A stretch of DNA of 64,000 nt, from positions 496,001 to 560,000 of the forward strand of contig NZ_JAEQNA010000001.1 in assembly GCF_016722895.1 (NCBI RefSeq). Direction: 5' to 3'. This DNA is from Ramlibacter aurantiacus (GTDB lineage Bacteria; Pseudomonadota; Gammaproteobacteria; Burkholderiales; Burkholderiaceae_C). Made by a program: the position numbers and the translations under genes. Positions 1 through 64,000 of this stretch are shown piece after piece. The first letter of the stretch is position 1, and each line of letters starts with the position of its first letter. The notes below the pieces were generated by a model. It had not been told where the DNA came from. It saw only the letters and a program-made list of their open reading frames with translations, and did no database searches.

Positions 1-1107
1 CGTGATGTCGCCGGTGCCGACCACCGGCTCAACGCCCAGTTCGACGCTGGTGACGTACTCGTTGCCGACCGCCCACTTGGAGCCGCAGGCGTCGGTGCGC
101 GTGCTCACGTAGTTGATGATCGCGGCCAGGTCGATCTCACCCGGCTCCACCGGCAGGACGGCCGGCACGAAGGCGATCATCTTCCAGCCGGTGCGCCCAT
201 GGCTGCCGTTGAGCGAGCTGAAGTTGTAGCGCAGGCACTGGTCGGACCCCTTGGTCACGTAGATGTGGTACTGCTTGCCGGCGATGGTGGCCGTGTGGTC
301 GAACCAGCCCGGGTTGCGGCCGCCCTTGTGCGAGCCGTAGCCACCCCAGTTGGCCAGCGGGATCATGATCTCGTGGGTGATCGACGACCCGGTGAAGCCG
401 CTGCCCTGGTTCGCGTCCGACTGCAGCCAGATGTCGAAGGTCAGCTGGCCTTCGCCGGTGGGCTCCGAGTTGTGGCGGAAATCGAGCTTGGCCTTGAGCG
501 ACTGCAGCGGCAACTGCAGCGGCAGCACGGTGCCCGCCGTGCGGCCCGCGGGTGCGACCTGCGAGTTGCTGCCGTCGGGCAGCTGCACCGGGTGGCCGCT
601 GATCAGGTTGGAGTTGCTGAAGTGGCCCGGCTTGGCCCCGTAGACGATGGACGGGAAGCCCTTCACCTCGGTGGTTCCCTGCGGCCAGCGCCACTTGGTG
701 CGGAAGGCCACTTCGCCGTTCGGCCCCGCCTGCGGGCTGCGTCCGACGTACTGCTCGTACTGGCCGGAGGACACCCCCTCCGTCAGGCCAGCCGCGCCCC
801 AACGGTCATCGGTGATGAGGTAGGCATCGCTCGCGTTGCCCACCTGCAGCCACAGGTTGCGGTGGCTGGCGATGGCAATCTCGGGAGGCAACGCGCTGGC
901 GGCATTGGCGGCCTCGGGCTTCGGCGCCGCCGTCGCGCTGGCCGGCGCGGTTTCGGGGGGCGCAGCGCTTTCTGCCGAAACCTGGGATCCGTCTTCCAGC
1001 AAGTGGGCGCGCTCCATGGCGCCACCTCCGCCGCCGCACGCAGCAAGGAAAGCCAGGGAAGCGAGGGAAGCAACGGTGCCGGCGCGCAAGGAGAGTCGTT
1101 GGGTCAT
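1..1107 (-). CDS. GH12-like endo-beta-glucanase lipoprotein (3' end missing)
   Basis: The reading frame starts at 1107 and stays open to base 1 (369 codons), so the C-terminus lies outside the window. Residues 1-24 form a lipoprotein signal ending in LAAC (C24), followed by a Gly run and an Ala/Pro-rich linker to about residue 76, so the enzyme is probably anchored to the outer membrane. Residues 85-369 show the order of a glycoside hydrolase family 12 domain: FPSIVYGAKPG (about 151-161), FDIWLQ, HEIMIP with the likely nucleophile E246, WKMIAFVP, and VEPVVGTGD with the likely acid/base E360. GH12 enzymes cleave beta-1,4-glucan or xyloglucan. Substrate is not decided by these motifs. Assignment comes from motif reading only, so a distant GH12 relative without activity is possible. 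Confidence 0.72.
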   Translation of the reverse strand, partial: MTQRLSLRAGTVASLASLAFLAACGGGGGAMERAHLLEDGSQVSAESAAPPETAPASATAAPKPEAANAASALPPEIAIASHRNLWLQVGNASDAYLITDDRWGAAGLTEGVSSGQYEQYVGRSPQAGPNGEVAFRTKWRWPQGTTEVKGFPSIVYGAKPGHFSNSNLISGHPVQLPDGSNSQVAPAGRTAGTVLPLQLPLQSLKAKLDFRHNSEPTGEGQLTFDIWLQSDANQGSGFTGSSITHEIMIPLANWGGYGSHKGGRNPGWFDHTATIAGKQYHIYVTKGSDQCLRYNFSSLNGSHGRTGWKMIAFVPAVLPVEPGEIDLAAIINYVSTRTDACGSKWAVGNEYVTSVELGVEPVVGTGDIT

Positions 1108-1603
1108 GGGTCCAGGGTCCTGTTGAGGCATTCGGCGCTGGTGGGCGAGAGCGTCCGAAGTCGGTTGGTGAACGAGCTGCGACCTGCATGGGCGAGGTGC
1201 GTCTCAGCAATGGACGCGAATCTAGTAGGAGCCGTCCGACAACCTGTACGCGGACTCCTACAGACGTTACGAAACATGAGCTTGGCCATTCCGTGAGGCA
1301 GTTCACGAAATGGGGCTCGGGCGGTCCACGAGGGTAGGACTGGGCGTACACCCGCGTAGGCCGGAAGCCCAGCAGCCACGGGGCTCAGCGGCCGATCGGG
1401 GGGCGAGTGGGCGACGGCCGGGCCAGGGGCGCGGTGGACCCCGAATCGGGCCGAACGATGCGCTGGCTGAACCGAACAGTTACGGTTTTCGTGAGCTCGA
1501 GCCTCAACTGCTGAGCTGGATCAGCGGCTCGGGGGTCTTTCCGGAGGCCTGTCCCGCCCGCGCGCACAGAATGCGAGCCGAAGATCAGCACGACGAGGTG
1601 AGC
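1108..1603. other. 496-bp intergenic region without a convincing gene
   Basis: This gap separates two divergently read genes. The short frames in it have arginine/proline-rich shadow-like composition and no family signature. The only structure I see is the imperfect inverted repeat at 1225-1261 and a moderately AT-rich stretch near 1477-1490. It should hold the promoters of both flanking genes. Confidence 0.6.
1225..1261. repeat. Imperfect inverted repeat upstream of the GH12-like gene
   Basis: Left arm GTAGGAGccgTCCG (1225-1238) pairs with right arm CGGACTCCTAC (1251-1261): 11 paired bases with a three-base bulge and a 12-base spacer. It lies 118 bp upstream of the GH12-like start codon. 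It could be a regulator site or a small hairpin in a leader; no regulator is adjacent. Confidence 0.4.
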
Positions 1604-2458
1604 ATGGCCAAGGTTCTTTTCATTGGCACCGGGATGATGGGCGGCCCCATGGCGGCCAACCTGCTGCGCGCGGGGCACGAGGTGGTCGTCCATTCACGCA
1701 CGCGCGAGCGTGCCGAGCCGGTGTTGGCCCAGGGCGCGCGCTGGGCCGACAGCCGCCCCGATGCGGCGCGTGAAGTCGAGTGCGTGATCACGATGGTGGG
1801 CGGGCCGCCCGATGTCGAGCAGATCCACCTGGGTGAACTGGTCGAGGTGGCGCGGCCCGGCACGCTGCTGGTGGACATGACCACCTCCAGCCCGCAACTG
1901 GCCGAACGCATCCACGTCGTGGCCTTGCGGCGCGGCCTGCGCGCGCTCGATGCGCCCGTGACCGGTGGGCCGCAGGGCGCGCAGGCGGGCACGTTGACGG
2001 TCATGGTGGGCGGGGACGCCGCAGACCTGGAGGCGGCCCGTCCCGTGCTCCGTGCGATGGGCCGCAACCTGATGCACTACGGCAGGCCCGGCAATGGTCA
2101 GCGGGCCAAGCTGGTGAACCAGACCGTGGGCATGCTCAACATGCTCAGCGCGATCGAGGGCTTGTTCTTCGCGAAGAAGGCCGGGCTGGACACCGGGCAG
2201 ATTCTGCACATGCTGCAGAACGGACTGACCGAATCACGCTCGCTGCACGGGCTGGCGCCGCTGGCGCTGAAGGGCGAGTTCCCGCCCAACTTCCATCCGG
2301 CGCATGTGGTGAAGGACTTGAGCCTGGCGGTCGCGGAGGCCGAGGCGATCGGGATCGACCTGCCGGCGCTGCGCACGGCGAGGGATCGGTGGGCGGAGCT
2401 GGTGCGGCGCTATCCGCAGGCGGCTGCGGTGCATGAGATCGCGCGCTTGTACGAGTGA
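1604..2458 (+). CDS. NAD(P)-dependent beta-hydroxyacid dehydrogenase (3-hydroxyisobutyrate dehydrogenase family)
   Basis: The 284-residue product opens with the Rossmann motif GTGMMG (8-13), carries the family substrate loop DAPVTGG (about 116-122) and the catalytic Lys region GNGQRAKLVN (K169, N172), and then the all-alpha C-terminal domain. The family oxidises or reduces short beta-hydroxyacids such as 3-hydroxyisobutyrate, tartronate semialdehyde or related acids with NAD(P). I chose the ATG at 1604 because MAKVLFIG puts the nucleotide-binding strand at the very N-terminus; in-frame GTG 1598 and ATG 1571 are alternatives. It stands alone, facing a MarR gene read the other way, so its physiological substrate is not indicated by context. 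Confidence 0.9.
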   Translation: MAKVLFIGTGMMGGPMAANLLRAGHEVVVHSRTRERAEPVLAQGARWADSRPDAAREVECVITMVGGPPDVEQIHLGELVEVARPGTLLVDMTTSSPQLAERIHVVALRRGLRALDAPVTGGPQGAQAGTLTVMVGGDAADLEAARPVLRAMGRNLMHYGRPGNGQRAKLVNQTVGMLNMLSAIEGLFFAKKAGLDTGQILHMLQNGLTESRSLHGLAPLALKGEFPPNFHPAHVVKDLSLAVAEAEAIGIDLPALRTARDRWAELVRRYPQAAAVHEIARLYE

Positions 2459-2512
2459 GCTCAGGCCCTTCGAGCCTTCCGGCGAACACAGGCTCAGCGA
2501 GGACGAATAGGC
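2459..2512. repeat. Degenerate copy of the CTTCGA...GGCTCAG intergenic repeat
   Basis: The sequence just after the dehydrogenase stop contains GCCCTTCGA, then CAGGCTCAG and a GACGAA end, in the same order as the better-preserved copies at 17141-17181. It sits between two convergent genes. The match is partial. Confidence 0.35.
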
Positions 2513-2549
2513 GAGATCCTGCCGCTGTTCAGATCAAGCGAGAAGCCAG

Positions 2550-3119
2550 CTACTCGCCCCAGCCGCCCCCACGTCGCCCCTTCGCGTCCCCGCACATCGC
2601 CCCCAGCTTTTCGATCGCGCGGAACAGCACCCGCCGCTCCTGCGGGTCCAGCCGCCGGATCATGTCGGCCTGCGCCCGCCGCGCCAGCGGGATCAACTGG
2701 TCGTGCAAGGCCAGGCCTTTCTTGGTGATCAGGCAGTCCAGCTTCTTGCCTCCGGGGCTTTGGTTGCGGGTGACAACCAGGCCGCGCTCCTGCATCGTCT
2801 TCAGCGTGCGGCTCAACTGCCCCTTGTCCGTCGCCGAGCGCACCACCAGCTCGGTGAACGGCAGCTGCCTGCAGTGCGCCAGCACCGACAGGATGCGCCA
2901 CTCCGGCATGGTCAAGCCGAACTGCTCCACATAGGGCAAGGTGATCGCCTGGCGCAGCGCGTTGGTCGCCAGGTGCATGCGGGTGGTGAGGAAATCCTCC
3001 ACCGACAAACCGGTGCCATCGGCGTCGAGTTCATCCCACGGCGAGCCGGCGCACTCGGGCGCTTGCGGCTCGGTTCGGAGTTTGGCTGCTGACCTGGACA
3101 CTTCGGACCCCTCGTTCAC
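2550..3119 (-). CDS. MarR family transcriptional regulator
   Basis: The product has 189 residues with a winged helix-turn-helix in about residues 65-130; the recognition-helix region reads ATDKGQLSRTLKTMQERGLV, followed by the wing residues SPGGKKLD. MarR proteins are dimeric repressors that release DNA on binding small, often phenolic, ligands. The start used is GTG at 3119; there is no good Shine-Dalgarno upstream of it. It diverges from a Bug solute-binding gene, and the 130-bp gap between them holds a palindrome that overlaps a promoter, so it most likely represses that gene and itself. The C-terminus is a short Gly/Arg/Trp tail. Confidence 0.9.
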   Translation of the reverse strand: MNEGSEVSRSAAKLRTEPQAPECAGSPWDELDADGTGLSVEDFLTTRMHLATNALRQAITLPYVEQFGLTMPEWRILSVLAHCRQLPFTELVVRSATDKGQLSRTLKTMQERGLVVTRNQSPGGKKLDCLITKKGLALHDQLIPLARRAQADMIRRLDPQERRVLFRAIEKLGAMCGDAKGRRGGGWGE

Positions 3120-3124
3120 ACGAC

Positions 3125-3154
3125 TTGTTGATTCGACAACACGTGGCTATTATC
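3125..3154. promoter_or_regulatory. Overlapping divergent promoters for the Bug gene and marR
   Basis: On the plus strand TTGTTG (3125-3130) and TATTAT (3148-3153) are 17 bp apart, a near-consensus sigma-70 arrangement that would drive the Bug gene at 3250. On the minus strand the same AT patch reads GATAAT (3154-3149), a plausible -10 for the MarR gene starting at 3119. This is one of very few AT-rich patches in the region. Confidence 0.55.
3126..3141. promoter_or_regulatory. Candidate MarR operator
   Basis: Inverted repeat TGTTG-attcga-CAACA covers the -35 box of the rightward promoter and lies 7 bp upstream of the marR start. Position and symmetry fit repression by the adjacent MarR protein. 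Confidence 0.5.
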
Positions 3155-3249
3155 GCCGCGTGTTTACCAAGTCCGGTGTGTACCGCATCCAGGTCCGCCG
3201 CAACTTCAACCCGCCCCGGCCGCCCGGCCGCTTTCCCTGGAGTGATCGC

Positions 3250-4236
3250 ATGTCCCTTCACCGCCGCCACCTGATCCTCGGCACCGCCGCAGCCGCCCTC
3301 ACCTTCGCCGGGCCCGTGCTGGCCCAGGCCTCCTATCCCGCCGCCAAGCCGATCACGATCGTCGTGTCCTACCCGCCCGGCGGCGACACCGATGCCATCG
3401 CGCGCATGTTCGGCGACAAGCTCTCCCAGCGCCTGAAGCAGACGGTGGTGATCGAGAACCGCCCCGGTGCCGGCGGCACCATCGGCAACGGCCATGTGGG
3501 CCGCTCCGCGCCCGATGGCTACACCCTGCTGTTCACGCCGAACCCCTTCACCACCGCACCCATGGTGATGGGCCTCACCCCGGCCAACAGCTACGACGTG
3601 CTCAACGGGTTCGAGCCCATCATCAAGACCGCCACCCAGCCGCTGCTGCTCGTGGCGCATCCGAGCGTGGGCGTGAAGAGCGTGCCAGAGCTGGTGGCGG
3701 CCGCCAAGGGCGGCAAGACGCTGAGCTACGCCTCGCCCGGCGCGGGCTCGCCCATGCACTTCCTGGGAGAGTGGCTCAACCGCGCCGCTGGCGTGAAGAT
3801 CTCGCACGTGCCCTACCGCGGCGTCGGTCCTTCGGTCACCGACGTGGTGGCCGGCCACGTGAGCACGGCCTGGGTGACCATCGGCGCCGTCTCGCAGTAC
3901 ATCAACCAGAACCGCCTGGTGCCGCTGGCCATCGGTGACGCCAACCGCAGCAAGCTCGCACCCCAGGTTCCGACTCTGGTCGAACAGGGCTACAAGGACG
4001 TGGTGGTCGGGGCCTGGAACGGCTTCTTCGCGCCCAAGGGTACGCCGCGCGAGGTGGTCAACCTGATCAACACGAACATGAACGCCATCCTGAAAGAACC
4101 CGAGGTGATCGCCAAGCTCGCCACCTACGGCGCCGAGCCGGCCGGCGGCACGCCCGACGTGCTCGCCAAGACCAACGCGGCCGAGTACGCGCAGATGGCC
4201 AAGCTGATGAAAGAGCTGAACATCAGCGCGAACTAG
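3250..4236 (+). CDS. Bug/TctC-family periplasmic solute-binding protein
   Basis: The 328-residue product has an RR-containing export signal (RRHLILG, then a hydrophobic stretch) with cleavage likely after residue 25 (VLA). The mature protein shows the family blocks PITIVVSYPPGGDTD, ENRPGAGG, PDGYTLL, ASPGAGSPMH, HVPYRG and GFFAPKGTP. Bug proteins capture carboxylates or aromatic acids in the periplasm and usually feed a tripartite tricarboxylate transporter (TctAB), or act as sensors. No TctA or TctB gene is in the window. It is upstream of the molybdenum hydroxylase operon, separated by a repeat element, so it may bind that enzyme's substrate. Confidence 0.93.
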   Translation: MSLHRRHLILGTAAAALTFAGPVLAQASYPAAKPITIVVSYPPGGDTDAIARMFGDKLSQRLKQTVVIENRPGAGGTIGNGHVGRSAPDGYTLLFTPNPFTTAPMVMGLTPANSYDVLNGFEPIIKTATQPLLLVAHPSVGVKSVPELVAAAKGGKTLSYASPGAGSPMHFLGEWLNRAAGVKISHVPYRGVGPSVTDVVAGHVSTAWVTIGAVSQYINQNRLVPLAIGDANRSKLAPQVPTLVEQGYKDVVVGAWNGFFAPKGTPREVVNLINTNMNAILKEPEVIAKLATYGAEPAGGTPDVLAKTNAAEYAQMAKLMKELNISAN

Positions 4237-4240
4237 GGCC

Positions 4241-4330
4241 CCCCGAAGCGGCCTGGCGGCCGCCTGCCCCCAGGGGGCGCAACCAGCGGCCCGGCAAAGC
4301 CGGTTCCGCGGTAGCCGCTGGAAAGGCCTG
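4241..4330. repeat. Dispersed intergenic element, copy 1
   Basis: The core from 4273 to 4329 is shared with copies at 27081-27155 and 44806-44881. Nested symmetry is clear: outer arms CCAGCGG (4283-4289) and CCGCTGG (4315-4321), inner hairpin CCGGC-aaa-GCCGG (4291-4303). It sits between the Bug stop and the molybdenum hydroxylase operon and could attenuate or end transcription. Confidence 0.65.
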
Positions 4331-4406
4331 CCGCTGGGCGGCGGCCTTTGGAGTGGGGTGACTTCGCTCCGAGGGGCGAACTGATTGAATGAATTGGAGG
4401 AAGCGC

Positions 4407-6701
4407 ATGAACGCATCCACGTTGGGCACTTCGGTGCCGCAGGTCAATGCCAAAGCCAAGGTGCTCGGGCGCGCGCAGTATGCGGGGGACATCCAGCTGC
4501 CGGGGATGCTGCACGCCAAGGTGCTGCGCAGCCCCTATGCGCATGCGCGCATCGTGCGGCTGGACGTGTCGCAGGCGCTGGCGTTGCCCGGGGTCAAGTG
4601 CGTGATCACCGGCGAGGACGGGCCGCAGGTGCCCTGGGGCGTGCACAAGAAGGAGCGCCTGACGTTCGCCAAGGGGGTGGTGCGTTTTGCCGGTGAAGAG
4701 GTGGCGGCCGTGGCGGCTGTCACCGAGGAGATCGCGCGTGACGCGATCGACCTGATCGAGGTCGAGTACGAGGAGCTGCCGGCCATCCTCACGCCCGAGG
4801 AATCGCTGGACCCCGATGCGCCCACCGTGCACCCTGGCCGCGTGAACAACATCGCCCACGAGATCCGCTACCACCGCGGCGACGTGGACGCCGCCTTCGC
4901 CCAGGCCCACCTGGTCCACGAAGCCACCTACACCACGCACGCGCAGTACCCCGGCTACATGGAGCCCATGGCCACGGTGGCGACCGTGGACGCCGACGGC
5001 CGGCTGCAGGTCTGGACCTCCACCCAGTCGGCGCACCTGGTACGCGGGCGACTGGCCACGGTGCTGGGGCTGCCGGTGTCGCAGGTGCGGGTGATCCAGA
5101 GCACCACCGGCGGCGGCTTCGGCGGCAAGATCATCGAGGACGCCAATAGCCTGGTGGCCGGCGCGCTGGCGCTGCGCACGGGCAAGCCGGTGCGGGTGGT
5201 GAACAACCGCCTCGAGGACTTCATGGCCGCGCCCAGCAGCCTGCCCGAGCGCATCACGCTCAAGCTGGGCATGGACCGTGAGGGCCGCATCGTGGCCAAG
5301 GAGGTGCGCATCGTCGGCGACTGCGGCGCCTACAGCGGCCTGGCGCCCGAGGTGCTGCACGTGAGCGCCATGCGCAGCGACAACATGCACCGCAACACCA
5401 ACGTGCGCTCGCACGCCACGGTGGTCTACACGCACACGCCGCCGCACGGCGCCTTCCGCGGCTTCGGCGGCACGCAGATGAGTTTCGCGCTCAACAGCCA
5501 CATCGACGTGATGGCCCGCAAGCTCGACCTCGATCCGCTGCAGGTGCACCGCATCAACGCGATCGAGGCCGGCCAGACCTCCGTGCACGGCTGGAAGATC
5601 GGCAGCACGGGCCTGCAGGAATGCCTGACCCAGTGCACCGAAGCCATCGGCTGGAAGGACAAGCGCGGCAAGCTCGCCACCAGCGGCACGCGCAGCCGCG
5701 GCGTGGGCATGGCCGCGGTGATGCACGTGAGCGGCAACCGCACCATCGGCAACTGGGACGGCTCCACCGTCATGGTCAAGCTCAACGAAGACGGCCGGGC
5801 CATCATCCACAGCAGCGAGGCCGACATGGGCCAGGGGGCGCAGACCATGCTGTGCCAGGTGATCGCGCACGAGCTGGATATTCCGCTGTCGCACGTGCAC
5901 ATCACCCTGCCCGATACCGACTCCTCCCCCTGGGCCATCGGCAGCCTGGCTTCGCGCGTGACCATCGTGGCGGGCAATGCCGCCATACGCGCCGGGCAGG
6001 CCGCGCGCGAGAAGCTGGTGACGCTGGCCTCGCAACTGCTGGAGGTGCCAGCCGAGCAGCTCGAATGCGCCGAGGGCATGGTGCGCGTGAAGGCCGATCC
6101 CTCGCGCAAGTTGACCGTGGCCGAACTCGCCCGCACCCACATCTGGCGCCACGGCGGCGAAGGCATCCAGGTCACCGGCAGCTGGGACGCCAAGACCGAG
6201 ATGTTCGACAAGGAAACCATCTACGGCAACATCTCGCCGGCCTACTCCTTCGCCGCGCAGGCGGTGGAGGTGGAGGTGGACACCGAGACCGGCCAGGTCA
6301 CGGTCATCGACAGCTACGTCGCCGACGACTGCGGCAAGGCCTTCAACCCGCAGGCCGTGCACGGCCAGAGCAATGGCGCGGCGGTGCAGGCCATCGGCTG
6401 GACGCTGTACGAGCAGCTGCAGATGGACAACGGCCGCATCGTCAACGGCAACTTCGCCGACTACACCATGCCCACGCCCGACTCGGTGCCCGAGATGCGC
6501 AGCGGCATCGTCGAATCGATGGACCCCATCGGCCCCTACGGCGCCAAGGGCGCCAGTGAAACGGCCATCCTGCCCGGCGCCCCGGCCATCGCCAACGCGG
6601 TGTTCGACGCCGTGGGCGTGCGCATCCACGACCTGCCGATCACCCCCGAAAAGGTGCTGGCCGCCCTGCGCGCCCGCCGCCAGGGAGACACCCATGCGTG
6701 A
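4407..6701 (+). CDS. Molybdenum hydroxylase, molybdopterin-binding large subunit
   Basis: The 764-residue product is the catalytic subunit of a xanthine dehydrogenase family enzyme, which hydroxylates or reduces an activated aromatic or heterocyclic substrate using a Mo-cytosine dinucleotide cofactor. Visible blocks are the a/b hammerhead start (VLGRAQYAGDI), GGGFGGK (about 235-241), HGAFRGFGG (about 347-355), EADMGQGAQ, and GAKGASE near residues 711-717 whose Glu is the family's catalytic base. The loop is AFRGFG rather than the CO-dehydrogenase AYxCSFR, so it is not a CO dehydrogenase. Length matches 4-hydroxybenzoyl-CoA reductase alpha, but the FAD subunit lacks that enzyme's extra 4Fe-4S insert. 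Start at 4407 follows GGAGGAA. It overlaps the next gene by 8 bp. Confidence 0.92.
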   Translation: MNASTLGTSVPQVNAKAKVLGRAQYAGDIQLPGMLHAKVLRSPYAHARIVRLDVSQALALPGVKCVITGEDGPQVPWGVHKKERLTFAKGVVRFAGEEVAAVAAVTEEIARDAIDLIEVEYEELPAILTPEESLDPDAPTVHPGRVNNIAHEIRYHRGDVDAAFAQAHLVHEATYTTHAQYPGYMEPMATVATVDADGRLQVWTSTQSAHLVRGRLATVLGLPVSQVRVIQSTTGGGFGGKIIEDANSLVAGALALRTGKPVRVVNNRLEDFMAAPSSLPERITLKLGMDREGRIVAKEVRIVGDCGAYSGLAPEVLHVSAMRSDNMHRNTNVRSHATVVYTHTPPHGAFRGFGGTQMSFALNSHIDVMARKLDLDPLQVHRINAIEAGQTSVHGWKIGSTGLQECLTQCTEAIGWKDKRGKLATSGTRSRGVGMAAVMHVSGNRTIGNWDGSTVMVKLNEDGRAIIHSSEADMGQGAQTMLCQVIAHELDIPLSHVHITLPDTDSSPWAIGSLASRVTIVAGNAAIRAGQAAREKLVTLASQLLEVPAEQLECAEGMVRVKADPSRKLTVAELARTHIWRHGGEGIQVTGSWDAKTEMFDKETIYGNISPAYSFAAQAVEVEVDTETGQVTVIDSYVADDCGKAFNPQAVHGQSNGAAVQAIGWTLYEQLQMDNGRIVNGNFADYTMPTPDSVPEMRSGIVESMDPIGPYGAKGASETAILPGAPAIANAVFDAVGVRIHDLPITPEKVLAALRARRQGDTHA

Positions 6702-7584
6702 TTTCGAGTTCCTGCAGCCCACCTCGGTGGCCGAGGCCAGCCGCATGCTGGCCGACCACGGCGACGAAGCCCGCCTGATGGCCGGCGGCACCGCCCTCAT
6801 GCTGGTGATGCGCCAGCGCATGCTCACGCCCACGCACATCGTCTCGGCGGCGCGCCTGCCGCAGCTGCGTGGCATCGAGTTCGATGCGCAACGCGGCCTG
6901 CGCATCGGCGCGCTGGAGCGCCACTGCGACATCGCCCACTCGCCGCTGGTGCGCCAGCACGTGCCCATGCTCGCCGCCATGGCGGCGCAGGTGGCCAACC
7001 CGCAGGTGCGCAACCAGGGCACGCTGGGCGGCAACCTCTGCTACGGGGACCCGTCCACCGACCCGCCCGGCTGCCTGCTGGCCCTGGGCGCCGAGGTGCG
7101 GCTGGCCAGCTCCCGCGGTGAACGCGTGCTGCCGCTCGAAGACTTCCTGGTCGACTTCTTCGTCACCGCGCTGGAGCCCGACGAGGTCGTGGTCGACGTG
7201 CGCGTGCCGCCGTTGCGTGCGGGCGAGCGCGGGGCCTACACGCGCTTTCGCCGCACCGCCGCCGAGCACCGCCCGCTGGCCAGCGTGTCGCTCGTGGCGC
7301 GCGTCGAAGGCGCTGTGTGCCAAGAGGCACGCCTGGTGGTCGGCGCCTCGGTGCCGGTGCCGCGCCGGCTCCCGCGAGCCGAACACTTCCTGCGCGGCAA
7401 GACCGTCACTCCCGAAGTGACGGCCGAGGCCGCCGACATCGTGGCCGCCGACATCGCCGCCCTCGACGACTCGCGCGGCTCCGAGGCCTATCGCCGCGAC
7501 ATGGTGCGCGTGGTCACGCGCCGCACCCTCGCCAACCTCTTCGGCATCGCGGGTGACGCACAGCAAGGTGGAGAACTGAAATGA
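6694..7584 (+). CDS. Molybdenum hydroxylase, FAD-binding medium subunit
   Basis: The 296-residue product passes electrons from the 2Fe-2S clusters to FAD. The family FAD motifs are present: AGGTALML (about residues 30-37) and NQGTLGGNLCYGDPSTDPP (about 107-125), followed by the C-terminal CO_deh_flav_C domain (YTRFRRTAAEHRP onward). There is no cysteine-rich insert of the kind found in 4-hydroxybenzoyl-CoA reductase beta. The start overlaps the end of the large-subunit gene by 8 bp and its stop overlaps the next start as ATGA, so the three subunits are translationally coupled. Confidence 0.92.
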   Translation: MRDFEFLQPTSVAEASRMLADHGDEARLMAGGTALMLVMRQRMLTPTHIVSAARLPQLRGIEFDAQRGLRIGALERHCDIAHSPLVRQHVPMLAAMAAQVANPQVRNQGTLGGNLCYGDPSTDPPGCLLALGAEVRLASSRGERVLPLEDFLVDFFVTALEPDEVVVDVRVPPLRAGERGAYTRFRRTAAEHRPLASVSLVARVEGAVCQEARLVVGASVPVPRRLPRAEHFLRGKTVTPEVTAEAADIVAADIAALDDSRGSEAYRRDMVRVVTRRTLANLFGIAGDAQQGGELK

Positions 7585-8057
7585 GCAAGCACTGCATCAC
7601 CCTCACCGTCAACGGCGAGACCCAGCAGGCCGAAGTGCCGGCCCGCCGCATGCTGTCGGACTTCCTGCGCGACGACCTGCACCTGACCGGCACCAAGCGC
7701 GGTTGCGAAACCGGCACCTGCGGTGCCTGCTCGGTGCTGGTGGACGGCGAAGTCGTCAAGTCCTGCCTGTCGCTGGCCGTGCAGGCCGACGGCCGCCACA
7801 TCACCACCGTCGAAGGCCTGGCGCAGAACGGGCAGTTGCATCCGCTGCAGGAAAGCTTCATGAACTGCGGCGGCCTGCAATGCGGCTACTGCACGCCGGG
7901 CTTCCTGATGTCGGCCTGCGCGCTGCTCGAGGCGTGCCCCAACCCCACGCCCGAGCAGGTGCGCGAGGGCCTCAACGGCAACCTGTGCCGGTGCACCGGC
8001 TACACCCAGATCGTGGAATCCGTGCTCGACGCGGCGGAGAAGATGCGTGGAAATTGA
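7581..8057 (+). CDS. Molybdenum hydroxylase, 2Fe-2S small subunit
   Basis: The 158-residue product carries both 2Fe-2S clusters of the complex. The plant-ferredoxin-type cluster is ligated by C42, C47, C50 and C62; the second, in the four-helix domain, by C101, C104, C136 and C138 (GYC and LCRCTG motifs). All eight ligands are intact and the length is typical. It completes an L-M-S gene order and overlaps the following coxG-like gene by 11 bp. Confidence 0.95.
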   Translation: MSKHCITLTVNGETQQAEVPARRMLSDFLRDDLHLTGTKRGCETGTCGACSVLVDGEVVKSCLSLAVQADGRHITTVEGLAQNGQLHPLQESFMNCGGLQCGYCTPGFLMSACALLEACPNPTPEQVREGLNGNLCRCTGYTQIVESVLDAAEKMRGN

Positions 8058-8796
8058 ACAGGTGATGACCGTGGCCGCACCGCCGGCCCGGGTTTGGGAG
8101 TTGCTGCTCGACCCCAACGTGATGGGCGGCTGCGTGCCCGGCATGAAGTCCATCGAGGTGATCAGCCCGACCGAGTACCTGGCCGTGATGCACGTGAAGA
8201 TCTCCTTCATCAGCGCCAAGTTCAGGCTCAAGACGAAGATCGTCGAGCAGCGCGAGCCGCACTACCTGCGCAGCGAGGGCACGGGCGAGGACACCTCGGT
8301 GGCCAGCTCGCTTAAGCAGCAAAGCGAGATCTTCCTCACGGAACTGCCCGATGGCGGCACCGAGCTGAAGATGAAAGTGAAGGTCGACGTGCTGGGCCGG
8401 CTGGGCAGCTTCGGCCTGAGCGTGATGAAGACCAAGGCCGACCGCATGTGGGAGGAGTTTGGCCAGAACCTGGCGGCCCAGCTGAAGGCCGGCAGCGCCG
8501 ACACGCCGGCACCGGCATCGGCGCACACGCTTGCGGCAGCGCCGGCACCGGCCCCCGCGGCATCGACGCCTGCCCCTGGCGCCGTCACCGCCGTGGTCGT
8601 TGACGACGCCGGCTCCGTGACCGAAGCGGCACCGGACGGCTGGCTCTCGCGCCTGCTGTCCGGCCCCCGCCGCGCGCCGGCCAACGGCCGCAGCATCCGC
8701 ATCGAGATCAAGCGCGCCGACGTCACCGTCACCGTGCACTGGCCGCTGGAGGCGGCCAGTGAGTGCGCGGCCATGCTGCGCGAGGCGCTGAGGTAG
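8047..8796 (+). CDS. CoxG-like SRPBCC protein with a C-terminal extension
   Basis: Residues 1-150 match the carbon monoxide dehydrogenase subunit G family, a START/SRPBCC fold (APPARVWELLLDPNVMGGCVPG... near the start). CoxG proteins are accessory factors thought to help membrane recruitment or maturation of molybdenum hydroxylases. Start is GTG at 8047 inside the end of the small-subunit gene. An Ala/Pro-rich linker (about 151-185) then leads to a roughly 60-residue tail ending in an Ile/Val-rich segment (SIRIEIKRADVTVTVHW) that I do not recognise and that looks soluble, not a membrane anchor. Confidence 0.85.
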   Translation: MEIEQVMTVAAPPARVWELLLDPNVMGGCVPGMKSIEVISPTEYLAVMHVKISFISAKFRLKTKIVEQREPHYLRSEGTGEDTSVASSLKQQSEIFLTELPDGGTELKMKVKVDVLGRLGSFGLSVMKTKADRMWEEFGQNLAAQLKAGSADTPAPASAHTLAAAPAPAPAASTPAPGAVTAVVVDDAGSVTEAAPDGWLSRLLSGPRRAPANGRSIRIEIKRADVTVTVHWPLEAASECAAMLREALR

Positions 8797-8850
8797 CCCG
8801 CCTGAGGAAGTTGCGCCACGAACCAATCCACGGTGGCACCATGGGCCCGC

Positions 8851-9588
8851 ATGACGAATCCGCAAGATAGGCCCAGGCTGAACGAGTGGTTCGTGCCCGC
8901 GTTCGGCCCGCCGCGCTTCCGGGCGGCGGTGGGCCTGCTCTTCCTGCCCTACACCGGCATGGTGATCGCCTTCACCGCCATCGGCTCGGTGCTGGCGCAC
9001 GACCTTCGCTGGGACCGGGTGGCGGCCATCGGACTGATCCATTTCCTGGCTCTGGGGATCGGCGCGCATGCGCTCGACGCCCTGGGCAGCCGCGGCACGC
9101 GGCCCTGGGGCGCGGCCTTCACGCCCCGCCAGCTCTGGCTGCTGGCGGCCAGCTCGGTGCTGGCCGCTTATGGCATCGGCGCCTGGTACATGCTGCAAGA
9201 CGCGCCACTGCTGTGGTGGATCGCCATTGCCGAGGGCTTCTTCCTGCTGGCCTACAACCTCGAATGGTTCGGCGGCCGCTTCCACACCGATGGCTGGTTC
9301 GCCCTCTCCTGGGGCGGCTTGCCGGTGCTGGCCGGCTACGTCCTGCAGACCAACACCCTCTCCATCGCCGCGCTGCTGGTCGCCACCGCCATGGCCTTGC
9401 TGAGCCTGGTGGAGATCAAGGCCTCGCGGCCGTACAAGGCGCTGCGGCGCGCTGCGGCCGACGAGCCGTTGGGTGACGCGCAACGCGCCCACATGCAGCA
9501 ACTCGAGGCGATCCTCAAATCGCTGAGCGCTGGCGTCATGCTGCTGGCCCTGGGCCTGCTGGCCTGGCGCTGGTTCGGTGGCTCATGA
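8851..9588 (+). CDS. Multi-pass membrane protein of unknown function, paired with polyprenyl synthetase
   Basis: I do not recognise the family with certainty. The 245-residue product has about seven hydrophobic segments (for example GLLFLPYTGMVIAFTAIG, LWLLAASSVLAAYGIGAWYM, ALLVATAMALLSLV and a C-terminal VMLLALGLLAW). It lacks the paired Asp motifs of typical UbiA prenyltransferases, but HALDALGSRGT and WFGGRFHTDGW are polar patches that could hold a metal or head group. Its stop overlaps the start of the polyprenyl synthetase as ATGA, so the two are coupled and it may use or export a prenyl product. ATG 8851 was chosen; GTG 8833 in the same frame is an alternative. Confidence 0.7.
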   Translation: MTNPQDRPRLNEWFVPAFGPPRFRAAVGLLFLPYTGMVIAFTAIGSVLAHDLRWDRVAAIGLIHFLALGIGAHALDALGSRGTRPWGAAFTPRQLWLLAASSVLAAYGIGAWYMLQDAPLLWWIAIAEGFFLLAYNLEWFGGRFHTDGWFALSWGGLPVLAGYVLQTNTLSIAALLVATAMALLSLVEIKASRPYKALRRAAADEPLGDAQRAHMQQLEAILKSLSAGVMLLALGLLAWRWFGGS

Positions 9589-10529
9589 GACCGGCCTCCT
9601 TGTCCTTCGCCCGTTACTGGGCCATCACGCGCCTGCGGCTCGATGCCGAGTTCAACCAACGGCTCGGCGCTTTCTTCGACCCGCTGCCCGAGCGCGAGCT
9701 GGGCGCCGTGCGCGAGGTGCTGTCCGGCGGCAAACGACTTCGCGCCACTCTCGCCTGCCTGGTCAACGAGTCCCTCGGCGGGGCGCCCGAGGCGGCCATC
9801 CCGCGGGCCTTGGCCATCGAGTGCGTGCAGGCCGCGTCGCTGGTGCACGACGACTGGGTCGACGGTGACACCTTGCGCCGCGACCGCCCCGCCACCTGGA
9901 CACGGCACGGGCCGCGCCGGGCGGTGCTGCTGGGAGACCTGATGTTCGCCACGGCCCTGCGACGCATGGCGCAGCTCGGCCGCGACGATGTGCTGGTGCT
10001 GGCCGAGGCCATCGCCGCCATGGCAGCGGGCGCGTCGCAGGAGCCGCTGGCGGGCGACGACCCCGCGACCGCAGAGCGCGCCCCGCTGCCCACGCTCTAC
10101 CCACGGCTCATCCACCTCAAGACCGGCGTGCTGTTCGGCGCCGCGGCCCGCCTGGGCGCGCAAGCTGCCGGCGCTGTGGCATCCACGTGCGAGGCCGCGT
10201 GCGCCTATGGCGCGCGGGCCGGCCAGGCGTACCAGCTGGCCGACGATCTGCGGGATCTGCTCGGCTCGGCCGAAGACCCCGCCCTGCCGCCGGCACCCGG
10301 GCCGCTGCTCGCCCCCGCACTCGCGCACTTCTGCGGCCATGGCGGCCCGGCCGATGCAGCCATGCTCGCGTGTTTGCGCGACGCCATGCAGGCGAATCTT
10401 GAATTGCGCCTGAGGCAGGCCGAAGCGGCGGCGGACCGCCTGCCAGCCCGAGGCCAGCACCAGCAACTGCTGAAGTGCGCGCCGCGCGAGATCGTGGGCC
10501 TCATGCGGGACGGCGCGCCGGCGGAATGA
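9585..10529 (+). CDS. Polyprenyl (isoprenyl) diphosphate synthase family protein
   Basis: The 314-residue product belongs to the trans-isoprenyl diphosphate synthases, which extend allylic diphosphates with isopentenyl diphosphate. Both aspartate-rich motifs are there: DDWVD (89-93) preceded by GGKRLRATL (48-56), and DDLRD (220-224). The C-terminal third is shorter and more Ala-rich than in octaprenyl or farnesyl synthases, and the usual NxxGxxxA block after the second motif is not obvious, so product length cannot be read. It is coupled to the upstream membrane protein gene. A diverged in-frame copy of its last codons occurs at 17283-17340. Confidence 0.85.
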   Translation: MRPASLSFARYWAITRLRLDAEFNQRLGAFFDPLPERELGAVREVLSGGKRLRATLACLVNESLGGAPEAAIPRALAIECVQAASLVHDDWVDGDTLRRDRPATWTRHGPRRAVLLGDLMFATALRRMAQLGRDDVLVLAEAIAAMAAGASQEPLAGDDPATAERAPLPTLYPRLIHLKTGVLFGAAARLGAQAAGAVASTCEAACAYGARAGQAYQLADDLRDLLGSAEDPALPPAPGPLLAPALAHFCGHGGPADAAMLACLRDAMQANLELRLRQAEAAADRLPARGQHQQLLKCAPREIVGLMRDGAPAE

Positions 10530-10570
10530 AAGACACCCGTGACTGCAGGCCCGACGAGATTCGCCGGCAC

Positions 10571-10598
10571 AAAAAAGAAGGGAGCCTGAGCTCCCTTC
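10571..10598 (-). terminator. Rho-independent terminator of the BON gene
   Basis: A perfect 9-bp stem GAAGGGAGC / GCTCCCTTC with loop CTGA (10577-10598) is flanked on its left by A6, which reads as U6 after the hairpin on minus-strand transcripts. It lies about 40 bp past the BON gene stop. Confidence 0.85.
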
Positions 10599-10639
10599 CT
10601 GCGTGAGGCGTCACCTCCCATGCCAGGAGCGTTTGCCGT

Positions 10640-10951
10640 TCACGGACGCACGGCGATCTCGTTGCGCACTGAACGCACGCCGCTCACGCCGCGGGCGATG
10701 GTCTCGGCGGTCGTCTTCTCGGCGCCGTTCTTCGCGAATCCCGAGAGCATCACGGTGCCTTTGAGCGTCTCGACACGGATGCTGCTCGCGTCAACGGCCT
10801 TGTTCTCCACGAAGCGGGCCTTTACCGAGGTGGTGATGGCCGTGTCGTCGATGTAGGCCCCCACGCTTTCCTGCCCGCGCGTGACGGCGCAGCCGGTCAA
10901 GGTGATGACGGTGGTGGCCAGGATCGCGGCGATGCTTTTTGTGATGTTCAT
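10640..10951 (-). CDS. BON-domain lipoprotein
   Basis: The 103-residue product has a lipoprotein signal ending LTGC (C21) and one BON domain covering the rest (DDTAITTSVKARF, then GTVMLSGFA and GVRSVRNEI). BON domains bind phospholipid surfaces and are common in stress-induced periplasmic proteins such as OsmY and DolP. It is read leftward with the crystallin-like gene only 8 bp upstream, so the two probably share a transcript that ends at the hairpin at 10571-10598. Confidence 0.9.
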   Translation of the reverse strand: MNITKSIAAILATTVITLTGCAVTRGQESVGAYIDDTAITTSVKARFVENKAVDASSIRVETLKGTVMLSGFAKNGAEKTTAETIARGVSGVRSVRNEIAVRP

Positions 10952-10959
10952 GTGTTCTT

Positions 10960-11823
10960 TCAGCGGGTCGAAGGTGATGCGGCGCGCGGCTCGCCGCGGC
11001 GGTTGACGGTGATGGTCTGCCCAGGCGCCTGGGCCATCTGCACGCGGTGTTCGGTGCCTTCGTGGTTGTAGGTCACGTCCCAGTAAGCAGGCGTGGCCTG
11101 CGCCGCGTTGTTGTCGCAGCGGCGCACGTCCTGGGTCACGGGGACGACCTGGGCCTGTTGCACCGGCTGGCTGTTGCGACCGTACTGGGCGCCCAGCGCT
11201 GCACCGCCGACGGCCCCGCCGACGGTCGCGATCTTCTGGCCGCTGCCGCCGCCCACCTGGTGACCCAGAATGCCACCGATGATGGCGCCGATGGCGGCGC
11301 CCGGGATGTTCAGCCCCGCCTGCTGCTGCTCCACCTGCGGCTGCTGCGCGACCTGCTCGCGCTCGATCCAGCAGCGTTGTGCCAGCGTGCCGCCCACGGC
11401 GCGCACCGATGTGACCGGGGCATCGAACAGGCGTTCGTCCCTGCGACGGCGGTAATCCTGCGCCACGATGGGCAGGGGCGCGTAGTCCTTCTCGGCCACG
11501 TGTTCGTTATTGCGCAGGGGCCGCACCGAGGAGATTCGATCGTCCAGGCCCATGGCCGACAGTGACGGGTACTGGCCGGGGCGCAGCACCACGCAGCGGC
11601 CACGCATGTTCACGTCGTCGCATGCCTCCCAGCGCTGACCGACCACCACCACCGAGGAGGCGCGGTCGTTGAAGCCGGCACGCTCGAAATTCACCAGGCG
11701 CTGCTGCGAGGTGAACGAGCGGCCCTGGAAGTTTTCTTTCTCGTGAAAGGTGACCTGTGCCGACGCCTGGGCCGCGCAGGCCAGCACGGAGACAGCGAAC
11801 AGGGTTTTGGCAAGTGATTTCAT
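10960..11823 (-). CDS. Beta/gamma-crystallin-related protein with glycine-zipper segment
   Basis: The 287-residue product has a signal peptide (cleavage likely after ASA, residue 22). Residues 23-105 resemble a beta/gamma-crystallin repeat pair (FHEKENFQGRSF, then DDRISSVRPL). Around residues 170-210 a glycine-zipper 2TM segment appears (IPGAAIGAIIGGILGHQVGGG), typical of outer-membrane stress lipoproteins related to SlyB/RcnB-type surface antigens. A conserved-looking C-terminal domain follows (YWDVTYNHEGTEHRVQM). It is probably an envelope stress protein. First gene of a leftward pair, divergent from the phospholipase D gene across a 227-bp region with a large inverted repeat. Confidence 0.85.
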   Translation of the reverse strand: MKSLAKTLFAVSVLACAAQASAQVTFHEKENFQGRSFTSQQRLVNFERAGFNDRASSVVVVGQRWEACDDVNMRGRCVVLRPGQYPSLSAMGLDDRISSVRPLRNNEHVAEKDYAPLPIVAQDYRRRRDERLFDAPVTSVRAVGGTLAQRCWIEREQVAQQPQVEQQQAGLNIPGAAIGAIIGGILGHQVGGGSGQKIATVGGAVGGAALGAQYGRNSQPVQQAQVVPVTQDVRRCDNNAAQATPAYWDVTYNHEGTEHRVQMAQAPGQTITVNRRGEPRAASPSTR

Positions 11824-11868
11824 GGATGACCTCTTTCAGCGCTGAAGGTAGGCCAGCAGCAGGCTTGC

Positions 11869-11990
11869 GTCTGTCCGGCAGCGTACGGTCGCGCTTCAGT
11901 TGCCGCTCGAACGTATGGCCCGTCGTGGCGCAGCAACGGATCACGCTGCCTCATCAGCAACCTGCCTTATCCGTACGGAGCCGGACAGAC
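11869..11990. repeat. Long-armed inverted repeat between divergent envelope genes
   Basis: Left arm GTCTGTCCGGcagCGTACGG (11869-11888) and right arm CCGTACGGagCCGGACAGAC (11971-11990) are complementary at 18 of 20 positions, 82 bp apart. Each arm contains CGTACGG, which recurs upstream of the Crp/Fnr gene at 14551-14557. The placement in the divergent promoter region suggests paired regulator sites. Confidence 0.6.
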
Positions 11991-12050
11991 GAGCTGGCGC
12001 CGGGCCTTCACTGTCGAGCCATCGACCACGTGATGGACCCCGAGCGAGCC

Positions 12051-13748
12051 ATGATCCACAGCCTTCCCTTGCCCGCCCGATTGCAGCGGAGGTGGCTCCC
12101 GCGTCGGCTGCGGCGGCTCGCGGCGTGGGTCGTGCTGTGTGGCCTGGCCAGCGGATGCAGCAGCTTGCCGACCCAGCAGCCGCGCACGGCATCACATGCG
12201 TTCCAGGCGACCGAGCACACGGCGCTGGGGCGCCTGGCACAGTCACGCCGTGTGGTAGCCGGCACCCGCAGCGACTCCGGCTTTCGGCTACTGGACAGCG
12301 CCGACAGTGCCTTCACCAGCCGGGTGGCACTGGCCCAAGCGGCCCAGAAAAGTCTCGACCTGCAGTACTACGCCATCCATGCCGATGCCAGCACCGAGGT
12401 GCTTTTGCAGAGTGTGCGAGACGCAGCGCGCCGCGGCGTACGGGTGCGCATCCTGCTTGACGACTTCAACACCGTGGGTGACGACGCCCAGGTGCTGCGC
12501 CTGGCCTTCGAGCCGGGCATCGAGATGCGCCTGTTCAACCCGATGGCCGGACCCCGCGCCTCACTCGTGACACGCATCCTCGGCTCCCTGCATGACCTGG
12601 AGCGAATCCAGAAGCGAATGCACAACAAGCTGTTCATCGCGGACAACGCATGGGGAATCGCCGGCGGGCGCAACCTCGGCCAGGCCTACTTCGGCGCCGG
12701 CGAGAAAAGCAACTTCGTCGACCTGGACGTCCTGGCCGCCGGCCGCATCGTGCAGGACATGTCCGCCAGCTTCGATCGTTACTGGAACGACCCGTTGGCC
12801 TACCCGGTGCCCGACCTGCTCTCGCCAGCGGAGCTCGACCGCCTGCATGCAGACACCGGTGAACAGCCTGCAGAGCGCGCCGTGGGGGCCGAGGTGGCTG
12901 CGCCACCGCCTGCGGATCATGTGACCGGCATGGTGCTTCCCGGCGTGACGTCCGCCGAAGTTTCATTCGCGCAACGGCAGCCCATGGACCTGAAGGGCGT
13001 GCCGCTGTTGTGGGCGTCGTCGCTGCTGATCGCCGACCAGCCCGGCAAGATCGGCCCGGTTGACGACGAAGCCGACGCAGGCGAGACGGTGGTGGACGGA
13101 CTGCTGAACCTGATGCAGCAAGCCACCCACGAGGTGCTGATGGTGTCGCCTTACTTCGTGCCTGGCATGCCGATGATGAAGGTGTTCTCCGACATGCGCG
13201 CGCGCGGCGTCCGCGTGCGCCTGCTGACCAACTCCCTGGCATCGAACGACGCGCCGGCCGCGCATGCCGGCTACCGACGCTACCGCGAAGATCTGCTTGC
13301 CCTGGGGGTCGAGGTGCACGAGATGCGGTCAGTGCCCCGGGCAGCCACCGGCCGCCACGACCGGCGCGTGCGGCCCCGGCTGGGCAGTGGGGTCGGCGGG
13401 TCCGAGGTCGGTGCGTCCCAATCCAGCCTGCACGCCAAGGCGGTCATCATCGATCGGCGCTTGACCGCCATCGGCTCTATGAACTTGGATCTTCGCTCCC
13501 AGCGCACGAACAGCGAGGTCGCATTGGTCATTCGCAGCAAAGCGCTTGCAGCCGAAGCGGCCCTGCTGATCGATGGCACGATCGCCAGCAGCGCCTACCG
13601 CGTCGAGCAGAACGCCTCGGGCGGGCTGCACTGGCGCGCGCCAATCGGCGCGGCGTTTCCCGACACCACGAGCGAGCCTGAAGCCCCTGCGATGCTCAGG
13701 CTGCTGGTGAACGTGCTGGCCCCCTTCTCCCCGGACGAGATGCTGTAG
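12051..13748 (+). CDS. Phospholipase D / cardiolipin synthase-like lipoprotein
   Basis: The 565-residue product has an N-terminal Arg-rich segment, a hydrophobic stretch and the lipobox GLASGC (C36). Two HKD motifs mark the phospholipase D fold: HNKLFIAD (from about residue 191) with GGRN, and HAKAVIID (from about 461) with GSMN. Overall arrangement fits the ClsC-type cardiolipin synthases, which transfer phosphatidyl groups. ClsC normally works with an adjacent ClsB/YmdB partner that is absent here. Start ATG 12051 is favoured; 12033 is possible. Low Pro/Gly insert around 13321-13410 (RPRLGSGVGGSEVG) looks like a loop. Confidence 0.88.
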   Translation: MIHSLPLPARLQRRWLPRRLRRLAAWVVLCGLASGCSSLPTQQPRTASHAFQATEHTALGRLAQSRRVVAGTRSDSGFRLLDSADSAFTSRVALAQAAQKSLDLQYYAIHADASTEVLLQSVRDAARRGVRVRILLDDFNTVGDDAQVLRLAFEPGIEMRLFNPMAGPRASLVTRILGSLHDLERIQKRMHNKLFIADNAWGIAGGRNLGQAYFGAGEKSNFVDLDVLAAGRIVQDMSASFDRYWNDPLAYPVPDLLSPAELDRLHADTGEQPAERAVGAEVAAPPPADHVTGMVLPGVTSAEVSFAQRQPMDLKGVPLLWASSLLIADQPGKIGPVDDEADAGETVVDGLLNLMQQATHEVLMVSPYFVPGMPMMKVFSDMRARGVRVRLLTNSLASNDAPAAHAGYRRYREDLLALGVEVHEMRSVPRAATGRHDRRVRPRLGSGVGGSEVGASQSSLHAKAVIIDRRLTAIGSMNLDLRSQRTNSEVALVIRSKALAAEAALLIDGTIASSAYRVEQNASGGLHWRAPIGAAFPDTTSEPEAPAMLRLLVNVLAPFSPDEML

Positions 13749-13796
13749 TGCGATGAAGCCGGCGTTTCCTGCCACCCGGATCGGCTTGCACTCGGC

Positions 13797-14531
13797 TCAG
13801 GTCGCCTCGATGTCCGGCAGCAGTCGGTCGTATTCCTGCTTGACCACCGAGTAGCACTCGCAAGTGCGGCGCTCCAGGCCGGCACGATCGAGCACCGTGA
13901 TGCGCCCGCGCTCATAGCGGATCAGGCCATCCTTCTGCAGGTTGCCGGCAGCCTCGGTGACGCTGGCACGCCTTATGCCCAGGATGTTGGACAGCAGTTC
14001 CTGCGTCATCACGATCTCGCTTGCCAGCAGCCGGTCCAGCGTGAGCAGCAGCCAGCGGCAGAACTGTTGGTCGATGGCGTGGTGCCGGTTGCACACCGAG
14101 GTCTGCGCCATCTGCGTGATCAGCGCCTGGGTATACCGAAGCAGCAGGTGCAGCACCGGCCCGCCGCGGTCGAACTCATCCATCAACAGGTGGGCCTTGA
14201 GCCGGTAAGCCTGGCCCGCAGCCTGCACCACCGCCGCACTCGACGTCGACTGCCCGCCCATGAACAGCGAGATGCCCACCAGCCCCTCGTTGCCAACGAC
14301 CGCGATCTCCGCCGACGCACCGTTCTCCATCACGTAAAGGAGCGACACGATCGCGGTCGTGGGGAAGTAGACGTGGGTGGTGTTGCGCCGAGGCTCGATC
14401 AAGACCGCGCCCAGCGGCAGATCGACGAGTTCAAGGAATGGGATCCAGCGGTCCCATTCAGCGGTCGCGAGTGCCGCGAGCAGCCAGTTGTCGCGAGGAA
14501 CCGACGCCTTGCCCTGAGAGAACAACTTCAT
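13797..14531 (-). CDS. Crp/Fnr family transcriptional regulator
   Basis: The 244-residue product has a cyclic-nucleotide-binding-like beta-roll (about 30-150; residues such as TTAIVSLLYVMENGASAEIAVVGNEG) and a C-terminal HTH (about 170-225; TQELLSNILGIRRASVTEAAGNLQ). The Arg-Ala phosphate-binding signature of CRP is not apparent, so cAMP binding is doubtful, and there is no Fnr cysteine cluster. The frame continues upstream of the chosen ATG but without a plausible protein. It is divergent from the DUF3494 gene, and a GTACG-caa-CGTAC palindrome lies 12 bp upstream of its start, suggesting autoregulation. Confidence 0.88.
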   Translation of the reverse strand: MKLFSQGKASVPRDNWLLAALATAEWDRWIPFLELVDLPLGAVLIEPRRNTTHVYFPTTAIVSLLYVMENGASAEIAVVGNEGLVGISLFMGGQSTSSAAVVQAAGQAYRLKAHLLMDEFDRGGPVLHLLLRYTQALITQMAQTSVCNRHHAIDQQFCRWLLLTLDRLLASEIVMTQELLSNILGIRRASVTEAAGNLQKDGLIRYERGRITVLDRAGLERRTCECYSVVKQEYDRLLPDIEAT

Positions 14532-14542
14532 AGCCGGGCAGT

Positions 14543-14555
14543 GTACGCAACGTAC
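14543..14555. promoter_or_regulatory. GTACG-N3-CGTAC palindrome, candidate Crp/Fnr site
   Basis: Perfect 5-bp arms around CAA lie between the Crp/Fnr start (14531) and the divergent DUF3494 gene (14646). The CGTACGG end is shared with both arms of the inverted repeat at 11869-11990. Confidence 0.45.
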
Positions 14556-14645
14556 GGTGGCGCGCAGACGCGCCTTTCCTGCTGACTTACCGTGCGGACG
14601 AGCCATGCGCCTGATCCACCTTCGACCTTCCTGCGAAAGACAACC

Positions 14646-15635
14646 ATGACCCCTTCCATCCACCGCCTGCGGCCCTTCGTCGCGGCACTGTTCCTGGGAA
14701 CGCTTGCCGCCTGCGGCGGCGGCCAGGACCGCATCCTGGGCTTCGACAGCTCTGCGCCCGCGGCGCCCGCGACGACGACAACGCCCATCCCGCCGCAGGC
14801 CCCCCTGCCCGATGGGCGCATCCCCCCGCAGGTCCCACCGCAGATCGCGGCCCCGGCGCCTGGCAGCGTCGCTGTCCCTCTGGGCCTGGCGACCACCTTC
14901 GGCGCGTTCGGCGGCTCGGCCGGCGTCACCAACCAGGGGATCAACACGGTGGTGAATGCCGACGTGGGCACCACCGGCGCATCCACACTCATCACCGGCT
15001 TCCACGATGGGCTGCCACCGAACAACTGCGTCTACACCGAGACGCCCCTGAACATCGGAACCCTGACCGGCCTGAACCGGGTGTACACGGCCGCGCCCCC
15101 GCCCACCGCGAGTGGCGCCGGCTGCGCCGGCGGCACAGCCATCACGTTCGAGATCGCCACCCGCGCGCGCGCCGACGCACTCGTTGCGTACAACGAACTC
15201 GTTGCCAAGCCCCTCGGCCCTGATCCTGGCGCCGGCAACCTGGCCAACTTGACGCTCGCTCCCGGCGTCTACACCGCGGCGGCCGGCACTTTCCGCATTC
15301 AGGGCGGCGACCTCACCCTCGATGCGCAGGGCGACGCCAACGCCGTGTGGGTGTTCCAGATGGCGACCTCGCTCACCGTGGGCGGCCCCGGGGCGGCAGC
15401 GCCGGCGAGCATCATCCTCACCAACGGCGCGCAGGCGAAGAACGTGTACTGGCAGGTCGGCAGCGCCGCCATCATCAACGCAGCGGGGGGCGGCACCTTC
15501 AACGGCACGCTGATCTCGCAGGCCGGCGCCGCGATCTCCACGTCCGGCAACACCAACCTCGTGACCATCAACGGCCGCGTGCTTTCGCTCAACGCCTCCG
15601 TCACGATGGTCAACACCGTCATCACCCTGCCGTGA
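14646..15635 (+). CDS. DUF3494 ice-binding-like lipoprotein
   Basis: The 329-residue product has a lipobox LAAC (C23), a Pro/Ala/Thr-rich linker to about residue 75, and a DUF3494 domain for the rest. Typical family text includes LGLATTFGAFGGSAGVTNQG, LTLAPGVYTAAAGTFRI, LDAQGDANAVWVFQM and the C-terminal repeats ending VSLNASVTMVNT-like. DUF3494 proteins form an irregular beta-helix; some bind ice, but many in mesophiles appear to be adhesins or surface proteins, so ice binding is not assured. It is followed 29 bp later by an OmpA gene and is likely co-transcribed with it. Confidence 0.88.
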   Translation: MTPSIHRLRPFVAALFLGTLAACGGGQDRILGFDSSAPAAPATTTTPIPPQAPLPDGRIPPQVPPQIAAPAPGSVAVPLGLATTFGAFGGSAGVTNQGINTVVNADVGTTGASTLITGFHDGLPPNNCVYTETPLNIGTLTGLNRVYTAAPPPTASGAGCAGGTAITFEIATRARADALVAYNELVAKPLGPDPGAGNLANLTLAPGVYTAAAGTFRIQGGDLTLDAQGDANAVWVFQMATSLTVGGPGAAAPASIILTNGAQAKNVYWQVGSAAIINAAGGGTFNGTLISQAGAAISTSGNTNLVTINGRVLSLNASVTMVNTVITLP

Positions 15636-15664
15636 TCCGGCGACCACATACCCCGAGGACCTCC

Positions 15665-16861
15665 ATGAAATTCACAGCAACACCGGCGATGCTCGCCATC
15701 GCGGCGCTGGCCGCCATGGCGGCCCCTGCCGCTCAGGCCCAGGACACCGGCTGGTACGCCGGCGGCAACGTGGGCCGCGCCGGCGCGACCATCGACGACG
15801 ACCGCATCCGCGCCGGCCTGGCCGGGCAGGGGCTGGTCACCAACGCCCTCGCCAACCGCGAGCACGACACCGGCTACAAGGTATTCGGCGGGTACCAGTT
15901 GAACCGCAACTTCGCCATCGAAGGCGGCTACTTCGATCTGGGCGAGTTCGGCTACACGGCCCGCACCACCCCGGCCGGCACCCTCACCGGCGACATGTCC
16001 GCTCGAGGGCTCAACCTGGACGTGGTCGGCACCCTGCCGCTGTCCGAGCGCTTCTCGGTGCTGGGGCGCGTGGGCGTCACCTCGATGCGCACGGAAGGCA
16101 GCTTCAGCGCCACCGGCGCCGCGCGTGTTCCGTACGCCAGTGCCAACTCGAGCCAGACGTCCGTCAACGCGAAATGGGGCGTCGGCGTGGCCTATGCCTT
16201 CACCGAGTCGCTGTCGATGCGCCTGGAAGCCGAGCGCTATCGTCTGAAGGACTCGGTGGGCAACCGCGGCGACGTGGACATGGTGTCGGTGGGCCTGGTG
16301 TACCGCTTCGGGCAATCGTCGCCGGCAACCCGCACCGTGGCTGCGGCGCCGGTGCCTGCTCCGGTGCCTGCGCCGCAGCCCGTCCAGGTGACACCGCCGG
16401 CGCCTGCCCCGGCGCCGGCCCCGCCTCCTGCCCTGGCGCCTGCCCCCGCGCCCGCGGTCGCCGCGGCGCCCGTGGTGCTGACCCGCGTCAATCTGTCGGC
16501 TGACTCGCTGTTCGACTTCGACAGCACCGTCGTCAAGCCTGCGGGCCGAACCGCCCTCGACAAGCTGGTCGCGGATCTGCGCGGTGTGCGCTACGGCGCG
16601 GTCCGCGTCACGGGTCACACCGACAGGCTGGGCAGCGCCGACTACAACGCCCGACTGTCCGAGCGCCGTGCAGCCGCCGTGACCGATTACATGGTGCAGA
16701 CGGGCGGCCTCGCTCGCGACAAGGTGGTGGCATCGGGCGCGGGTGAAACCATGCCGGTGACCGTTGCGGGCAACTGCCGCGGGGCTTCACCAACGGCTGC
16801 CCTGCGGGCCTGCCTGCAGCCGGACCGCCGGGTCGAGGTCGAAGTGCACGGCACGCGATAG
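15665..16861 (+). CDS. OmpA family outer-membrane protein
   Basis: The 398-residue product has a signal peptide cut after AQA (residue 25), an eight-stranded OmpA-like beta-barrel (about 26-218, WYAGGNVGRAG to VGLVYRFG), an unusually long Pro/Ala linker (about 219-269), and a C-terminal peptidoglycan-binding OmpA domain (FDFDSTVVKPAG, VTGHTDRLGSADYNARLSERRA). It would tether the outer membrane to the cell wall. The gene follows the DUF3494 lipoprotein gene closely and ends in a strong GC hairpin. Confidence 0.93.
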   Translation: MKFTATPAMLAIAALAAMAAPAAQAQDTGWYAGGNVGRAGATIDDDRIRAGLAGQGLVTNALANREHDTGYKVFGGYQLNRNFAIEGGYFDLGEFGYTARTTPAGTLTGDMSARGLNLDVVGTLPLSERFSVLGRVGVTSMRTEGSFSATGAARVPYASANSSQTSVNAKWGVGVAYAFTESLSMRLEAERYRLKDSVGNRGDVDMVSVGLVYRFGQSSPATRTVAAAPVPAPVPAPQPVQVTPPAPAPAPAPPPALAPAPAPAVAAAPVVLTRVNLSADSLFDFDSTVVKPAGRTALDKLVADLRGVRYGAVRVTGHTDRLGSADYNARLSERRAAAVTDYMVQTGGLARDKVVASGAGETMPVTVAGNCRGASPTAALRACLQPDRRVEVEVHGTR

Positions 16862-16868
16862 TCGCGCC

Positions 16869-16897
16869 TGCGGCGGGCCGCTCGCCGGCCCGCCGCA
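16869..16897 (+). terminator. GC-rich hairpin after the OmpA gene
   Basis: A perfect 11-bp stem TGCGGCGGGCC / GGCCCGCCGCA with a 7-base loop starts 8 bp past the stop codon. There is no T-tract, so termination efficiency is uncertain. Confidence 0.5.
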
Positions 16898-16904
16898 CTC
16901 ACAC

Positions 16905-17282
16905 ACCCGTTCAGGCTGAGCGCTTCAACTGGCTTAGAACAGGCTTGTCGAAGCCTTGCCATCTGTTCGACAGGCCTGTCCTGAGCTGGTCGAAGGGCTC
17001 TCAACAAACAGCGGTCTCATGAAACAGCCCTCGCCCGGATCCACCTTCCCCGTTCTGGCTGAGCTCGTCGAAGCCCTTTATGGCGGACCACACCCCCCCC
17101 CGTTCTGGCTGAGCTCGTCGAAGCCCCGCTAACCCTTCGCCCCTTCGACAAGCTCAGGACAGGCAGGCTCAGGGCGAACGGATGGGTAGGGACTCAACTG
17201 CTTGCCCCCGGTAGCCTTCCGGCGCCTTGGCGGCGAATACATGCCTGTCCTGAGCTGGTCGAAGGGCTCAGGGCGAACGCCC
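16905..17282. repeat. Cluster of CTTCGACAAGCTCAGG-type repeats
   Basis: At least five or six copies or half-copies in both orientations occur: 16966-17000, 17051-17076, 17101-17126, 17141-17181 and 17243-17279, plus a degenerate one near 16908-16957. The shared core is GAGCTsGTCGAAGsCC or its complement. The same core forms the tandem array at 35611-35790. No gene is seen between 16862 and 17320. Confidence 0.75.
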
Positions 17283-17340
17283 GCAACGGCTGAAGCGCAC
17301 GCCGCGCGAGATCGGGGGCCTCAAGCGGGCCGGCGTGCCG
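17283..17340 (+). pseudogene. Diverged duplicate of the polyprenyl synthetase 3' end
   Basis: These 58 bases match 10463-10520, the end of the polyprenyl synthetase gene, at 51 positions (about 88%). Read in the same frame the segment gives QRLKRTPREIGGLKRAGVP and then a stop, against QLLKCAPREIVGLMRDGAP in the intact gene. The right end overlaps the last codons of the methyltransferase gene on the other strand. It is too short to be functional. Confidence 0.75.
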
Positions 17341-18031
17341 TGACGATGGCCGACCCATACAGGGTCAGGTCTTGCCGACGGCAGTCGATGAAGCCGCGCT
17401 CACGCAGCGCCGCCGGCAGCTCCTCGGTCCAGCGGGTGCTCTCGATCAAGCGCGGCAGCTCCTGATAAATCGTCCGCCACGGCGGAAACAGGGCGCCGCC
17501 CAGCCGCTGCAAAGTCCAGAAGTACAGCCGCCACAGCCGCACCAGATACGCCTTGGGCGGGTAGGTGAAGTCATGCATCAGAAACACGCCGCCCGGCACG
17601 AGCATGTCCCAGGCGTGATCCAGCAACCTCGGCAGGTCGGCGTACTTGGCCAGGTAGGAGGATGCGATGCAGTCGAACGGCTGCTCCGAGTGGTAGTCCT
17701 CGGCCCGACTCAGCACCAGGTCCACGCGCGCCGACAAGCCTTGCCGGCGCACCTTCTCGCGCGCAATGGCCAGGTACTCCTCGCGCAGCTCGACGCCCAC
17801 CACCTGGCACGACGGCAGGTGCCGCGCGATGGCGAGCGTGGAAATGCCGGTGCCGCAGGCCAGGTCGGCCACCCGGCGCGCATGCGGCGGGATGAGTTGC
17901 ACGATGCGGCGCTTCCAGAGGCGGTCGATGCCGAAGGTTGCGGCATGCACCATGAAGTCGTAGCTCGCGCCCGTGCCGTCGAAGAAGCGCTCGACCAGCA
18001 CCAGCCGCGGATCATCGGTCTGCCGCGTCAT
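17321..18031 (-). CDS. Class I SAM-dependent methyltransferase
   Basis: The 236-residue product has the SAM-binding motif VADLACGTGIST (about 53-64), an acidic residue in motif II (VGVELREEY) and the post-motif region PFDCIASSYLAKYADLPRLL. The fold and the MLVPGGVFLMHDF segment recall the UbiE/MenG quinone methyltransferases, but the substrate is not evident. Its start overlaps the stop of the small DUF6494-like gene by 4 bp. Its last codons run through the duplicated synthetase fragment at 17283-17340. Confidence 0.85.
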   Translation of the reverse strand: MTRQTDDPRLVLVERFFDGTGASYDFMVHAATFGIDRLWKRRIVQLIPPHARRVADLACGTGISTLAIARHLPSCQVVGVELREEYLAIAREKVRRQGLSARVDLVLSRAEDYHSEQPFDCIASSYLAKYADLPRLLDHAWDMLVPGGVFLMHDFTYPPKAYLVRLWRLYFWTLQRLGGALFPPWRTIYQELPRLIESTRWTEELPAALRERGFIDCRRQDLTLYGSAIVTARRPA

Positions 18032-18240
18032 TCGGCAGCCAGCTTCAGCTCACCGTCGAAACTCACCTGCAGCTGCAGGCCAGGAACGGCGAGCGTCATC
18101 GTCGCGGGCAGGGTTTCGCCGCCGGCGATGCGGCCCTTCTCCAGCGCGGCCGCCACCGCATGCTCGATCTCTCGCTGGGAGCTCACGCCCACCATCTTGA
18201 GGAACTTGCGCATGCTGAGGTTGAGAGCTTCCTCGTCCAT
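18028..18240 (-). CDS. Small DUF6494-like protein
   Basis: The 70-residue product (MDEEALNLSMRKFLKMVGVSSQ..., ending FDGELKLAAE) resembles the DUF6494 family of small conserved proteobacterial proteins with no known function. A GGAGG just upstream of the ATG at 18240 decides this start over the in-frame ATG at 18252. It overlaps the methyltransferase start (ATGA), so the pair is coupled. Confidence 0.75.
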   Translation of the reverse strand: MDEEALNLSMRKFLKMVGVSSQREIEHAVAAALEKGRIAGGETLPATMTLAVPGLQLQVSFDGELKLAAE

Positions 18241-18315
18241 GGTTGCCTCCATTCATCGGTATGCGGCCGATGATGCGCCCTCGGCGACGACCTGGCGATC
18301 AGCAACCGTTTCAGC

Positions 18316-19149
18316 TCAATCCCTGCGCGCGTAGCCGCCGCCGCCCAGTGCAACACTGGCCCGCTCGGTCGCTTCCAGCAGCGCCTTCACGTGCGGCCCG
18401 TTGCGGCTGGTGTCCAGCCGGCCGCGCGAATCCATCAGGCTGATCGAGAAGCGAATTTCGCCATGGACGTCCCACACCGGCGCCGCGACGGACACATACC
18501 CGCTGGGGTGGGCGCTGGTGACGGCGGCGTAGCGGTTGCGCTCGAGCTCGCGCACGGCCGAGTCGACGGCCGCCTGCACGCGCTCGTCCGCGTCGCGGCC
18601 GCCAGCCAGCTCCTTGCGCAACAGCGGCCGCGTCATGGCCGGTGGCAGGCAGGCCATGAACACCTTGCCGGCGGCGGTGGACGCCAGCGGAATCACCCCG
18701 GTGCGCAGCTCGAACGCGCCGCGGTGCTCGCCGTCCTGCTTGAACAGGCTGACCGGCCCGGCGTCCGACCAGCCCGCCAGCGCCGTGTTGCGTGCCGTCT
18801 CGTCGCGCAGCCGCGTCACCTCGGCACGCAACACGTCGTAGCCGTCGATCTGCTGCAGCACGCTCATGCCCAGTGACAGCAACGAGGCCCCGAGCCGGTA
18901 GTGGCCCGGCCGGTCATCGGTACGAGCCAGCCCGCAGCGCACCAGGCTCACCAGGTAGTTGTTCGCCGCACTGGGCGAGAGGCCCGCCTCGGCCGCGATC
19001 TCGCGCAGGGGCAAGGCACGCGGGGACTGCGCCATGGCGGTGAGCACGCGGTAGGCGATCTCCACCGACTGAATGCCCCGCCGCTCGCTAGCGGCGGGGT
19101 TTGCGTGATTGACAGGCAAGGGCGTACGCTCCAATATGAAATACAACAT
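18316..19149 (-). CDS. IclR family transcriptional regulator
   Basis: The product has an N-terminal winged HTH (about 25-90; LPLREIAAEAGLSPSAANNYLVSLVRCGL) and the IclR effector-binding domain (about 95-270). IclR proteins bind small carboxylates. It diverges from the amidohydrolase operon and is its likely regulator. The frame opens at ATG 19149, but TTG 19119 has a well-placed GGAG (9-bp spacing) and would leave room for the inverted repeat at 19132-19173 outside the coding region, so the true start may be there (267 instead of 277 residues). Confidence 0.9.
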   Translation of the reverse strand: MLYFILERTPLPVNHANPAASERRGIQSVEIAYRVLTAMAQSPRALPLREIAAEAGLSPSAANNYLVSLVRCGLARTDDRPGHYRLGASLLSLGMSVLQQIDGYDVLRAEVTRLRDETARNTALAGWSDAGPVSLFKQDGEHRGAFELRTGVIPLASTAAGKVFMACLPPAMTRPLLRKELAGGRDADERVQAAVDSAVRELERNRYAAVTSAHPSGYVSVAAPVWDVHGEIRFSISLMDSRGRLDTSRNGPHVKALLEATERASVALGGGGYARRD

Positions 19150-19173
19150 TATGGCAGCCGTTCAACCATATTG
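19132..19173. promoter_or_regulatory. Inverted CAATATG / CATATTG arms between iclR-type gene and its target operon
   Basis: CAATATG (19132-19138) and CATATTG (19167-19173) are exact complements in the only AT-rich patch between the divergent genes, ending 23 bp before the amidohydrolase start. Fits an IclR operator/promoter region. Confidence 0.45.
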
Positions 19174-19196
19174 AAACACCTGAAAGGACCGAGCGC

Positions 19197-20069
19197 GTGA
19201 TCATCGACACCCACCAGCACTTCTGGAACATCGACCAGCCCCGGGGCCACAACCCCGATGACTTCCGCCTGCTGGCGGCGGCCGAGGGTGTGACCGGCTG
19301 CGTGCTGCGCCTGAGCGAGAAGGAAGGCGCCCTCGCCCTGGCGGAGGTCGAGCCGCTGATCGTGGGCGTCTGTGGTGCCATCGAACGCGGCCCCGACTTC
19401 GCGGCCGAACTGGACAAGCTCTCGGCCAACCCGCTGTTCCGCGGCATCTGCTACATGGGTCGCGACATCGAGAAACCCGACCCTGCCCTGCTGCCCGACC
19501 TGGAGAACCTGGCCGCGCGCGACCGCCAGCTCGACCTGCTGCGGGTGTGCCCGGGCTTCTTCGGCGGGCCGGCCGCCATGCAGGCCCTCTACCGGGGCAC
19601 GGCGCAGAGCTTCGAGAGCACGCTGAACATCGCCCGCAGCCTGCCGCAACTGCGTGTGGTGGTCGAGCACATCGGCGGCATGGCCATCGACGGCCAGCCT
19701 GTCACGCCGGAGTGGCAGGAAATGTTCAAGCGCATGGCCGCCCTGCCCAACATCTGGATCAAGGTCTCGGGCCTCATGGGCCGCGACACCACGCGCCGCC
19801 CGGGCGAACGCGCCACCGAGGCCTACAGCTTCTACCAGCCCACGCTCGATGCGCTGTGGAACACCTTCGGCGAGGACCGCCTGTTCTACGGCAGCGACTG
19901 GCCGGTGTGCCAGCACGTGGGCGATGACATCGCGCGCGGCATCCGCATCGTTCGGCGCTTCTTCTCGGACAAGGGCGAGAACGCCAGCCGCAAGTTCTTC
20001 TGGAAGAACTCGAAGGACATCTACAAGTGGGAGCCGCGCCTGCCCTCCCAGCGCCCCGCCCAATGGTGA
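19197..20069 (+). CDS. Amidohydrolase family protein (amidohydrolase-2 type)
   Basis: The 290-residue TIM-barrel protein begins at GTG 19197 with the metal motif DTHQHFW (about 4-10). Further metal/catalytic residues are EHIGG and the terminal GSDWPV (Asp ligand, about residue 238). The family includes lactone hydrolases (for example PMDC/LigI-like) and gamma-resorcylate-type decarboxylases. The closely following carboxymuconolactone decarboxylase-like gene suggests a lactone or ring-fission product as substrate. First gene of an operon regulated by the divergent IclR protein. Confidence 0.9.
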   Translation: MIIDTHQHFWNIDQPRGHNPDDFRLLAAAEGVTGCVLRLSEKEGALALAEVEPLIVGVCGAIERGPDFAAELDKLSANPLFRGICYMGRDIEKPDPALLPDLENLAARDRQLDLLRVCPGFFGGPAAMQALYRGTAQSFESTLNIARSLPQLRVVVEHIGGMAIDGQPVTPEWQEMFKRMAALPNIWIKVSGLMGRDTTRRPGERATEAYSFYQPTLDALWNTFGEDRLFYGSDWPVCQHVGDDIARGIRIVRRFFSDKGENASRKFFWKNSKDIYKWEPRLPSQRPAQW

Positions 20070-20092
20070 ACCGATCGAGTACAGGAGTCCCC

Positions 20093-20494
20093 ATGTCCGA
20101 AGACAAGGAACAACGCTTCCAGGCCTACGTGGAGAACGCAAAGAAGGAGCGCGGCTACCTGCCCGCCTCCATGGTCTATGCCGCGCGCCACGACATCGAT
20201 TTCATCGAGGCGTACGACCGCATCTACGCCACCACGCTGAACGATGGCCAGGAGTTCCCGGCCAAGTACCGCGAGCTGGTCTGCGCCGGCGTGCTGGCCT
20301 TCCGCGGCTTCGATGCTGCGGTGCTCGAACACGTGCGCCGCGCCATCCGCCTGGGCGCCACCAGGCGCGAGGTGCTGGACGCGTTCGAATCCACGCTCAT
20401 CCCGGGCGGCTGGCCCACCGTGAGTGCCGGCCTGCGCGCCCTGCTCAAGATCGAGGAAGAGGAACAGGCGCAGCAAGGCAAGGGAGCGGCCTGA
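20093..20494 (+). CDS. Carboxymuconolactone decarboxylase family protein
   Basis: The 133-residue all-helical protein matches the CMD/AhpD superfamily (KYRELVCAGVLAFRGFDAAVLEHVRRAIRLGATRREVLDAFE, about 61-100 in outline). It lacks the CxxC of AhpD-type peroxidases, so a decarboxylase/hydrolase-like or unknown role fits better. An ACAGGAG ribosome site precedes ATG 20093. It lies 23 bp after the amidohydrolase gene and 1 bp before the hydrolase gene. Confidence 0.85.
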   Translation: MSEDKEQRFQAYVENAKKERGYLPASMVYAARHDIDFIEAYDRIYATTLNDGQEFPAKYRELVCAGVLAFRGFDAAVLEHVRRAIRLGATRREVLDAFESTLIPGGWPTVSAGLRALLKIEEEEQAQQGKGAA

Positions 20495-20495
20495 C

Positions 20496-22169
20496 ATGCC
20501 GCAGGACAGCTTCGAGTACCTCTGGCGCCGGGTGAAGCCGCCCGAGGCGCTGCCCAAGACGGCGCCCTTCGGCTACCGCAAGAGCCTGGAAGACGGCATG
20601 GCCATCGAGCGCGACGTGGCCGTGGCCATGCGTGACGGCGTGCGCATCTACATCGACCTGTTCCGGCCCGAGGGCGTCGCGTCCGACCTGCCCGTGCTCA
20701 TTGCCTGGGGCCCGTACGGCAAGCACAACCCGCGCGGCGTGTACGAGCGTTTCCACAACAACGCCAGCGTCAAGCCCGAGTGGATCTCGCGCCACTGCGG
20801 CTTCGAGTCGCCCGATCCGCTGTACTGGTGCCGGCATGGCTACGCGGTCATCTATGCCGACCCTCGCGGCACCTGGAACTCCGAAGGCAAGGCCACCTTC
20901 TGGTCCAGCGACGAGGCGCGCGATTTCCACGACCTGATCGAGTGGGCCGGCATCCAGCCCTGGAGCAATGGCAAGGTGGGCCTGGCGGGCGTGTCGTACT
21001 TCGCCATCATGCAGTGGCAGGTGGCCGCTCTGCGGCCGGCGCACCTGGCCGCGATCAACCCCTGGGAGGGCTACAGCGATTCGTACCGCGAGCGCCTGAA
21101 GCACGGCGGCATCCCCGAGACGCTGTTCGGGCCGCAGTGGCTGGACCGATCCATCTATGCCCGTGGAGAGGTCGAGGACGTGAACGCCATGATCGAGCAG
21201 CACCCCTTCTTCGATGCGTACTGGAAGACCAAGGCGCCCGACCTCTCGCGCATCGAAGTGCCGGCCTACGTGGTGGCGAGCTGGTCCGACCAGGGGCTGC
21301 ACACCCGCGGCACGCTGGAGGGCTTCAAGCAGATGTCCTCGCGGCAGAAATGGCTGGAGGTGCACGGCCGCTACAAGTGGGAGTACTTCCACCACCCCGA
21401 CAACGTGGAGAAGCAGCGCGCCTTCTTCGACCACTTCCTCAAGGGCAGCAGCGACGAGGTGCTGCAATGGCCGCGCGTGAATATCGAGGTGCGCGAGGCC
21501 CACTACCAGGGACGCATGCGGGCGGAGACCGAATGGCCGCTGGCCCGCACCCGGTACACCCGGCTGTACCTGGACGGCGCCTCCGGCACCCTGCAGGACA
21601 CGGCGCCCGCGCAGGAAGCCGAAGCACGTTACGACGCGCGCCAGGGCCGCAGCACCTTCGACCACCGCTTCACGCAGGACACCGAGCTCACCGGCCACAT
21701 GAAGCTGCGCCTGTGGGTCGAGACCACCGAAGGCCACGACATGGACCTGCTGGTCGCGGTGCAAAAGCTCGACGCGCAGGGCCGCGAGGTGCCCTTCGCC
21801 TTCTTCTCGGTCTACGACAACGGACCGGTCGCCCTGGGCTGGCTGCGCGTCTCGCACCGCGAACAGGACCCGCGGCGCAGCACCGAGTGGCAGCCCTGGC
21901 TGCTCCATGAGCGCGAGTTGCCGCTGCAGCCCGGCGAGTGCGTCCCGGTCGACATCGAGATCTGGGCCTCCAGCACCTTGTTTCGCGCCGGCGAAAGCCT
22001 GCGCGTGGTGGTGCAGGGCCACGACTATTTCGAGCTCACGCCCAAGGGGCCGATGCTCGGGCACAACGACCTGCGCAACGAGGGCACCCACATCCTGCGC
22101 ACCGGGGGCCGGTACGACGCCCACCTGCTGATGCCGGTGATCCCACCCACCACCGAGAAGACACCATGA
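20496..22169 (+). CDS. CocE/NonD family hydrolase
   Basis: The 557-residue product is an alpha/beta-hydrolase of the X-Pro dipeptidyl-peptidase S15 class (cocaine-esterase-like). It shows RDGVRIYIDLFRP, the oxyanion WGPYG, DPRGTWNSEG and the nucleophile elbow GVSYFA (S167), with a likely His near HGRYKWEYF and a C-terminal jelly-roll domain (FTQDTELTGHMKLRLWVE). Such enzymes cleave esters or amides. In this operon it may open an ester or lactone before uptake-linked catabolism. Stop overlaps the next start as ATGA. Confidence 0.9.
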   Translation: MPQDSFEYLWRRVKPPEALPKTAPFGYRKSLEDGMAIERDVAVAMRDGVRIYIDLFRPEGVASDLPVLIAWGPYGKHNPRGVYERFHNNASVKPEWISRHCGFESPDPLYWCRHGYAVIYADPRGTWNSEGKATFWSSDEARDFHDLIEWAGIQPWSNGKVGLAGVSYFAIMQWQVAALRPAHLAAINPWEGYSDSYRERLKHGGIPETLFGPQWLDRSIYARGEVEDVNAMIEQHPFFDAYWKTKAPDLSRIEVPAYVVASWSDQGLHTRGTLEGFKQMSSRQKWLEVHGRYKWEYFHHPDNVEKQRAFFDHFLKGSSDEVLQWPRVNIEVREAHYQGRMRAETEWPLARTRYTRLYLDGASGTLQDTAPAQEAEARYDARQGRSTFDHRFTQDTELTGHMKLRLWVETTEGHDMDLLVAVQKLDAQGREVPFAFFSVYDNGPVALGWLRVSHREQDPRRSTEWQPWLLHERELPLQPGECVPVDIEIWASSTLFRAGESLRVVVQGHDYFELTPKGPMLGHNDLRNEGTHILRTGGRYDAHLLMPVIPPTTEKTP

Positions 22170-23152
22170 CGCTCATCACCCGCCGCACACTCCTCGGGCT
22201 GGCCGCCGCGGCCTGTGCCCCGGTCGCCCTGGCGCAGCCCGCCGCGAACCCGGCGGCCTGGCCCGAACGGCCGATCAAGCTGATCGTCCCGCTGCCGCCC
22301 GGCGGCGCCTACGACTACATCGGCCGCCTGATGGCCGACCACCTGCGCACTTCGCTCAACGGCACCGTGGTGGTAGAGAACAAATTCGGCGCCGGCGCCC
22401 GCATCGGCACTGAGTTCGTCGCGCGCGCGCCTGCCGACGGCTACACCTTCCTGCTGATGGCCAGCACCCATGTCATCTTGCCGAGCATGGTTCAGAAGCT
22501 CCCCTACGATGCCATCCGCGACTTCGAGCCGGTGAGCCGCATCGTCGATTCGCCGATGGCGTTGGTGGTCAACCCGAACGTGCAGGCGCGCAGCGTCGCG
22601 GAACTCGTGGGCCTGTCCAAGGCCAAACCCGACTCGCTGGCTTACGGAAGCTCGGGCACCGGCTCGCCTTTCCACTTGGCCGGCGAGTTGCTCAAGCTGC
22701 GTGCCGGCGTCCTGGCCATCCACGTGCCCTACAAGGGCACGGGCCCGCTGATGAACGCGCTGCTGGCCAACGAGGTACCGATGGCCTTCGTGCCCATCGG
22801 TCCCTACCTGCCGCACCTGCGCTCGGGCAAGCTGCGCGCCGTTGCCGTGGTTTCGCGGGCGCCGTCCGAGCTGCTGCCGGGTGTGCCCACGCTCGGCAGC
22901 ACGATACCGCTGCCCTCGGGCATGGAGTCGTGGGTCGGCATGGTCGCCCCGGCCGGAACGCCCCGGCCCATCGTCGAGCGCATGAGCGCCGAGCTTCGCA
23001 AGATCGTGACGGACCCGCAGCTCAAGTCCAGGCTGATGGACCAGGGCTACGAGCCGGTCGGCTCCACCCCGCAAGAGCTGGCGCAGGTCATGCGCGATGG
23101 CCTGGCCAGCTACGCCCGGCTGGTGCAGGACGCGAAGATCCAGCCGGAGTAG
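22166..23152 (+). CDS. Bug/TctC-family periplasmic solute-binding protein
   Basis: The 328-residue product has a Tat-like TRRTLLG signal with cleavage near residue 23 (ALA), then the blocks LIVPLPPGGAYD, ENKFGAGARIG, ADGYTFLL, SSGTGSPFH and HVPYKGTGP. Last gene of the amidohydrolase operon, translationally coupled to the hydrolase gene; a strong hairpin follows at 23192-23218. It probably binds the acid that the operon's enzymes process. Confidence 0.93.
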   Translation: MTLITRRTLLGLAAAACAPVALAQPAANPAAWPERPIKLIVPLPPGGAYDYIGRLMADHLRTSLNGTVVVENKFGAGARIGTEFVARAPADGYTFLLMASTHVILPSMVQKLPYDAIRDFEPVSRIVDSPMALVVNPNVQARSVAELVGLSKAKPDSLAYGSSGTGSPFHLAGELLKLRAGVLAIHVPYKGTGPLMNALLANEVPMAFVPIGPYLPHLRSGKLRAVAVVSRAPSELLPGVPTLGSTIPLPSGMESWVGMVAPAGTPRPIVERMSAELRKIVTDPQLKSRLMDQGYEPVGSTPQELAQVMRDGLASYARLVQDAKIQPE

Positions 23153-23191
23153 GCCCCGTCTGGCCCTACCACACCATCGCAACCGCGTGGT

Positions 23192-23218
23192 CCTTCCAGC
23201 CCGGATCCGGCTGGAAGG
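23192..23218. terminator. Hairpin after the amidohydrolase operon
   Basis: A perfect 10-bp stem CCTTCCAGCC / GGCTGGAAGG with a 7-base loop lies 40 bp after the Bug stop. No T-tract follows, so it could be a weak or Rho-assisted terminator. Confidence 0.5.
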
Positions 23219-23360
23219 CAGCCAGAACACCCTGGTATCCCCCCGGTACATCTTCGGCCTACGAGTAAGCCCACCTACCTAGCCGACTCCCCCGGCAGGC
23301 GGCCAGGCTGTCCAGGGAGGCCACCTTCGATCCGTCACGACGCTTCCTGCGTGTGCGCTC

Positions 23361-23714
23361 TTGCGTGCCCGTTGCCCTCACCCTCACCCTCCGCCAGCCA
23401 GCCGCGATGGCGCGCAGCGAGGCCAGGTGCTGAGACAGACGCTGCAAGCGGCAGCGGCGGCGGGCGCGTTGGTGTTGGCTCCTGCGCTGAGCGGCGTCGC
23501 AGCGAAAGTGGTCGCGTTCGCAAAAAACACGTACCTGTACTGCCTCGGAAATCCGGCGGGGTGCCTGGTTGCGGCCGAGGCGACGACGGCAACTGCAGCT
23601 GGTGTGCCGGCAAGTGACTACCCCCACGTTCGCCACCCGCGAACGCCCCCTCAACACAAGAAGAATTCACACCCGTCCGCGATCCCGCAAGAATCTCCCC
23701 ATCAATCACCATGA
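23361..23714 (+). other. Possible relic of a large secreted protein, within a 575-bp intergenic region
   Basis: Between 23153 and 23727 there is no clear intact gene. In one frame, from 23361, a stretch reads LRQTLQAAAAAGALVLAPALSG and then NTYLYCLGNPAGCLVAAEA. The hydrophobic run and the paired cysteine segment resemble parts near the toxin end of filamentous hemagglutinin-like proteins. The frame has no good start and continues into unrelated sequence, so at best it is a broken remnant, and it may be chance. Confidence 0.25.
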
Positions 23715-23727
23715 GGGGAGCCATCCG

Positions 23728-24060
23728 ATGACTTGGCACGTCGCCGCACAGGCAAGCGATCTTCAGGAAGGGGACGTGCTCGGCACTGTCGTGGCCGGGC
23801 AGCCGGTCGCCCTGTACCGGGTCGATGGCGAGGTCTTCGCCACCCACAACATCTGCACCCATGCCCAGGCCTGCATGTCCGATGGCTACCTGGAGGACGG
23901 CATCATCGAATGCCCCCTGCACCAGGCACAGTTCGACGTGCGCACGGGTCAGGTGATCTCCGGCCCGACCAAGGTGCCGCTGCCCTGCTATCGCGCGCGC
24001 GTGGACGGCGAGCAGGTGCTGGTGGAGCTTCCGGCCGACGGCGCGGCACCATCCGCGTAA
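23728..24060 (+). CDS. Rieske-type ferredoxin of a ring-hydroxylating oxygenase
   Basis: The 110-residue product is a Rieske 2Fe-2S ferredoxin with ligands in CTHAQ (about 43-47) and CPLHQ (about 62-66), the expected size and spacing for the electron carrier of three-component aromatic oxygenases. A GAGGGGAG ribosome site precedes ATG 23728. It is the first of four genes in order ferredoxin, reductase, alpha, beta. Confidence 0.93.
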   Translation: MTWHVAAQASDLQEGDVLGTVVAGQPVALYRVDGEVFATHNICTHAQACMSDGYLEDGIIECPLHQAQFDVRTGQVISGPTKVPLPCYRARVDGEQVLVELPADGAAPSA

Positions 24061-24072
24061 GGCGCACACACC

Positions 24073-25308
24073 ATGTCCGTCGACCGTCAACGCGTGCTGA
24101 TCGTCGGTGCCGGCCAGGCCGGCGCCCGCACGGCCCTGTCGCTGCGGCAGCACGGCTGGCAGGGCGAGATCCTGCTCGTCGGTGCCGAGTCCGAGTACCC
24201 CTACGAGCGCCCTCCCCTGTCCAAGGAGGTGCTCACCGGCAAGGCCGAGCCCGACCGCGCCACCATCCTGGGCGAGCCCGCGTGCGCCGAGCAGGACATC
24301 CAGCTGATCCGGGGCGAGGCGGTCACCGCGCTCGACCTGCCCGCGCGCCTGGCCCGCCTGGGGGGCGGCGGCACGCTGCCCTGGGACCGGCTGGTGATCG
24401 CCACCGGATCGCGCGCCCGCGAACTGCCCCTGCCCGGCGCCCACCTGGGCGGTGTGGTCACGCTGCGCACCGCGGCCGACGCGCTGGCCCTTCGTGAGCA
24501 GCTCAAGCCCGGCGCATCCGTGGTGCTGGTGGGCGGCGGCTTCATTGGCTTGGAGGTGGCCGCCAGCGCCACCCAGGCCGGCTGCCGCGTGACCGTGCTG
24601 GAGACCGCGCGCCACCTGCTGAGCCGGGTGGTGACATCCACCATCGCCGAAGCCGTCGAGACCATGCACCGCTCGCACGGCGTGGACGTTCGCACCGGCG
24701 CCCGGGTCGAGGCGCTCGAAGGCGTGGACTCGGTCTGCCGCGTGCGCCTGTCCGACGGCAGCGCGATCGAGGCCGACGTGGTGGTGGTGGGCATCGGCGC
24801 CCTGGCCAATGACGGCCTGGCCATCGCCGCCGGCATGCCCTGCGCCGACGGCATCCTGGTGGACGAGTCGGCCCGCACGCCGGCCGAGCATGTGTACGCG
24901 GTGGGCGACGTCGCGCGCCATGAGCTTCTCTGGGGCGCGCAGCGCATGCGGCTCGAGTCGTGGGAGAACGCCGAGCTGCAGGCGGTGACCGCCGCCCGCG
25001 CCATCACCGGCCAGCCGCAGGATGCCCGCAAGGCGCCCTGGTTCTGGACCGACCAGTTCGACAACAACCTGCAGATCCTGGGCTATCCCCATCCCACGCA
25101 GCAGGTGGTGCTGCGCGGCAGCCTGGACGCGCGCTCCTGGTGCGCCTTTATGCTGCAGGACGACCGGATCGCCGCGGCTTGCCTGTGGAACGCGGGGCGC
25201 GAGCGCCGGCCGATCTCCCGGCTGCTGGACTTGGGCCGGGCCTTGCCCGCCAGCCTGCTGGCGGACACCAACAGGCCGCTTCAGGAACTTCTCAAAGCCA
25301 TCGCATGA
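24073..25308 (+). CDS. FAD-dependent ferredoxin reductase of the oxygenase system
   Basis: The 411-residue product has the FAD motif VGAGQAGA (about 9-16), the NAD(P)H motif VGGGFIGLEVA (about 151-161) and the second FAD motif VYAVGDVAR (about 275-283), then a C-terminal reductase domain (WFWTDQFDNNLQILG). This is the putidaredoxin-reductase/BphA4 class and would pass electrons from NADH to the adjacent ferredoxin. Its stop overlaps the alpha-subunit start as ATGA. Confidence 0.93.
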   Translation: MSVDRQRVLIVGAGQAGARTALSLRQHGWQGEILLVGAESEYPYERPPLSKEVLTGKAEPDRATILGEPACAEQDIQLIRGEAVTALDLPARLARLGGGGTLPWDRLVIATGSRARELPLPGAHLGGVVTLRTAADALALREQLKPGASVVLVGGGFIGLEVAASATQAGCRVTVLETARHLLSRVVTSTIAEAVETMHRSHGVDVRTGARVEALEGVDSVCRVRLSDGSAIEADVVVVGIGALANDGLAIAAGMPCADGILVDESARTPAEHVYAVGDVARHELLWGAQRMRLESWENAELQAVTAARAITGQPQDARKAPWFWTDQFDNNLQILGYPHPTQQVVLRGSLDARSWCAFMLQDDRIAAACLWNAGRERRPISRLLDLGRALPASLLADTNRPLQELLKAIA

Positions 25309-26573
25309 ACGACACCCCCACCCGGCAGGCGGCATCGCACGTCGCCGAGCCCATCGAAACCCGCCGCTGGCCCGAAGGCGAATGGACCCGCATTCCCTTC
25401 TGGGTCTATACCGACCCGGCCGTCTACGCCCGCGAGCAGGAACGCATCTTCGGCGGCCCCAGCTGGAGCTACGGCGCGCTGGAAGCCGAGATCCCGAACA
25501 CCGGCGACTTCGTGGTCACGCACGTGGGCGAGCGCGCGGTCATCGTGGTGCGCGGCGAGAACGGCGAGGTGAACGCCTTCGCCAACAGCTGCGCCCACCG
25601 CGGCGTGGCCTTCTGCCGGCAGCCGCGCGGCAACACGCAGAGCTTCACCTGCCCCTACCACCAGTGGAACTACGACCTGACCGGCAAGGTCACGGGCATT
25701 CCGTTCCGACGCGGCTACAAGGGCCAGGGCGGCATGCCCAAGGACTTTTCCATCGAGGGCCGGCAGGCACCGCCGGTGCACGTGGCGCGCCGGCACGGCG
25801 TGGTCTTCCTGTCCTTCGATCCGAAGGCCGAGCCCTTCGAGACCTATCTCGGCGCCCAGCTGCGCTACTTCGACCGCGTGTTCGACGGGCGCGAGCTCAA
25901 GGTGCTGGGCTACCTGCAGCAGCGCATCGGCTCCAACTGGAAGCTGATGTTCGAGAACATCAAGGACCCCTACCACGCGAGCGTGCTGCACGTGTTCCTC
26001 ATGACCTTCGGGCTGTTCCGCATGGACCAGCAGTCGGCCGTGGAGATGGACGCCAGCGGCCGGCACAGCGCGCTGATCAGCCGGCGCGGCGGTGCGGCCG
26101 ACGAGGTGGCCGCGCGCGAGATGGCCAACAACCTGCGCACCGAATACAAGCTGCAGGACCCGCGCCTGCTCGACCCGGTGCGCGAGTTCCCGGGCGATGC
26201 CACCGTGGTCATGCAGACCATCTGGCCCAACCTCATCGTGCAGCAGCAGTCGAACACGCTGGCCATGCGCCAGATCGTGCCGCGCGGGCCGGATGCCTTC
26301 GACCTCAACTGGACCTTTTTCGGCTACGCCGACGACACGCCCGAGATGACCCAGCGGCGCGTGCGCCAGGCCAACCTGATGGGACCGGCCGGGCTGGTGT
26401 CGGCGGACGACAGCGAAGTGCTGGCGATGTCGCAGCAGGGCCTGGGCGACTGGCCCGACAACGCCTGCATCGTGGAGATGGGCGGGCGCGACGTGCAGGA
26501 CCAGCCGCACATGATCACCGAGGTGGCCATCCGCGCCTTCTACAAGCACTACATCGAGGTGATGGGCCTGTGA
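25305..26573 (+). CDS. Rieske aromatic ring-hydroxylating oxygenase, alpha subunit (salicylate 5-hydroxylase-like)
   Basis: The 422-residue product has a Rieske domain (C96, H98, C116, H119) and the mononuclear iron site ENIKDPYHASVLH (H224, H229, with an Asp further on). The text after the iron site (VFLMTFGLFRM) and the linker YFDRVFDGRELKVLGYLQQRI resemble the NagG/salicylate 5-hydroxylase and related anthranilate-acting oxygenases more than the biphenyl or benzoate types. It would hydroxylate an aromatic carboxylate in the cytoplasm with the beta subunit and the two electron-transfer proteins encoded just upstream. Exact substrate unknown. Confidence 0.92.
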   Translation: MNDTPTRQAASHVAEPIETRRWPEGEWTRIPFWVYTDPAVYAREQERIFGGPSWSYGALEAEIPNTGDFVVTHVGERAVIVVRGENGEVNAFANSCAHRGVAFCRQPRGNTQSFTCPYHQWNYDLTGKVTGIPFRRGYKGQGGMPKDFSIEGRQAPPVHVARRHGVVFLSFDPKAEPFETYLGAQLRYFDRVFDGRELKVLGYLQQRIGSNWKLMFENIKDPYHASVLHVFLMTFGLFRMDQQSAVEMDASGRHSALISRRGGAADEVAAREMANNLRTEYKLQDPRLLDPVREFPGDATVVMQTIWPNLIVQQQSNTLAMRQIVPRGPDAFDLNWTFFGYADDTPEMTQRRVRQANLMGPAGLVSADDSEVLAMSQQGLGDWPDNACIVEMGGRDVQDQPHMITEVAIRAFYKHYIEVMGL

Positions 26574-27070
26574 ACGCGACCATGCAATTCCTCCCGCGAC
26601 TGGGCGCCGACGACCGCTTCGCCCTGGACGACCTGTACCAGGCCTATGCCACCGCGCTGGACGAGCAGCGCTACGACGACTGGCCCGGCTTCTTCCGCGA
26701 CGACGCGCTCTACCGCATCGTGCCCAAGGACAACTTCGACCTGCAGCTGCCGATCGCGCTGATGCATTGCGAAGGCCGGCTGATGATGGCCGACCGCGTG
26801 ACCGCCATCAAGGAAGCGGCCATGATCCGCCCGCGCCACCTGCGCCGCTTCGTCACCCCGGCGCGCCTGGCGGGCGCCGAGGGCGAGCTGCTGCGGGTGC
26901 GCGCCAATGTGCTGCTGGTGGAGACGCTGCACCACCAGTCGACCCGCCTGGTGCTCTCGGGCGTGTACCACGACCTGGTCGAGCGCAACGGCGAAGGCTT
27001 CCGCCTGGCCGAGCGCATCTGCGTGTACGACTCGCTGCTCTTGCCCGACTCCGTGGTCGAGCCGGTGTGA
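26570..27070 (+). CDS. Ring-hydroxylating oxygenase, beta subunit
   Basis: The 166-residue product has the NTF2-like cone fold of oxygenase beta subunits: LDDLYQAYATALDEQRYDDWPGFF at the start and LMHCEGRLMMADRVTAI in the middle, as in salicylate 5-hydroxylase small subunits. It contributes to hexamer structure, not catalysis. GTG 26570 overlaps the alpha stop (GTGA); ATG 26582 is an in-frame alternative. Last gene of the operon before a dispersed repeat element. Confidence 0.9.
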   Translation: MNATMQFLPRLGADDRFALDDLYQAYATALDEQRYDDWPGFFRDDALYRIVPKDNFDLQLPIALMHCEGRLMMADRVTAIKEAAMIRPRHLRRFVTPARLAGAEGELLRVRANVLLVETLHHQSTRLVLSGVYHDLVERNGEGFRLAERICVYDSLLLPDSVVEPV

Positions 27071-27080
27071 AATTTGAACC

Positions 27081-27155
27081 ACCTCGAAGCGCCTTCGGCG
27101 CCCCCCTCAAGGGGCGCAACCAGCGGCCCGGCAAAGCCGGTTCGCGGTTGCCCGC
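27081..27155. repeat. Dispersed intergenic element, copy 2
   Basis: Contains GCGCC-ttc-GGCGC, then GGGGCGCAACCAGCGGCCC and CCGGC-aaa-GCCGG, matching copy 1 (4241-4330) and copy 3 (44806-44881). It separates the oxygenase operon from the aldolase operon. Confidence 0.65.
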
Positions 27156-27227
27156 GATGGCGTGGTCTGCGTTCATGCATCGCGCCCCTCGGAATGGCTC
27201 ACTGAATTGAATTGAAGGAGACACTGA

Positions 27228-28139
27228 ATGAAAACCCCCGGACTCATCGTTCCGCCGCTCACGCCGTTCAACGACGCGCAGCAGGTGGACTACGACGCGC
27301 TCGCGCCGCAGATCGATTTCATCGTCAAGCGCTGCGACGCCGCCATGGTGGTGGCCGCCGGCGTGGAGGCGCAGGAGTACCACTTCCTGAGCCTGGAGCA
27401 GCGCAAGGAGCTGGTGCGCCAGACGGTGGCCCTGGTGGACAAGCGCTGCCCGGTGGCCGTGGGCATCTCGCACCCCAACTTCCGCACCGCCATCGAGATG
27501 GCGCACCTGGCCGAGGACATCGGCGCCGATGCCGTGCAACTGCTGGTGCCGCTGCGCCCCTTCGGCGGCGAACCCACCACCGCGGAGATGGTGGCCTACT
27601 TCGAATCGGTGGCGCGCGAGACCAGGCTGCCCATGCTGCTGTACCTCAACCCCGGCCCGGGCGCCAACGTGTCGGTGGCCGCGACCATCGAGCTGTCCAA
27701 GCTGCCACAGGTGCAATACGTCAAGGAAAGCTCGCGCGACCTCTCGCGCGTGGGCCAGCTGATCGTCGAGGTGGAAAAGGCCGGCCACGCCCGCTACTAC
27801 ACCACCATGCAGATGCTGCTGATCACGCTGATGCTGGGCGGCAGCGGCGCCACCATGCCGCCCCCGGGCGCGGCGCTGGCCAATCGCATCGTCAAGGCCT
27901 TCCTGGCGGGCCAGTACGAAGAGGCCGCGCGGCTGCAGTTGCAGTTCGGCCTGTTCCCGGCCAAGTGGATGCACCGCGGCCTGACGCCCACGCTGAAGGC
28001 GGCCATGGAGATCCTGGGCCACCCGGTGGGCAAGCCCTTCCCGCCGTTCAACGAACTCACCGCCGACGAGAAGGCGGCGCTTCAGGCCTATCTCTCGCAA
28101 ACCGACTTCATGAAGGACCACGCCAATGCTTACCGTTAA
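27228..28139 (+). CDS. Dihydrodipicolinate synthase family aldolase/hydratase
   Basis: The 303-residue TIM-barrel protein is a class I Schiff-base lyase of the DapA/NanA family. Visible are VPPLTPF at the start, the Tyr-like region LLYLNPGPGANVS and the Schiff-base lysine K166 in YVKESS. It is unlikely to be DapA itself, because it lies in a catabolic operon; family members include hydratase-aldolases that cleave side chains of aromatic ring-fission products and keto-acid lyases. Start is preceded by AAGGAG. It overlaps the next gene by 14 bp. Confidence 0.9.
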   Translation: MKTPGLIVPPLTPFNDAQQVDYDALAPQIDFIVKRCDAAMVVAAGVEAQEYHFLSLEQRKELVRQTVALVDKRCPVAVGISHPNFRTAIEMAHLAEDIGADAVQLLVPLRPFGGEPTTAEMVAYFESVARETRLPMLLYLNPGPGANVSVAATIELSKLPQVQYVKESSRDLSRVGQLIVEVEKAGHARYYTTMQMLLITLMLGGSGATMPPPGAALANRIVKAFLAGQYEEAARLQLQFGLFPAKWMHRGLTPTLKAAMEILGHPVGKPFPPFNELTADEKAALQAYLSQTDFMKDHANAYR

Positions 28140-28560
28140 ACGACTGTCCCACGAAGAAGCCCGCGTGCTGCTGGATGGCGCGGCCAGGAAGGCGCGCGAG
28201 ATGGGCATCCCCATGTGCAACGCCGTCACCGACGAATCGGGCCACCTGATCGCCTTCGACCGCATGGACGGCGGCAAGATCAGCAGCATCTCGATCGCCG
28301 TGGACAAGGCCTTCACCGCCGCCGTGGCACGCAAGGGCACGCACGTCTACAACGACCTGTGCCAGCCGGGCAAGCCGACCTTCGGCATCCACATCACCAA
28401 CGGCGGCCACTTCAGCATCATCGGCGGTGGCCTGCCGGTCACCGTGGACGGCGCCATCGTCGGCGGCGTGGGCGTGAGCTCGGGCACCGCCGGCGAGGAC
28501 CAGGTGTGCGCCGAAGCGGCCCTGGCCTACTTCTACGAGAAGACGGGGCTGAAGCCGTGA
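28126..28560 (+). CDS. GlcG/HbpS family heme-binding-like protein
   Basis: The 144-residue product matches the GlcG/HbpS (DUF336) family: AREMGIPMCNAVTDESGHLIAFDRMD near the start in outline and the glycine-rich GGGLPVTVDGAIVGGVGVSSGT near residues 103-124. Family members bind heme or cobalamin in some cases; in catabolic operons their role is mostly unknown. There is no signal peptide. It overlaps both neighbours and is clearly part of the operon. Confidence 0.88.
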   Translation: MLTVKRLSHEEARVLLDGAARKAREMGIPMCNAVTDESGHLIAFDRMDGGKISSISIAVDKAFTAAVARKGTHVYNDLCQPGKPTFGIHITNGGHFSIIGGGLPVTVDGAIVGGVGVSSGTAGEDQVCAEAALAYFYEKTGLKP

Positions 28561-29303
28561 GCGGCGATCAACGCACCGTCGAGGCCGGCCTGGCCTGCTG
28601 GAAGGACGGCGACATCGCGCACCTGCGCCTGTCCATGCCCGAGACCGGCAACCGCATTCCGCAAAGCTCCGTGGTCAAGCTGGCCGAGGTGCTGCGGCAG
28701 CTCGCCGCCGATCCCGCGCTCAAGGCGGTGGTGCTGTCGGCCGAGGGCGACCACTTCTGCCAGGGCCGCGAGCAGGGGCCGGTGACGGCCTCGGCCAAGC
28801 CCACGCCGCTGGAGCTGCGCACCCGCATGATGGATCCCATCGTTGCCGTGTACGCCGCCTTCCGCGAGGTGCAGGTGCCGATCGTGGCCCTGGTGCAGGG
28901 CGAGGCGCACGGCTTCGGCGCCGCGCTGGCCGGCTCGGCCGACCTCACCATCGCCGCCGACAACGCGCGCTTTTCCTTTCCCGAGCTGAAGTCGGACATG
29001 CCGCCCACGCTGGCCATGGCCACCGTGCTCGACCGCGTGCCGCAGAAGGCGCTGGCCTGGCTGGTCTACACCAACGAGGTGATCGGCGCGGCCGAGGCGC
29101 GCCAGCTGGGTTTGGTGAGCCAGGTGGTGGCCACCGGCGAGCTGGAGCAGGCCGGACAGGCGCTCCTTGCCAAGCTGCGCGAGCGCAGCCGCCCGGCGCT
29201 GGCGGGGGTCAAGCAGTACCTTGCGCGGGCGCGCCTGCAGAGCTTCGACGACGCGGCCGACACCGGGCGAAACCTGCTGGCCCTCGTGCTGGCTTCGCGG
29301 TAG
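28557..29303 (+). CDS. Enoyl-CoA hydratase/isomerase family protein
   Basis: The 248-residue crotonase-fold protein starts at GTG 28557, overlapping the previous stop. The oxyanion loops are recognisable as HFCQGRE (about 62-68) and GEAHGFGAALAGSADLTIA (about 114-132). The usual catalytic Glu pair is not evident: PELKSDMPPT holds one Glu, and GREQGP replaces the common GADL. It therefore may be an isomerase, thioesterase or C-C hydrolase of the crotonase superfamily. Confidence 0.87.
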   Translation: MSGDQRTVEAGLACWKDGDIAHLRLSMPETGNRIPQSSVVKLAEVLRQLAADPALKAVVLSAEGDHFCQGREQGPVTASAKPTPLELRTRMMDPIVAVYAAFREVQVPIVALVQGEAHGFGAALAGSADLTIAADNARFSFPELKSDMPPTLAMATVLDRVPQKALAWLVYTNEVIGAAEARQLGLVSQVVATGELEQAGQALLAKLRERSRPALAGVKQYLARARLQSFDDAADTGRNLLALVLASR

Positions 29304-29316
29304 AAGCACAGGGGCC

Positions 29317-29330
29317 GCCGGCATGCCGGC
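29317..29330. repeat. Palindrome between the hydratase and Bug genes
   Basis: GCCGGCATGCCGGC is a perfect 14-bp palindrome within the 64-bp gap. It may fold in RNA and tune expression of the downstream Bug gene. Confidence 0.4.
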
Positions 29331-29367
29331 GCCGCCTTGACATCACCCACTCCTGGAGACAAAAGAG

Positions 29368-30366
29368 ATGCAACACGAATCCACCCCATCCGTCACCCGG
29401 CGCACCGCCGCCGCCCTGCTGGTCGCCGCCTTTGGCGCCCTGGGAGCCAGCCTGGCCATGGCCCAGGACAGCTATCCGCAGCGCCCCATCCGGGTCATCG
29501 TGCCCTACGCGCCGGGCGGTCTGCCCGACTCGGTGATCCGCCGGGTCGGCCCGCTGATGGAAAAGGAGCTGGGCCAGACGGTGGTGGTGGACAACAAGCC
29601 CGGCGCCAACGGCGTGGTGGCGGCGCAGTCGCTGCTCAGCGCCCCCAACGACGGGTACACGCTCATCTTCTCGGACAGCGCCTTCCTGAACATCACCCCG
29701 CTGATCATGAAGTCGCTGCCGTATGACGTGAACAAGGATTTCACGCCGGTGGCCGTGGCGGCGAAGGCGCCGAACTTCCTGGCGGTGAACAAGGACGTGC
29801 CGGTCAAGAACCTGGCCGAGTTCACGCAGCTGGTGCGCAGCAAACCCAACGCGCTGTCCTGCGGCTCGTCGGGCGTCGGCACGCTGCACCACCTGACGCT
29901 GGAGACCATGAAGCGCAAGCTCAACCTCGACGTGGAGCACGTGCCCTTCCGCGGATCGGGCCAGTCGGTGCCGGCCATGATCGGTGGCCAGACGCAGTGC
30001 ACGGTCGCCGCCCTGCCCTCGCTGGCCGGCCATGCGGCCGCCGGCAACGCCCGCATCATCGGCGTGGCCGCCAGCAAGCCCAGCCCGCTGGCCCCGGAAG
30101 CCGCGCCCATGTTCCCGGCCGCCGACAACATGGAGTACTCCTTCCTGCTGGGCTTCGTCGGCCGCCCCGGCATGCCCGCCGCGGTGAGCAACCGCATCAG
30201 CACGGCACTCACCAACGCGATGAAGGACCCGGAGATCGTCACGGCCCTGCGCCGCATGGGCGTGGAGCCCACGCCGGGCAATGCCGGCGCGTTCACCACC
30301 GCGCTGCGGGCCGACGCCGAGCAGCTGCGCGCGGCGGCCAAGCTGGCCAACCTGCAGGCGGAGTGA
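29368..30366 (+). CDS. Bug/TctC-family periplasmic solute-binding protein
   Basis: The 332-residue product has a TRR-containing signal with cleavage near residue 32 (AMA), then VIVPYAPGGLPD, DNKPGANG, NDGYTLIF, CGSSGVGTLHH and HVPFRGSG. Two cysteines in the mature part (in SCGSSG and QCTVAA) are less common for the family. It ends the aldolase/HbpS/hydratase operon, so it likely binds an acid handled there. Confidence 0.92.
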   Translation: MQHESTPSVTRRTAAALLVAAFGALGASLAMAQDSYPQRPIRVIVPYAPGGLPDSVIRRVGPLMEKELGQTVVVDNKPGANGVVAAQSLLSAPNDGYTLIFSDSAFLNITPLIMKSLPYDVNKDFTPVAVAAKAPNFLAVNKDVPVKNLAEFTQLVRSKPNALSCGSSGVGTLHHLTLETMKRKLNLDVEHVPFRGSGQSVPAMIGGQTQCTVAALPSLAGHAAAGNARIIGVAASKPSPLAPEAAPMFPAADNMEYSFLLGFVGRPGMPAAVSNRISTALTNAMKDPEIVTALRRMGVEPTPGNAGAFTTALRADAEQLRAAAKLANLQAE

Positions 30367-30370
30367 TGAC

Positions 30371-30394
30371 CGGCCGGGCCCGCGGGCCCGGCCG
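30371..30394. repeat. 24-bp perfect GC palindrome before the LysR gene
   Basis: The sequence from 30371 to 30394 equals its own complement over all 24 bases and contains only G and C (centre CCCGCGGG). It fills most of the 36-bp gap between a stop codon and the LysR start. It could be a terminator stem without a T-tract or a regulator site. Confidence 0.6.
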
Positions 30395-30402
30395 TGCGGA
30401 CC

Positions 30403-31308
30403 ATGCGCTTTGACATCGTCGACCTGAGGTTGTTCGTCGCCGTCGCCTCGTGCGGCAACCTCACCCGCGCCGCCGAGGGCTTCCCGATCGCGGTGGCGGC
30501 GGCCAGCGCGCGCATCAAGGCGCTGGAGGAATCCCTTGGCGTCCTGCTGCTCGAGCGCAGCAGCCGCGGCGTGTCGCTCACTCCGGCCGGCGAGATGTTC
30601 CTGGCGCGCGCGCTGGCCATCCTGAAAGAAACCGCCGGCCTGCGCGAAGAGCTGACCCACCTGCATCGCGGCGCCAGCGGACTGGTGCGGCTGGCGGCCA
30701 ACACCAACGCCATCAACGAGTTCCTGCCGCAGCTGCTGGCCGGCTTCCTGTCGCTGCACCCGCGCGTGAACATCGAGATGCACGAGCACACCAGCCAGGA
30801 CATCGTGAACGCGGTCGACCGGGGCGATGCCGACATCGGCATCATCGCCGGCCGCGTGAGCCTGCACAGCCTGCAGTCCTACCCCTTCCGCCGCGACCGG
30901 CTGGTGGCCATCACCGCCCAGAACCACAAGCTGCTGGCGCGCGGCGAGGTGCTGCGCTTCTACCAGCTGCTCGACTACGAATTCATCGGCCTGGGCGACC
31001 GGGCCTCGCTGCAGATCTGGCTGGCCAAGCAGGCCCTGCTGCTGGGGCAGAACATGCGCATGCGCATCCAGGTCAACAGCTTCGACGCCATCACCCGGCT
31101 GGTCGCGGCCGGCGTGGGCGTCTCCGTCATCCCCGAATCCACGGCGCGCCGGCTGCAGCGGCAGGCGCCGATCGAAGTCATCCCCCTCGACGAAGAGTGG
31201 GCCGATCGCGAACTGAAGATCGTGCTGCGCCAGCTCGCCACCCTCACGCCCCACGCGCGCAAGCTGTTCGACCACTTGAGCGCACCGCCTCCCGCCCCCC
31301 ATGCTTGA
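30403..31308 (+). CDS. LysR family transcriptional regulator
   Basis: The 301-residue product has the N-terminal HTH (DLRLFVAVASCGNLTRAAEGFPIAVAAASARIKALEESLGVLLLER in outline, about 5-50) and the periplasmic-binding-protein-like effector domain. The HTH reads FPIAVAAAS where most LysR proteins have a Ser-Gln-Pro/Ser-x turn, so the recognition helix is atypical. ATG 30403 is chosen; GTG 30394 is possible. It overlaps the start of the molybdoenzyme gene by 8 bp and is read in the same direction, which is unusual for LysR proteins and suggests it is part of that operon. Confidence 0.9.
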   Translation: MRFDIVDLRLFVAVASCGNLTRAAEGFPIAVAAASARIKALEESLGVLLLERSSRGVSLTPAGEMFLARALAILKETAGLREELTHLHRGASGLVRLAANTNAINEFLPQLLAGFLSLHPRVNIEMHEHTSQDIVNAVDRGDADIGIIAGRVSLHSLQSYPFRRDRLVAITAQNHKLLARGEVLRFYQLLDYEFIGLGDRASLQIWLAKQALLLGQNMRMRIQVNSFDAITRLVAAGVGVSVIPESTARRLQRQAPIEVIPLDEEWADRELKIVLRQLATLTPHARKLFDHLSAPPPAPHA

Positions 31309-33619
31309 AACCCCCGCCCGCCCCACCGTCGCCACCCACTGGGGCCTGTACCGCGCCCGGATGGACGCGCGCGGCCCGGTGGCCCTGGACCCTTTCGAGG
31401 GCGATGCCGACCCGTCCCCGCTGGGCCTGGGCTCCGTGCTGCTGCAGGCCCGCACCAGCCCGGCCCGCATCGGCCGCCCCGCCGTGCGCCGCAGCGTGCT
31501 CGAGCGCGGCCTGCAGGCCGGCGGCGAGGGGCGCGGGCGCGAACCTTTCGTCGAAGTCGACTGGGACACCGCGCTGGCGCTGGTCGCCGACGCCATCGGC
31601 CAGGTGAAGGGCGAGGTGGGCAACGAAGGGCTCTACGGCGGCTCCTACGGCTGGAGCAGCGCCGGGCGCTTCCATCACGCGCAGAGCCAGATCCATCGCT
31701 TCATGAACGGCATCGGCGGCTGCACGCGCTCGGTGCAGAACTACAGCCACGGCGCGGGCGAGACCATCCTGCCCTACGTGGTGGGCGACCGCTCCGGCCT
31801 GGTGACGGGCCAGACCTCGTGGGAGGACATCGCCGCCGAATCGCAGCTGGTGGTGATGTTCGGCGGCGCGCCCTGGCGCAATGCGCAAGTCAACTCGGGC
31901 GGCGTGAGCCGGCATGTGCTGCGCGAGGCCATGCTCGCCTGCCGCCGCGCCGGCGTGCGCTTCGTCTCCATCAGCCCGGTGCGCGACGACACGCTCGACG
32001 AGGTGGAGGCCGAATGGCTGGCACCGCGACCCGGCTCGGACGTGGCGCTGATGCTGGGCATCGCCCACACCCTGCTCGCCCAGGGCCTGCACGACGCCGC
32101 CTTCCTGGCGCGCCACACCACCGGCTTCGATCGCTTCGCGGCCTATGTGCGCGGCGAGAGCGACGGCGTGGCCAAGTCGGCCGACTGGGCCGCGGCGCTG
32201 TGCGGCCTGCCGGCCGAACGCATCCGCTCGCTGGCGCAGGAGATGGCCCGCTCGCGCACGATGCTGATGATGTCGTGGTCGCTGCAGCGCGCGCAGTACG
32301 GCGAGCAGCCCTACTGGATGGCCATCACGCTGGCCGCCATGCTGGGGCAGATCGGCACGCGCGGAGGTGGTTTCGGCTTCGGCTATGGCAGCGTCAACGG
32401 CATCGGGCGGCCGTTGGTTCCATTGGCCTGGCCCGCGCTCGCGCAGGGTAGCAACCCGGTGAAGCAGACGATCCCCGTCGCGCGCCTGTCGGACATGCTG
32501 CTGCACCCGGGCGAGCCGTACGAGTTCGAAGGCCAGCGCCTCACCTACCCCGGCATCCGCCTGGTGTACTGGGCCGGCGGCAACCCCTTCCACCACCACC
32601 AGGACATCAACCGCCTGTTGCGCGCCTGGCGCAAACCGCAGCTGGTGGTGGTGCACGAGAGCTTCTGGACCGCCACCGCGCGCCATGCCGACGTGGTGCT
32701 GCCGACCACCGTCACGATGGAGCGCAACGACATCGCCTGCTCCGCGCGCGACAACCTGATCGCCCCCTCGCACCGCATCGTGCAGCCCTGGGGCGAGTCG
32801 CGCAACGACCACGACATCTTTGCCGACCTGGCCCAGCGCCTGGGCGTCGGCCCCGCCTTCACCGAAGGCCGCGACGAAGAAGCGTGGCTGCGGCACCTGT
32901 ACGCGCAGGCCGCCGAGCGCGCACGGGGCGCGGGCTTCGAGCTGCCGGGCTTCGACGCCTTCTGGGCGGGCGACCCCATCGTGCTGCCGGTGGCGCGCTC
33001 CGGGCCGCCGCTGCTGTCGGCTTTCGTCGGTGGCCAGCCGCTCAAGACGCCCAGCGGCCGCATCGAGATCTTTTCGGAGACGATTGCCGGCTTCGACTAC
33101 GACGACTGCCCGGGCCACCCGGTGTGGCGCGAGCCGGCCGAGTGGCTGGGCGCACCGCTGTCACGCGATTTCCCCCTGCACCTGGTGTCCAACGCGCCCT
33201 CGACCAAGCTGCACAGCCAGTATGACCACGGCGAGTTGTCCCGGGCGGCCAAGGTGCGCGGCCGCGAGCCGCTGCGCATGCACCCGTCCGACGCCCAGGC
33301 GCGTGGCCTGGCCGATGGGGATGTCGTGCGCGTGTTCAACCGGCGCGGCGCGCTGCTGGCCGGCCTGGTGGTGAGCGACGTGCTCATGCCCGGCGTGGTG
33401 CAGATCGCCACCGGCGCCTGGTACGACCCGCTCGATGCGGCGCAGGACGACACGCTCGACAAGCACGGCAACCCGAACATGGTCACGCTCGACATCGGCA
33501 CCTCGCGCCTGTCGCAGGCGACCAGCGCCCTCACCTGCCTGGTGCAGGTCGAGCGCTTCGAGGGCGAGCCACCGCCGCTCGGCTGCTACGAGCCGCCGGC
33601 CTTCGTGGGGCGCGCATGA
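31301..33619 (+). CDS. BisC/TorA-type molybdopterin oxidoreductase, cytoplasmic
   Basis: The 772-residue product belongs to the DMSO-reductase superfamily, BisC/TorZ branch: no N-terminal 4Fe-4S cysteines, GGSYGWSSAGRFHHAQSQ (about 108-125) with the Mo-ligand Ser, FGGAPWRNAQ, GRIEIFSETI and the C-terminal molydopterin-binding domain (RMHPSDAQARGLADGDVVRVFNRRGA in outline). There is no Tat signal, so it stays in the cytoplasm like biotin sulfoxide reductase. Known members reduce S- or N-oxides; distant relatives transfer hydroxyl groups on phenols. Neighbouring UbiX and SDR genes point to a catabolic, not respiratory, job. Confidence 0.88.
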   Translation: MLETPARPTVATHWGLYRARMDARGPVALDPFEGDADPSPLGLGSVLLQARTSPARIGRPAVRRSVLERGLQAGGEGRGREPFVEVDWDTALALVADAIGQVKGEVGNEGLYGGSYGWSSAGRFHHAQSQIHRFMNGIGGCTRSVQNYSHGAGETILPYVVGDRSGLVTGQTSWEDIAAESQLVVMFGGAPWRNAQVNSGGVSRHVLREAMLACRRAGVRFVSISPVRDDTLDEVEAEWLAPRPGSDVALMLGIAHTLLAQGLHDAAFLARHTTGFDRFAAYVRGESDGVAKSADWAAALCGLPAERIRSLAQEMARSRTMLMMSWSLQRAQYGEQPYWMAITLAAMLGQIGTRGGGFGFGYGSVNGIGRPLVPLAWPALAQGSNPVKQTIPVARLSDMLLHPGEPYEFEGQRLTYPGIRLVYWAGGNPFHHHQDINRLLRAWRKPQLVVVHESFWTATARHADVVLPTTVTMERNDIACSARDNLIAPSHRIVQPWGESRNDHDIFADLAQRLGVGPAFTEGRDEEAWLRHLYAQAAERARGAGFELPGFDAFWAGDPIVLPVARSGPPLLSAFVGGQPLKTPSGRIEIFSETIAGFDYDDCPGHPVWREPAEWLGAPLSRDFPLHLVSNAPSTKLHSQYDHGELSRAAKVRGREPLRMHPSDAQARGLADGDVVRVFNRRGALLAGLVVSDVLMPGVVQIATGAWYDPLDAAQDDTLDKHGNPNMVTLDIGTSRLSQATSALTCLVQVERFEGEPPPLGCYEPPAFVGRA

Positions 33620-34122
33620 GCTTGCCGGACGACCCGCTCTGGACCTGGGCCCTCGGCTTCTACGCCCGGCCCGGTGTCGCCCCGGCCTGCCTGGTCCTGC
33701 AGGACCGCCTGCAGCTCGACGTGTGCGTGCTGCTGCACGCGCTGTTCCGCCAGGCGCAGGGCCAGCCCCCCGGCCCCGCCGCGATCGCCGAAGCCGATGC
33801 CCACGTGCGGCCCTGGCGAAGCGAGGTGGTGGTGCCGCTGCGGCAACTGCGGCGACGGATGAAGGCCGGCTGGCCGGAGGTGCCCGAGGCCGAAGCCGAG
33901 GCCGCGCGCAGCGCCGTCAAGGCGGCCGAGTTGCAGGCCGAGCGGGTGGTGCTGTCGCGGCTGTACGCCTGGGGAGCGCCCCCGCGCCCGGCCGGCCCCC
34001 ACGGCTCGGCAGCGCGCGAGGTCTGCCGCTACTTCGCGCAGGCCAGCGGCACCACCGCCGAGCTGGAAAGCGACGAGGTTCGCGCGGCCCTGGCGACGCT
34101 CGAAGCGGCCGCCTCGTCCTGA
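33616..34122 (+). CDS. TIGR02444 (DUF2390) family protein
   Basis: The 168-residue product matches the TIGR02444 family: LWTWALGFYARPGVAPACLVLQDRLQLDVCVLL near the start in outline, then a helical body (WRSEVVVPLRQLRRRMKAGW). Function is unknown; such proteins are all-helical and cytoplasmic. Its start overlaps the molybdoenzyme stop (ATGA). The coupling raises the possibility of a TorD-like chaperone role, although it is not in the TorD family. Confidence 0.8.
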   Translation: MSLPDDPLWTWALGFYARPGVAPACLVLQDRLQLDVCVLLHALFRQAQGQPPGPAAIAEADAHVRPWRSEVVVPLRQLRRRMKAGWPEVPEAEAEAARSAVKAAELQAERVVLSRLYAWGAPPRPAGPHGSAAREVCRYFAQASGTTAELESDEVRAALATLEAAASS

Positions 34123-34179
34123 GCAGGCCCGACGTACAGGAGAGATGACCTGAACTGCAGGCAATCGATCGAGGTGACC

Positions 34180-34242
34180 ATGAACGACCCAGTGCCGCCG
34201 CTGGTCCAGCCCAGCCGCGACCCTCGGGAGAACACACGCTGA
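34180..34242 (+). CDS. Possible 20-residue leader peptide
   Basis: ATG 34180 is preceded by GAGGTGACC and the frame (MNDPVPPLVQPSRDPRENTR) ends 3 bp before the UbiX-type gene start. Its stop and spacing would allow translational coupling. No homology is recognised and the size makes chance likely. Confidence 0.25.
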   Translation: MNDPVPPLVQPSRDPRENTR

Positions 34243-34245
34243 CCC

Positions 34246-34845
34246 ATGCAGGACGCACGCAACCTCATCGTCGCCATCACGGGCGCCTCGGGCGCCATCT
34301 ACGGCATCCGCGCGCTGGAGCTGCTGCGCAGCCTGCCCGGCGTGCGCACGCACCTCGTGCTCACCGCCTCGGCCGCGCGAACGATCGCCGAGGAAACCGA
34401 CTACCTGGTGAACGACGTGCGGGCACTGGCCCATGAGGTGCACCATGCCAAGGACATCGGCGCCTCGATCTCGTCGGGCTCGTTCCGCACGGCCGGCATG
34501 CTGGTGGCGCCCTGCTCCATCAAGACCCTCAGCGGCATTGCCCACAGCTATGCCGACGAGCTGGTGGCGCGCGCCGCCGACGTGTGCCTGAAGGAGCGCC
34601 GGCGCGTGGTGCTGCTGCTGCGCGAGACGCCGCTGCACGCGGGCCATATCGAGCTGATGGCGCAGGCCACGCGCAACGGCGCCATCGTGATGCCGCCGGT
34701 GCCGGCCTTCTACCACCGGCCCGCCACGGTGCAGGACATCGTCGACCAGACCGTGGGCCGCGCGCTCGACCTGTTCGACATCGCGTTGCCCGGCACGCGC
34801 CGCTGGACCGGCGGCCACAAGAAAAACACGGAGGTGAACCCATGA
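34246..34845 (+). CDS. UbiX-family flavin prenyltransferase
   Basis: The 199-residue flavoprotein has the family motifs ITGASGAIYGIR (about 10-21), SSGSFRTAGMLVAPCSIKTLSGIAHSYADEL (FMN/DMAP site, about 75-105 in outline), LLLRETPLH and the C-terminal PAFYHRPATVQDIVDQTVGRALDLF. UbiX enzymes make prenylated FMN for UbiD-type (de)carboxylases. No UbiD gene is present in the window, so the partner lies elsewhere or beyond the family norm. It is followed by the SDR gene with a 4-bp overlap. Confidence 0.92.
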   Translation: MQDARNLIVAITGASGAIYGIRALELLRSLPGVRTHLVLTASAARTIAEETDYLVNDVRALAHEVHHAKDIGASISSGSFRTAGMLVAPCSIKTLSGIAHSYADELVARAADVCLKERRRVVLLLRETPLHAGHIELMAQATRNGAIVMPPVPAFYHRPATVQDIVDQTVGRALDLFDIALPGTRRWTGGHKKNTEVNP

Positions 34846-35588
34846 ACGACACCCGACACGTGGTCGTGACCGGCGCGTCCGGCGGCATCGGCGGCGCCAT
34901 CGCCGAGCGCTTCGCCGCCGCCGGCTGCACGCTGCACCTGCTGGGCCGCGACCAGGCCCGCCTGGCCCAGGCCGCCGAGGCTTGCCGCGCCGCCGGCGCA
35001 GCAGCGGCACACACCCATTGCTGCGACGTCGGCGACCCTGACTCGCTGGCCGCCGCGCTGGCTGCACCGCCACGCGTCGACGTGCTGGTGAACGCCGCTG
35101 GAAACATTCCGCGCCTGTCGCTGCAGGACAGCGAGCCGGCGCACTGGCGCGGCGTCTGGGCCGACAAGGTCCTGGGCGCCATCGAGGCCACGCGCGTTGC
35201 CTGCGAGCGCATGCGGGCCGATGGCGGCGGCGTGGTGGTCAACATCATCGGCACCGCGGGCGTGAAGCCCAATCCCAAGACCATCCTCACCACCACCGCC
35301 AACGCCGCGCTGATCGCCTTCACCGAAGCGCTGGGCGCGCAGGCGGTGGACTGGAACGTGCGGGTCGTCGGCATCAACCCGGGCTTGACCCAGACCGCGC
35401 GCACCGCGGGCCTGGCGTCCGGCACGGGCGGCGATGCCTATGCGGCGCTGCTGAAGAACCTGCCCTTCCAGCGCATGGCCACGGCCGGCGAGGTCGCGGA
35501 CTGCACCTGGTTCCTGGCATCGCCGCAGGCCGGGTACATCTCGGGGACGGTGATCGACCTGGATGGCGGGGCGCGCTGGCGGGTTTGA
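34842..35588 (+). CDS. SDR family oxidoreductase lacking the usual Tyr-x3-Lys
   Basis: The 248-residue Rossmann protein has TGASGGIG (about 10-17) and NAAGN (about 83-87), and resembles the short-chain dehydrogenase subgroup known as PRK06125. Where the catalytic Tyr-x3-Lys should be, it reads TTTANAALIAFTEALG, so both Tyr and Lys are missing; that subgroup also lacks the Lys. Either it uses another proton donor or it is not a classical dehydrogenase. Last gene of the molybdoenzyme/UbiX operon; the tandem repeat array follows. Confidence 0.85.
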   Translation: MNDTRHVVVTGASGGIGGAIAERFAAAGCTLHLLGRDQARLAQAAEACRAAGAAAAHTHCCDVGDPDSLAAALAAPPRVDVLVNAAGNIPRLSLQDSEPAHWRGVWADKVLGAIEATRVACERMRADGGGVVVNIIGTAGVKPNPKTILTTTANAALIAFTEALGAQAVDWNVRVVGINPGLTQTARTAGLASGTGGDAYAALLKNLPFQRMATAGEVADCTWFLASPQAGYISGTVIDLDGGARWRV

Positions 35589-35610
35589 ATTCAAGGCGAA
35601 CACGCAATAC

Positions 35611-35790
35611 CCGTTCGGGCTGAGCTCGTCGAAGCCGCACCGCGAACCGGGCACTCCGTTCGGGCTGAGCTCGTCGAAGCCGCACCGCGAACCGGGCACT
35701 CCGTTCGGGCTGAGCTTGTCGAAGCCGCACCGCGAACCGGGCACTCCGTTCGGGCTGAGCTTGTCGAAGCCGCACCGCGAACCGAGCCCT
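35611..35790. repeat. Four tandem 45-bp repeats
   Basis: Unit boundaries are 35611, 35656, 35701 and 35746; the unit begins CCGTTCGGGCTGAGC and ends CGAACCGGGCACT. Units 1-2 have GAGCTCGTC and units 3-4 GAGCTTGTC, and unit 4 degenerates at its end. A further partial copy with GTCCTGAGC follows to about 35835. It lies between convergent genes and shares its core with 16905-17282. Confidence 0.9.
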
Positions 35791-35847
35791 TCTACTGGCC
35801 GTCCTGAGCATTGTCGAATGGGGCCAGGGTGAACGGATAGATGCGCA

Positions 35848-36831
35848 TCAGCGCACCTCGACCAGCACCCGCCCCCCCACACGCCCATCCAGCAGGTCCT
35901 GCGCGGCGGGGATGACGCGATCGAGTGGCAACACCTCGACCATCGCGTCGATCACCTCGGCACTCAGGTCGCGCGCCAGGCGCTGCCAGACCGGGGGCCG
36001 CCGTTCGGCCGGACAGTAGACGCTGTCGATGCCCGCCAGCGTGACGCCGCGCAGGATGAACGGCGCCACCGTAGCGGGAAAGTCCATGCCCTGGGCCAGC
36101 CCACAGGCGGCCACGGTGCCGCCGTAACGCGTGCTGGCGCAGGCATTGGCCAGCGTGTGGCTGCCCACGCTGTCGACCACGCCCGCCCAGCGTTCCTTGG
36201 CCAGCGGCTTGCCCGGTTGCGAGAAGGCATCGCGCGGCAGGATGTCGCGGGCGCCCAGTCGGCGCAGGCGCTCGGCCTCGGCCGGGCGGCCGGTCACCGC
36301 CACCACGTCGAAGCCCTGGCGCGCCAGCAGGGCCACCGCGAAGCCGCCGACACCGCCGCCGGCGCCGGTCACCAGCACCTCGCCCTCCTGGGGCCGCACG
36401 CCGTGCCGCTCCAGGGCCTCGACGGCCAGCATGGCGGTGAAGCCGGCGGTGCCGATAGCCATGGCCGACCGCGCGTCCATGCCCTCTGGCAGGCGCACCA
36501 GTTCGGAGGACTTCACGCGCGCCTTCTGCGCGAAGCCACCGAAGGCCGTTTCGCCGCGGCCCCAGCCGGTCATGACCACGCGGTCACCGGCTTGCCACTC
36601 GCCGCTGCTGGACGACTCCACCATGCCGGCGAAATCGATGCCGGGAATCATGGGGAACTTGCGAACGACCGGTGCGCGGCCCGTGATGGCCAGGGCGTCC
36701 TTGTAGTTGAGGGAAGACCACTCGACGCGCACCAGCGTATCGCCGTCGGACCACACGGCATCGTCGAGTTCGCGAACGGATGCCTGCGTGACGCCGGATG
36801 CCTGCTCCAGCCAGATTGCCTTGAACACCAT
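35848..36831 (-). CDS. acuI: Acrylyl-CoA reductase-like quinone oxidoreductase (YhdH/AcuI)
   Basis: The 327-residue zinc-free medium-chain reductase fits the YhdH/AcuI group: SSLNYKDALAITGRAP (about 40-55), PMIPGIDFAGMV, GWGRGETAFGGFA and the NADPH motif VTGAGGGVGGFAV (about 153-165). AcuI reduces acryloyl-CoA to propionyl-CoA with NADPH. A GGGAG ribosome site precedes the ATG. It is divergent from a GMC oxidoreductase gene, with candidate TetR sites between. Confidence 0.9.
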   Translation of the reverse strand: MVFKAIWLEQASGVTQASVRELDDAVWSDGDTLVRVEWSSLNYKDALAITGRAPVVRKFPMIPGIDFAGMVESSSSGEWQAGDRVVMTGWGRGETAFGGFAQKARVKSSELVRLPEGMDARSAMAIGTAGFTAMLAVEALERHGVRPQEGEVLVTGAGGGVGGFAVALLARQGFDVVAVTGRPAEAERLRRLGARDILPRDAFSQPGKPLAKERWAGVVDSVGSHTLANACASTRYGGTVAACGLAQGMDFPATVAPFILRGVTLAGIDSVYCPAERRPPVWQRLARDLSAEVIDAMVEVLPLDRVIPAAQDLLDGRVGGRVLVEVR

Positions 36832-36862
36832 GTACTCCCATGAAGGTGGATCCGCGGGTCGT

Positions 36863-36882
36863 GTCCGACGCGAACGTCGGAC
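36863..36882. promoter_or_regulatory. Inverted repeat GTCCGAC-N6-GTCGGAC
   Basis: Perfect 7-bp arms sit 32 bp upstream of the acuI-like start in the divergent promoter region. Candidate operator. Confidence 0.45.
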
Positions 36883-36889
36883 GAAAATA

Positions 36890-36900
36890 GACCGGCGGTC
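36890..36900. promoter_or_regulatory. Palindrome GACCG-g-CGGTC
   Basis: An 11-bp palindrome directly after AAAATA, in the divergent region between acuI and the GMC gene. Short symmetrical sites of this form are typical of TetR regulators; a TetR gene follows the GMC gene at 38767. Confidence 0.45.
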
Positions 36901-36989
36901 GGCAAACCGAATGAGGGTTGACCCGGGGCGGGCATCCGGCTCACCGCGTGCAGCGCTACAGTGCGCGCCATCACCAGCCCCCGCAGCGC

Positions 36990-38708
36990 ATGGACAGCTT
37001 CGTCGAGTTCGATTACGTCATCATCGGCGGCGGCAGCGCCGGCGCGCTGCTTGCCAACCGCCTGAGCGCCGATCCGTCGCGCAGCGTGCTGCTGGTCGAA
37101 GCCGGCGGCCCCGACGACTACCCCTGGATCCACATTCCGGTGGGCTACCTGTACTGCATCGACAACCCCCGCACCGACTGGCGTTTTCGCACCGAGGCCG
37201 AGGCCGGGCTGAACGGTCGCTCGCTGCTGTACCCGCGCGGCAAGGTGCTGGGCGGCTGTTCCAGCATCAACGGCATGCTGTACATGCGCGGGCAGGCGCG
37301 GGACTACGACGGCTGGGCCGCGCTGGCCGGCGAGCCCGACTGGAGCTGGGCCGGCGTGCTGCCGGACTTCAAGCGGCACGAGAACCACCATCGCCTGCGC
37401 GGCCGGCGGGCGCCGGAGCCGGTCTCCCGCAGCGTGCCTTCGCAGCCGATGGATCCGACCCAGCGGCTGCCTTCGATCGACGAAGACGTGGGCACCTGGC
37501 ACGGCGGCGACGGCGAGTGGCGGGTCGAGAAGCAGCGCCTGCGCTGGGACATCCTGGACGCGTTCGCCCAGGCGGCGCAGCAAGCCGGCGTGCCGGCGAC
37601 CGATGATTTCAATCGCGGCTCCAACGAGGGCGTGGGCTACTTCGAGGTGAACCAGAAGAACGGCTGGCGCTGGAACGCCTCCAAGGCCTTCCTGCGCCCC
37701 ATCCTCAAGCACCGCAGGAATCTCACGCTGTGGACGCGGACGCATGCCTCGCGACTGGTGCTGGAGCCTGGCGGCGCAGGCGCGTTGCGCTGCAAGGGCG
37801 CGTGGCTCGTGCGGGGCGGAGATCGGGTGCAGGTGCGGGCGCGGCGCGAGGTCATCCTCTCGGCCGGCGCCATCGGCACGCCGCAGCTGCTGCAGCTCTC
37901 GGGCATCGGCCCCGGCGGCCTGCTGCAGCGCCACGGCATCGGGGTGCTGCGCGACGCGCCCGGCGTGGGCAGCAACCTGCAGGACCACCTGCAGGTGCGC
38001 GCCGTCTTCAAGGTCGACAACGTCAAGACGCTCAACACGATGGCTGGCAGCCTGTGGGGCAAGGCCTTGATCGGGCTGGAGTACGCGTGGCGCCGCACCG
38101 GGCCCATGAGCATGGCGCCCTCGCAGCTGTGCGCCATCACCCGCAGCGACCCGGGCCGGCCGCACCCCAACATCCAGTTCCATGTGCAGCCGCTCAGCCT
38201 GCCCGCCTTCGGCCAGCCGCTGCACCGCTTTGCGGCGATCACCGCGAGCGTGTGCAACCTCAACCCGACCAGCCGCGGCACGGTGGCCATCCGCAGCGCC
38301 GACCCGGGCGCGGCCCCGCTGATCGCGCCCAACTACCTCAGCACCGACGAAGACCGCAAGGTGGCGGCCGACTCGCTGCGGGTGGCGCGGCGCATCGTGG
38401 CGCAGCCGGCGATGGCCCGCTACGGGCCCACCGAGTACCTGCCAGGCGCGGAGCACCAGGGCGACGACGCGCTGGCCCAGGTGGCCGGCGACATCGCGAC
38501 CACCATCTTCCATCCCGTGGGCACCGCCCGCATGGGCCGCGCGGACGACCCGGGCGCCGTGGTGGACCCGCAGCTGCGGGTGATCGGCGTGGCCGGCCTG
38601 CGGGTGGTGGACGCGAGCGTGATGCCGCGCATCACCAGCGGCAACACCAACAGCCCGACGCTGATGGTCGCGGAGAAGGCGGCGCGCTGGATCCTGGCAG
38701 AGCGCTGA
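36990..38708 (+). CDS. GMC family FAD-dependent oxidoreductase
   Basis: The 572-residue product has the FAD motif IIGGGSAGALLANRLS (about 10-25), GKVLGGCSSINGMLYMRG (about 89-106), and the C-terminal HPVGTARMG...NTNSPTLMVAEKAA region with the active-site His and Asn. Choline dehydrogenase-like members oxidise alcohols. An Arg/Pro-rich insert of about 35 residues (from RLRGRRAPEPVSRS) separates the N-terminal part from the conserved WHGGDGEW; the paralogue at 63230 lacks it. The start is ATG 36990 without an obvious ribosome site. Confidence 0.9.
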   Translation: MDSFVEFDYVIIGGGSAGALLANRLSADPSRSVLLVEAGGPDDYPWIHIPVGYLYCIDNPRTDWRFRTEAEAGLNGRSLLYPRGKVLGGCSSINGMLYMRGQARDYDGWAALAGEPDWSWAGVLPDFKRHENHHRLRGRRAPEPVSRSVPSQPMDPTQRLPSIDEDVGTWHGGDGEWRVEKQRLRWDILDAFAQAAQQAGVPATDDFNRGSNEGVGYFEVNQKNGWRWNASKAFLRPILKHRRNLTLWTRTHASRLVLEPGGAGALRCKGAWLVRGGDRVQVRARREVILSAGAIGTPQLLQLSGIGPGGLLQRHGIGVLRDAPGVGSNLQDHLQVRAVFKVDNVKTLNTMAGSLWGKALIGLEYAWRRTGPMSMAPSQLCAITRSDPGRPHPNIQFHVQPLSLPAFGQPLHRFAAITASVCNLNPTSRGTVAIRSADPGAAPLIAPNYLSTDEDRKVAADSLRVARRIVAQPAMARYGPTEYLPGAEHQGDDALAQVAGDIATTIFHPVGTARMGRADDPGAVVDPQLRVIGVAGLRVVDASVMPRITSGNTNSPTLMVAEKAARWILAER

Positions 38709-38766
38709 TCGCCCCGGGCCGATCGCGAGCGCCGCATGTGGCCTGGCCGGCGACAATCGAGCCGCC

Positions 38767-39495
38767 ATGCCAAGCCCCGCCCGCACCCGAGAGCCCACCC
38801 GCGCCCGCGCCGACAAGCCGGCAACGACGCGCCGCGGCAGCGGCCGTCCCGCGGCCGATGCCAGCGTGGGTCGCGAGGTCATCCTCGCGGCCACCATCGA
38901 GTTGCTGCGCACCCGCACGCCGGAGCAACTGAGCGTGGTGGAAGTGGCCGCCGCGGCCGGGGTCAACCGGGCGCTGGTGCGCTACTACTTCGGCGACCTC
39001 AAGGGCCTGCTGATGGAAGCCACCCAGCACCTGATGCGCCAGCTGCAGGACCGCATGGAAACGGCGCTACGCACCGAGGGTGACCTGGCCGAGCGGGTGC
39101 ACCACCGCCTGATGCTGCGGCTGGAGTTCATGCGCGAACACCCGCACTTCGAGCGGCTGGCGCTGTCCGAGATCTACCAGTCGGGAGCCGAGGGCGGCGA
39201 CGACCCCGAAGGCACGCCGCTGCACCGCATCACGCAGCGCGGCCTGGAACTTACGCGCATGCTGCTGGACGACACTCCGCACTCACGGCTGGATCCGCGC
39301 TTCGTGCACCTGGCCATCCTCAGCGTGTCGGCCTTCCTGCCCATCGCGCAGCCGCTCCTGGCCGAGCTGTTCGGCGAAGGCCCCAAGGCCGACCGCAAAG
39401 TGGACGACTACCTGAAGTTCGTCGCGCGCATGCTGGCCGACACCATCGAGCGCAGCGACGTGCCGCCCGCGCCGAAGCGGCGCGGCGCGGCCTGA
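38767..39495 (+). CDS. TetR family transcriptional regulator
   Basis: The 242-residue product has a basic, Pro/Arg-rich N-terminal tail (1-35), a TetR HTH (about 38-85; VVEVAAAAGVNRALVRYYFGDLKGLL) and a helical ligand domain. It lies 58 bp after the GMC gene in the same direction and convergent with a Bug gene. It probably controls the GMC/acuI divergent promoters. Confidence 0.9.
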   Translation: MPSPARTREPTRARADKPATTRRGSGRPAADASVGREVILAATIELLRTRTPEQLSVVEVAAAAGVNRALVRYYFGDLKGLLMEATQHLMRQLQDRMETALRTEGDLAERVHHRLMLRLEFMREHPHFERLALSEIYQSGAEGGDDPEGTPLHRITQRGLELTRMLLDDTPHSRLDPRFVHLAILSVSAFLPIAQPLLAELFGEGPKADRKVDDYLKFVARMLADTIERSDVPPAPKRRGAA

Positions 39496-39503
39496 CGATC
39501 GCC

Positions 39504-40484
39504 TCAGTCGGCCTGCAGGTTCAAGGTCTTGAGCAGGCCGTTGAAACGCTCGTAGTCAGCGGCCGTGCGCGTGCGCAGCGACTCGGGCGTGCCGCCCAGC
39601 GGCAGCGAACCCAGCGTGGCCATGCGGGCGGCCACGTCGGGCATGCGCAGGATCTCGTTCAGGTGCGAGTTCAACGTGGCCACCACCTCGGCTGGCATGC
39701 CCTTGGGGCCGTACAGGCCGTACCAGCCGCTGACCTCGATGTCCTTGTAGCCCAGCTCCTGCAGGCTGGGCACGTTGGGGGCCAGCGGCGAGCGCTGGCG
39801 GTCGGCCACTGCCAGCGGCACGAGCTTGCCGGTGGCGAAGTGCGGCGCCACGATGCCCAGCGAGGTGTAGACCAGCGGCAGGTGCCCGCCGACCACGTCG
39901 TTCACCGCCGGCAGCACGCCCTTGTAGGGCACATGCCGGAAGCGCGCGCCGCTCTCGCGATTGAGCAGCTCGCCCAGGATGTGCATGGGCGATCCGGTGC
40001 CGGGGCTGCCGTAGGCGATCTCGCGCGTCTTGCTGGCCGCCACCGCGTCGGCCACGCTCTTGAAGCCGCTGCCCGCGCTGGCCACCAGGAACAGCGGCGC
40101 GGTGCCGGCCTGGATGACGGGCGTGAAGCCATTGAGCACGTCGTAGCCGCTGCCCGCCGGTGTCTTGAGCACCGTCTGGGCGATGGTGAAAGTGTTGGGC
40201 GCAAGCAGCAGCGTGTAGCCGTCCGGCGCCGCGCGGGACACATGCGTGGTGCCGATGATCCCGGTCGCGCCGACCCTGTTGTCCACCACCACGGGCTGGC
40301 CGAGGCGGGCCGTGAGCTTCTCGCCGAACATGCGCGCGATCACGTCGGTCTCGCCGCCCGCGGGATAGGCCACCACGATGGTGATCGGCTTGCCCGGGTA
40401 GCGCTGCTGGGCCCAGGCCGGTGCCGTGGACGACAAGGCCAGCAGGGTCGCGGACAGCAGGAATGCACGTCGTGCCAGTTTCAT
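39504..40484 (-). CDS. Bug/TctC-family periplasmic solute-binding protein
   Basis: The 326-residue product begins MKLARRAFLLSATLLALS with cleavage near residue 25 (AWA), then ITIVVAYPAGGETD, DNRVGATG, PDGYTLLL, GSPGTGSPMH and HVPYKG. It is close to the Bug protein at 3250 in the motif spelling (NGFTPVIQ vs NGFEPIIK). Last gene of the VanA-like/TauD operon and so probably binds their substrate. Confidence 0.93.
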   Translation of the reverse strand: MKLARRAFLLSATLLALSSTAPAWAQQRYPGKPITIVVAYPAGGETDVIARMFGEKLTARLGQPVVVDNRVGATGIIGTTHVSRAAPDGYTLLLAPNTFTIAQTVLKTPAGSGYDVLNGFTPVIQAGTAPLFLVASAGSGFKSVADAVAASKTREIAYGSPGTGSPMHILGELLNRESGARFRHVPYKGVLPAVNDVVGGHLPLVYTSLGIVAPHFATGKLVPLAVADRQRSPLAPNVPSLQELGYKDIEVSGWYGLYGPKGMPAEVVATLNSHLNEILRMPDVAARMATLGSLPLGGTPESLRTRTAADYERFNGLLKTLNLQAD

Positions 40485-40523
40485 GATCGAGCCTCTCGAG
40501 GTGGGTGGTGGTGGAAGAAAGGA

Positions 40524-41342
40524 TCAGCGCCGGATCGCGACGCGGTGCATGCGCCGGGGCGCGGGGTAGTAGTCGTTGACGGCGTAGTGCTGGGTCGCCA
40601 GGTTGTCCCACACCGCCACCGAGCCCTTGCGCCAGCGGAAGCGCACCTGCCACTCGGGCACCTTGGCCAGGCCGCTGAGGAAGGCGATGAGCGATGCGCC
40701 CTCGTCCTGCGACACGCCCAGGACGTGCGTGGTGTACAGGGCGTTGACGAAAGCCACCGGCTGGCCGGTGACCGGGTGTTCGAGCACCACGGGCTGTTCG
40801 ATGGGCACGTGCTTCTGCCGGGTGGCGCGGTACAGCTCGCCGCTGGGGTCGCGTCGCAGCACGTTGTCGCGCAGGGCCGGTGCCTCCCAGTTGTGCACCG
40901 CGCGCAGCCCCTTCAGGTGCGCCTGCAGGTCCTTGCCCAGCGATGCGTAGGCGGTGGTCATGCTGGCCCACATCGTGTCTCCGCCGGTCTGCGGCACCTC
41001 CACCGCGTACAGGCAGGCTCCGGCCGGCGGCGTGGCCTGCCAGGTGAGGTCGGCGTGCCAGATATCGGTGCCGGTCTGCGTGCCCTGGGTGATCAGCAGC
41101 TCGACGTGCGGATCGTCGGGATGCGAGGGAAAGGTGGACGACACCGGCTCGACCTTGCCGAACACCCGGGCCACGCGCACCTGCGCCGCGGGACTGAGCT
41201 CCTGGTCGCGGAAGAAGATCACCTGGCGTTCGGCGAGCAGCTCGCGCAGGCGGGGGGCATGGATCTCGACCTGCCGCGCATCGGACAGGTCGATGCCGCC
41301 GATCTCGGAGCCGATGGAAGGGGTGAGGTGTTCAACGTGCAT
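40524..41342 (-). CDS. TauD/TfdA family Fe(II)/2-oxoglutarate dioxygenase
   Basis: The 272-residue product has the iron ligands H96 and D98 (WHADLTW) and H252 (WDNLATQHYAVNDY), with the 2-oxoglutarate-binding Arg just after (R263/R264). The family includes taurine, alkylsulfate and 2,4-D dioxygenases, which hydroxylate next to a heteroatom and release an acid or phenol. It overlaps the upstream oxygenase gene by 11 bp. Pairing with a VanA-like O-demethylase suggests an aryl ether or sulfonate substrate, as an inference. Confidence 0.92.
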   Translation of the reverse strand: MHVEHLTPSIGSEIGGIDLSDARQVEIHAPRLRELLAERQVIFFRDQELSPAAQVRVARVFGKVEPVSSTFPSHPDDPHVELLITQGTQTGTDIWHADLTWQATPPAGACLYAVEVPQTGGDTMWASMTTAYASLGKDLQAHLKGLRAVHNWEAPALRDNVLRRDPSGELYRATRQKHVPIEQPVVLEHPVTGQPVAFVNALYTTHVLGVSQDEGASLIAFLSGLAKVPEWQVRFRWRKGSVAVWDNLATQHYAVNDYYPAPRRMHRVAIRR

Positions 41343-42405
41343 GGGCTGCCTCTTCAGGGACCGGTGGCGTGGCAGCGGGCGCGGCGGTGGCGCGCTCGTC
41401 GTCGATCAGCCGCTGCAGCACGCGCCGCGCCCGCACGGCCGCGGCGTCGGTCTTGAGCAGCGAGGGCCCGAGTGCCATCAGGTCGACGTCCGCGCCGATG
41501 TTGGCCTGCTGCGCGGCGATCATGGGTTCGTCCTCCATCTCGAAGGCCTCCACCAGCACCTTCTCCAGGAACTCGTCCAGCCCCGGCGCGTCGTGCCGCG
41601 GATCCCAGGCCACCGCCCAGAAATAGTGGGTGCGGTCGGCGCGCTCGGGCGTGAGCAGGTGCAGCAGCGACAGGCTCACGCCCGCCTCCGGCGGCGCGCC
41701 GGTCTCGGTGGCGCCGATGTCCAGGAACAGGTTCGAGGGTGGGTGCCAGCGGATGCACGAGCGCGCATCGCCCCTTGCCACCTCGCGCTGCCACACGCGG
41801 CGCAGCATGGGGCTGACCAGGCAGTCGTGCTTGAAGCGGTCGGAATGGACCACGCCCTCCACCTCGCGCACCTCGTGCCGCGTGGATTCGAGCGAGCCCT
41901 CGCTGGTGAAGGACGGGTGCAGGAACTCGACGTGGCTCAGGTCCAGCAGGTTGTCGATCACCAGCCGGTAGTCGGCTGGGATGGTGATGGTGCCAAGGCG
42001 GGTGCGCATGCGCGGCTGGTCGAACGGGCGCAGGTCGGGCAGGAGCGCGGGGTCGGCCTGCTCGGCGTCGCCGGCCCAGATCCAGGTGAAGCCGTAGCGG
42101 TCGAGCACGGGAAAGGAGCGCGCGAAGGTCGTGCGCGGGATCGGTCCGCCGTGCGGGTTGTGCGTGCAGCGCCCATCCGGGCCGAACTGCAGCCCGTGGT
42201 AGCGGCACTGCAGCTGGTCGCCGCGCAAGGTGCCGGCCGACAGCGGTGCGAAGCGGTGCGGGCATCGGTCGAGCAAGGCGACCGGCTCGCCGGCTTCGGT
42301 GCGGTAGAGCACCACGGGGGAGTCGAGGATCACGCGGCGCAGGGGCTTGCGGTTGATCTCCGTGACGGGCGCGGCGACGTACCACGCGTTGTTGAGGTAT
42401 TGCAT
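41332..42405 (-). CDS. VanA-like Rieske oxygenase (aromatic O-demethylase type)
   Basis: The 357-residue product has a Rieske centre (C48, H50, C67, H70) and the iron site DNLLDLSHVEFLH (H158, H163). This compact DLSH pattern is typical of vanillate/dicamba O-demethylases and related one-chain oxygenases. No VanB-type reductase is adjacent, so electrons must come from elsewhere. The start has an AGGAAGG ribosome site. First gene of the operon; a 22-bp near-palindrome lies 29 bp upstream. Confidence 0.92.
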   Translation of the reverse strand: MQYLNNAWYVAAPVTEINRKPLRRVILDSPVVLYRTEAGEPVALLDRCPHRFAPLSAGTLRGDQLQCRYHGLQFGPDGRCTHNPHGGPIPRTTFARSFPVLDRYGFTWIWAGDAEQADPALLPDLRPFDQPRMRTRLGTITIPADYRLVIDNLLDLSHVEFLHPSFTSEGSLESTRHEVREVEGVVHSDRFKHDCLVSPMLRRVWQREVARGDARSCIRWHPPSNLFLDIGATETGAPPEAGVSLSLLHLLTPERADRTHYFWAVAWDPRHDAPGLDEFLEKVLVEAFEMEDEPMIAAQQANIGADVDLMALGPSLLKTDAAAVRARRVLQRLIDDERATAAPAATPPVPEEAAHAR

Positions 42406-42433
42406 TCACCTTCCTGTGAGCAGCATCCGCAGC

Positions 42434-42455
42434 TTATTGCCACTTGTGCGAATAA
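42434..42455. promoter_or_regulatory. 22-bp near-palindrome upstream of the VanA-like operon
   Basis: TTATTgcCACttGTGcgAATAA has symmetric arms with only the GC/CG pair mismatched. It is the only AT-rich patch in the 290-bp divergent region (42406-42695), which otherwise holds no gene I can support. Likely operator. Confidence 0.55.
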
Positions 42456-42695
42456 AAGGATGCTTGCAGAAGGTGGGGGTCGTGTCAACGGGCGTTTCGA
42501 TACACACGTCCCGGCTGAGCCCATCGCCCTGGCCCCGGGCAGGCCCATCCGAGGCCGGCACCGTGCGTCGATCGGCACCCAGGGTACGCTGGGCATCGCA
42601 CGCCGCCGCCCCGCGTCTCTTTCGCGCGTCGGGCGAACGTGGGCTCCTCAACCCCGGCAAGGTCTTCGTCGCCCTCTGAACCACAGCTCCGAGAC

Positions 42696-43919
42696 ATGAC
42701 CCCTCCCACCCTCTTCTCCCACCTGCCCCGCTACGGCGGCGACCCCATCCTGGCACTGATGGACGCCTTCTCCAGGGATCCGCGCCCCGACAAGGTCAGC
42801 CTCGGCATCGGCCTGTACTTCGACGAGCAGGGCCGCCTGCCGGTGCTGTCGTCGGTGCGGCAGGCGCAGGAGGCGCTGCTGCGCAATGGCGGGCCGGCGC
42901 CCTACCTGCCGATGGAGGGCTCGGCTTCCTACCGCCAGGCAGTGCAGGAGCTGGTGTTCGGGGCGCAGCATCCGGCCGTGCTCGATGGCCGCATCGCCAC
43001 CATGCAATCCGTGGGCGGTTCGGGCGCGCTGCGCGCCGGCGCCGACCTGCTGCGCACGCAACTGGGCTGCACCCAGGTGGTGGTGCCCGACCCCACCTGG
43101 GACAACCACTTCGCGCTGTTCGAAGGCGCCGGTTACCAGGTGGGCGGCTACCCCTACTACGACACCGCCACCGCCGGCATCGCCTTCGACGCCATGCGCC
43201 GGTTCCTGGCCACCCTGCCGGCGCGCACCGTGGTGCTGCTGCACGCGAGCTGCCACAACCCCACCGGCATGGACCTGGATGCGGCGCAGTGGCGCGAGTT
43301 GGCCGGCCTCTTCGCCGAGCGCAACCTGATCCCCTTCGTCGACATGGCCTACCAGGGCTTCGGTGACGGCGCCGACGAAGACGCGGCATCGATCCGCCTG
43401 CTGGCCGACGCCGGGCTGGAGTTCCTGGTGGCCAACTCCTTCTCGAAGAACTTCTCGCTGTATGGCGAGCGCGCCGGTGGCCTGAGCGTGGTGTGCCGCG
43501 ACGCGGCGGCGGCCGAGGCCGTGCTGGGCCAGCTCAAGGTCACGGTGCGCCGCAGCTACTCGACCCCGCCCGCGCACGGCGCCGCGCTGGTCGGCGCGGT
43601 GCTGCAGTCGCCCGAGCTGCGCGCGCTGTGGCTGCAGGAACTCACCACCATGCGCCAGCGCATGCGCGACATGCGCCAGGCGCTGCATGCGGCGCTGGTC
43701 GCGCGCTGCGGCCAGGCGCACGACTTCGGCTACCTGCTCGCGCAGCGCGGCATGTTCAGCTACACCGGCCTCTCGCCCGACCAGGTGCGGCGCCTGCGCG
43801 AGCGGCACGCGGTGTACCTGGTGGACACCGGCCGCCTGTGCATCTCGGGCCTCACGTCCGCGGCCATCGACCACGTGGCCGACGCGATCGCCGCCGTCCT
43901 TGAAACGCCCGCAGCCTGA
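42696..43919 (+). CDS. Aromatic amino acid aminotransferase (class I, PLP)
   Basis: The 407-residue product matches the TyrB/AspC fold: [16 protein letters not shown] (about 36-51), [26 protein letters not shown], and the PLP lysine K251 in [15 protein letters not shown]. It would convert tryptophan, tyrosine or phenylalanine to the 2-oxoacid with 2-oxoglutarate. The tryptophan dioxygenase gene starts 11 bp after it, so it probably works on tryptophan or on kynurenine. The 2-oxoacid from tryptophan (indolepyruvate) is the substrate of IorAB encoded at 57753-61432. Confidence 0.9.
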
Positions 43920-43929
43920 AGGAGCCCGC

Positions 43930-44805
43930 ATGTGCCCGTACAACGACCGACCCGCCCCGACGGCCTCACCCACGCCGGAAGCCATCGTCCAGCAGGAGGG
44001 TGCCCAGCTGGATTTCAGCGGTGCCATGAGCTATGGCGACTACCTGCAACTGGACCAGGTGCTCACCGCGCAACGGCCGCTGTCGCCCGCGCACGACGAG
44101 ATGCTGTTCATCGTGCAGCACCAGACCAGCGAGCTGTGGATGAAGCTCATGCTGCACGAGCTGCGCGCGGCCGTCGCCGCCGTATCCGAAGACCGCATGC
44201 CCCAGGCGTTCAAGGTGATGGCGCGGGTCTCGCGCATCATGGAGCAGCTGGTGCACGCCTGGGACGTGCTGGCCACCATGACGCCACCCGAATACACCCA
44301 GGTGCGACCCTTCCTCGGTCCGTCCAGCGGATTCCAGAGCTTCCAGTACCGCTGCATCGAGTTCACGCTGGGCAACAAGAATGCGGCCATGCTCAAGCCC
44401 CACGAGCACCATCCCGAGCGGCTGGCGATGGTGCGCGCGGCCTTCGAGGCGCCCTCGCTCTACGACCAGGCCATCCGCCGCCTGGCCGCCGCCGGCCTGC
44501 CCGTGCCGGCCGAAAGCCTCGATCGCGACTGGACCCAGCCCTATGTGGCCAAGGAAGCGGTGCGCCAGGCCTGGCTCACCGTCTACCGCCGGCCGGACGC
44601 CCACTGGGACCTGTACCAGCTGGCGGAGAAGCTGGTGGACATCGAGGACAGCTTCCGGCTCTGGCGCTTCCGCCACGTCACCACCGTGGAACGCGTCATC
44701 GGCTTCAAGCGCGGCACCGGTGGCACCGGCGGCGTGAGCTATCTTCGCAAGATGCTCGACGTGGTGTTGTTCCCCGAGCTTTGGTCCCTGCGGACCGAGC
44801 TATGA
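43930..44805 (+). CDS. kynA: Tryptophan 2,3-dioxygenase
   Basis: The 291-residue heme enzyme shows the family signature from start to end: [12 protein letters not shown] (about 35-46), [32 protein letters not shown] and the distal [25 protein letters not shown] with the heme-ligand His. It opens the indole ring of tryptophan to N-formylkynurenine. No kynureninase (KynU) is nearby; the formamidase-like cyclase at 50094-50897 belongs to a different operon. Confidence 0.95.
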
Positions 44806-44881
44806 GCCCCCGGAGCGCCTTCGGCGCTTCCCCCCAGGGGGCGCAACCAGCGGCGTTCCGCGGTTGCCGCTGGAAAGGCCT
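44806..44881. repeat. Dispersed intergenic element, copy 3
   Basis: Contains GGAGCGCCTTCGGCGC, GGGGGCGCAACCAGCGGC and CCGCGGTTGCCGCTGGAAAGG, matching copies 1 and 2, but lacks the inner CCGGC-aaa-GCCGG hairpin (a deletion relative to the others). It lies in the gap between kynA and the RidA gene. Confidence 0.65.
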
Positions 44882-44939
44882 TTCGTTTCGCCATCGACCG
44901 CGGGGCAGCCAAGTCATTGAAAACCGAAAGGATCATGGA

Positions 44940-45314
44940 ATGAAGGAAGTTCTGGATTGCGGGTTGCCGGCGCTGTCGCAACCCTTCTCGTGGGTGGTGC
45001 GCAGCACGGGTCGCATGGTCTTTACCGCGCACGGGCCGGTGCGGCTCGATGCCACGATCGACACCGGCCCGGTCGAACAGCAGGCCCGACTGACCTTCGA
45101 CAACCTCAGGCGCGCGGTGCAGGCCGCCGACGGCACGCTGGAGAACGTGACGCAGGTGCTGATCTACCTGACCGACATCGCCGACATGAAGGCGGTGGAC
45201 AACGTGTACCGCGAGGTCTTCTCGGCGCCCTACCCCAACCGATCGTCGGTGGCCGTGTCGGCCTTGGCCGTGCCGGGCATGAAGATCGAGATCGTCGCCT
45301 ACGCGATGGTGTGA
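44940..45314 (+). CDS. RidA family protein (enamine/imine deaminase-like)
   Basis: The 124-residue product has the YjgF/RidA pattern, ending in PYPNRSSVAVSALAVPGMKIEIVAYAMV-like text with the conserved Arg (PNRSSV) that positions substrates. RidA proteins hydrolyse reactive imines from PLP enzymes, and relatives act as deaminases of 2-aminomuconate in the tryptophan pathway. The location after an aminotransferase and kynA fits either role. Confidence 0.88.
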   Translation: MKEVLDCGLPALSQPFSWVVRSTGRMVFTAHGPVRLDATIDTGPVEQQARLTFDNLRRAVQAADGTLENVTQVLIYLTDIADMKAVDNVYREVFSAPYPNRSSVAVSALAVPGMKIEIVAYAMV

Positions 45315-45348
45315 CGCGCATGGCCACGTCGCCGAAGGCTCGACCCGC

Positions 45349-45864
45349 TCAGCTCGCGCCGTGCACCCGCTCGTTCAGGCGGGCCACGAGTTCGTCGATG
45401 GTCCGGTGGAATAGCCTCGACGCCTTCTCGTCGTCCATCGCGAACACCGAGTCGCAACTGGCCTGGATCTCCGCCGTGAGCCGAGCCAGGTGCGCGCGGC
45501 CCTGCTCGGTCAGTTCGATCCGCGCGATCCGGCGGTCGTTCTCGTCGCGTGCGTTCTGCACCAGGCCGCGCTCGGCCATCTGCGCGATGGAGCGGCTGAG
45601 GGACGACTGCGGCAGTCGCGTGAACTCGGCGATGCCGTTGAGATGGCAAGGCCCCTGCGCCGACAGGCAGACATAGACCCGCCATTGCGCCACGGTCATG
45701 CCGCTGCGGCCGAGGGTGGCGGCCAGCAGGTCCTGCGTCAGGCGCGACAGCACCGACAACTTGTGCGGCAGGAAGTGATTCAAGTCGAAGTCCGCGTCCG
45801 TGCCTGCGGCAGCCGCCTTGACGGCAGGCTTGCGGGGCGCGGACGGAGCGGCTTTGGGCTTCAT
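45349..45864 (-). CDS. MarR family transcriptional regulator
   Basis: The 171-residue product has a basic, Ala/Lys-rich tail, then a MarR winged helix (about 60-125; FTRLPQSSLSRSIAQMAERGLVQNARDENDRR). ATG 45864 is preferred because the upstream codons of the longer frame (MRGPTSRR...) overlap the sulfatase end. It follows the sulfatase gene by 10 bp on the same strand and likely represses the sulfatase/FGE divergent promoters. Confidence 0.9.
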   Translation of the reverse strand: MKPKAAPSAPRKPAVKAAAAGTDADFDLNHFLPHKLSVLSRLTQDLLAATLGRSGMTVAQWRVYVCLSAQGPCHLNGIAEFTRLPQSSLSRSIAQMAERGLVQNARDENDRRIARIELTEQGRAHLARLTAEIQASCDSVFAMDDEKASRLFHRTIDELVARLNERVHGAS

Positions 45865-45874
45865 CCGTCGATCG

Positions 45875-47281
45875 TCACTTCTTGAACACCGGCGAGATGT
45901 TGGTCCACGCACGCGGCGGCAGGCTCTTGTCCCAGGCGGCGTAGCGGGCCTTCAGGTCCTCGAACACCTGCGGCTCCTGCGCCGACACATCGTTCTTCTC
46001 CTGGGGGTCGGCCTGCAGGTCGAACAGCTTGGCGATGCCGTTCCTGATCTCCAGATACAGCTTCCACTTGCCCATGCGCACGGCCGAATAGCCGGCCAGC
46101 TTCCAGAACAGCAGCTCGTGCGGCGCGCCCTCTTTCTCCTTCTCGAGGTAGGGCAGCAGGTTCACGCCATCGAGTTGCTGCGTGCCGGTGGTGGGCACGT
46201 CGCAGGCGGCGGCTACCGTGGGCAGGATGTCCAGCGTGCTCACCGGCTCGTCGTACACCTGGCCGGCCTGGATGCGGCCGGGCCACTTCATCACGTAGGG
46301 CATGCGGATGCCGCCCTCGTAGGTGGTGTACTTGCCGCCGGAGAACGGGGCGTTGCTGCCGGGGCGGCTGTCGGCGCAGCCGTTGTCGCTCACGAAGACC
46401 ACCAGGGTGTCGTCCTCCAGGCCGAGCGCGCGCAGCTTGTCGAGCACCGCGCCGATGACGTCGTCCTGGGCCTGCACCAGGGCGCTGTAGGCACGCACGC
46501 TGATGTTGGCGATCTTGTCGCGCAAGGCCTCGAAGTAGTTGCGCGGCACCTGCAGCGGTGGCACCGGCGAGTTCATCGGGAAATAGAGCATGAAGGGCTC
46601 GTCCTTGTTTTCCTCGATGAACTGCAGCACCTGGTCCCGAAAGAAGAACATCAGGTACTGGTCCACGTCGATCAGCTCGCCGTTGCGGCGCACGCCGTTC
46701 AAGCCGTGGCGGGTCCAGGCCGTGTCCTTGGCCTCGTCGTGGAAGTCGACCTTCAGGCTGATGTAGTCCGGGTCTTCCGGGTTGGTGTGCTGCAGGCTGG
46801 TGTTGCCGTAGAACACGCACGAATAGTCGAAGCCGCGGTTGTTTGGCAGGAACTGCGGCGCATGGCCCAGGTGCCACTTGCCGACCACGCCGGTCTTGTA
46901 GCCGGCGGCCTTGAACACCTCGCCGATGTTCTTCTCGGTGGTGGGCACGCCGCGCCGCATGAACTCGGCCTCGCCCTGCAGCGGGGCCAGGCTGCCGTCT
47001 TCCAGGCGCACCTCGCGCCGCTCGGGGAAGGCGCCCGAGGACACCTGCTGCTCGAAGCCGAAGCGCTGCTGGTAGCGGCCGGTGACCAGGCCCGCTCGGG
47101 CCGGGCTGCATAAAGGAGCCGAGGTATAGCCGGCGGTGAACTTCACGCCGGCCCGGCCGATGCTGTCGATGTGCTTCGTCTCGATGCGCGTGTTGCCGTA
47201 CAGGGACACGTCGCCATGGCCCATGTCGTCGGCCAGGATGACGATGACGTTGGGGCGGCGGGTCGAAGGGTTGGAGGCCAT
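45875..47281 (-). CDS. Arylsulfatase-type sulfatase (formylglycine, Cys type)
   Basis: The 468-residue product has the sulfatase metal motif LADDMGHGD (about 16-24) and the modification site CSPARAGLVTGR (C58), where Cys is oxidised to formylglycine; then GKWHLG (about 133-138) and VFVSDNGCADSRPG. There is no signal peptide, so it should be cytoplasmic. It would hydrolyse an aryl or alkyl sulfate ester. The ribosome site is AAGGAG. Its activating enzyme is encoded divergently at 47338. Confidence 0.93.
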   Translation of the reverse strand: MASNPSTRRPNVIVILADDMGHGDVSLYGNTRIETKHIDSIGRAGVKFTAGYTSAPLCSPARAGLVTGRYQQRFGFEQQVSSGAFPERREVRLEDGSLAPLQGEAEFMRRGVPTTEKNIGEVFKAAGYKTGVVGKWHLGHAPQFLPNNRGFDYSCVFYGNTSLQHTNPEDPDYISLKVDFHDEAKDTAWTRHGLNGVRRNGELIDVDQYLMFFFRDQVLQFIEENKDEPFMLYFPMNSPVPPLQVPRNYFEALRDKIANISVRAYSALVQAQDDVIGAVLDKLRALGLEDDTLVVFVSDNGCADSRPGSNAPFSGGKYTTYEGGIRMPYVMKWPGRIQAGQVYDEPVSTLDILPTVAAACDVPTTGTQQLDGVNLLPYLEKEKEGAPHELLFWKLAGYSAVRMGKWKLYLEIRNGIAKLFDLQADPQEKNDVSAQEPQVFEDLKARYAAWDKSLPPRAWTNISPVFKK

Positions 47282-47337
47282 GGGGCGATGCTCCTTGCGG
47301 GTTGCGAAGATGCGGAAGCGGCCCGTATCATGATCGA

Positions 47338-48237
47338 ATGCAAATGCATATGCAAGTGGATATATCTCGGGCCAGGCATGGCATGCAGTGGATCGAAGGT
47401 GGCGCCTTCGCCATGGGATCGGCGCGGTTCTACCCCGAGGAGCGCCCCGTGCGAGTGGTCGAGGTGGACTCGTTCTGGATCGACGAGACGCCGGTCACGA
47501 ACGCGTCCTTCGCGGCCTTCGTGCAGGCCACCGGCTACCTCACGGCGGCGGAACGGACCGGCAGCTCGGCCGTGTTCGAGAAGACAAGCGGTCCCGTCGA
47601 TCGCTTCGATCCTGCGTTGTGGTGGCGCTTGCGCGAGGGTGCCTGCTGGCGCAACCCCTGGGCCCGCGGTCTCGATGGACTGCAGGAGCATCCGGTGGTG
47701 CACGTCGCCTACGAGGACGCGCAGGCATTCGCGGCGTGGGCGGGCAAGCGGCTGCCCACCGAGGCCGAGTGGGAGTACGCCGCGCGCGGTGGGCTGGCAG
47801 GCGCCGACTACGCCTGGGGCGACCAGCTCGCCCCCGACGGGCTGGTGCTGGCCAACTACTGGCAGGGTGAATTCCCGCACCAGAACACGCTGCTCGACGG
47901 CTGGGAACGCACCTCCCCCGTGCGCAGCTACCCCGGCAACGGCTACGGCCTGTTCGACATGATCGGCAACGTGTGGGAATGGACCAGCGACCGCTGGTCC
48001 GTCGGCGGTGCGGCCGCCAAGCCGGGTTGCTGCGCATCGGCTTCACCGCGCGACGGCGTGCTGGAGAAGGTGATCAAGGGCGGCTCTCACCTGTGCGCGC
48101 GCAACTACTGCCAGCGCTATCGGCCCGCCGCCCGGTATGCGCAGCGGGCGGACTTGCCGACCAGCCACATCGGCTTCCGGTGCGTGGCGGATCGCCCCAT
48201 CGATGCAGATTCCGGATCGACCGATCCGGTTTTGTGA
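47338..48237 (+). CDS. Formylglycine-generating enzyme (SUMF1 family)
   Basis: The product has MQWIEGGAFAMGSARFYPEE at its start in outline, RLPTEAEWEYAARGG, MIGNVWEWTSDRW and the active-site cysteines in HLCARNYC (residues 253 and 258), matching the copper-dependent aerobic FGE that converts sulfatase Cys to formylglycine. It is divergent from the sulfatase, whose C58 is the expected target. The ATG at 47338 is the longest reading; the start at 47386 (283 residues) is more likely, because the AT-rich palindromes at 47345-47366 would then lie in the promoter region. Confidence 0.9.
   Translation: MQMHMQVDISRARHGMQWIEGGAFAMGSARFYPEERPVRVVEVDSFWIDETPVTNASFAAFVQATGYLTAAERTGSSAVFEKTSGPVDRFDPALWWRLREGACWRNPWARGLDGLQEHPVVHVAYEDAQAFAAWAGKRLPTEAEWEYAARGGLAGADYAWGDQLAPDGLVLANYWQGEFPHQNTLLDGWERTSPVRSYPGNGYGLFDMIGNVWEWTSDRWSVGGAAAKPGCCASASPRDGVLEKVIKGGSHLCARNYCQRYRPAARYAQRADLPTSHIGFRCVADRPIDADSGSTDPVL
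47345..47366. promoter_or_regulatory. Palindromes TGCATATGCA and GATATATC in the sulfatase/FGE region
   Basis: TGCATATGCA (47345-47354) and GATATATC (47359-47366) are perfect palindromes in an AT-rich island between the divergent sulfatase and FGE genes. Candidate MarR operator and -10 region. Confidence 0.45.
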
Positions 48238-48324
48238 ATTCCCCACCGTCGATGCCGCTGCCTAGACTGGGTGTTTCCGCGCTCGCGCAACGCACGGTGC
48301 CGCATGCAGCCAAGGCTTCCCGAG

Positions 48325-49320
48325 ATGACCACTCTTCGCACACCCCAGAACCCCACCCGCCGCCACCTCCTCGGCGGCGCCCTGTGTTCCAGCCTGGCCT
48401 GGCTGCCGGGATGGGGCTGGGCGACGTCCGGCGCGTACCCCACGCGCGCGGTCTCGATGATTGCGGCGTTCGCCGCCGGCGGGCCCAATGACATCGTGGC
48501 CCGCTCGGTGGCCGATCCGCTCAAGGACGCCCTGAAGCAATCGGTTCCCGTGGAGAACGTGACCGGGGCCGGCGGGCTGATCGCCACCCGCCGTGTGCTG
48601 TCCGCGCCGGCCGACGGCTACACCCTGCTGGCGGGCGCCGCGTACCTCGTCACCGCACCGCACCTGTACAAGTCGGCGAACTTCGATCCGGCCAAGGACC
48701 TGGTGCCGGTCTCTCCGCCCATCGAGTCGCTGCTGGTGCTCGTCTCGGCGAACGGTACCGATCTCGGGGCCCTGGTCGAGAACGCCAAGCGCACCGGCAA
48801 GCCGATCACCCTCGCCTCACCCGGCGCGGGCACGCTGTCGCACCTGGGCGGCGAGATGCTGAAGCTGGCAACCGGGGCTCCGATGGTCCATGTGCCCTAC
48901 CGTGGGGTGGGCCCCGCCATCACCGACATCATGGGCGGCCACGCCGACCTGATGATCGACGGCATGTCCTCTTCCCTGCCGCACATCCGCGACGGCCGCC
49001 TGAAGGCTTTGGCGGTGCCCGACGACGAGCGCAACCCGCTGCTGCCGCAGGTCCCCACCACCACCGAGCTGGGCCTGCCGTCGGTCAAGGTGCGCGCCTG
49101 GAACGCGATCTTCGCCAGGGCCGGCACGCCCCAGCCGGTGCTGGACCTGCTCACCACCGAGGTCACGCGCATCGTCAGGCGCCCCGAGCTGGACGCCGAG
49201 CTTCGCAAGCGCGGCCTGGAGCCCAGCAAGCTTTCGGCCGCGGCCTTCCGCGAACGCATGGGCAGCGAGAGCGCGCACTGGAAAAGCGTGGTGCAGAGCG
49301 CCCGCATCAGCATCGAGTGA
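48325..49320 (+). CDS. Bug/TctC-family periplasmic solute-binding protein
   Basis: The 331-residue product has a Tat-like TRRHLLGG signal, then SMIAAFAAGGPND, ENVTGAGG, ADGYTLLA, ASPGAGTLSH and HVPYRGVGP. The first sequence block (AAFAAGGPND instead of VPYPPGGxxD) departs from the other five copies, so it may have a different ligand, possibly a sulfate ester given the neighbouring sulfatase. It could be co-transcribed with the FGE gene, which ends 87 bp before it. Confidence 0.92.
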   Translation: MTTLRTPQNPTRRHLLGGALCSSLAWLPGWGWATSGAYPTRAVSMIAAFAAGGPNDIVARSVADPLKDALKQSVPVENVTGAGGLIATRRVLSAPADGYTLLAGAAYLVTAPHLYKSANFDPAKDLVPVSPPIESLLVLVSANGTDLGALVENAKRTGKPITLASPGAGTLSHLGGEMLKLATGAPMVHVPYRGVGPAITDIMGGHADLMIDGMSSSLPHIRDGRLKALAVPDDERNPLLPQVPTTTELGLPSVKVRAWNAIFARAGTPQPVLDLLTTEVTRIVRRPELDAELRKRGLEPSKLSAAAFRERMGSESAHWKSVVQSARISIE

Positions 49321-49365
49321 GGGCCGCGCAGGCCAGCCCCACGGCCCACGGCCCACGACCCACGC

Positions 49366-50097
49366 CTACAGCGTGAGGCTGCCCACGCTGGTGCCGCCGC
49401 AGACGTACAGCACCTGGCCGGTCACGAAGCCGTTGGCCGCGTCGACGAAGAACGACACGGCGCGCGCCACGTCACCGGCCTCGCCCACGCGGCGCACCGG
49501 GATGCCCTCGGCCACCTTGCGTTCCTGCTCGGCGGTCTTCACCACGTCATGGAACATGTCGGTGCGGATCGGCCCCGGCGCCACCACGTTCACGGTGATG
49601 CCCTGCGGCGCCAGCTCCAGGGCCCAGGTGCGGGCCATGCCCAGCATGCCGGCCTTGGTGGCCGAGTAGGCGGTGCGGGTCTGCAGGCCCAGGGCGGCGC
49701 GCGAGGACATCAGCACGATGCGCCCGAACTGCCGCGCCTGCATGGCGGGCAAGGCGGCCTGCACCAGCTGCACGGCGCTGGCCACGTGCAACTGCATCAG
49801 CGCGTCCAGGTCTTCCAGCCGCGCCTCGGGCAGCAAGGCGGGCCGGATCACGCCGGCGTTGTGGACCAAGGTGGTCACCTCGAAGCGCTGCGCGATGTCG
49901 CGCGCGGCCTGGGCCGTGGCCGCGCGATCGGTCAGGTCCACCTCGATGGCGTGCAGGCGCGGGTGCCGCCATTCGCCGGCGCGGCGCGCCAACGAGATGA
50001 CCTCGTAGTCCTGCGCCAGCAGTTGCTCGCAGATGGCCTTGCCGATGCCGGCGCTGCCGCCGGTCACCAGGGCCACCCGGTTGGGATTGGCGTTCAT
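49366..50097 (-). CDS. SDR family oxidoreductase
   Basis: The 243-residue product is a classical SDR: VTGGSAGIG (about 11-19), HNAGV (about 79-83), Ser in LMSSRAA, and the catalytic YSATK (about 146-150), ending in a family C-terminus (GQVLYVCGGTSVGSLTL). It would oxidise or reduce a hydroxyl/carbonyl in the pathway. It is the last gene of the leftward operon; ATG 50097 follows GGAGAG and overlaps the cyclase stop (ATGA). Confidence 0.92.
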   Translation of the reverse strand: MNANPNRVALVTGGSAGIGKAICEQLLAQDYEVISLARRAGEWRHPRLHAIEVDLTDRAATAQAARDIAQRFEVTTLVHNAGVIRPALLPEARLEDLDALMQLHVASAVQLVQAALPAMQARQFGRIVLMSSRAALGLQTRTAYSATKAGMLGMARTWALELAPQGITVNVVAPGPIRTDMFHDVVKTAEQERKVAEGIPVRRVGEAGDVARAVSFFVDAANGFVTGQVLYVCGGTSVGSLTL

Positions 50098-50897
50098 GCG
50101 CTCTCCTCGACCAGGGCCAGCACGCGCAGCGGACTGCCGCTGCCCTTCTGGATCTTCAGCGGCGGGCAGATCAGCACGGCGCCGGCGGGCGGCAGCTGGT
50201 CCAGGTTGGCCAGGCACTGCAGGCCGTACTTGCCGGCGCCGTGCATGAAGTAGTGGCAGGGGTAGGGCGGGCGCAGGTGGTAGCCCTGCCCGGCGTCGGT
50301 GCCGATGGCCTCGGACCCGAAGCCCAGCACGTTGCGCTGCTCCACCAGGAAGCGCACGGCCTCGCTGCTGGGGCCGGGCGTGTGTTGGCCGGTCTCGTCG
50401 AAGTTCTGGTAGGCCTCGGGGTCGGTGCGCTTGGACCAGTCGGTGCGCATCAGCACCCAGGCGCCGGCGGGGATGCGGCCGTGCGCCTGCTCGAAGGCCT
50501 CGATGTCGGCGACGGTGAGCAGGTAGTCGGGGTCGGCCGCCGCCTGGGTCGAGCAGTCGATCACGCAGGCCGGCGCCACGAAGTGCTCGGCGGGAATCGT
50601 GTCCACCGAGTTGTTCGGCAGGTCGCGCCCCGAAATCCAGTGAACCGGCGCGTCGAAGTGCGTGCCGGTGTGCTCGCCGCAGGAGAAGTTGTTCCAGTAC
50701 CAGCCCGGCCCGCGTTCGTCATAGCTCGATATTTCCTCGACCCGGAAACCCCAGCACTGCCCCATCTCGGGCGGCAGCGCGATCTGCGGGAAGTCGGGCG
50801 TGAGCGTCTGCGTGAGGTCGACCACGCGGATGCGCCGGCTGGCCAGGGCCTGCGCCAGTTCGGTGAGAAGCGATGTCGTCGTTGCCTGCATGTTCAT
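50094..50897 (-). CDS. Metal-dependent cyclase-family hydrolase (kynurenine formamidase/isatin hydrolase-like)
   Basis: The 267-residue product belongs to the cyclase superfamily with the Zn/Mn motif HTGTHFDAPVHW (about 75-86). Members include kynurenine formamidase KynB and isatin hydrolase, both acting on indole breakdown products. Other residues of note are GFGSEAIGTDAGQ and the YHLRPPYPCHYFMHG segment. It sits in the operon between two SDR genes and overlaps each by 4 bp. Which of the two known reactions applies cannot be decided here. Confidence 0.88.
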   Translation of the reverse strand: MNMQATTTSLLTELAQALASRRIRVVDLTQTLTPDFPQIALPPEMGQCWGFRVEEISSYDERGPGWYWNNFSCGEHTGTHFDAPVHWISGRDLPNNSVDTIPAEHFVAPACVIDCSTQAAADPDYLLTVADIEAFEQAHGRIPAGAWVLMRTDWSKRTDPEAYQNFDETGQHTPGPSSEAVRFLVEQRNVLGFGSEAIGTDAGQGYHLRPPYPCHYFMHGAGKYGLQCLANLDQLPPAGAVLICPPLKIQKGSGSPLRVLALVEESA

Positions 50898-52144
50898 CCT
50901 CCGGCCGCGAGTTCGCGCTCGAGCACCTTGGGGTTGTCCTTCCAGCGCTCCAGCCATTCCTGGGCCACCTCGCCGGGGTACACGTCCTCGATGCCCTGCT
51001 TCAAGGCATCGACGACCGCCGAGGCGAGCGCGGCGGGCGCCAGCTTGGGGGGCGGCATGTTCTGGTTCCACTCGTCGTCGATCGGCCCCGGGAACACGTT
51101 GATCACGCGGATGCCCGCCGGCCGCATCTCGGCGCGCAGGCACTGCGACAGCGACAAGGCCGCCGCCTTCGATGCCGAGAAGGTGCCGTGCGGCGGAAAG
51201 TTGGACAGCGCATACACCGACAGCAGGTTGACCCAGGCCGTGGCATGGGTCACGCCGTCGGCCGAGCGCGCGCGCAGGGCCGGGCCGAAGGCCTGGGCCA
51301 GGCGCAGCAGGCCGAAGTAGTTGATCTCCATCTCGTGCCGGGCCACGTCGGTGCCGCGCCGCGCGGCGATGCCGAAGCTGCGGTGAACCTCGGCGGTGTT
51401 GACCACGATGTCCACCTTGCCGCCGATCTCGCCGGCCAGCTCGCTCACCGAGCGCTCGTTGGTCAGGTCCAGCGGCACCAGGGCCACGGGCTCCATGGCC
51501 GTGATGTCCTCCAGGCCGGGCAGCTTCTTCCAGGGTTCGGCATGGCCGACCCAGATCAGGTCGGCGCCGGCCTTGGCCAAGGCCTTGACCATCGCCTGGC
51601 CCACGGGGGTCTTGCCATCGGTGACCAGCACCTTGCGGTGCCGGGGGTCGCTCGCCATCTCCCTGAGCATTCGGTCGTCTGCCATGTGTTCGCTCCCGTC
51701 GTTCGGAAATCCGATGAGGACCGCCTGCCCGGCGCGGTCGATGCGCGCACCCACGTGCACGCGCTGCGGTGGTGCCGCCACCTCGTCGTGCAGGTGCACG
51801 ATGACCGTGGGCCCGGCGTCCAGTTGCACTATGCCCAGGCGCCAGGGCAGGCGCTCGCGGAAGAACAGGTCGTTGCTGTGGTGCAGCCGGGTGTCGGCCA
51901 GCAAGGTGCCCTGCCCGTCCTGCGGCCGCCATTTCAGCTGCGCCGACAGGCAGCGGTGGCAGGCCTCGCGCGGCGGGTACTGCACGGCCTGGCACTGCTG
52001 GCACACCTGCAGCTCGAAGCGGCCCTCGGCCGCCGCCGCGGTCATGCCCAGCGCCACGCGGCCGCGGGCCCAGGGCGGCAGGTTCATCTGCCGCGTGCGC
52101 AGGACCGGGTTCTTGCGCTTGGGTTTCATCAGCGGCATGGTCAT
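50894..52144 (-). CDS. Fusion: zinc-ribbon/OB-fold (DUF35-like) domain plus SDR
   Basis: The 416-residue product joins two domains usually made separately. Residues 1-150 hold a zinc ribbon (CQQC and CHRC, about 47-65) and an OB-fold of the DUF35 type, partner of thiolase-like proteins. Residues about 165-415 form an SDR: LVTDGKTPVGQA as a modified nucleotide motif, NTAEVHRS where NAG is expected, and FSASKAAALSLSQ where Tyr is replaced by Phe before the SxK-like segment. The Rossmann domain may therefore be structural or use another donor. The thiolase-like gene is immediately upstream with a 4-bp overlap. Confidence 0.85.
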   Translation of the reverse strand: MTMPLMKPKRKNPVLRTRQMNLPPWARGRVALGMTAAAAEGRFELQVCQQCQAVQYPPREACHRCLSAQLKWRPQDGQGTLLADTRLHHSNDLFFRERLPWRLGIVQLDAGPTVIVHLHDEVAAPPQRVHVGARIDRAGQAVLIGFPNDGSEHMADDRMLREMASDPRHRKVLVTDGKTPVGQAMVKALAKAGADLIWVGHAEPWKKLPGLEDITAMEPVALVPLDLTNERSVSELAGEIGGKVDIVVNTAEVHRSFGIAARRGTDVARHEMEINYFGLLRLAQAFGPALRARSADGVTHATAWVNLLSVYALSNFPPHGTFSASKAAALSLSQCLRAEMRPAGIRVINVFPGPIDDEWNQNMPPPKLAPAALASAVVDALKQGIEDVYPGEVAQEWLERWKDNPKVLERELAAGG

Positions 52145-53310
52145 GAGGCGCTCCCGAGCAGGACCGCGCCCGTGCACAGGCAGCGGTCGTAGGTGACCAT
52201 GCCGAAGCCGGTGACCAGGCCCAGGCGCGCGTCGGGCACCGCGCGTTCACCGGCCTGTCCGGTGAGCTGGCGAACGGCCTCGGTCACGCCCAGGAACCCC
52301 CCGGCGCAGCCGGCCTGCCCGGCCGACAGCTGGCCGCCGCTGGTGTTGTTGGGAAAGCTGCCGTCCCAGGTGAGCGAGTGGCTGCGCACGAAGGCCGGGC
52401 CCTCGCCCTTCTCGCAGAAGCCCAGGTCCTCGAACTGGAGCATCACGATCACCGGGTAGTCGTCGTAGGTCTGGATGAAGTCCACCTCGGCCGGGCGTGC
52501 GCCGGCCTGCGCGTACAGCTCGTCGCGGTCCACGCGCCAGCCGCCGCGGACCATGATGGGGTCATCCGAATAGGCGTTGTGGCGCTCGATGGCGCCGCGC
52601 ACCAGCACGTGCGGCAGGTCCAGCTCGCGGGCGCGTGCCTCGGTCATCACCAGGAAGGCCTCGGCGCCGGCGCAGGGCATGACGCAGTCGAACAGGTGGA
52701 TCGGATCGGAGATCGGCCGTGCCCGCAGGTACTCCTCCATCGTCAGCGGCTTCTTGAACACGGCCAGCGGGTTCTTCAGCGCATTGGCCCGCTGCGCCAC
52801 CGCGATGCGGCCGAAGTCCTCGCGCGTCGCCCCGTACTGGCGCATGTAGTTGGCGGTGATGAAGGCGAAGATCGAATTGGGCCCGCCCGAGCCATAGGGG
52901 TAGCTCGCGTCGCGCGCGAAATAGCTGAAGCCGCCCAGCATCTGCCGGAAGGAATCGACGTGGTTGGTGTCGCCCGCGATGCAGGCCACGATGTCGGCGT
53001 CGCCCGCCTGCACCGCGCGGGCGGCGCGGCGCAGCGCCATCACGCCCGAGGCGCCGCCGGTGGGAATGTGGTCCAGCCAGCGCGGCGACACGCCCAGGTG
53101 CTGGGTCACGCCCACGGCGGTGTCCGGGCCCAGCGAGAAGCTGCTCACCGTCAGGCCGTCGATCTGCTCCTTGGCGATGCCGGACTCGCGCACCAGCGCC
53201 TCCAGCGCCTGGCCGATGAACCAGTGGGCGCCGTGGGTGGAGTGGCGCACGTAGGGCACCGTCACCGGCACCGCCACCGCCACGCCCTCGTAGGAAAGCC
53301 GCCTGCTCAT
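52141..53310 (-). CDS. Thiolase-like (SCP-x/lipid-transfer) protein without the usual catalytic Cys
   Basis: The 389-residue product has the thiolase fold. The first catalytic loop reads TGGASG (84-89), with Ala/Ser where thiolases carry the nucleophilic Cys; C-terminal text includes NTSGGQLSAGQAGCAGGFLG with the His/Cys region altered. Such non-canonical thiolases pair with DUF35/OB-fold proteins and act in retro-Claisen or aldol cleavage of side chains (for example steroid side-chain aldolases). Its adjacent partner is the OB-fold-SDR fusion. Overlaps the ligase stop by 4 bp. Confidence 0.87.
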   Translation of the reverse strand: MSRRLSYEGVAVAVPVTVPYVRHSTHGAHWFIGQALEALVRESGIAKEQIDGLTVSSFSLGPDTAVGVTQHLGVSPRWLDHIPTGGASGVMALRRAARAVQAGDADIVACIAGDTNHVDSFRQMLGGFSYFARDASYPYGSGGPNSIFAFITANYMRQYGATREDFGRIAVAQRANALKNPLAVFKKPLTMEEYLRARPISDPIHLFDCVMPCAGAEAFLVMTEARARELDLPHVLVRGAIERHNAYSDDPIMVRGGWRVDRDELYAQAGARPAEVDFIQTYDDYPVIVMLQFEDLGFCEKGEGPAFVRSHSLTWDGSFPNNTSGGQLSAGQAGCAGGFLGVTEAVRQLTGQAGERAVPDARLGLVTGFGMVTYDRCLCTGAVLLGSAS

Positions 53311-54932
53311 GCCTGCCTCTTCTTCATCGCGCGAGTGTCGATGCAATTCGGCTGGCCGGGCAGGCCGCGCGCCAGTTCCCGCAACTGGCCGCGCTGGATC
53401 TTCTGCGAGGTGGTCAGCGGCAGCGCATCGACGAAGGCCACGTGGCCCGGCGCCTTGTAGTAGGCCAGCCGCTCCAGCGCGTGCCGCACGATGGAGGCGG
53501 CCAGGGCCTCGCGTCGGTTCGCGGCGACCGGTTCGCGGGTGATGACGCAGGCCAGCACCTCGTCGCCGCGCACCGCATCAGGCGTGGCGGCCACGGCGGC
53601 GGACTTCACCGCCGGATGCTGGTTCAGCACGCTTTCCACCTCGACCGCCGAGATGTTCTCGCCGCTGCGGCGGATCACGTTCTTCTTGCGATCGACGAAG
53701 TACATCAGGCCCTGCTCGTCGCGCCGGGCCATGTCGCCGGTGTGGAACCAGCCGCCGGCCCAGGCCTCTTCGGTGGCCGCCTCGTCCTTGAGGTAGCCCG
53801 AAAAGAAGTGGCGACGCGGGTCGGGCCCGCTGGCTCGCACCAGCAGCTCGCCCGGGGTGCCGGCGGGCACGTCCTGGCCTTCGTCGTCGACCAGCCGCAC
53901 CTCCACGAACGCCTCGGGCTTGCCGAAGCAGCTGGTGCCCACCTGGCGCGGCTCATGGTTGGCCATGATGCAGGCGGCCGCGCCGGTCTCGGTCATGGCC
54001 CAGGCCTCGACCAGCGGAAAGCCGAATCGCTCCTCGAACAGGCCGTGGTTCTTCTTGTCGACGCCGGCGCCGAAGCCCCAGCGCACCCGGTGGCCGCGGT
54101 CGGCCGGGCCGGCCGGCGCCGACAGCAGCATGGCGGGCATCACGCCCAGGTAGTGGACGATGGTCGCGCCGCTGTCGCGGACGCTGCGCCACCACGAGCT
54201 CGGGTGGAAGCGATCGAGCTGCACCAGGCAGCCACCGGCCGTGAGCACCACCATGGTGGAGAAGGCCATCGCGTTCACATGGTTCAGCGGCAGCGGCGTG
54301 ATGATGCGCTCCTGCCCCGGCCGCACCGAGCACACGCCGTCCAGGCCCGCGTACCACTCGCCGGCGCGCCGGAAGTAGCCGTTGGTGAGGCGGCAGCCCT
54401 TGGGCCGCCCGGTGGTGCCCGAGGTGTAGAGCAGCGCGCATTCAGTGCCTTCGTCGGGTGCGGTCCCGGCCAGGGGTGCCGCAACCGGCGCGGCCGGCAG
54501 GGTGGCGGCATCCAGCCCGTCCCAGCTGGCCAAGGGACGCTGCACCGCCCGGGCCGCGGCCTCCAGGTCGCCCGCGCGTGCCGGCAGGCTGACCGCCAGG
54601 CAGACCTCGCTGTGGTCCACCAGGTACTCCAGCTCGGCGGCGCGCATCTCCGGGTTGATCGGCACCACGCTGGCACCCAGCGCGTTGAGCGCGAACCAGT
54701 GGAACAGGAAGGCCGGCCGGTTTTCCAGCAGCAGCCCCACGCGATGCCCGTGGCCGTAGCCCGCCTGGGCATACGCGATGCGCAGCCGCTCGACTTCGGC
54801 GGCCGCTTCGCCCCAGGTCACGGATCGCGCCGGAATGCCGTAGACCTGCGCCGTGACCGGGTCGATGAACAGGAACTCGCCACCGGAATCGCGCTCCGCG
54901 GTGGTGGTGAAACGCTGATGGACAGTGCTCAT
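53307..54932 (-). CDS. Acyl-CoA ligase (AMP-binding)
   Basis: The 541-residue product is an ANL adenylating enzyme: YTSGTTGRPKG (169-179), the WAMTETGAA stretch near 317-325 (A5 motif) and the hinge/Lys region FVDRKKNVIRRSGENIS near residue 410-426. It would activate an aromatic or aliphatic acid as its CoA thioester. It fits a pathway in which an acid made by the oxygenase is activated before thiolase-like cleavage. ATG 54932; gap of 8 bp to the Bug gene. Confidence 0.92.
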   Translation of the reverse strand: MSTVHQRFTTTAERDSGGEFLFIDPVTAQVYGIPARSVTWGEAAAEVERLRIAYAQAGYGHGHRVGLLLENRPAFLFHWFALNALGASVVPINPEMRAAELEYLVDHSEVCLAVSLPARAGDLEAAARAVQRPLASWDGLDAATLPAAPVAAPLAGTAPDEGTECALLYTSGTTGRPKGCRLTNGYFRRAGEWYAGLDGVCSVRPGQERIITPLPLNHVNAMAFSTMVVLTAGGCLVQLDRFHPSSWWRSVRDSGATIVHYLGVMPAMLLSAPAGPADRGHRVRWGFGAGVDKKNHGLFEERFGFPLVEAWAMTETGAAACIMANHEPRQVGTSCFGKPEAFVEVRLVDDEGQDVPAGTPGELLVRASGPDPRRHFFSGYLKDEAATEEAWAGGWFHTGDMARRDEQGLMYFVDRKKNVIRRSGENISAVEVESVLNQHPAVKSAAVAATPDAVRGDEVLACVITREPVAANRREALAASIVRHALERLAYYKAPGHVAFVDALPLTTSQKIQRGQLRELARGLPGQPNCIDTRAMKKRQA

Positions 54933-54940
54933 GGTCCGGC

Positions 54941-55906
54941 TCAGTCGAGCTTGATCCCCGCGGCCTTGATCACGGCGCCCAGCTTGACGGCGTCGTCCTT
55001 GATGGTCTGCGCGAACTGCTCGGGGCTGCTGGCGACCACGTCCATCCCCACGGCGGCGAGCTTGTCGCGTACGTCGGCCAGCTTGAGGATGCGGGTGATT
55101 TCGCCATGGAGCTTGGCGACGACGGCGCGGTCGGTCCCGGCCGGCGCGACGAAGCCGATCCAGGTGACCAGGTCCACCGGCAAGCCGGCTTCGCCCAGCG
55201 TCGGCACCTCCGGCAGGGACGGCGAGCGCTTGGCGCTGGTGACCGCCAGCGGCCGAACCTTGCCCGACTTCACGAAGGCCATGGCCGGCCCCAGCGCATC
55301 GAAGATCACCGGCACCTGTCCGCCCACCACGTCGGTCATCGCCGGGCCGCTGCCCTTGTAGGGGACGGCGACCATGTTCAGCTTCGCCGCCGACTTGAAG
55401 GCCTCGCCGGCAACCTGGGCCGGAAGGGCTCCGTGCGCATAGGCCAGCTTGCTCCCGGGGGCTTTGGCCAGGCTGACCAGGTCATTGACGCTGCGCGCCT
55501 GCACCGAGGGATGCACGGCCAGCACCATCGGCATGGTGACCGCAAGCGTCACCGGGGCGAAGCCGTTGATGGGGTCATACGGCAGCCGGGCATACAGGCT
55601 CTGGTTCATCGCCAGCGTGGAGTCGATCGGCAGGAACAGCGTGTAGCCGTCCGGCGCGGCGCGCGAGGCCAGCTCGGCTCCGATCACGGTGTTGCCGCCC
55701 GGGCGGTTGTCCACGGTGACGGGCACCTTCCAACTCTCGCCCAGCTGGGCCGCCACGGTGCGCGCCACCAGGTCGGTGCCGCCGCCGGGCGGAAAGGGAA
55801 CGATGATGCGGATCGGCTTGGACGGGTAGCTGTCGGCCTGCGCGAAAGACGGACCGGCCGCCGCCAGGGCGAACAGCATGGACAGCAGCGTGCTCGGGAA
55901 CTTCAT
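54941..55906 (-). CDS. Bug/TctC-family periplasmic solute-binding protein
   Basis: The 321-residue product has a signal with cleavage near residue 22 (SFA), then IIVPFPPGGGTD, DNRPGGNTVIG, PDGYTLFL and AVPYKGSGP. It is embedded in the ior/oxygenase/ligase operon, which implies that it binds the acid processed by those enzymes. The start has an AGGAG ribosome site. Confidence 0.93.
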   Translation of the reverse strand: MKFPSTLLSMLFALAAAGPSFAQADSYPSKPIRIIVPFPPGGGTDLVARTVAAQLGESWKVPVTVDNRPGGNTVIGAELASRAAPDGYTLFLPIDSTLAMNQSLYARLPYDPINGFAPVTLAVTMPMVLAVHPSVQARSVNDLVSLAKAPGSKLAYAHGALPAQVAGEAFKSAAKLNMVAVPYKGSGPAMTDVVGGQVPVIFDALGPAMAFVKSGKVRPLAVTSAKRSPSLPEVPTLGEAGLPVDLVTWIGFVAPAGTDRAVVAKLHGEITRILKLADVRDKLAAVGMDVVASSPEQFAQTIKDDAVKLGAVIKAAGIKLD

Positions 55907-55929
55907 GGTCGCGGACTCCTGGAAAGCTT

Positions 55930-56406
55930 TCAGATGAACAGCTGCACCGAAGGCAGCGCGGCGTCGGGGTTGAGCAGGTTCACGCGCTTGAGCTGGATGC
56001 GCAGCTGGCCCTGCTGGTCGACCAGGTGATGCAGGCAGGTCCCCACGTAGGTCTGCAACTCGTCACCCTGCGATTCGGTGTAGTGGAACTCGGTGCGCAG
56101 CACGAAGCGCCCGGCCGCCTCGTCGAAGGCTTCCACCGTGGGCGTCTGCAGCAGGTGGTGGCAGCGGCTGGGCGGCTGCTGCGAGAAGGCGCGCGGGCTC
56201 TTCAGGCGCTCGATTCGCAGCTCGCGCAAGAGCTTGTCCTCGTACATGTGCGAGGTGTGGTTCAGGCCATCGGGCTGGTCCGGCACCAGCGGGATCCAGT
56301 AGATGGCGTCGTCGGTGAACAGCGCGTTCCAATCGTCGAAGCGCTTGGCGTCGAGCAGGCGCGCCTCGCGCACCACGAAGTCGATCAGGTCCTGGCGTGT
56401 CGGCAT
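55930..56406 (-). CDS. Ring-hydroxylating oxygenase, beta subunit
   Basis: The 158-residue NTF2-like product matches oxygenase beta subunits (VVREARLLDAKRFDDWNALFTDDAIYWIPL at the start in outline; SRCHHLLQT in the middle). It pairs with the alpha subunit encoded 7 bp upstream. It lies in the leftward operon. Confidence 0.9.
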   Translation of the reverse strand: MPTRQDLIDFVVREARLLDAKRFDDWNALFTDDAIYWIPLVPDQPDGLNHTSHMYEDKLLRELRIERLKSPRAFSQQPPSRCHHLLQTPTVEAFDEAAGRFVLRTEFHYTESQGDELQTYVGTCLHHLVDQQGQLRIQLKRVNLLNPDAALPSVQLFI

Positions 56407-56413
56407 GGCTGGC

Positions 56414-57730
56414 TCACTCCGTCATGGTCAGGGTCATGTAGCGCGCCCAGGCGCGGTACTGGTTTCGCATCGAGATTTCGCTGGTGCCGTTGACGGTGAG
56501 GTCGGGCTTGCCGATCTCCGCTTCGTCGAAGTCACGGTGCAGGCTGACCCAGTCGTTGCCGCTGGCGCGCAGCCCCTCCTGGATGCCGCGGTAGGCGTGC
56601 AGGTCGTCGTGGCCCACCACGGAGAACGGCGAGTTGATCAGGCGGCTGTAGGTGCAGGTGCGTTGCAGCAGCTCGGGCGGCGCGCCCTTGAGGCGGAAGG
56701 TCCAGCTCTCCACCAGGGTCTTGTCCACGGCGATGGGGCGGATCACCCGGATCGCCTGGATCGCGCCCTTGATGGTCAGCGTGGGGTAGTACACGGTGTT
56801 GTGCCTGGCCAGGCCGATGATGGCGCGTGCGCGATCGTCGCCGTAGGCCTGCTTCATCGCCTCGTCGTACGCCGGGATGGCCGAGTAGTGGCTGTGCAGC
56901 GAGAACTTCACGCCCGAGAAGCTGTGGCCGTTGTCGAACACGCGCACGCCCATCTCGTCGAAGAAGGGATAGTCGTTCACGAAGGGCATGAACTGCTCGA
57001 TGGCCATGGGCTTGGGCGCGTCGGCGGGCTGGTCCTTCCACATGGCCTTGGCCGTGCCCGCCGAGGACTCGTGCGCCACCATGGGGTGCATGGTGTCGTT
57101 GAGGTTCTCGATGAACATCTTCCAGTTGCAGGCGTGCACGTAGCGCAGGCAGCCGCCGGCGATCTCCAGCTCGCCCTGCGGCGAGCGGTCGGCCATGTTG
57201 TCGATGGAGGAGAGCGAGTCGCCGAAGTAGTCCTCGAAGCTCGGCCCCACCTCGTTGATGCGCGCGAAGATGAAGCCCCGGTACAGGCGCACGTGGCGCA
57301 GGGCCACGATGCCCTGCCCGGCCTCGCTGTCCGCCATGGCGGTGCCCTGGTAGCCCTTGCGCAGTGGCACGCCCAGCGTGGTGCCGTCGGTCCGGAAGGT
57401 CCAGGCGTGATAGGGGCAGCGGAAGAACTTGCCGGTGTTGCCGCTGGGCGCGGTGACCAGGCGCGAGCCCTTGTGCGCGCAGCGGTTCATCAGCACCCGC
57501 ACGCTGCCGTCGGTGTGGCGCACCGCGACCAGCGGCCGGTTGGCGACGTCGACGGTGAGGTAGTCGCCCACCTGCGGGATCTGGCTGTCGTGCCCGATGT
57601 AGTTCCAGGTATTGGCGAAGAAGTGCTCCTGCTCCAGCTGGAACAGCTCGGGGTCCAGGTACAGGTCGCGGTGCACGCGGTCCGGCTGCACCAGGGCGCG
57701 CACGGCTTCGGGGTTGCCTCGGTAACGCAT
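56414..57730 (-). CDS. Rieske aromatic ring-hydroxylating oxygenase, alpha subunit
   Basis: The 438-residue product has the Rieske ligands C84, H86, C105 and H108 and the iron site ENLNDTMHPMVAH (H215, H220, with N/D upstream). It differs from the NagG-like enzyme at 25305 in the iron-site spelling and resembles the alpha subunits of dioxygenases acting on indole acids or aminobenzoates in general outline. No ferredoxin or reductase is encoded in this operon, so electron transfer must be shared, perhaps with 23728-25308. The position right after iorB suggests indole-acetate or a related arylacetate as substrate, as an inference. Confidence 0.92.
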   Translation of the reverse strand: MRYRGNPEAVRALVQPDRVHRDLYLDPELFQLEQEHFFANTWNYIGHDSQIPQVGDYLTVDVANRPLVAVRHTDGSVRVLMNRCAHKGSRLVTAPSGNTGKFFRCPYHAWTFRTDGTTLGVPLRKGYQGTAMADSEAGQGIVALRHVRLYRGFIFARINEVGPSFEDYFGDSLSSIDNMADRSPQGELEIAGGCLRYVHACNWKMFIENLNDTMHPMVAHESSAGTAKAMWKDQPADAPKPMAIEQFMPFVNDYPFFDEMGVRVFDNGHSFSGVKFSLHSHYSAIPAYDEAMKQAYGDDRARAIIGLARHNTVYYPTLTIKGAIQAIRVIRPIAVDKTLVESWTFRLKGAPPELLQRTCTYSRLINSPFSVVGHDDLHAYRGIQEGLRASGNDWVSLHRDFDEAEIGKPDLTVNGTSEISMRNQYRAWARYMTLTMTE

Positions 57731-57752
57731 CGTCAATGCCTCCTTCCAGGAA

Positions 57753-59276
57753 TCAGAACGCCGCCTGCCTGGTGCGCGGCTGGCCGGTGATGAGGGCCTG
57801 GAGCTTGTCGCCATGCTCGTCGGCCAGGGCTGCCTCGCGCAGCTCGCGCAGCCGCGCCGGCGCCAGCCCGGCGCCCAGCTGGTCCACCTGGCGCATCACC
57901 GTCTCGAAGTTGCGCAGCCCGCGCTCGTGGGTGTCGCCGTAGCCCTTGACCAGGCGCTGGCACTGGGCGATCTCCAGCGCGAGCTGCGGGTGCGTTGCCG
58001 CCGCCGCTTCGATGCGGCGCAGCCATTGTTCGATGCGGGCGTCTTCCGCCTGGAAGCGCAGGCTGGCCCGGCGCCAGCGCCGCATGCCCGACAGCGTGTA
58101 CAGCAGCAGGAAGCCCGACAGCGAGCTGGTCTGGACGACGCGGCCCCTGTGCGTGAAACGCTCGACCAGGCGGCGTGGCCAGCCCGAGCCGGCCAGCCAG
58201 CGGCCCAGGCCCGCCGGCAGCGTGTCGCAGATCTCCTGCAGGCGCGGGTGCATGTATTCGTTGATGGCCAGCAGCTGGTCGCCCTGGGCGCGAACCTCCT
58301 GGCCGACGCGCTGGAAGCGGCTGGCGCGGGTCTTGAGGTCGGCCACGCGGATGGTGTCTTCGTAGGCCATCCACAGCGCCAGGTGGCGAGCGGTTTCGGC
58401 CAGCAGCGGCGCGTCGGCGCCGGCCTGGCGCTGCAGACGCCGCAGGCGGTCGAGGTAGGTGCTGCCGTAGGCCGTGTCCTGGTAGTCGACCACACGGCGC
58501 AGGCCTTCCAGCACGATCGGCCGGGCCGACGCCGGGAAGCCATCGAGCTGGGCGAGCAGCGAACGCACGGCCGGATCGGATGCCTCGCGGGCCGGCGCGA
58601 TCGCTTCGGCGCCCGGGGGCTGCGCGTCAGCCTCGGCGCCAGCGCCCCGCTGCGTGCGATCGAAGGCGGCACCGAAGGCCTTGAGGCTGGCCTTCACGCC
58701 CACGCCGCCGCGCTCGATGGTCCCTTCGAACTGCGCCCGGCTGAACGGCAGTTCGCCGGAGCCGGCCAGCGCGCCGAACAGCACGGCGCTGATCACGCTG
58801 CCGTTCTCCTCGGCCATGCGGGCCATGTCGAAGTGCAGGAATCGCCGGGCGGCCGCCTGTCCGTGCGCCAGCAGGTTGGCGCTGTCGGCGCGGCCATCGG
58901 CCATGGCGGTCTTCTCGGCGATGCTGTAGACGCGATGGGTGGAGGCGATCAACGTCGTGCGATCGGGCGTGACCAGCCCGCGCTGCACGGCGCGGCCCGC
59001 CTCCATCAGCTCGGAGGCCAGCACCACGTCCACGTCGCCCGGCAGCGGCATCAGCGCCAGCACCGGGTGGCCGCCGTCGCGCTCGGCCACCGCGCGCGGG
59101 TACAGCTCGACGTAGTAGATGGTGGCGCCGGTGCGCTGCGCGACGCCGGGCACCGAGGTGGTCTGCGCGAGGTAGCCGTTGGCTTCGCCGAGGTCGACGA
59201 TCCAGTCGGCCAGCACGCCGCCGCCTTCGCCGCCCATGGCGAGGATGGCGATCTTGATGGGTTGGGACGGGCTCAT
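57753..59276 (-). CDS. iorB: Indolepyruvate oxidoreductase, IorB-type subunit with DUF6537 extension
   Basis: The 507-residue product has an N-terminal domain of the pyruvate/indolepyruvate oxidoreductase gamma/beta type (AILAMGGEGGGVLADW, about 10-25) and a long C-terminal helical extension (about 230-507; DUF6537) found in bacterial proteins of this class. With IorA it oxidatively decarboxylates aryl-pyruvates to aryl-acetyl-CoA. The extension may contact an electron acceptor. It starts 5 bp after the IorA stop. Confidence 0.9.
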   Translation of the reverse strand: MSPSQPIKIAILAMGGEGGGVLADWIVDLGEANGYLAQTTSVPGVAQRTGATIYYVELYPRAVAERDGGHPVLALMPLPGDVDVVLASELMEAGRAVQRGLVTPDRTTLIASTHRVYSIAEKTAMADGRADSANLLAHGQAAARRFLHFDMARMAEENGSVISAVLFGALAGSGELPFSRAQFEGTIERGGVGVKASLKAFGAAFDRTQRGAGAEADAQPPGAEAIAPAREASDPAVRSLLAQLDGFPASARPIVLEGLRRVVDYQDTAYGSTYLDRLRRLQRQAGADAPLLAETARHLALWMAYEDTIRVADLKTRASRFQRVGQEVRAQGDQLLAINEYMHPRLQEICDTLPAGLGRWLAGSGWPRRLVERFTHRGRVVQTSSLSGFLLLYTLSGMRRWRRASLRFQAEDARIEQWLRRIEAAAATHPQLALEIAQCQRLVKGYGDTHERGLRNFETVMRQVDQLGAGLAPARLRELREAALADEHGDKLQALITGQPRTRQAAF

Positions 59277-59281
59277 GGCGT

Positions 59282-61432
59282 TCAGAAGGCGAGTGCTTCG
59301 CGCCGGCGTGCGGAGCGGCGCTGCAGCGCGCCGATGACGGCGCTGCTCACGCGCTGCTTCAGCCGGTCCCAGCGGGTCGGGTTGGTGACGATCTGCGCCC
59401 GGTAGAACGAGGGGCACAGCACGGCCGCATGCGAGACCTCGCCGCACAGGCCGCAGCCCACGCACGAATCGATGACCGAGGCCACGGGGTCGCTGCGCAA
59501 CGGATCGGGGTTGGGCTTGACGGTGAGCGAGGGGCAGCCGGACAGGCGGATGCACGAGTGGTCGCCGGTGCAGGTGTCGGGATCGACGCCGAAGCGCTCT
59601 CGCACCACGCGCTTGCCTTCGGCCGCGGCCTTGCGCGCCAGCGGCTTCTCGCGCCGCTGCTTGTTCAGCATGCACTCGGACTGCGCGATCAGCACCTTGG
59701 GGCCCTTCTCGCGCGTGGTGAGCGCCTCGCGCAGGGCGTCGCGCATGCCGGCCACGTCATAGGTGCGGCGGATGGCCTTGACCCAGGTCACGCCCACGCC
59801 GCGCACCGCCTGCTCGATGGCGTGGCCCGTGCTGCGCGTGGGGTTCTGCGCGGTGGACGACAGGATGTCCTGGCCGCCGGTGGCCGAGGTGTAGCTGTTG
59901 TCCACCACGATGGTGAGGTTGTCGCTGCGGTTGAAGACGGCGTTGGCGATGCCGCTGGTCAGGCCGTTGTGCCAGAAACCGCCATCGCCCATGACGCTGA
60001 TGGCGCGCTTGTCGGCCGCCACGTTCAGCGCCGCCGCACCGGCCGCGCCCAGGCCGTAGCCCATGGTGGTGTTGCCCAGGTTGAACGGCGGCAGGATGGA
60101 GAACAGGTGGCAGCCGATGTCGGCGCTGACGTGGTGCGGCCCCAGTTCGCGCTCGACCAGTTTCATGGCGGTGAAGATGGGACGCTCAGGGCAGCCGGTG
60201 CAGAAGCCGGGCGGGCGGCCATGCACGCTGTCGGCCAGCGGCTTGAGCGGGATGACCTTGTGCCCGGCGGCGGTCGGCTTCGGCTCGGCGGCCAAGGGCT
60301 CGATGCGCCCGTAGCGCTCCATGAAGGCGCGCGCGCCCTTGAGCATTTCGGCAGCGGTGTACTCGCCGGCCAGGGGCAGCAGGTCCTTGCCGTGCAGCGC
60401 CGTGGTGCTGCCGTGCTGGCGCAGGACGTGCGCGATGTTCTGCTCGATGAAGTTGGGCTGCCCCTCCTCCACCATCAGCACCGCGCGCTTGCCCTCGCAG
60501 AAGCGCAGCACTTCGTTGTCGAGGACCGGGTAGGCCACGTTCATCACGTACAGCGGGATGCGGCTGTTGCCGTACACGTCGGCCAATCCCAGGCGCTCCA
60601 GCACGCGCAGCAGCGTGTTGTAGCTGCCCCCCTGGACGATGATGCCGATGTCGTCGCCGCCCTCGGCGAAGAACTCGTTGAGGCCGTGCTGCCCGATGTA
60701 GCGCACCGCGGCCGGCCAGCGCTGGCGCACTTTTTCCTGCTCGTGCAGGAAGCTCGCCGGCGGCAGGACGATGCGGTCCACGTCGCGCCGCGGATGCTCC
60801 ATGGCCTGCTTGATGCTGAAGGCAGCCCGGCGGTTGTCCTCGGCCACGAACTCGCCGTGCACGTGGCAGGCCCGGATGCGAAGTTGCAGCATGACCGGCG
60901 TGTGGCTGGCCTCTGACAGCTCGAACCCCTGCTTCACCGCCTTCACGATGCTCGGCAGGTCGGGCCGGGGATCGAGCAGCCAGATCTGGCTCTTCATGGC
61001 GAAGGCGTGGCTGCGCTCCTGCATGATGGACGAGCCTTCGCCGTAGTCCTCGCCCACCACGATGAGGGCGCCACCGGTCACGCCGCCGGAGGCCAGGTTG
61101 GCCAGGGCATCGGAAGCCACGTTGGTGCCTACCGTGGACTTGAACGTCACGGCGCCGCGCAGCGGGTAATTGACCGAGGCCGCCAGGGTGGCCGCGGCCG
61201 TGGCCTCGCTGGCGCTGTTCTCGAAGCGGATGCCGTGTTCGGCCAGGATGTCCTGGGCATCGGCCAGCACGTCCATCAGGTGCGAGATGGGCGCGCCCTG
61301 GTAGCCGGCCACGTACGACACGCCCGACTCCAGCAAGGCCTTGGTGACGGCCAGGATGCCCTCGCCGCGGAACACCTCGCCGGCGCCCAGCCTGAGCTTC
61401 CCGACCTCTTCGACGAACGAACGCTCAGCCAT
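59282..61432 (-). CDS. iorA: Indolepyruvate oxidoreductase, IorA-type TPP/4Fe-4S subunit
   Basis: The 716-residue product has the N-terminal pyrimidine-binding domain, TPP domain (MGDGGFWHNGLTSG near residues 478-491; NSYTSATGGQ) and a C-terminal ferredoxin part with cysteine groups DTCTGDHSC...GC and CVGCGLCGE plus C further on. Such enzymes oxidise indolepyruvate, phenylpyruvate and related 2-oxoacids to aryl-acetyl-CoA with electrons to ferredoxin. It is the first gene of the 12-kb leftward operon; the promoter region lies at 61450-61500. Confidence 0.92.
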   Translation of the reverse strand: MAERSFVEEVGKLRLGAGEVFRGEGILAVTKALLESGVSYVAGYQGAPISHLMDVLADAQDILAEHGIRFENSASEATAAATLAASVNYPLRGAVTFKSTVGTNVASDALANLASGGVTGGALIVVGEDYGEGSSIMQERSHAFAMKSQIWLLDPRPDLPSIVKAVKQGFELSEASHTPVMLQLRIRACHVHGEFVAEDNRRAAFSIKQAMEHPRRDVDRIVLPPASFLHEQEKVRQRWPAAVRYIGQHGLNEFFAEGGDDIGIIVQGGSYNTLLRVLERLGLADVYGNSRIPLYVMNVAYPVLDNEVLRFCEGKRAVLMVEEGQPNFIEQNIAHVLRQHGSTTALHGKDLLPLAGEYTAAEMLKGARAFMERYGRIEPLAAEPKPTAAGHKVIPLKPLADSVHGRPPGFCTGCPERPIFTAMKLVERELGPHHVSADIGCHLFSILPPFNLGNTTMGYGLGAAGAAALNVAADKRAISVMGDGGFWHNGLTSGIANAVFNRSDNLTIVVDNSYTSATGGQDILSSTAQNPTRSTGHAIEQAVRGVGVTWVKAIRRTYDVAGMRDALREALTTREKGPKVLIAQSECMLNKQRREKPLARKAAAEGKRVVRERFGVDPDTCTGDHSCIRLSGCPSLTVKPNPDPLRSDPVASVIDSCVGCGLCGEVSHAAVLCPSFYRAQIVTNPTRWDRLKQRVSSAVIGALQRRSARRREALAF

Positions 61433-61461
61433 GCCCCGGACCCCCGATTTGATTCAGCCGC

Positions 61462-61493
61462 GAATATATGAAAAGTAATGTGTGTGGAATATA
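61462..61493. promoter_or_regulatory. Direct repeats GAATATA in the ior/marR divergent promoter
   Basis: GAATATA occurs at 61462-61468 and 61487-61493, 25 bp apart, in the only AT-rich patch of the 197-bp region. On the minus strand it reads TATATTC, giving a plausible -10 about 30 bp upstream of the iorA start. Candidate MarR or LysR binding site. Confidence 0.5.
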
Positions 61494-61629
61494 GGGGGCG
61501 ACCCGGGTGGCCGTCAAGACACCCCTCGCGATGTATGCGGAATCAACTACCGAGGCTTAAACTGCCGGGCTGGAACGCGAGCTTCCACGCACCCCGTCGC
61601 TTCTCCCCAGGTCCACCCGAATCCACCGC

Positions 61630-62142
61630 ATGTCCGTGATCCCAGCCAGCAAGCGTCGCAAGGCGGCCCCGAGCCCGGCGCATTTCGTCGACGACTACCT
61701 GCCGGCCCTGCTGGCCCAGGCCAGCCACCTGATCTCGGGCGAGTTCCACCGCGTGGTGACGCAGAAAGGCTTCACCGTGTCCGAGTGGCGGGTCCTCGCC
61801 ACCCTGGCGGGCCGCCGGCAGATGAGCATCGGGCAGCTGGCGCGCATGACGGTGATGAAGCAGCCCACGCTCACGCGGGTGCTCGACCGCATGGAAGCGC
61901 GGGGCGACGTGCAGCGCCTGCCGCACGAGACCGACCGGCGGATCACGCTGGTGACCATCACGCGCTCCGGCGAACGGCTGGTGGCCGGGCTGATCGAGCT
62001 GGCGCAGGAACACGAGCGCCGCGTGCTCGAGCCCTTCGGCCTGGGACGCTCCGCCGAGCTGAAGACGACGCTCAAGCAGATGATCGAGATGCACCAGCTT
62101 GCCGCGGGCGAAGAGAGCTCCGGCGAGGACGACGACGCCTGA
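61630..62142 (+). CDS. MarR family transcriptional regulator
   Basis: The 170-residue product has a MarR winged helix (about 45-115; MSIGQLARMTVMKQPTLTRVLDRMEARGDVQRL in outline) with the wing DRRITLVT. Acidic C-terminus (SSGEDDDA). It is divergent from iorA and is the likely repressor of the 12-kb operon, as MarR proteins repress auxin-degradation operons in related bacteria. A LysR gene follows 10 bp later. Confidence 0.92.
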   Translation: MSVIPASKRRKAAPSPAHFVDDYLPALLAQASHLISGEFHRVVTQKGFTVSEWRVLATLAGRRQMSIGQLARMTVMKQPTLTRVLDRMEARGDVQRLPHETDRRITLVTITRSGERLVAGLIELAQEHERRVLEPFGLGRSAELKTTLKQMIEMHQLAAGEESSGEDDDA

Positions 62143-62152
62143 AGCACGCGCC

Positions 62153-63139
62153 ATGAAGCCGAGCAAGGAGCACACCCCCGGCCATCGCGGCCCGGAGCCC
62201 ACCCGGCCGGCCGCGCGCGCCAACCCTTCCAACATCAACTTCAAGTTGAGGCAGCTGTCGCTGCTCACGGCGCTGGCCGAGACCGGCACCTTGCGCGCGG
62301 CGGCCGAGCGCATCAGCGTGTCGCAGCCCGGCGCGACACGGCTGCTGCACGAACTGGAGGAGATGCTGGGCGTGAAGCTGTTCGACCGCGTGAAAGGACG
62401 CATGGTGGTGACGGCGGCCGGCGAGACCATGATCGCCCACGCCAGTGCGCTGCAAAGCGGCATGCTGCTGGCCTACACCGAGACCGCCGAGGCGGCCAGG
62501 GGCAACGCCGGGCAGCTGCGGCTGGGCGTCTTCAGCTCGCTGGATCCCGAACTGCTGGCCGAGAGCCTGCTGCGGCTGCGCGAGGATGCGCCGCAGGTGA
62601 AGGTCACGGTGGCCGAGGCGCCCATGGAGTTCCTGATCAGCGCCCTGCGCCGGTTCGAGCTCGATGCCGTGGTCGGCCGCGTGCACGGCGCGGGCAGCGA
62701 GGAAGACCTGCGCTACGAAATGCTCTACAACGAGTCGTTCTCCATCGTCTCGGGCGTGGACCACCCCATCGCCCGCGGCGGTCGCGCCGTGGAGCTGCCC
62801 GAGCTGCTGCAGTGCCAGTGGGTGCTGGCGCCGCCCGACTCGCCGCTGCGCCAGCGCATCGACAGCCAGCTGCTGGCGAAGTTCGGGGCCAAGCCCCGGG
62901 GCACGGTGGAGACCCGCTCGCTGCTCGCCCACCTCACGCTGCTGGCCCGCAGCCACGACGTCGGCGTGCTTCCCCACGGCCTGGCGCGCTTCCTGGAAAA
63001 GCAGGGGCAGCTTCGCATCCTGGTGCCGTCCATCGGCGGCATCGAGGGGCTGGTGACCTTCATCACCCGCACGCACAGCCCGCCGCGGCCCTCGCTGCTG
63101 ATGCTCAAGCAGGCCCTGCAGAAGAACCTGCATCGCTAG
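62153..63139 (+). CDS. LysR family transcriptional regulator
   Basis: The 328-residue product has a basic tail (1-28), a LysR HTH (about 30-90; LRQLSLLTALAETGTLRAAAERISVSQPGATRLLHELEEMLGVKLFDR in outline) and the effector-binding domain. It lies just after the MarR gene and probably activates a neighbouring operon in response to a pathway intermediate. ATG 62153 chosen; a terminator follows at 63155. Confidence 0.92.
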   Translation: MKPSKEHTPGHRGPEPTRPAARANPSNINFKLRQLSLLTALAETGTLRAAAERISVSQPGATRLLHELEEMLGVKLFDRVKGRMVVTAAGETMIAHASALQSGMLLAYTETAEAARGNAGQLRLGVFSSLDPELLAESLLRLREDAPQVKVTVAEAPMEFLISALRRFELDAVVGRVHGAGSEEDLRYEMLYNESFSIVSGVDHPIARGGRAVELPELLQCQWVLAPPDSPLRQRIDSQLLAKFGAKPRGTVETRSLLAHLTLLARSHDVGVLPHGLARFLEKQGQLRILVPSIGGIEGLVTFITRTHSPPRPSLLMLKQALQKNLHR

Positions 63140-63154
63140 GGCCCAGGCTCCTTC

Positions 63155-63187
63155 CCGATCCGTTTCCCGGATCGGCGCTTTCGTTTT
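63155..63187 (+). terminator. Rho-independent-type terminator after the LysR gene
   Basis: An 8-bp stem CCGATCCG / CGGATCGG with loop TTTCC (63155-63175) is followed by CGCTTTCGTTTT. It ends the marR-lysR transcript. Confidence 0.75.
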
Positions 63188-63229
63188 CGTGAGTTTTCCG
63201 AGGCCGCGCGTCTTCCTAGACTGCCGCGC

Positions 63230-64000
63230 ATGAATGTCACGACACGGTTGCAGGCGGATGTGGTGGTCGTCGGGGCGGGCTCCGCCGGCTGCGCGATCGC
63301 CGGCCGGCTGTCGGAGGATCCGAACCTGCAGGTGGTGCTGGTCGAGGCCGGCGGTGCCGACCGCAATCCCTGGATCCATGTGCCCATCGGCTACTTCAAG
63401 ACCATCGGCAGCGATGCCACCGACTGGCGCTTCCTCACCGAACCCGAGAAGGAACTGGCGGGCCGGCGCATCGCCTGGCCGCGCGGCAAGGTGCTGGGCG
63501 GCTCCAGTTCGATCAACGGCATGCTGTACGTGCGCGGGCACGCCGCCGACTACGACGGCTGGCGCGACGCGGGCAACACCGGCTGGGGGTGGTCGGACGT
63601 GCTCCCCTTCTTCCGCAAGGCCGAATCGCAGTGCCGCGGCGCCGACGACTGGCACGGCGCCGACGGGCCGCTGACCGTCTCGGACATCGCGCCCGACCCG
63701 CTGTCGGACGCCTTCGTGCAGGCCATGGCGCAGCACGGCGTGCGCACCCAGCCCGATTTCAACCGGGGCGACAGCGAAGGCGCCGGTTACTTCCAGATGA
63801 CCACGCGCAAGGGGCGCCGCCAGAGCGCGGCCCGCGCCTACCTGGCGCCGGCACGCCACCGGCGCAACCTGCGCATCGTCACCGGCGCCACGGTGTCGCG
63901 CGTCGAGATCGCGGGCGGCCGCGCCGTGGCCGTGGAATGCACGGCCGGGATCGAGCGCTTCCGGGTGGGCGCCCGGCGCGAGGTCGTCGTGGCCTGCGGC
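63230..64000 (+). CDS. GMC family oxidoreductase (3' end missing)
   Basis: The frame from ATG 63230 stays open to the window end (257 codons). It has VVVGAGSAGCAIAGRLSED (about 11-29), PRGKVLGGSSSINGMLYVRG (about 84-103) and WHGADGPLTVSD, the choline-dehydrogenase-like GMC pattern, and is clearly paralogous to the protein at 36990 but without its Arg/Pro-rich insert. It follows the LysR gene after a terminator and may belong to its regulon. Confidence 0.9.
   Translation, partial: MNVTTRLQADVVVVGAGSAGCAIAGRLSEDPNLQVVLVEAGGADRNPWIHVPIGYFKTIGSDATDWRFLTEPEKELAGRRIAWPRGKVLGGSSSINGMLYVRGHAADYDGWRDAGNTGWGWSDVLPFFRKAESQCRGADDWHGADGPLTVSDIAPDPLSDAFVQAMAQHGVRTQPDFNRGDSEGAGYFQMTTRKGRRQSAARAYLAPARHRRNLRIVTGATVSRVEIAGGRAVAVECTAGIERFRVGARREVVVACG

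Follow-up and report, generated by a model that had tools for sequence, protein, structure and literature searches.

Gene content and regulation of the locus

The window analyzed here, a stretch of 64,000 nucleotides from Ramlibacter aurantiacus, contains ten tightly spaced leftward genes at 49366-61432 that face a divergently transcribed marR gene. Neighboring genes of the run overlap by 4 bp or are separated by gaps of 5-23 bp, and given this tight spacing the run looks like a single transcript. The genes, strands, and order described in an earlier sequence-only reading were all confirmed, and the domain scans agree with them. The features are as follows:

49366..50097, minus strand: iadJ, intact SDR dehydrogenase (adh_short)
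50094..50897, minus strand: iadI, isatin hydrolase (386 bits to the isatin hydrolase 5nna, 22 bits to a kynurenine formamidase)
50894..52144, minus strand: iadH, DUF35 zinc-ribbon/OB domain fused to a degenerate SDR (zf-ChsH2, OB_ChsH2_C, adh_short)
52141..53310, minus strand: iadG, proposed retro-aldolase with a thiolase fold (178 bits to its top solved match, the CtSal aldolase 9myr)
53307..54932, minus strand: iadF, AMP-forming CoA ligase (AMP-binding and C domains; 53-81% identity in relatives, 37% in locus L018)
54941..55906, minus strand: Bug/TctC-like solute-binding protein (TctC, 198 bits), between iadE and iadF
55930..56406, minus strand: iadE, Rieske oxygenase beta subunit (Ring_hydroxyl_B; 51-83% identity beside IadD in relatives)
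56414..57730, minus strand: iadD, Rieske oxygenase alpha subunit (777 and 772 bits to 9o71 and 7yls, the solved Variovorax IadD; next family 153 bits)
57753..59276, minus strand: iadB (iorB), beta subunit (NF006179, 729.6 bits against a cut-off of 348; POR and DUF6537)
59282..61432, minus strand: iadA (iorA), alpha subunit of a TPP/ferredoxin-type 2-oxoacid oxidoreductase, proposed isatinate oxidoreductase (TPP_enzyme_C)
61433..61629, no strand: iadR-iadA intergenic region of 197 bp, from its position the expected site of promoters and a MarR operator
61630..62142, plus strand: iadR, MarR regulator divergent from iadA (212 bits to MarR_73, 7kfo)
about 62153..63139, plus strand: LysR regulator (LysR domains; start taken from a home-made codon-based gene caller)

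The same gene set was found in named Variovorax, Achromobacter, Ramlibacter, and other genomes. In 50 of 79 named relatives, some of them on short contigs, iorA, iorB, and iadF, G, H, I, and J flank the same oxygenase, and thus the grouping is not a matter of chance. The Ramlibacter locus carries iorA/iorB, the pair named IadA/IadB and described as exclusive markers of iad-like operons (Conway 2022, PMC9613470), together with all of iadF-J (ligase, thiolase-like protein, OB-SDR, cyclase, and SDR); Jiang 2025 lists a ligase, a thiolase, a dehydrogenase, and a formamidase-like protein for IadF, IadG, IadH, and IadI, respectively. Consequently, the ior genes, the ligase, and the OB-SDR fusion, which the sequence-only reading took for features of a variant, are standard iad genes both in print and in the relatives.

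The adjacent Rieske alpha and beta subunits are orthologous to IadDE, and IadD is 58-79% identical to IadD of the 79 loci. The grouping of the alpha subunit, on which the earlier assignment had been made to depend, was checked by ranking its matches to solved structures, which gave no refutation; a phthalate- or benzoate-type oxygenase was rejected on the same distance between IadD (777 bits) and the next family (153 bits). The scores of IadD, of the MarR_73 match, and of the isatin hydrolase uphold, at the sequence level, the proposal of a MarR-associated indole-3-acetate (IAA) degradation locus related to Variovorax iad, and 49366-61432 together with marR is very probably an iad-type IAA locus. 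A related aryl acid such as phenylacetate or an arylpyruvate would be compatible with the oxygenase and ligase models, whose family names are broad, but is an extremely improbable substrate, as IadD, IadR, and IadI are far closer to solved relatives from indole pathways than to others and the IadR residues aligned by eye to the IAA contacts S28 and R46 of MarR_73 are kept. By these comparisons, IadR belongs with the IadR regulators that bind IAA, and would be expected to bind it as well.

No MarR operator could be located in the intergenic region: the 60 commonest 10-mers from 53 such regions are absent from it, except for those at the iorA start. A 20-base Variovorax block aligns best at about 61461-61480, where 7 bases disagree, and a single 8-bp arm was found, itself carrying a mismatch. 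LysR control, also suggested earlier, was rejected. Any LysR match is present in only 2 of 79 relatives and is weak (29% identity), and the gene is probably not part of iad.

The locus resembles the iad loci of Variovorax paradoxus CL14 and Achromobacter (iadA-J, iadR) in genes, order, and the divergent MarR, and its IadD shares 71% identity with the V. paradoxus NBRC 15149 protein. In contrast to those loci, it has no iadC between iadB and iadD, a Bug gene lies between iadE and iadF, and the window has no second IadDE-like pair, the only other IadD match (34%) being at 25404-25991. A Bug gene in this position occurs in none of 68 relatives, where the E-F gap is 7-102 bp (68 of 79 loci were measurable). 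Where iad loci may carry an ABC transporter with an IAA-binding protein (iadK2 and others), the solute-binding protein seen here is of the Bug type.

The reductase gene iadC is absent from the operon, and the iadB-iadD gap is only 22 bp. It is likewise missing in 11 of 65 relatives measured, all of which retain iorB, so that iadC is usual rather than defining. That the genome encodes a dedicated iadC at another site was rejected: the best match is 44% identical and adjoins a different Rieske pair, versus 61-77% for IadC of five same-genus iad loci, although identity alone is not decisive, as the IadC of distant iad loci shows 46-53% identity to that query. That the iadC-less state arose only once was also rejected on an IadD tree of 59 sequences (the window, all 11 iadC-less loci, and 47 of the 54 measured loci that carry iadC), which requires 7 changes, at least 5 of them forced by well-supported branches; the program warns of long branches, including that of the window. 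Because iadC is missing, the IadDE reductase would be encoded elsewhere, and the genome holds at least eight other reductases of the IadC family.

IadG and IadH as a candidate retro-aldolase pair

As published, the iad scheme has IadG as a ketothiolase, IadH as an alcohol dehydrogenase, and IorAB as a side entry from indolepyruvate to IAA-CoA or IAA. We consider this scheme unlikely, although it agrees with the family names indolepyruvate oxidoreductase and acetyl-CoA acetyltransferase and with Jiang 2025, where the assignments are annotation-based and anthranilate was restored without iadAB. On chemical grounds, dioxindole-3-acetyl-CoA is a tertiary alcohol with no route to a 3-ketoacyl-CoA (a similar argument has been made for steroids, PMC11321319). 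Furthermore, IadG lacks the nucleophilic cysteine of a ketothiolase: the corresponding column, set by alignment to 7yvy, holds Gly in 69 of 69 rows.

The best solved relatives of IadG are, in rank order, CtSal, 4u4e (named a thiolase), and Ltp2. IadG shares with the steroid side-chain retro-aldolases Sal-Shy and Ltp2-ChsH2 a thiolase fold without the nucleophilic Cys and a YDxY/F motif, and IadH provides the DUF35 zinc-OB domain, by which Shy and ChsH2 bind aldolases of the Sal/Ltp2 type. Compared by the residue roles given for Sal (PMC12329534), the motif is YDDY in 67 of 67 rows, with the Tyr of YDxY and both Sal-type Gln residues kept throughout. Thus IadG departs from YDCY of Sal by an invariant Cys-to-Asp replacement (67/67), and from Ltp2, defined by YDHF and a second catalytic Tyr, by YDDY and by Gln at the Sal-type positions. 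IadG may therefore work like Sal, though it is not filed as Sal. The two systems also differ in that DUF35 is fused to a degenerate SDR rather than to MaoC and in the predicted indole substrate.

The SDR half of IadH usually appears to have lost its catalytic tyrosine, which is replaced in 54 of 59 rows (by Phe in the window) and kept in 5, and the TGxxxGxG motif is broken, with Asp for the first Gly in 60 of 60 rows; both observations speak against an alcohol dehydrogenase. IadJ, used as a control, keeps the Tyr, the Lys, and three Gly in 62 of 62 rows. Relatives usually carry the OB-SDR gene in fused form, whereas three loci (L066, L075, and L078) have an OB domain without SDR beside IadG, the OB frame of L066 stopping without an SDR half. 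Taken together, IadG is probably a retro-aldolase that has the zinc-OB domain of IadH as its partner and yields isatin and acetyl-CoA.

One observation counts against an aldolase: the position that must be Cys in Sal, and that is His in Ltp2, is occupied by Asp in IadG.

IorAB, isatin hydrolase, and the predicted route to 2-aminobenzoyl-CoA

IadI matches the solved isatin hydrolase over residues 8-264, with no difference from the Labrenzia and Ralstonia enzymes noticed at the whole-sequence level. IadA shares 61-88% identity with the IadA proteins encoded next to IadD in relatives. It resembles indolepyruvate ferredoxin oxidoreductase in superfamily, TPP domain, and a ferredoxin-like tail cysteine pattern read from the sequence, but differs in falling below the TIGR03336 cut-off for the alpha subunit of that enzyme (284.7 versus 650.9 bits) and in its genomic company of isatin hydrolase and aminobenzoyl-CoA-type genes. 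A comparison with solved structures returned no useful relative (a single match, 27.6 bits).

Among 398 genomes, type-1 IorA was found in 25, isatin hydrolase in 25, and both in 23, after the removal of four genomes whose cyclases were at 37-42% and four whose IorA reached only 53-57%. IadD was absent from 17 of these 23. In 15 of those 17, IorA and isatin hydrolase are encoded no more than 7 kb from each other, with a spacing of 4 bp in one case. An aminobenzoyl-CoA monooxygenase-like gene (PRK08255) accompanies type-1 IorA in 25 of 25 genomes (3 of them below the model cut-off), far from IorA or on a separate contig in 9. The searches scored few first-look candidates per genome, so that extra copies can be missed, and the co-occurrence p-values overstate the association, since the genomes are related, with 8 of 25 in a single genus, and since many genes are common to aromatic degraders. 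The PRK08255 gene, a candidate 2-aminobenzoyl-CoA monooxygenase/reductase, encodes a fusion of a flavin monooxygenase and an old yellow enzyme, both halves with solved relatives, under a model named for salicylyl-CoA. The Ramlibacter gene, outside the window, scores 1418 bits (cut-off 1078), and the aminobenzoyl-CoA-type cluster lies 18 kb away. As a point against a link between them, iorAB and iadI occur one without the other in 3 of 56 long-flank iad loci (iorAB only in L011 and L061, iadI only in L028). Two loci, L137 and L138, were judged by tblastn alone, and L237 was left out.

The predominance of type-1 IorA in genomes that have isatin hydrolase but not IadD argues against the published side entry, and the sequence-only proposal that IorAB makes aryl-acetyl-CoA from arylpyruvates is likewise judged unlikely here. 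The same 17 genomes, as well as the presence of iorB in the 54 of 65 relatives that do have iadC and the other reductases in the genome, also make it improbable that IorAB mainly produces reduced ferredoxin driving IadDE and substitutes for IadC in loci such as this one, even though iorB stays where iadC is gone (here and in 11 of 65 relatives) and the best IadC match in the genome is a distant one beside another Rieske gene.

That IorAB acts on isatinate rather than indolepyruvate, the reading suggested by its company in these genomes, has, in our estimate, an even chance of being correct. Jiang 2025 bears on this step in both directions. C8H7NO3 and C7H7NO build up strongly only upon overexpression of iadC-K2, a segment without iadAB, which counts for it; the same segment fully restored anthranilate, which counts against it and indicates that IorAB is dispensable for anthranilate under overexpression. 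Against the scheme as a whole, the compound that builds up in the absence of IadI corresponds in formula to dioxindole rather than isatin. The available parts of PMC12538310 and PMC6117287, on indole and isatin, and of PMC11630574 contain nothing on IorAB.

For Variovorax, MarR is reported to repress iad until IAA binds, IadDE to oxidize IAA, and IadJ to finish the oxidation to dioxindole-3-acetate, and by analogy IadR, IadDE, and IadJ would do the same in Ramlibacter. IadF would attach CoA (in print, from annotation). IadG, bound to the zinc-OB domain of IadH, would split the tertiary beta-hydroxy acyl-CoA by a retro-aldol reaction into isatin and acetyl-CoA, and IadI would hydrolyze isatin to isatinate. 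With CoA and ferredoxin, IorAB would then decarboxylate isatinate (2-aminophenylglyoxylate) to 2-aminobenzoyl-CoA, which would feed the cluster 18 kb away, free anthranilate being a side or hydrolysis product. Loosely read, this scheme from IAA to 2-aminobenzoyl-CoA is about as probable as its negation. More tentative, at somewhat below even probability, is the full proposal that IorAB is an isatinate:ferredoxin oxidoreductase forming 2-aminobenzoyl-CoA and, with isatin hydrolase, a stand-alone isatin module across Pseudomonadota into which auxin and probably indole pathways plug, auxin carbon reaching the aminobenzoyl-CoA route without free anthranilate and by retro-aldol (IadG with the IadH OB domain) rather than thiolytic cleavage. 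In loci that have lost iadC, electrons passed to ferredoxin in the final, IorAB reaction could even contribute to the initial oxygenation.

The gene set itself is of a known type, and the genome comparison suggests new roles for several of its enzymes; in the available text of Jiang 2025 the mid-pathway is assigned from annotation, neither IadA nor IadB is named, and iorAB has no role. Bacteria with iad influence the auxin amounts perceived by roots, and engineered iad cassettes are already under trial on plants (PMC12633357). Should IadG/IadH prove to be an aldolase and IorAB to act as an isatinate oxidoreductase, the chemistry from auxin to 2-aminobenzoyl-CoA would be closed, stalling at isatinate would be expected of cassettes that lack iorAB, and many genes labeled as indolepyruvate oxidoreductase and acetyl-CoA acetyltransferase would need renaming.

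Identity and gene content of the iad locus

The window carries a genuine iad locus of Ramlibacter, of the known kind, without the reductase gene and with an extra binding protein. The gene run described in the sequence-only reading was borne out in both order and strands:

49366-61432, minus strand: iad operon of ten leftward genes, neighbours joined by 4-bp overlaps or 5-23 bp gaps
Divergent from the ten leftward genes: marR (iadR), order and strands confirmed

Among solved structures, the Rieske alpha subunit matched Variovorax IadD with 777 and 772 bits and all else with at most 153 bits, the MarR protein matched MarR_73 (212 bits), and the cyclase scored 386 bits against isatin hydrolase versus 22 bits against a kynurenine formamidase. 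These matches sustain the earlier assignment to an iad-related indole-acetate (IAA) locus. Residues S28 and R46, the IAA contacts of MarR_73 according to Conway (2022; PMC9613470), appear to be kept in the window's MarR when mapped by eye. All of iorA, iorB and iadF to iadJ were present in 50 of the 79 loci fetched with IadD from the best 80 of 591 matches, mostly in the window's order, with iadJ preceding iadI in a few; Ramlibacter ginsenosidimutans contig6 (L010) is among the 79. Within the genus, IadD of at least 53% identity was found in 8 of the 37 genomes examined, the window's own genome counted.

The sequence-only reading had also taken ior, the ligase and the OB-SDR fusion as marks of an iad variant. 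All three belong to the usual iad gene set, and the locus is therefore no variant by those genes. In print, iorA and iorB are called iadA and iadB, exclusive markers of iad-like operons, and the reported products are dioxindole, isatin, isatinic acid and anthranilate (Conway, 2022; PMC9613470). IadD/E, IadC and IadK2 have been characterised (Ma, 2023; PMC10374108). In the scheme of Jiang (2025; PMC12633357), IadCDE carries out a monooxygenase step and IadJ a dehydrogenation. Annotation is the basis there for the remaining roles: CoA activation by IadF, with IadG as ketothiolase, IadH as alcohol dehydrogenase and IadI as amidase.

Departures from related loci

In the window, iadC is absent from between iadB and iadD, which lie 22 bp apart, whereas, of 65 relatives with both genes seen (from the best 80 of 591 matches), 54 have 967-1174 bp there. 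IadC was found in each of these 54, and none was detected on the stretch in the remaining 11, whose gap is at most 290 bp. Mapped onto a 59-row IadD tree, iadC absence requires 7 changes, at least 5 of them forced by well-supported branches. Among seven other same-genus loci read, iadC is present in five (61-77% identical to the protein of locus L009) and was not seen in L153 and L151, the latter also without iorAB. The best IadC match of the window's own genome (44%) adjoins another Rieske gene.

A gene for a TctC/Bug protein, between those for the beta subunit and the ligase, separates iadE from iadF in the window, in contrast to the 7-102 bp gap in all 68 of the 79 relatives (best 80 of 591) where it was measurable. 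LysR control, proposed earlier, found no backing in the same 79 loci, in which LysR is unconserved (two weak matches).

A second IadDE-like alpha subunit or pair (about 54-60% identical to IadD) occurs in L152:15294-17044, L153:15849-17599, L154:304-2110 and many Variovorax loci, in most such relatives about 2-3 kb past iadJ; none is present at the window's locus. L150, from a sister Ramlibacter genome, has an iadD of only 58% identity at the usual position but a 50-residue remnant of 72% identity past iadJ (5934-7244 and 14671-14820), a pattern suggestive of an exchange between the two oxygenase pairs. To the left of the locus are genes for a sulfatase and a sulfatase-modifying enzyme (FGE), and to its right is a further arylsulfatase-like gene (window 45875-48237, L088:2843-5089); conceivably, these are connected with indoxyl-sulfate-type substrates.

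IadG and IadH as a candidate retro-aldolase

The best solved match of the thiolase-like IadG was CtSal (9myr, identified through PMC12329534; 178 bits), followed by the thiolase entry 4u4e (160 bits), the Ltp2 entry 6ok1 (155), acetyltransferase 7yvy (145) and BbsB 7pxp (116). Position 86, which aligns to the Cys of AACASG in 7yvy, is Gly in 69/69 rows of an alignment of the window with 68 loci from the best 80 of 591 (the L059 and L060 rows are 39% homologues on the other strand). The motif YDDY and both Sal-type Gln are retained in 67/67 rows, two more being truncated. These Gln adjoin the catalytic Cys of Sal (PMC12329534). The motif reads YDCY in Sal and YDHF in Ltp2; IadG resembles both but lacks the catalytic triplet of either.

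IadH is a DUF35 protein (zinc ribbon plus OB) fused to an SDR. According to PMC11321319, DUF35 mediates Sal-Shy and Ltp2-ChsH2 binding and is unimportant for Ltp2 activity. In loci from the best 80 of 591, the catalytic Tyr column of the IadH SDR holds Phe (45), Trp (9), Tyr (5) and one gap, and its first motif Gly is Asp in 60/60 rows; the catalytic features of IadJ, taken as a control, are intact in 62/62 rows. The OB domain alone partners IadG in L066, L075 (Achromobacter aestuarii) and L078 (Schauerella).

The beta-hydroxyl group of dioxindole-3-acetyl-CoA is tertiary and is not oxidisable to a ketone. The same point is made for a steroid step served by an aldolase (PMC11321319). Retro-aldol cleavage of dioxindole-3-acetyl-CoA by IadG and the IadH OB domain would yield isatin, on which IadI, encoded by the following gene, acts. 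The word "aldolase" is absent from the part of Jiang (2025; PMC12633357) examined, and such a step for the IAA route is not proposed in the titles and abstract openings among the matches listed from papers available without subscription.

The hybrid loci L075, L078, L059 and L060 keep iadDEF and iadJ, but within 10 kb none of them has iorAB, an isatin hydrolase gene or the SDR half of IadH; in L059 and L060 all of IadH is missing. A further Rieske pair lies upstream in L075 and L078.

IorAB, isatin hydrolase and PRK08255 across genomes

Among 398 Pseudomonadota genomes, iad-type IorA (at least 63% identity, counting three genes matched in two pieces) was found in 25, isatin hydrolase (at least 46%) in 25 and both in 23, the exceptions being G580 and G167 with IorA only and G642 and G555 with hydrolase only. 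The hypergeometric p is 7e-33, to be read with one genus supplying 8 of the 25 and aromatic degraders sharing many genes; counted by genus, hydrolase occurs in 14 of the 16 genera with iad-type IorA. IadD (at least 52%) was found in 7 genomes, 6 of them with iad-type IorA, and 17 therefore have IorA and hydrolase without IadD. In these, the two genes are less than 7 kb apart in 15, less than 3 kb in 14 and 4 bp in G664. Stand-alone cassettes read hydrolase-flavoprotein-MarR-iorA-iorB (L227 and L235, and also L234, which has an additional gene), hydrolase-iorA-iorB (L229) and iorA-iorB-hydrolase (L228, L232), and in L138 the hydrolase lies 109 bp upstream of iorAB. As a rough control, a second IorA type (53-57%) occurs in eight genomes, and the four of these without the first type gave no hydrolase match. 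IadD loci with long flanks (from the best 80 of 591) have iorAB and iadI in 49 of 56, neither in 4, iorAB only in 2 and iadI only in 1.

The L227, L234 and L235 cassettes are accompanied by genes for two flavin oxidoreductases, a MarR protein and an ABC transporter (families tested on L235). The window's own genome holds a second, distinct IorAB (54%/44%) beside Bug genes (L140, G000:C22:187416-191089). In G167:C3, G543:C29 and G637:C16, the IorA match is split in two, with about 150-190 bp between the pieces, within one long open frame, as if an extra segment had been inserted.

Isatinate is 2-aminophenylglyoxylate, a 2-oxo acid, and phenylglyoxylate oxidoreductase offers a precedent for such a substrate; IorAB would convert it to 2-aminobenzoyl-CoA. 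The PRK08255 family, in which a flavin monooxygenase is joined to an old-yellow-enzyme domain, presumably includes 2-aminobenzoyl-CoA monooxygenase/reductase, judging from this two-domain make-up. It occurs in 71 of the 398 genomes and in 25/25 with iad-type IorA (22 over its cut-off), less than 12 kb from IorA in 13 and less than 35 kb in 16 (hypergeometric p 3e-21, with the same genus supplying 8 of the 25 and many genes shared by aromatic degraders). Of the four genomes with only the second IorA type, a rough control, two have it, on other contigs. In the window's own genome, the PRK08255 gene lies with hydratase, acyl-CoA dehydrogenase and Rid-family genes 18 kb from iadA. In the collection of non-subscription papers searched, indolepyruvate ferredoxin oxidoreductase, isatin and anthranil- occurred together only in Conway (2022).

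In Jiang (2025; PMC12633357), iadC-K2 without iadAB fully restored anthranilate, with C8H7NO3 and C7H7NO accumulating. This result counts against the proposed isatinate role: an IorAB that has no part in isatinate metabolism fits it as well as IorAB acting on isatinate does. If IorAB does act on isatinate, anthranilate would form without iadAB by a bypass through 2-aminobenzaldehyde (C7H7NO), which would account for the pile-up of both compounds. The same study records accumulating C8H7NO2, the formula of dioxindole; in the proposed scheme it would have to come from isatin reduction. The value of the locus lies in the reassignments of its enzymes that the comparison suggests.
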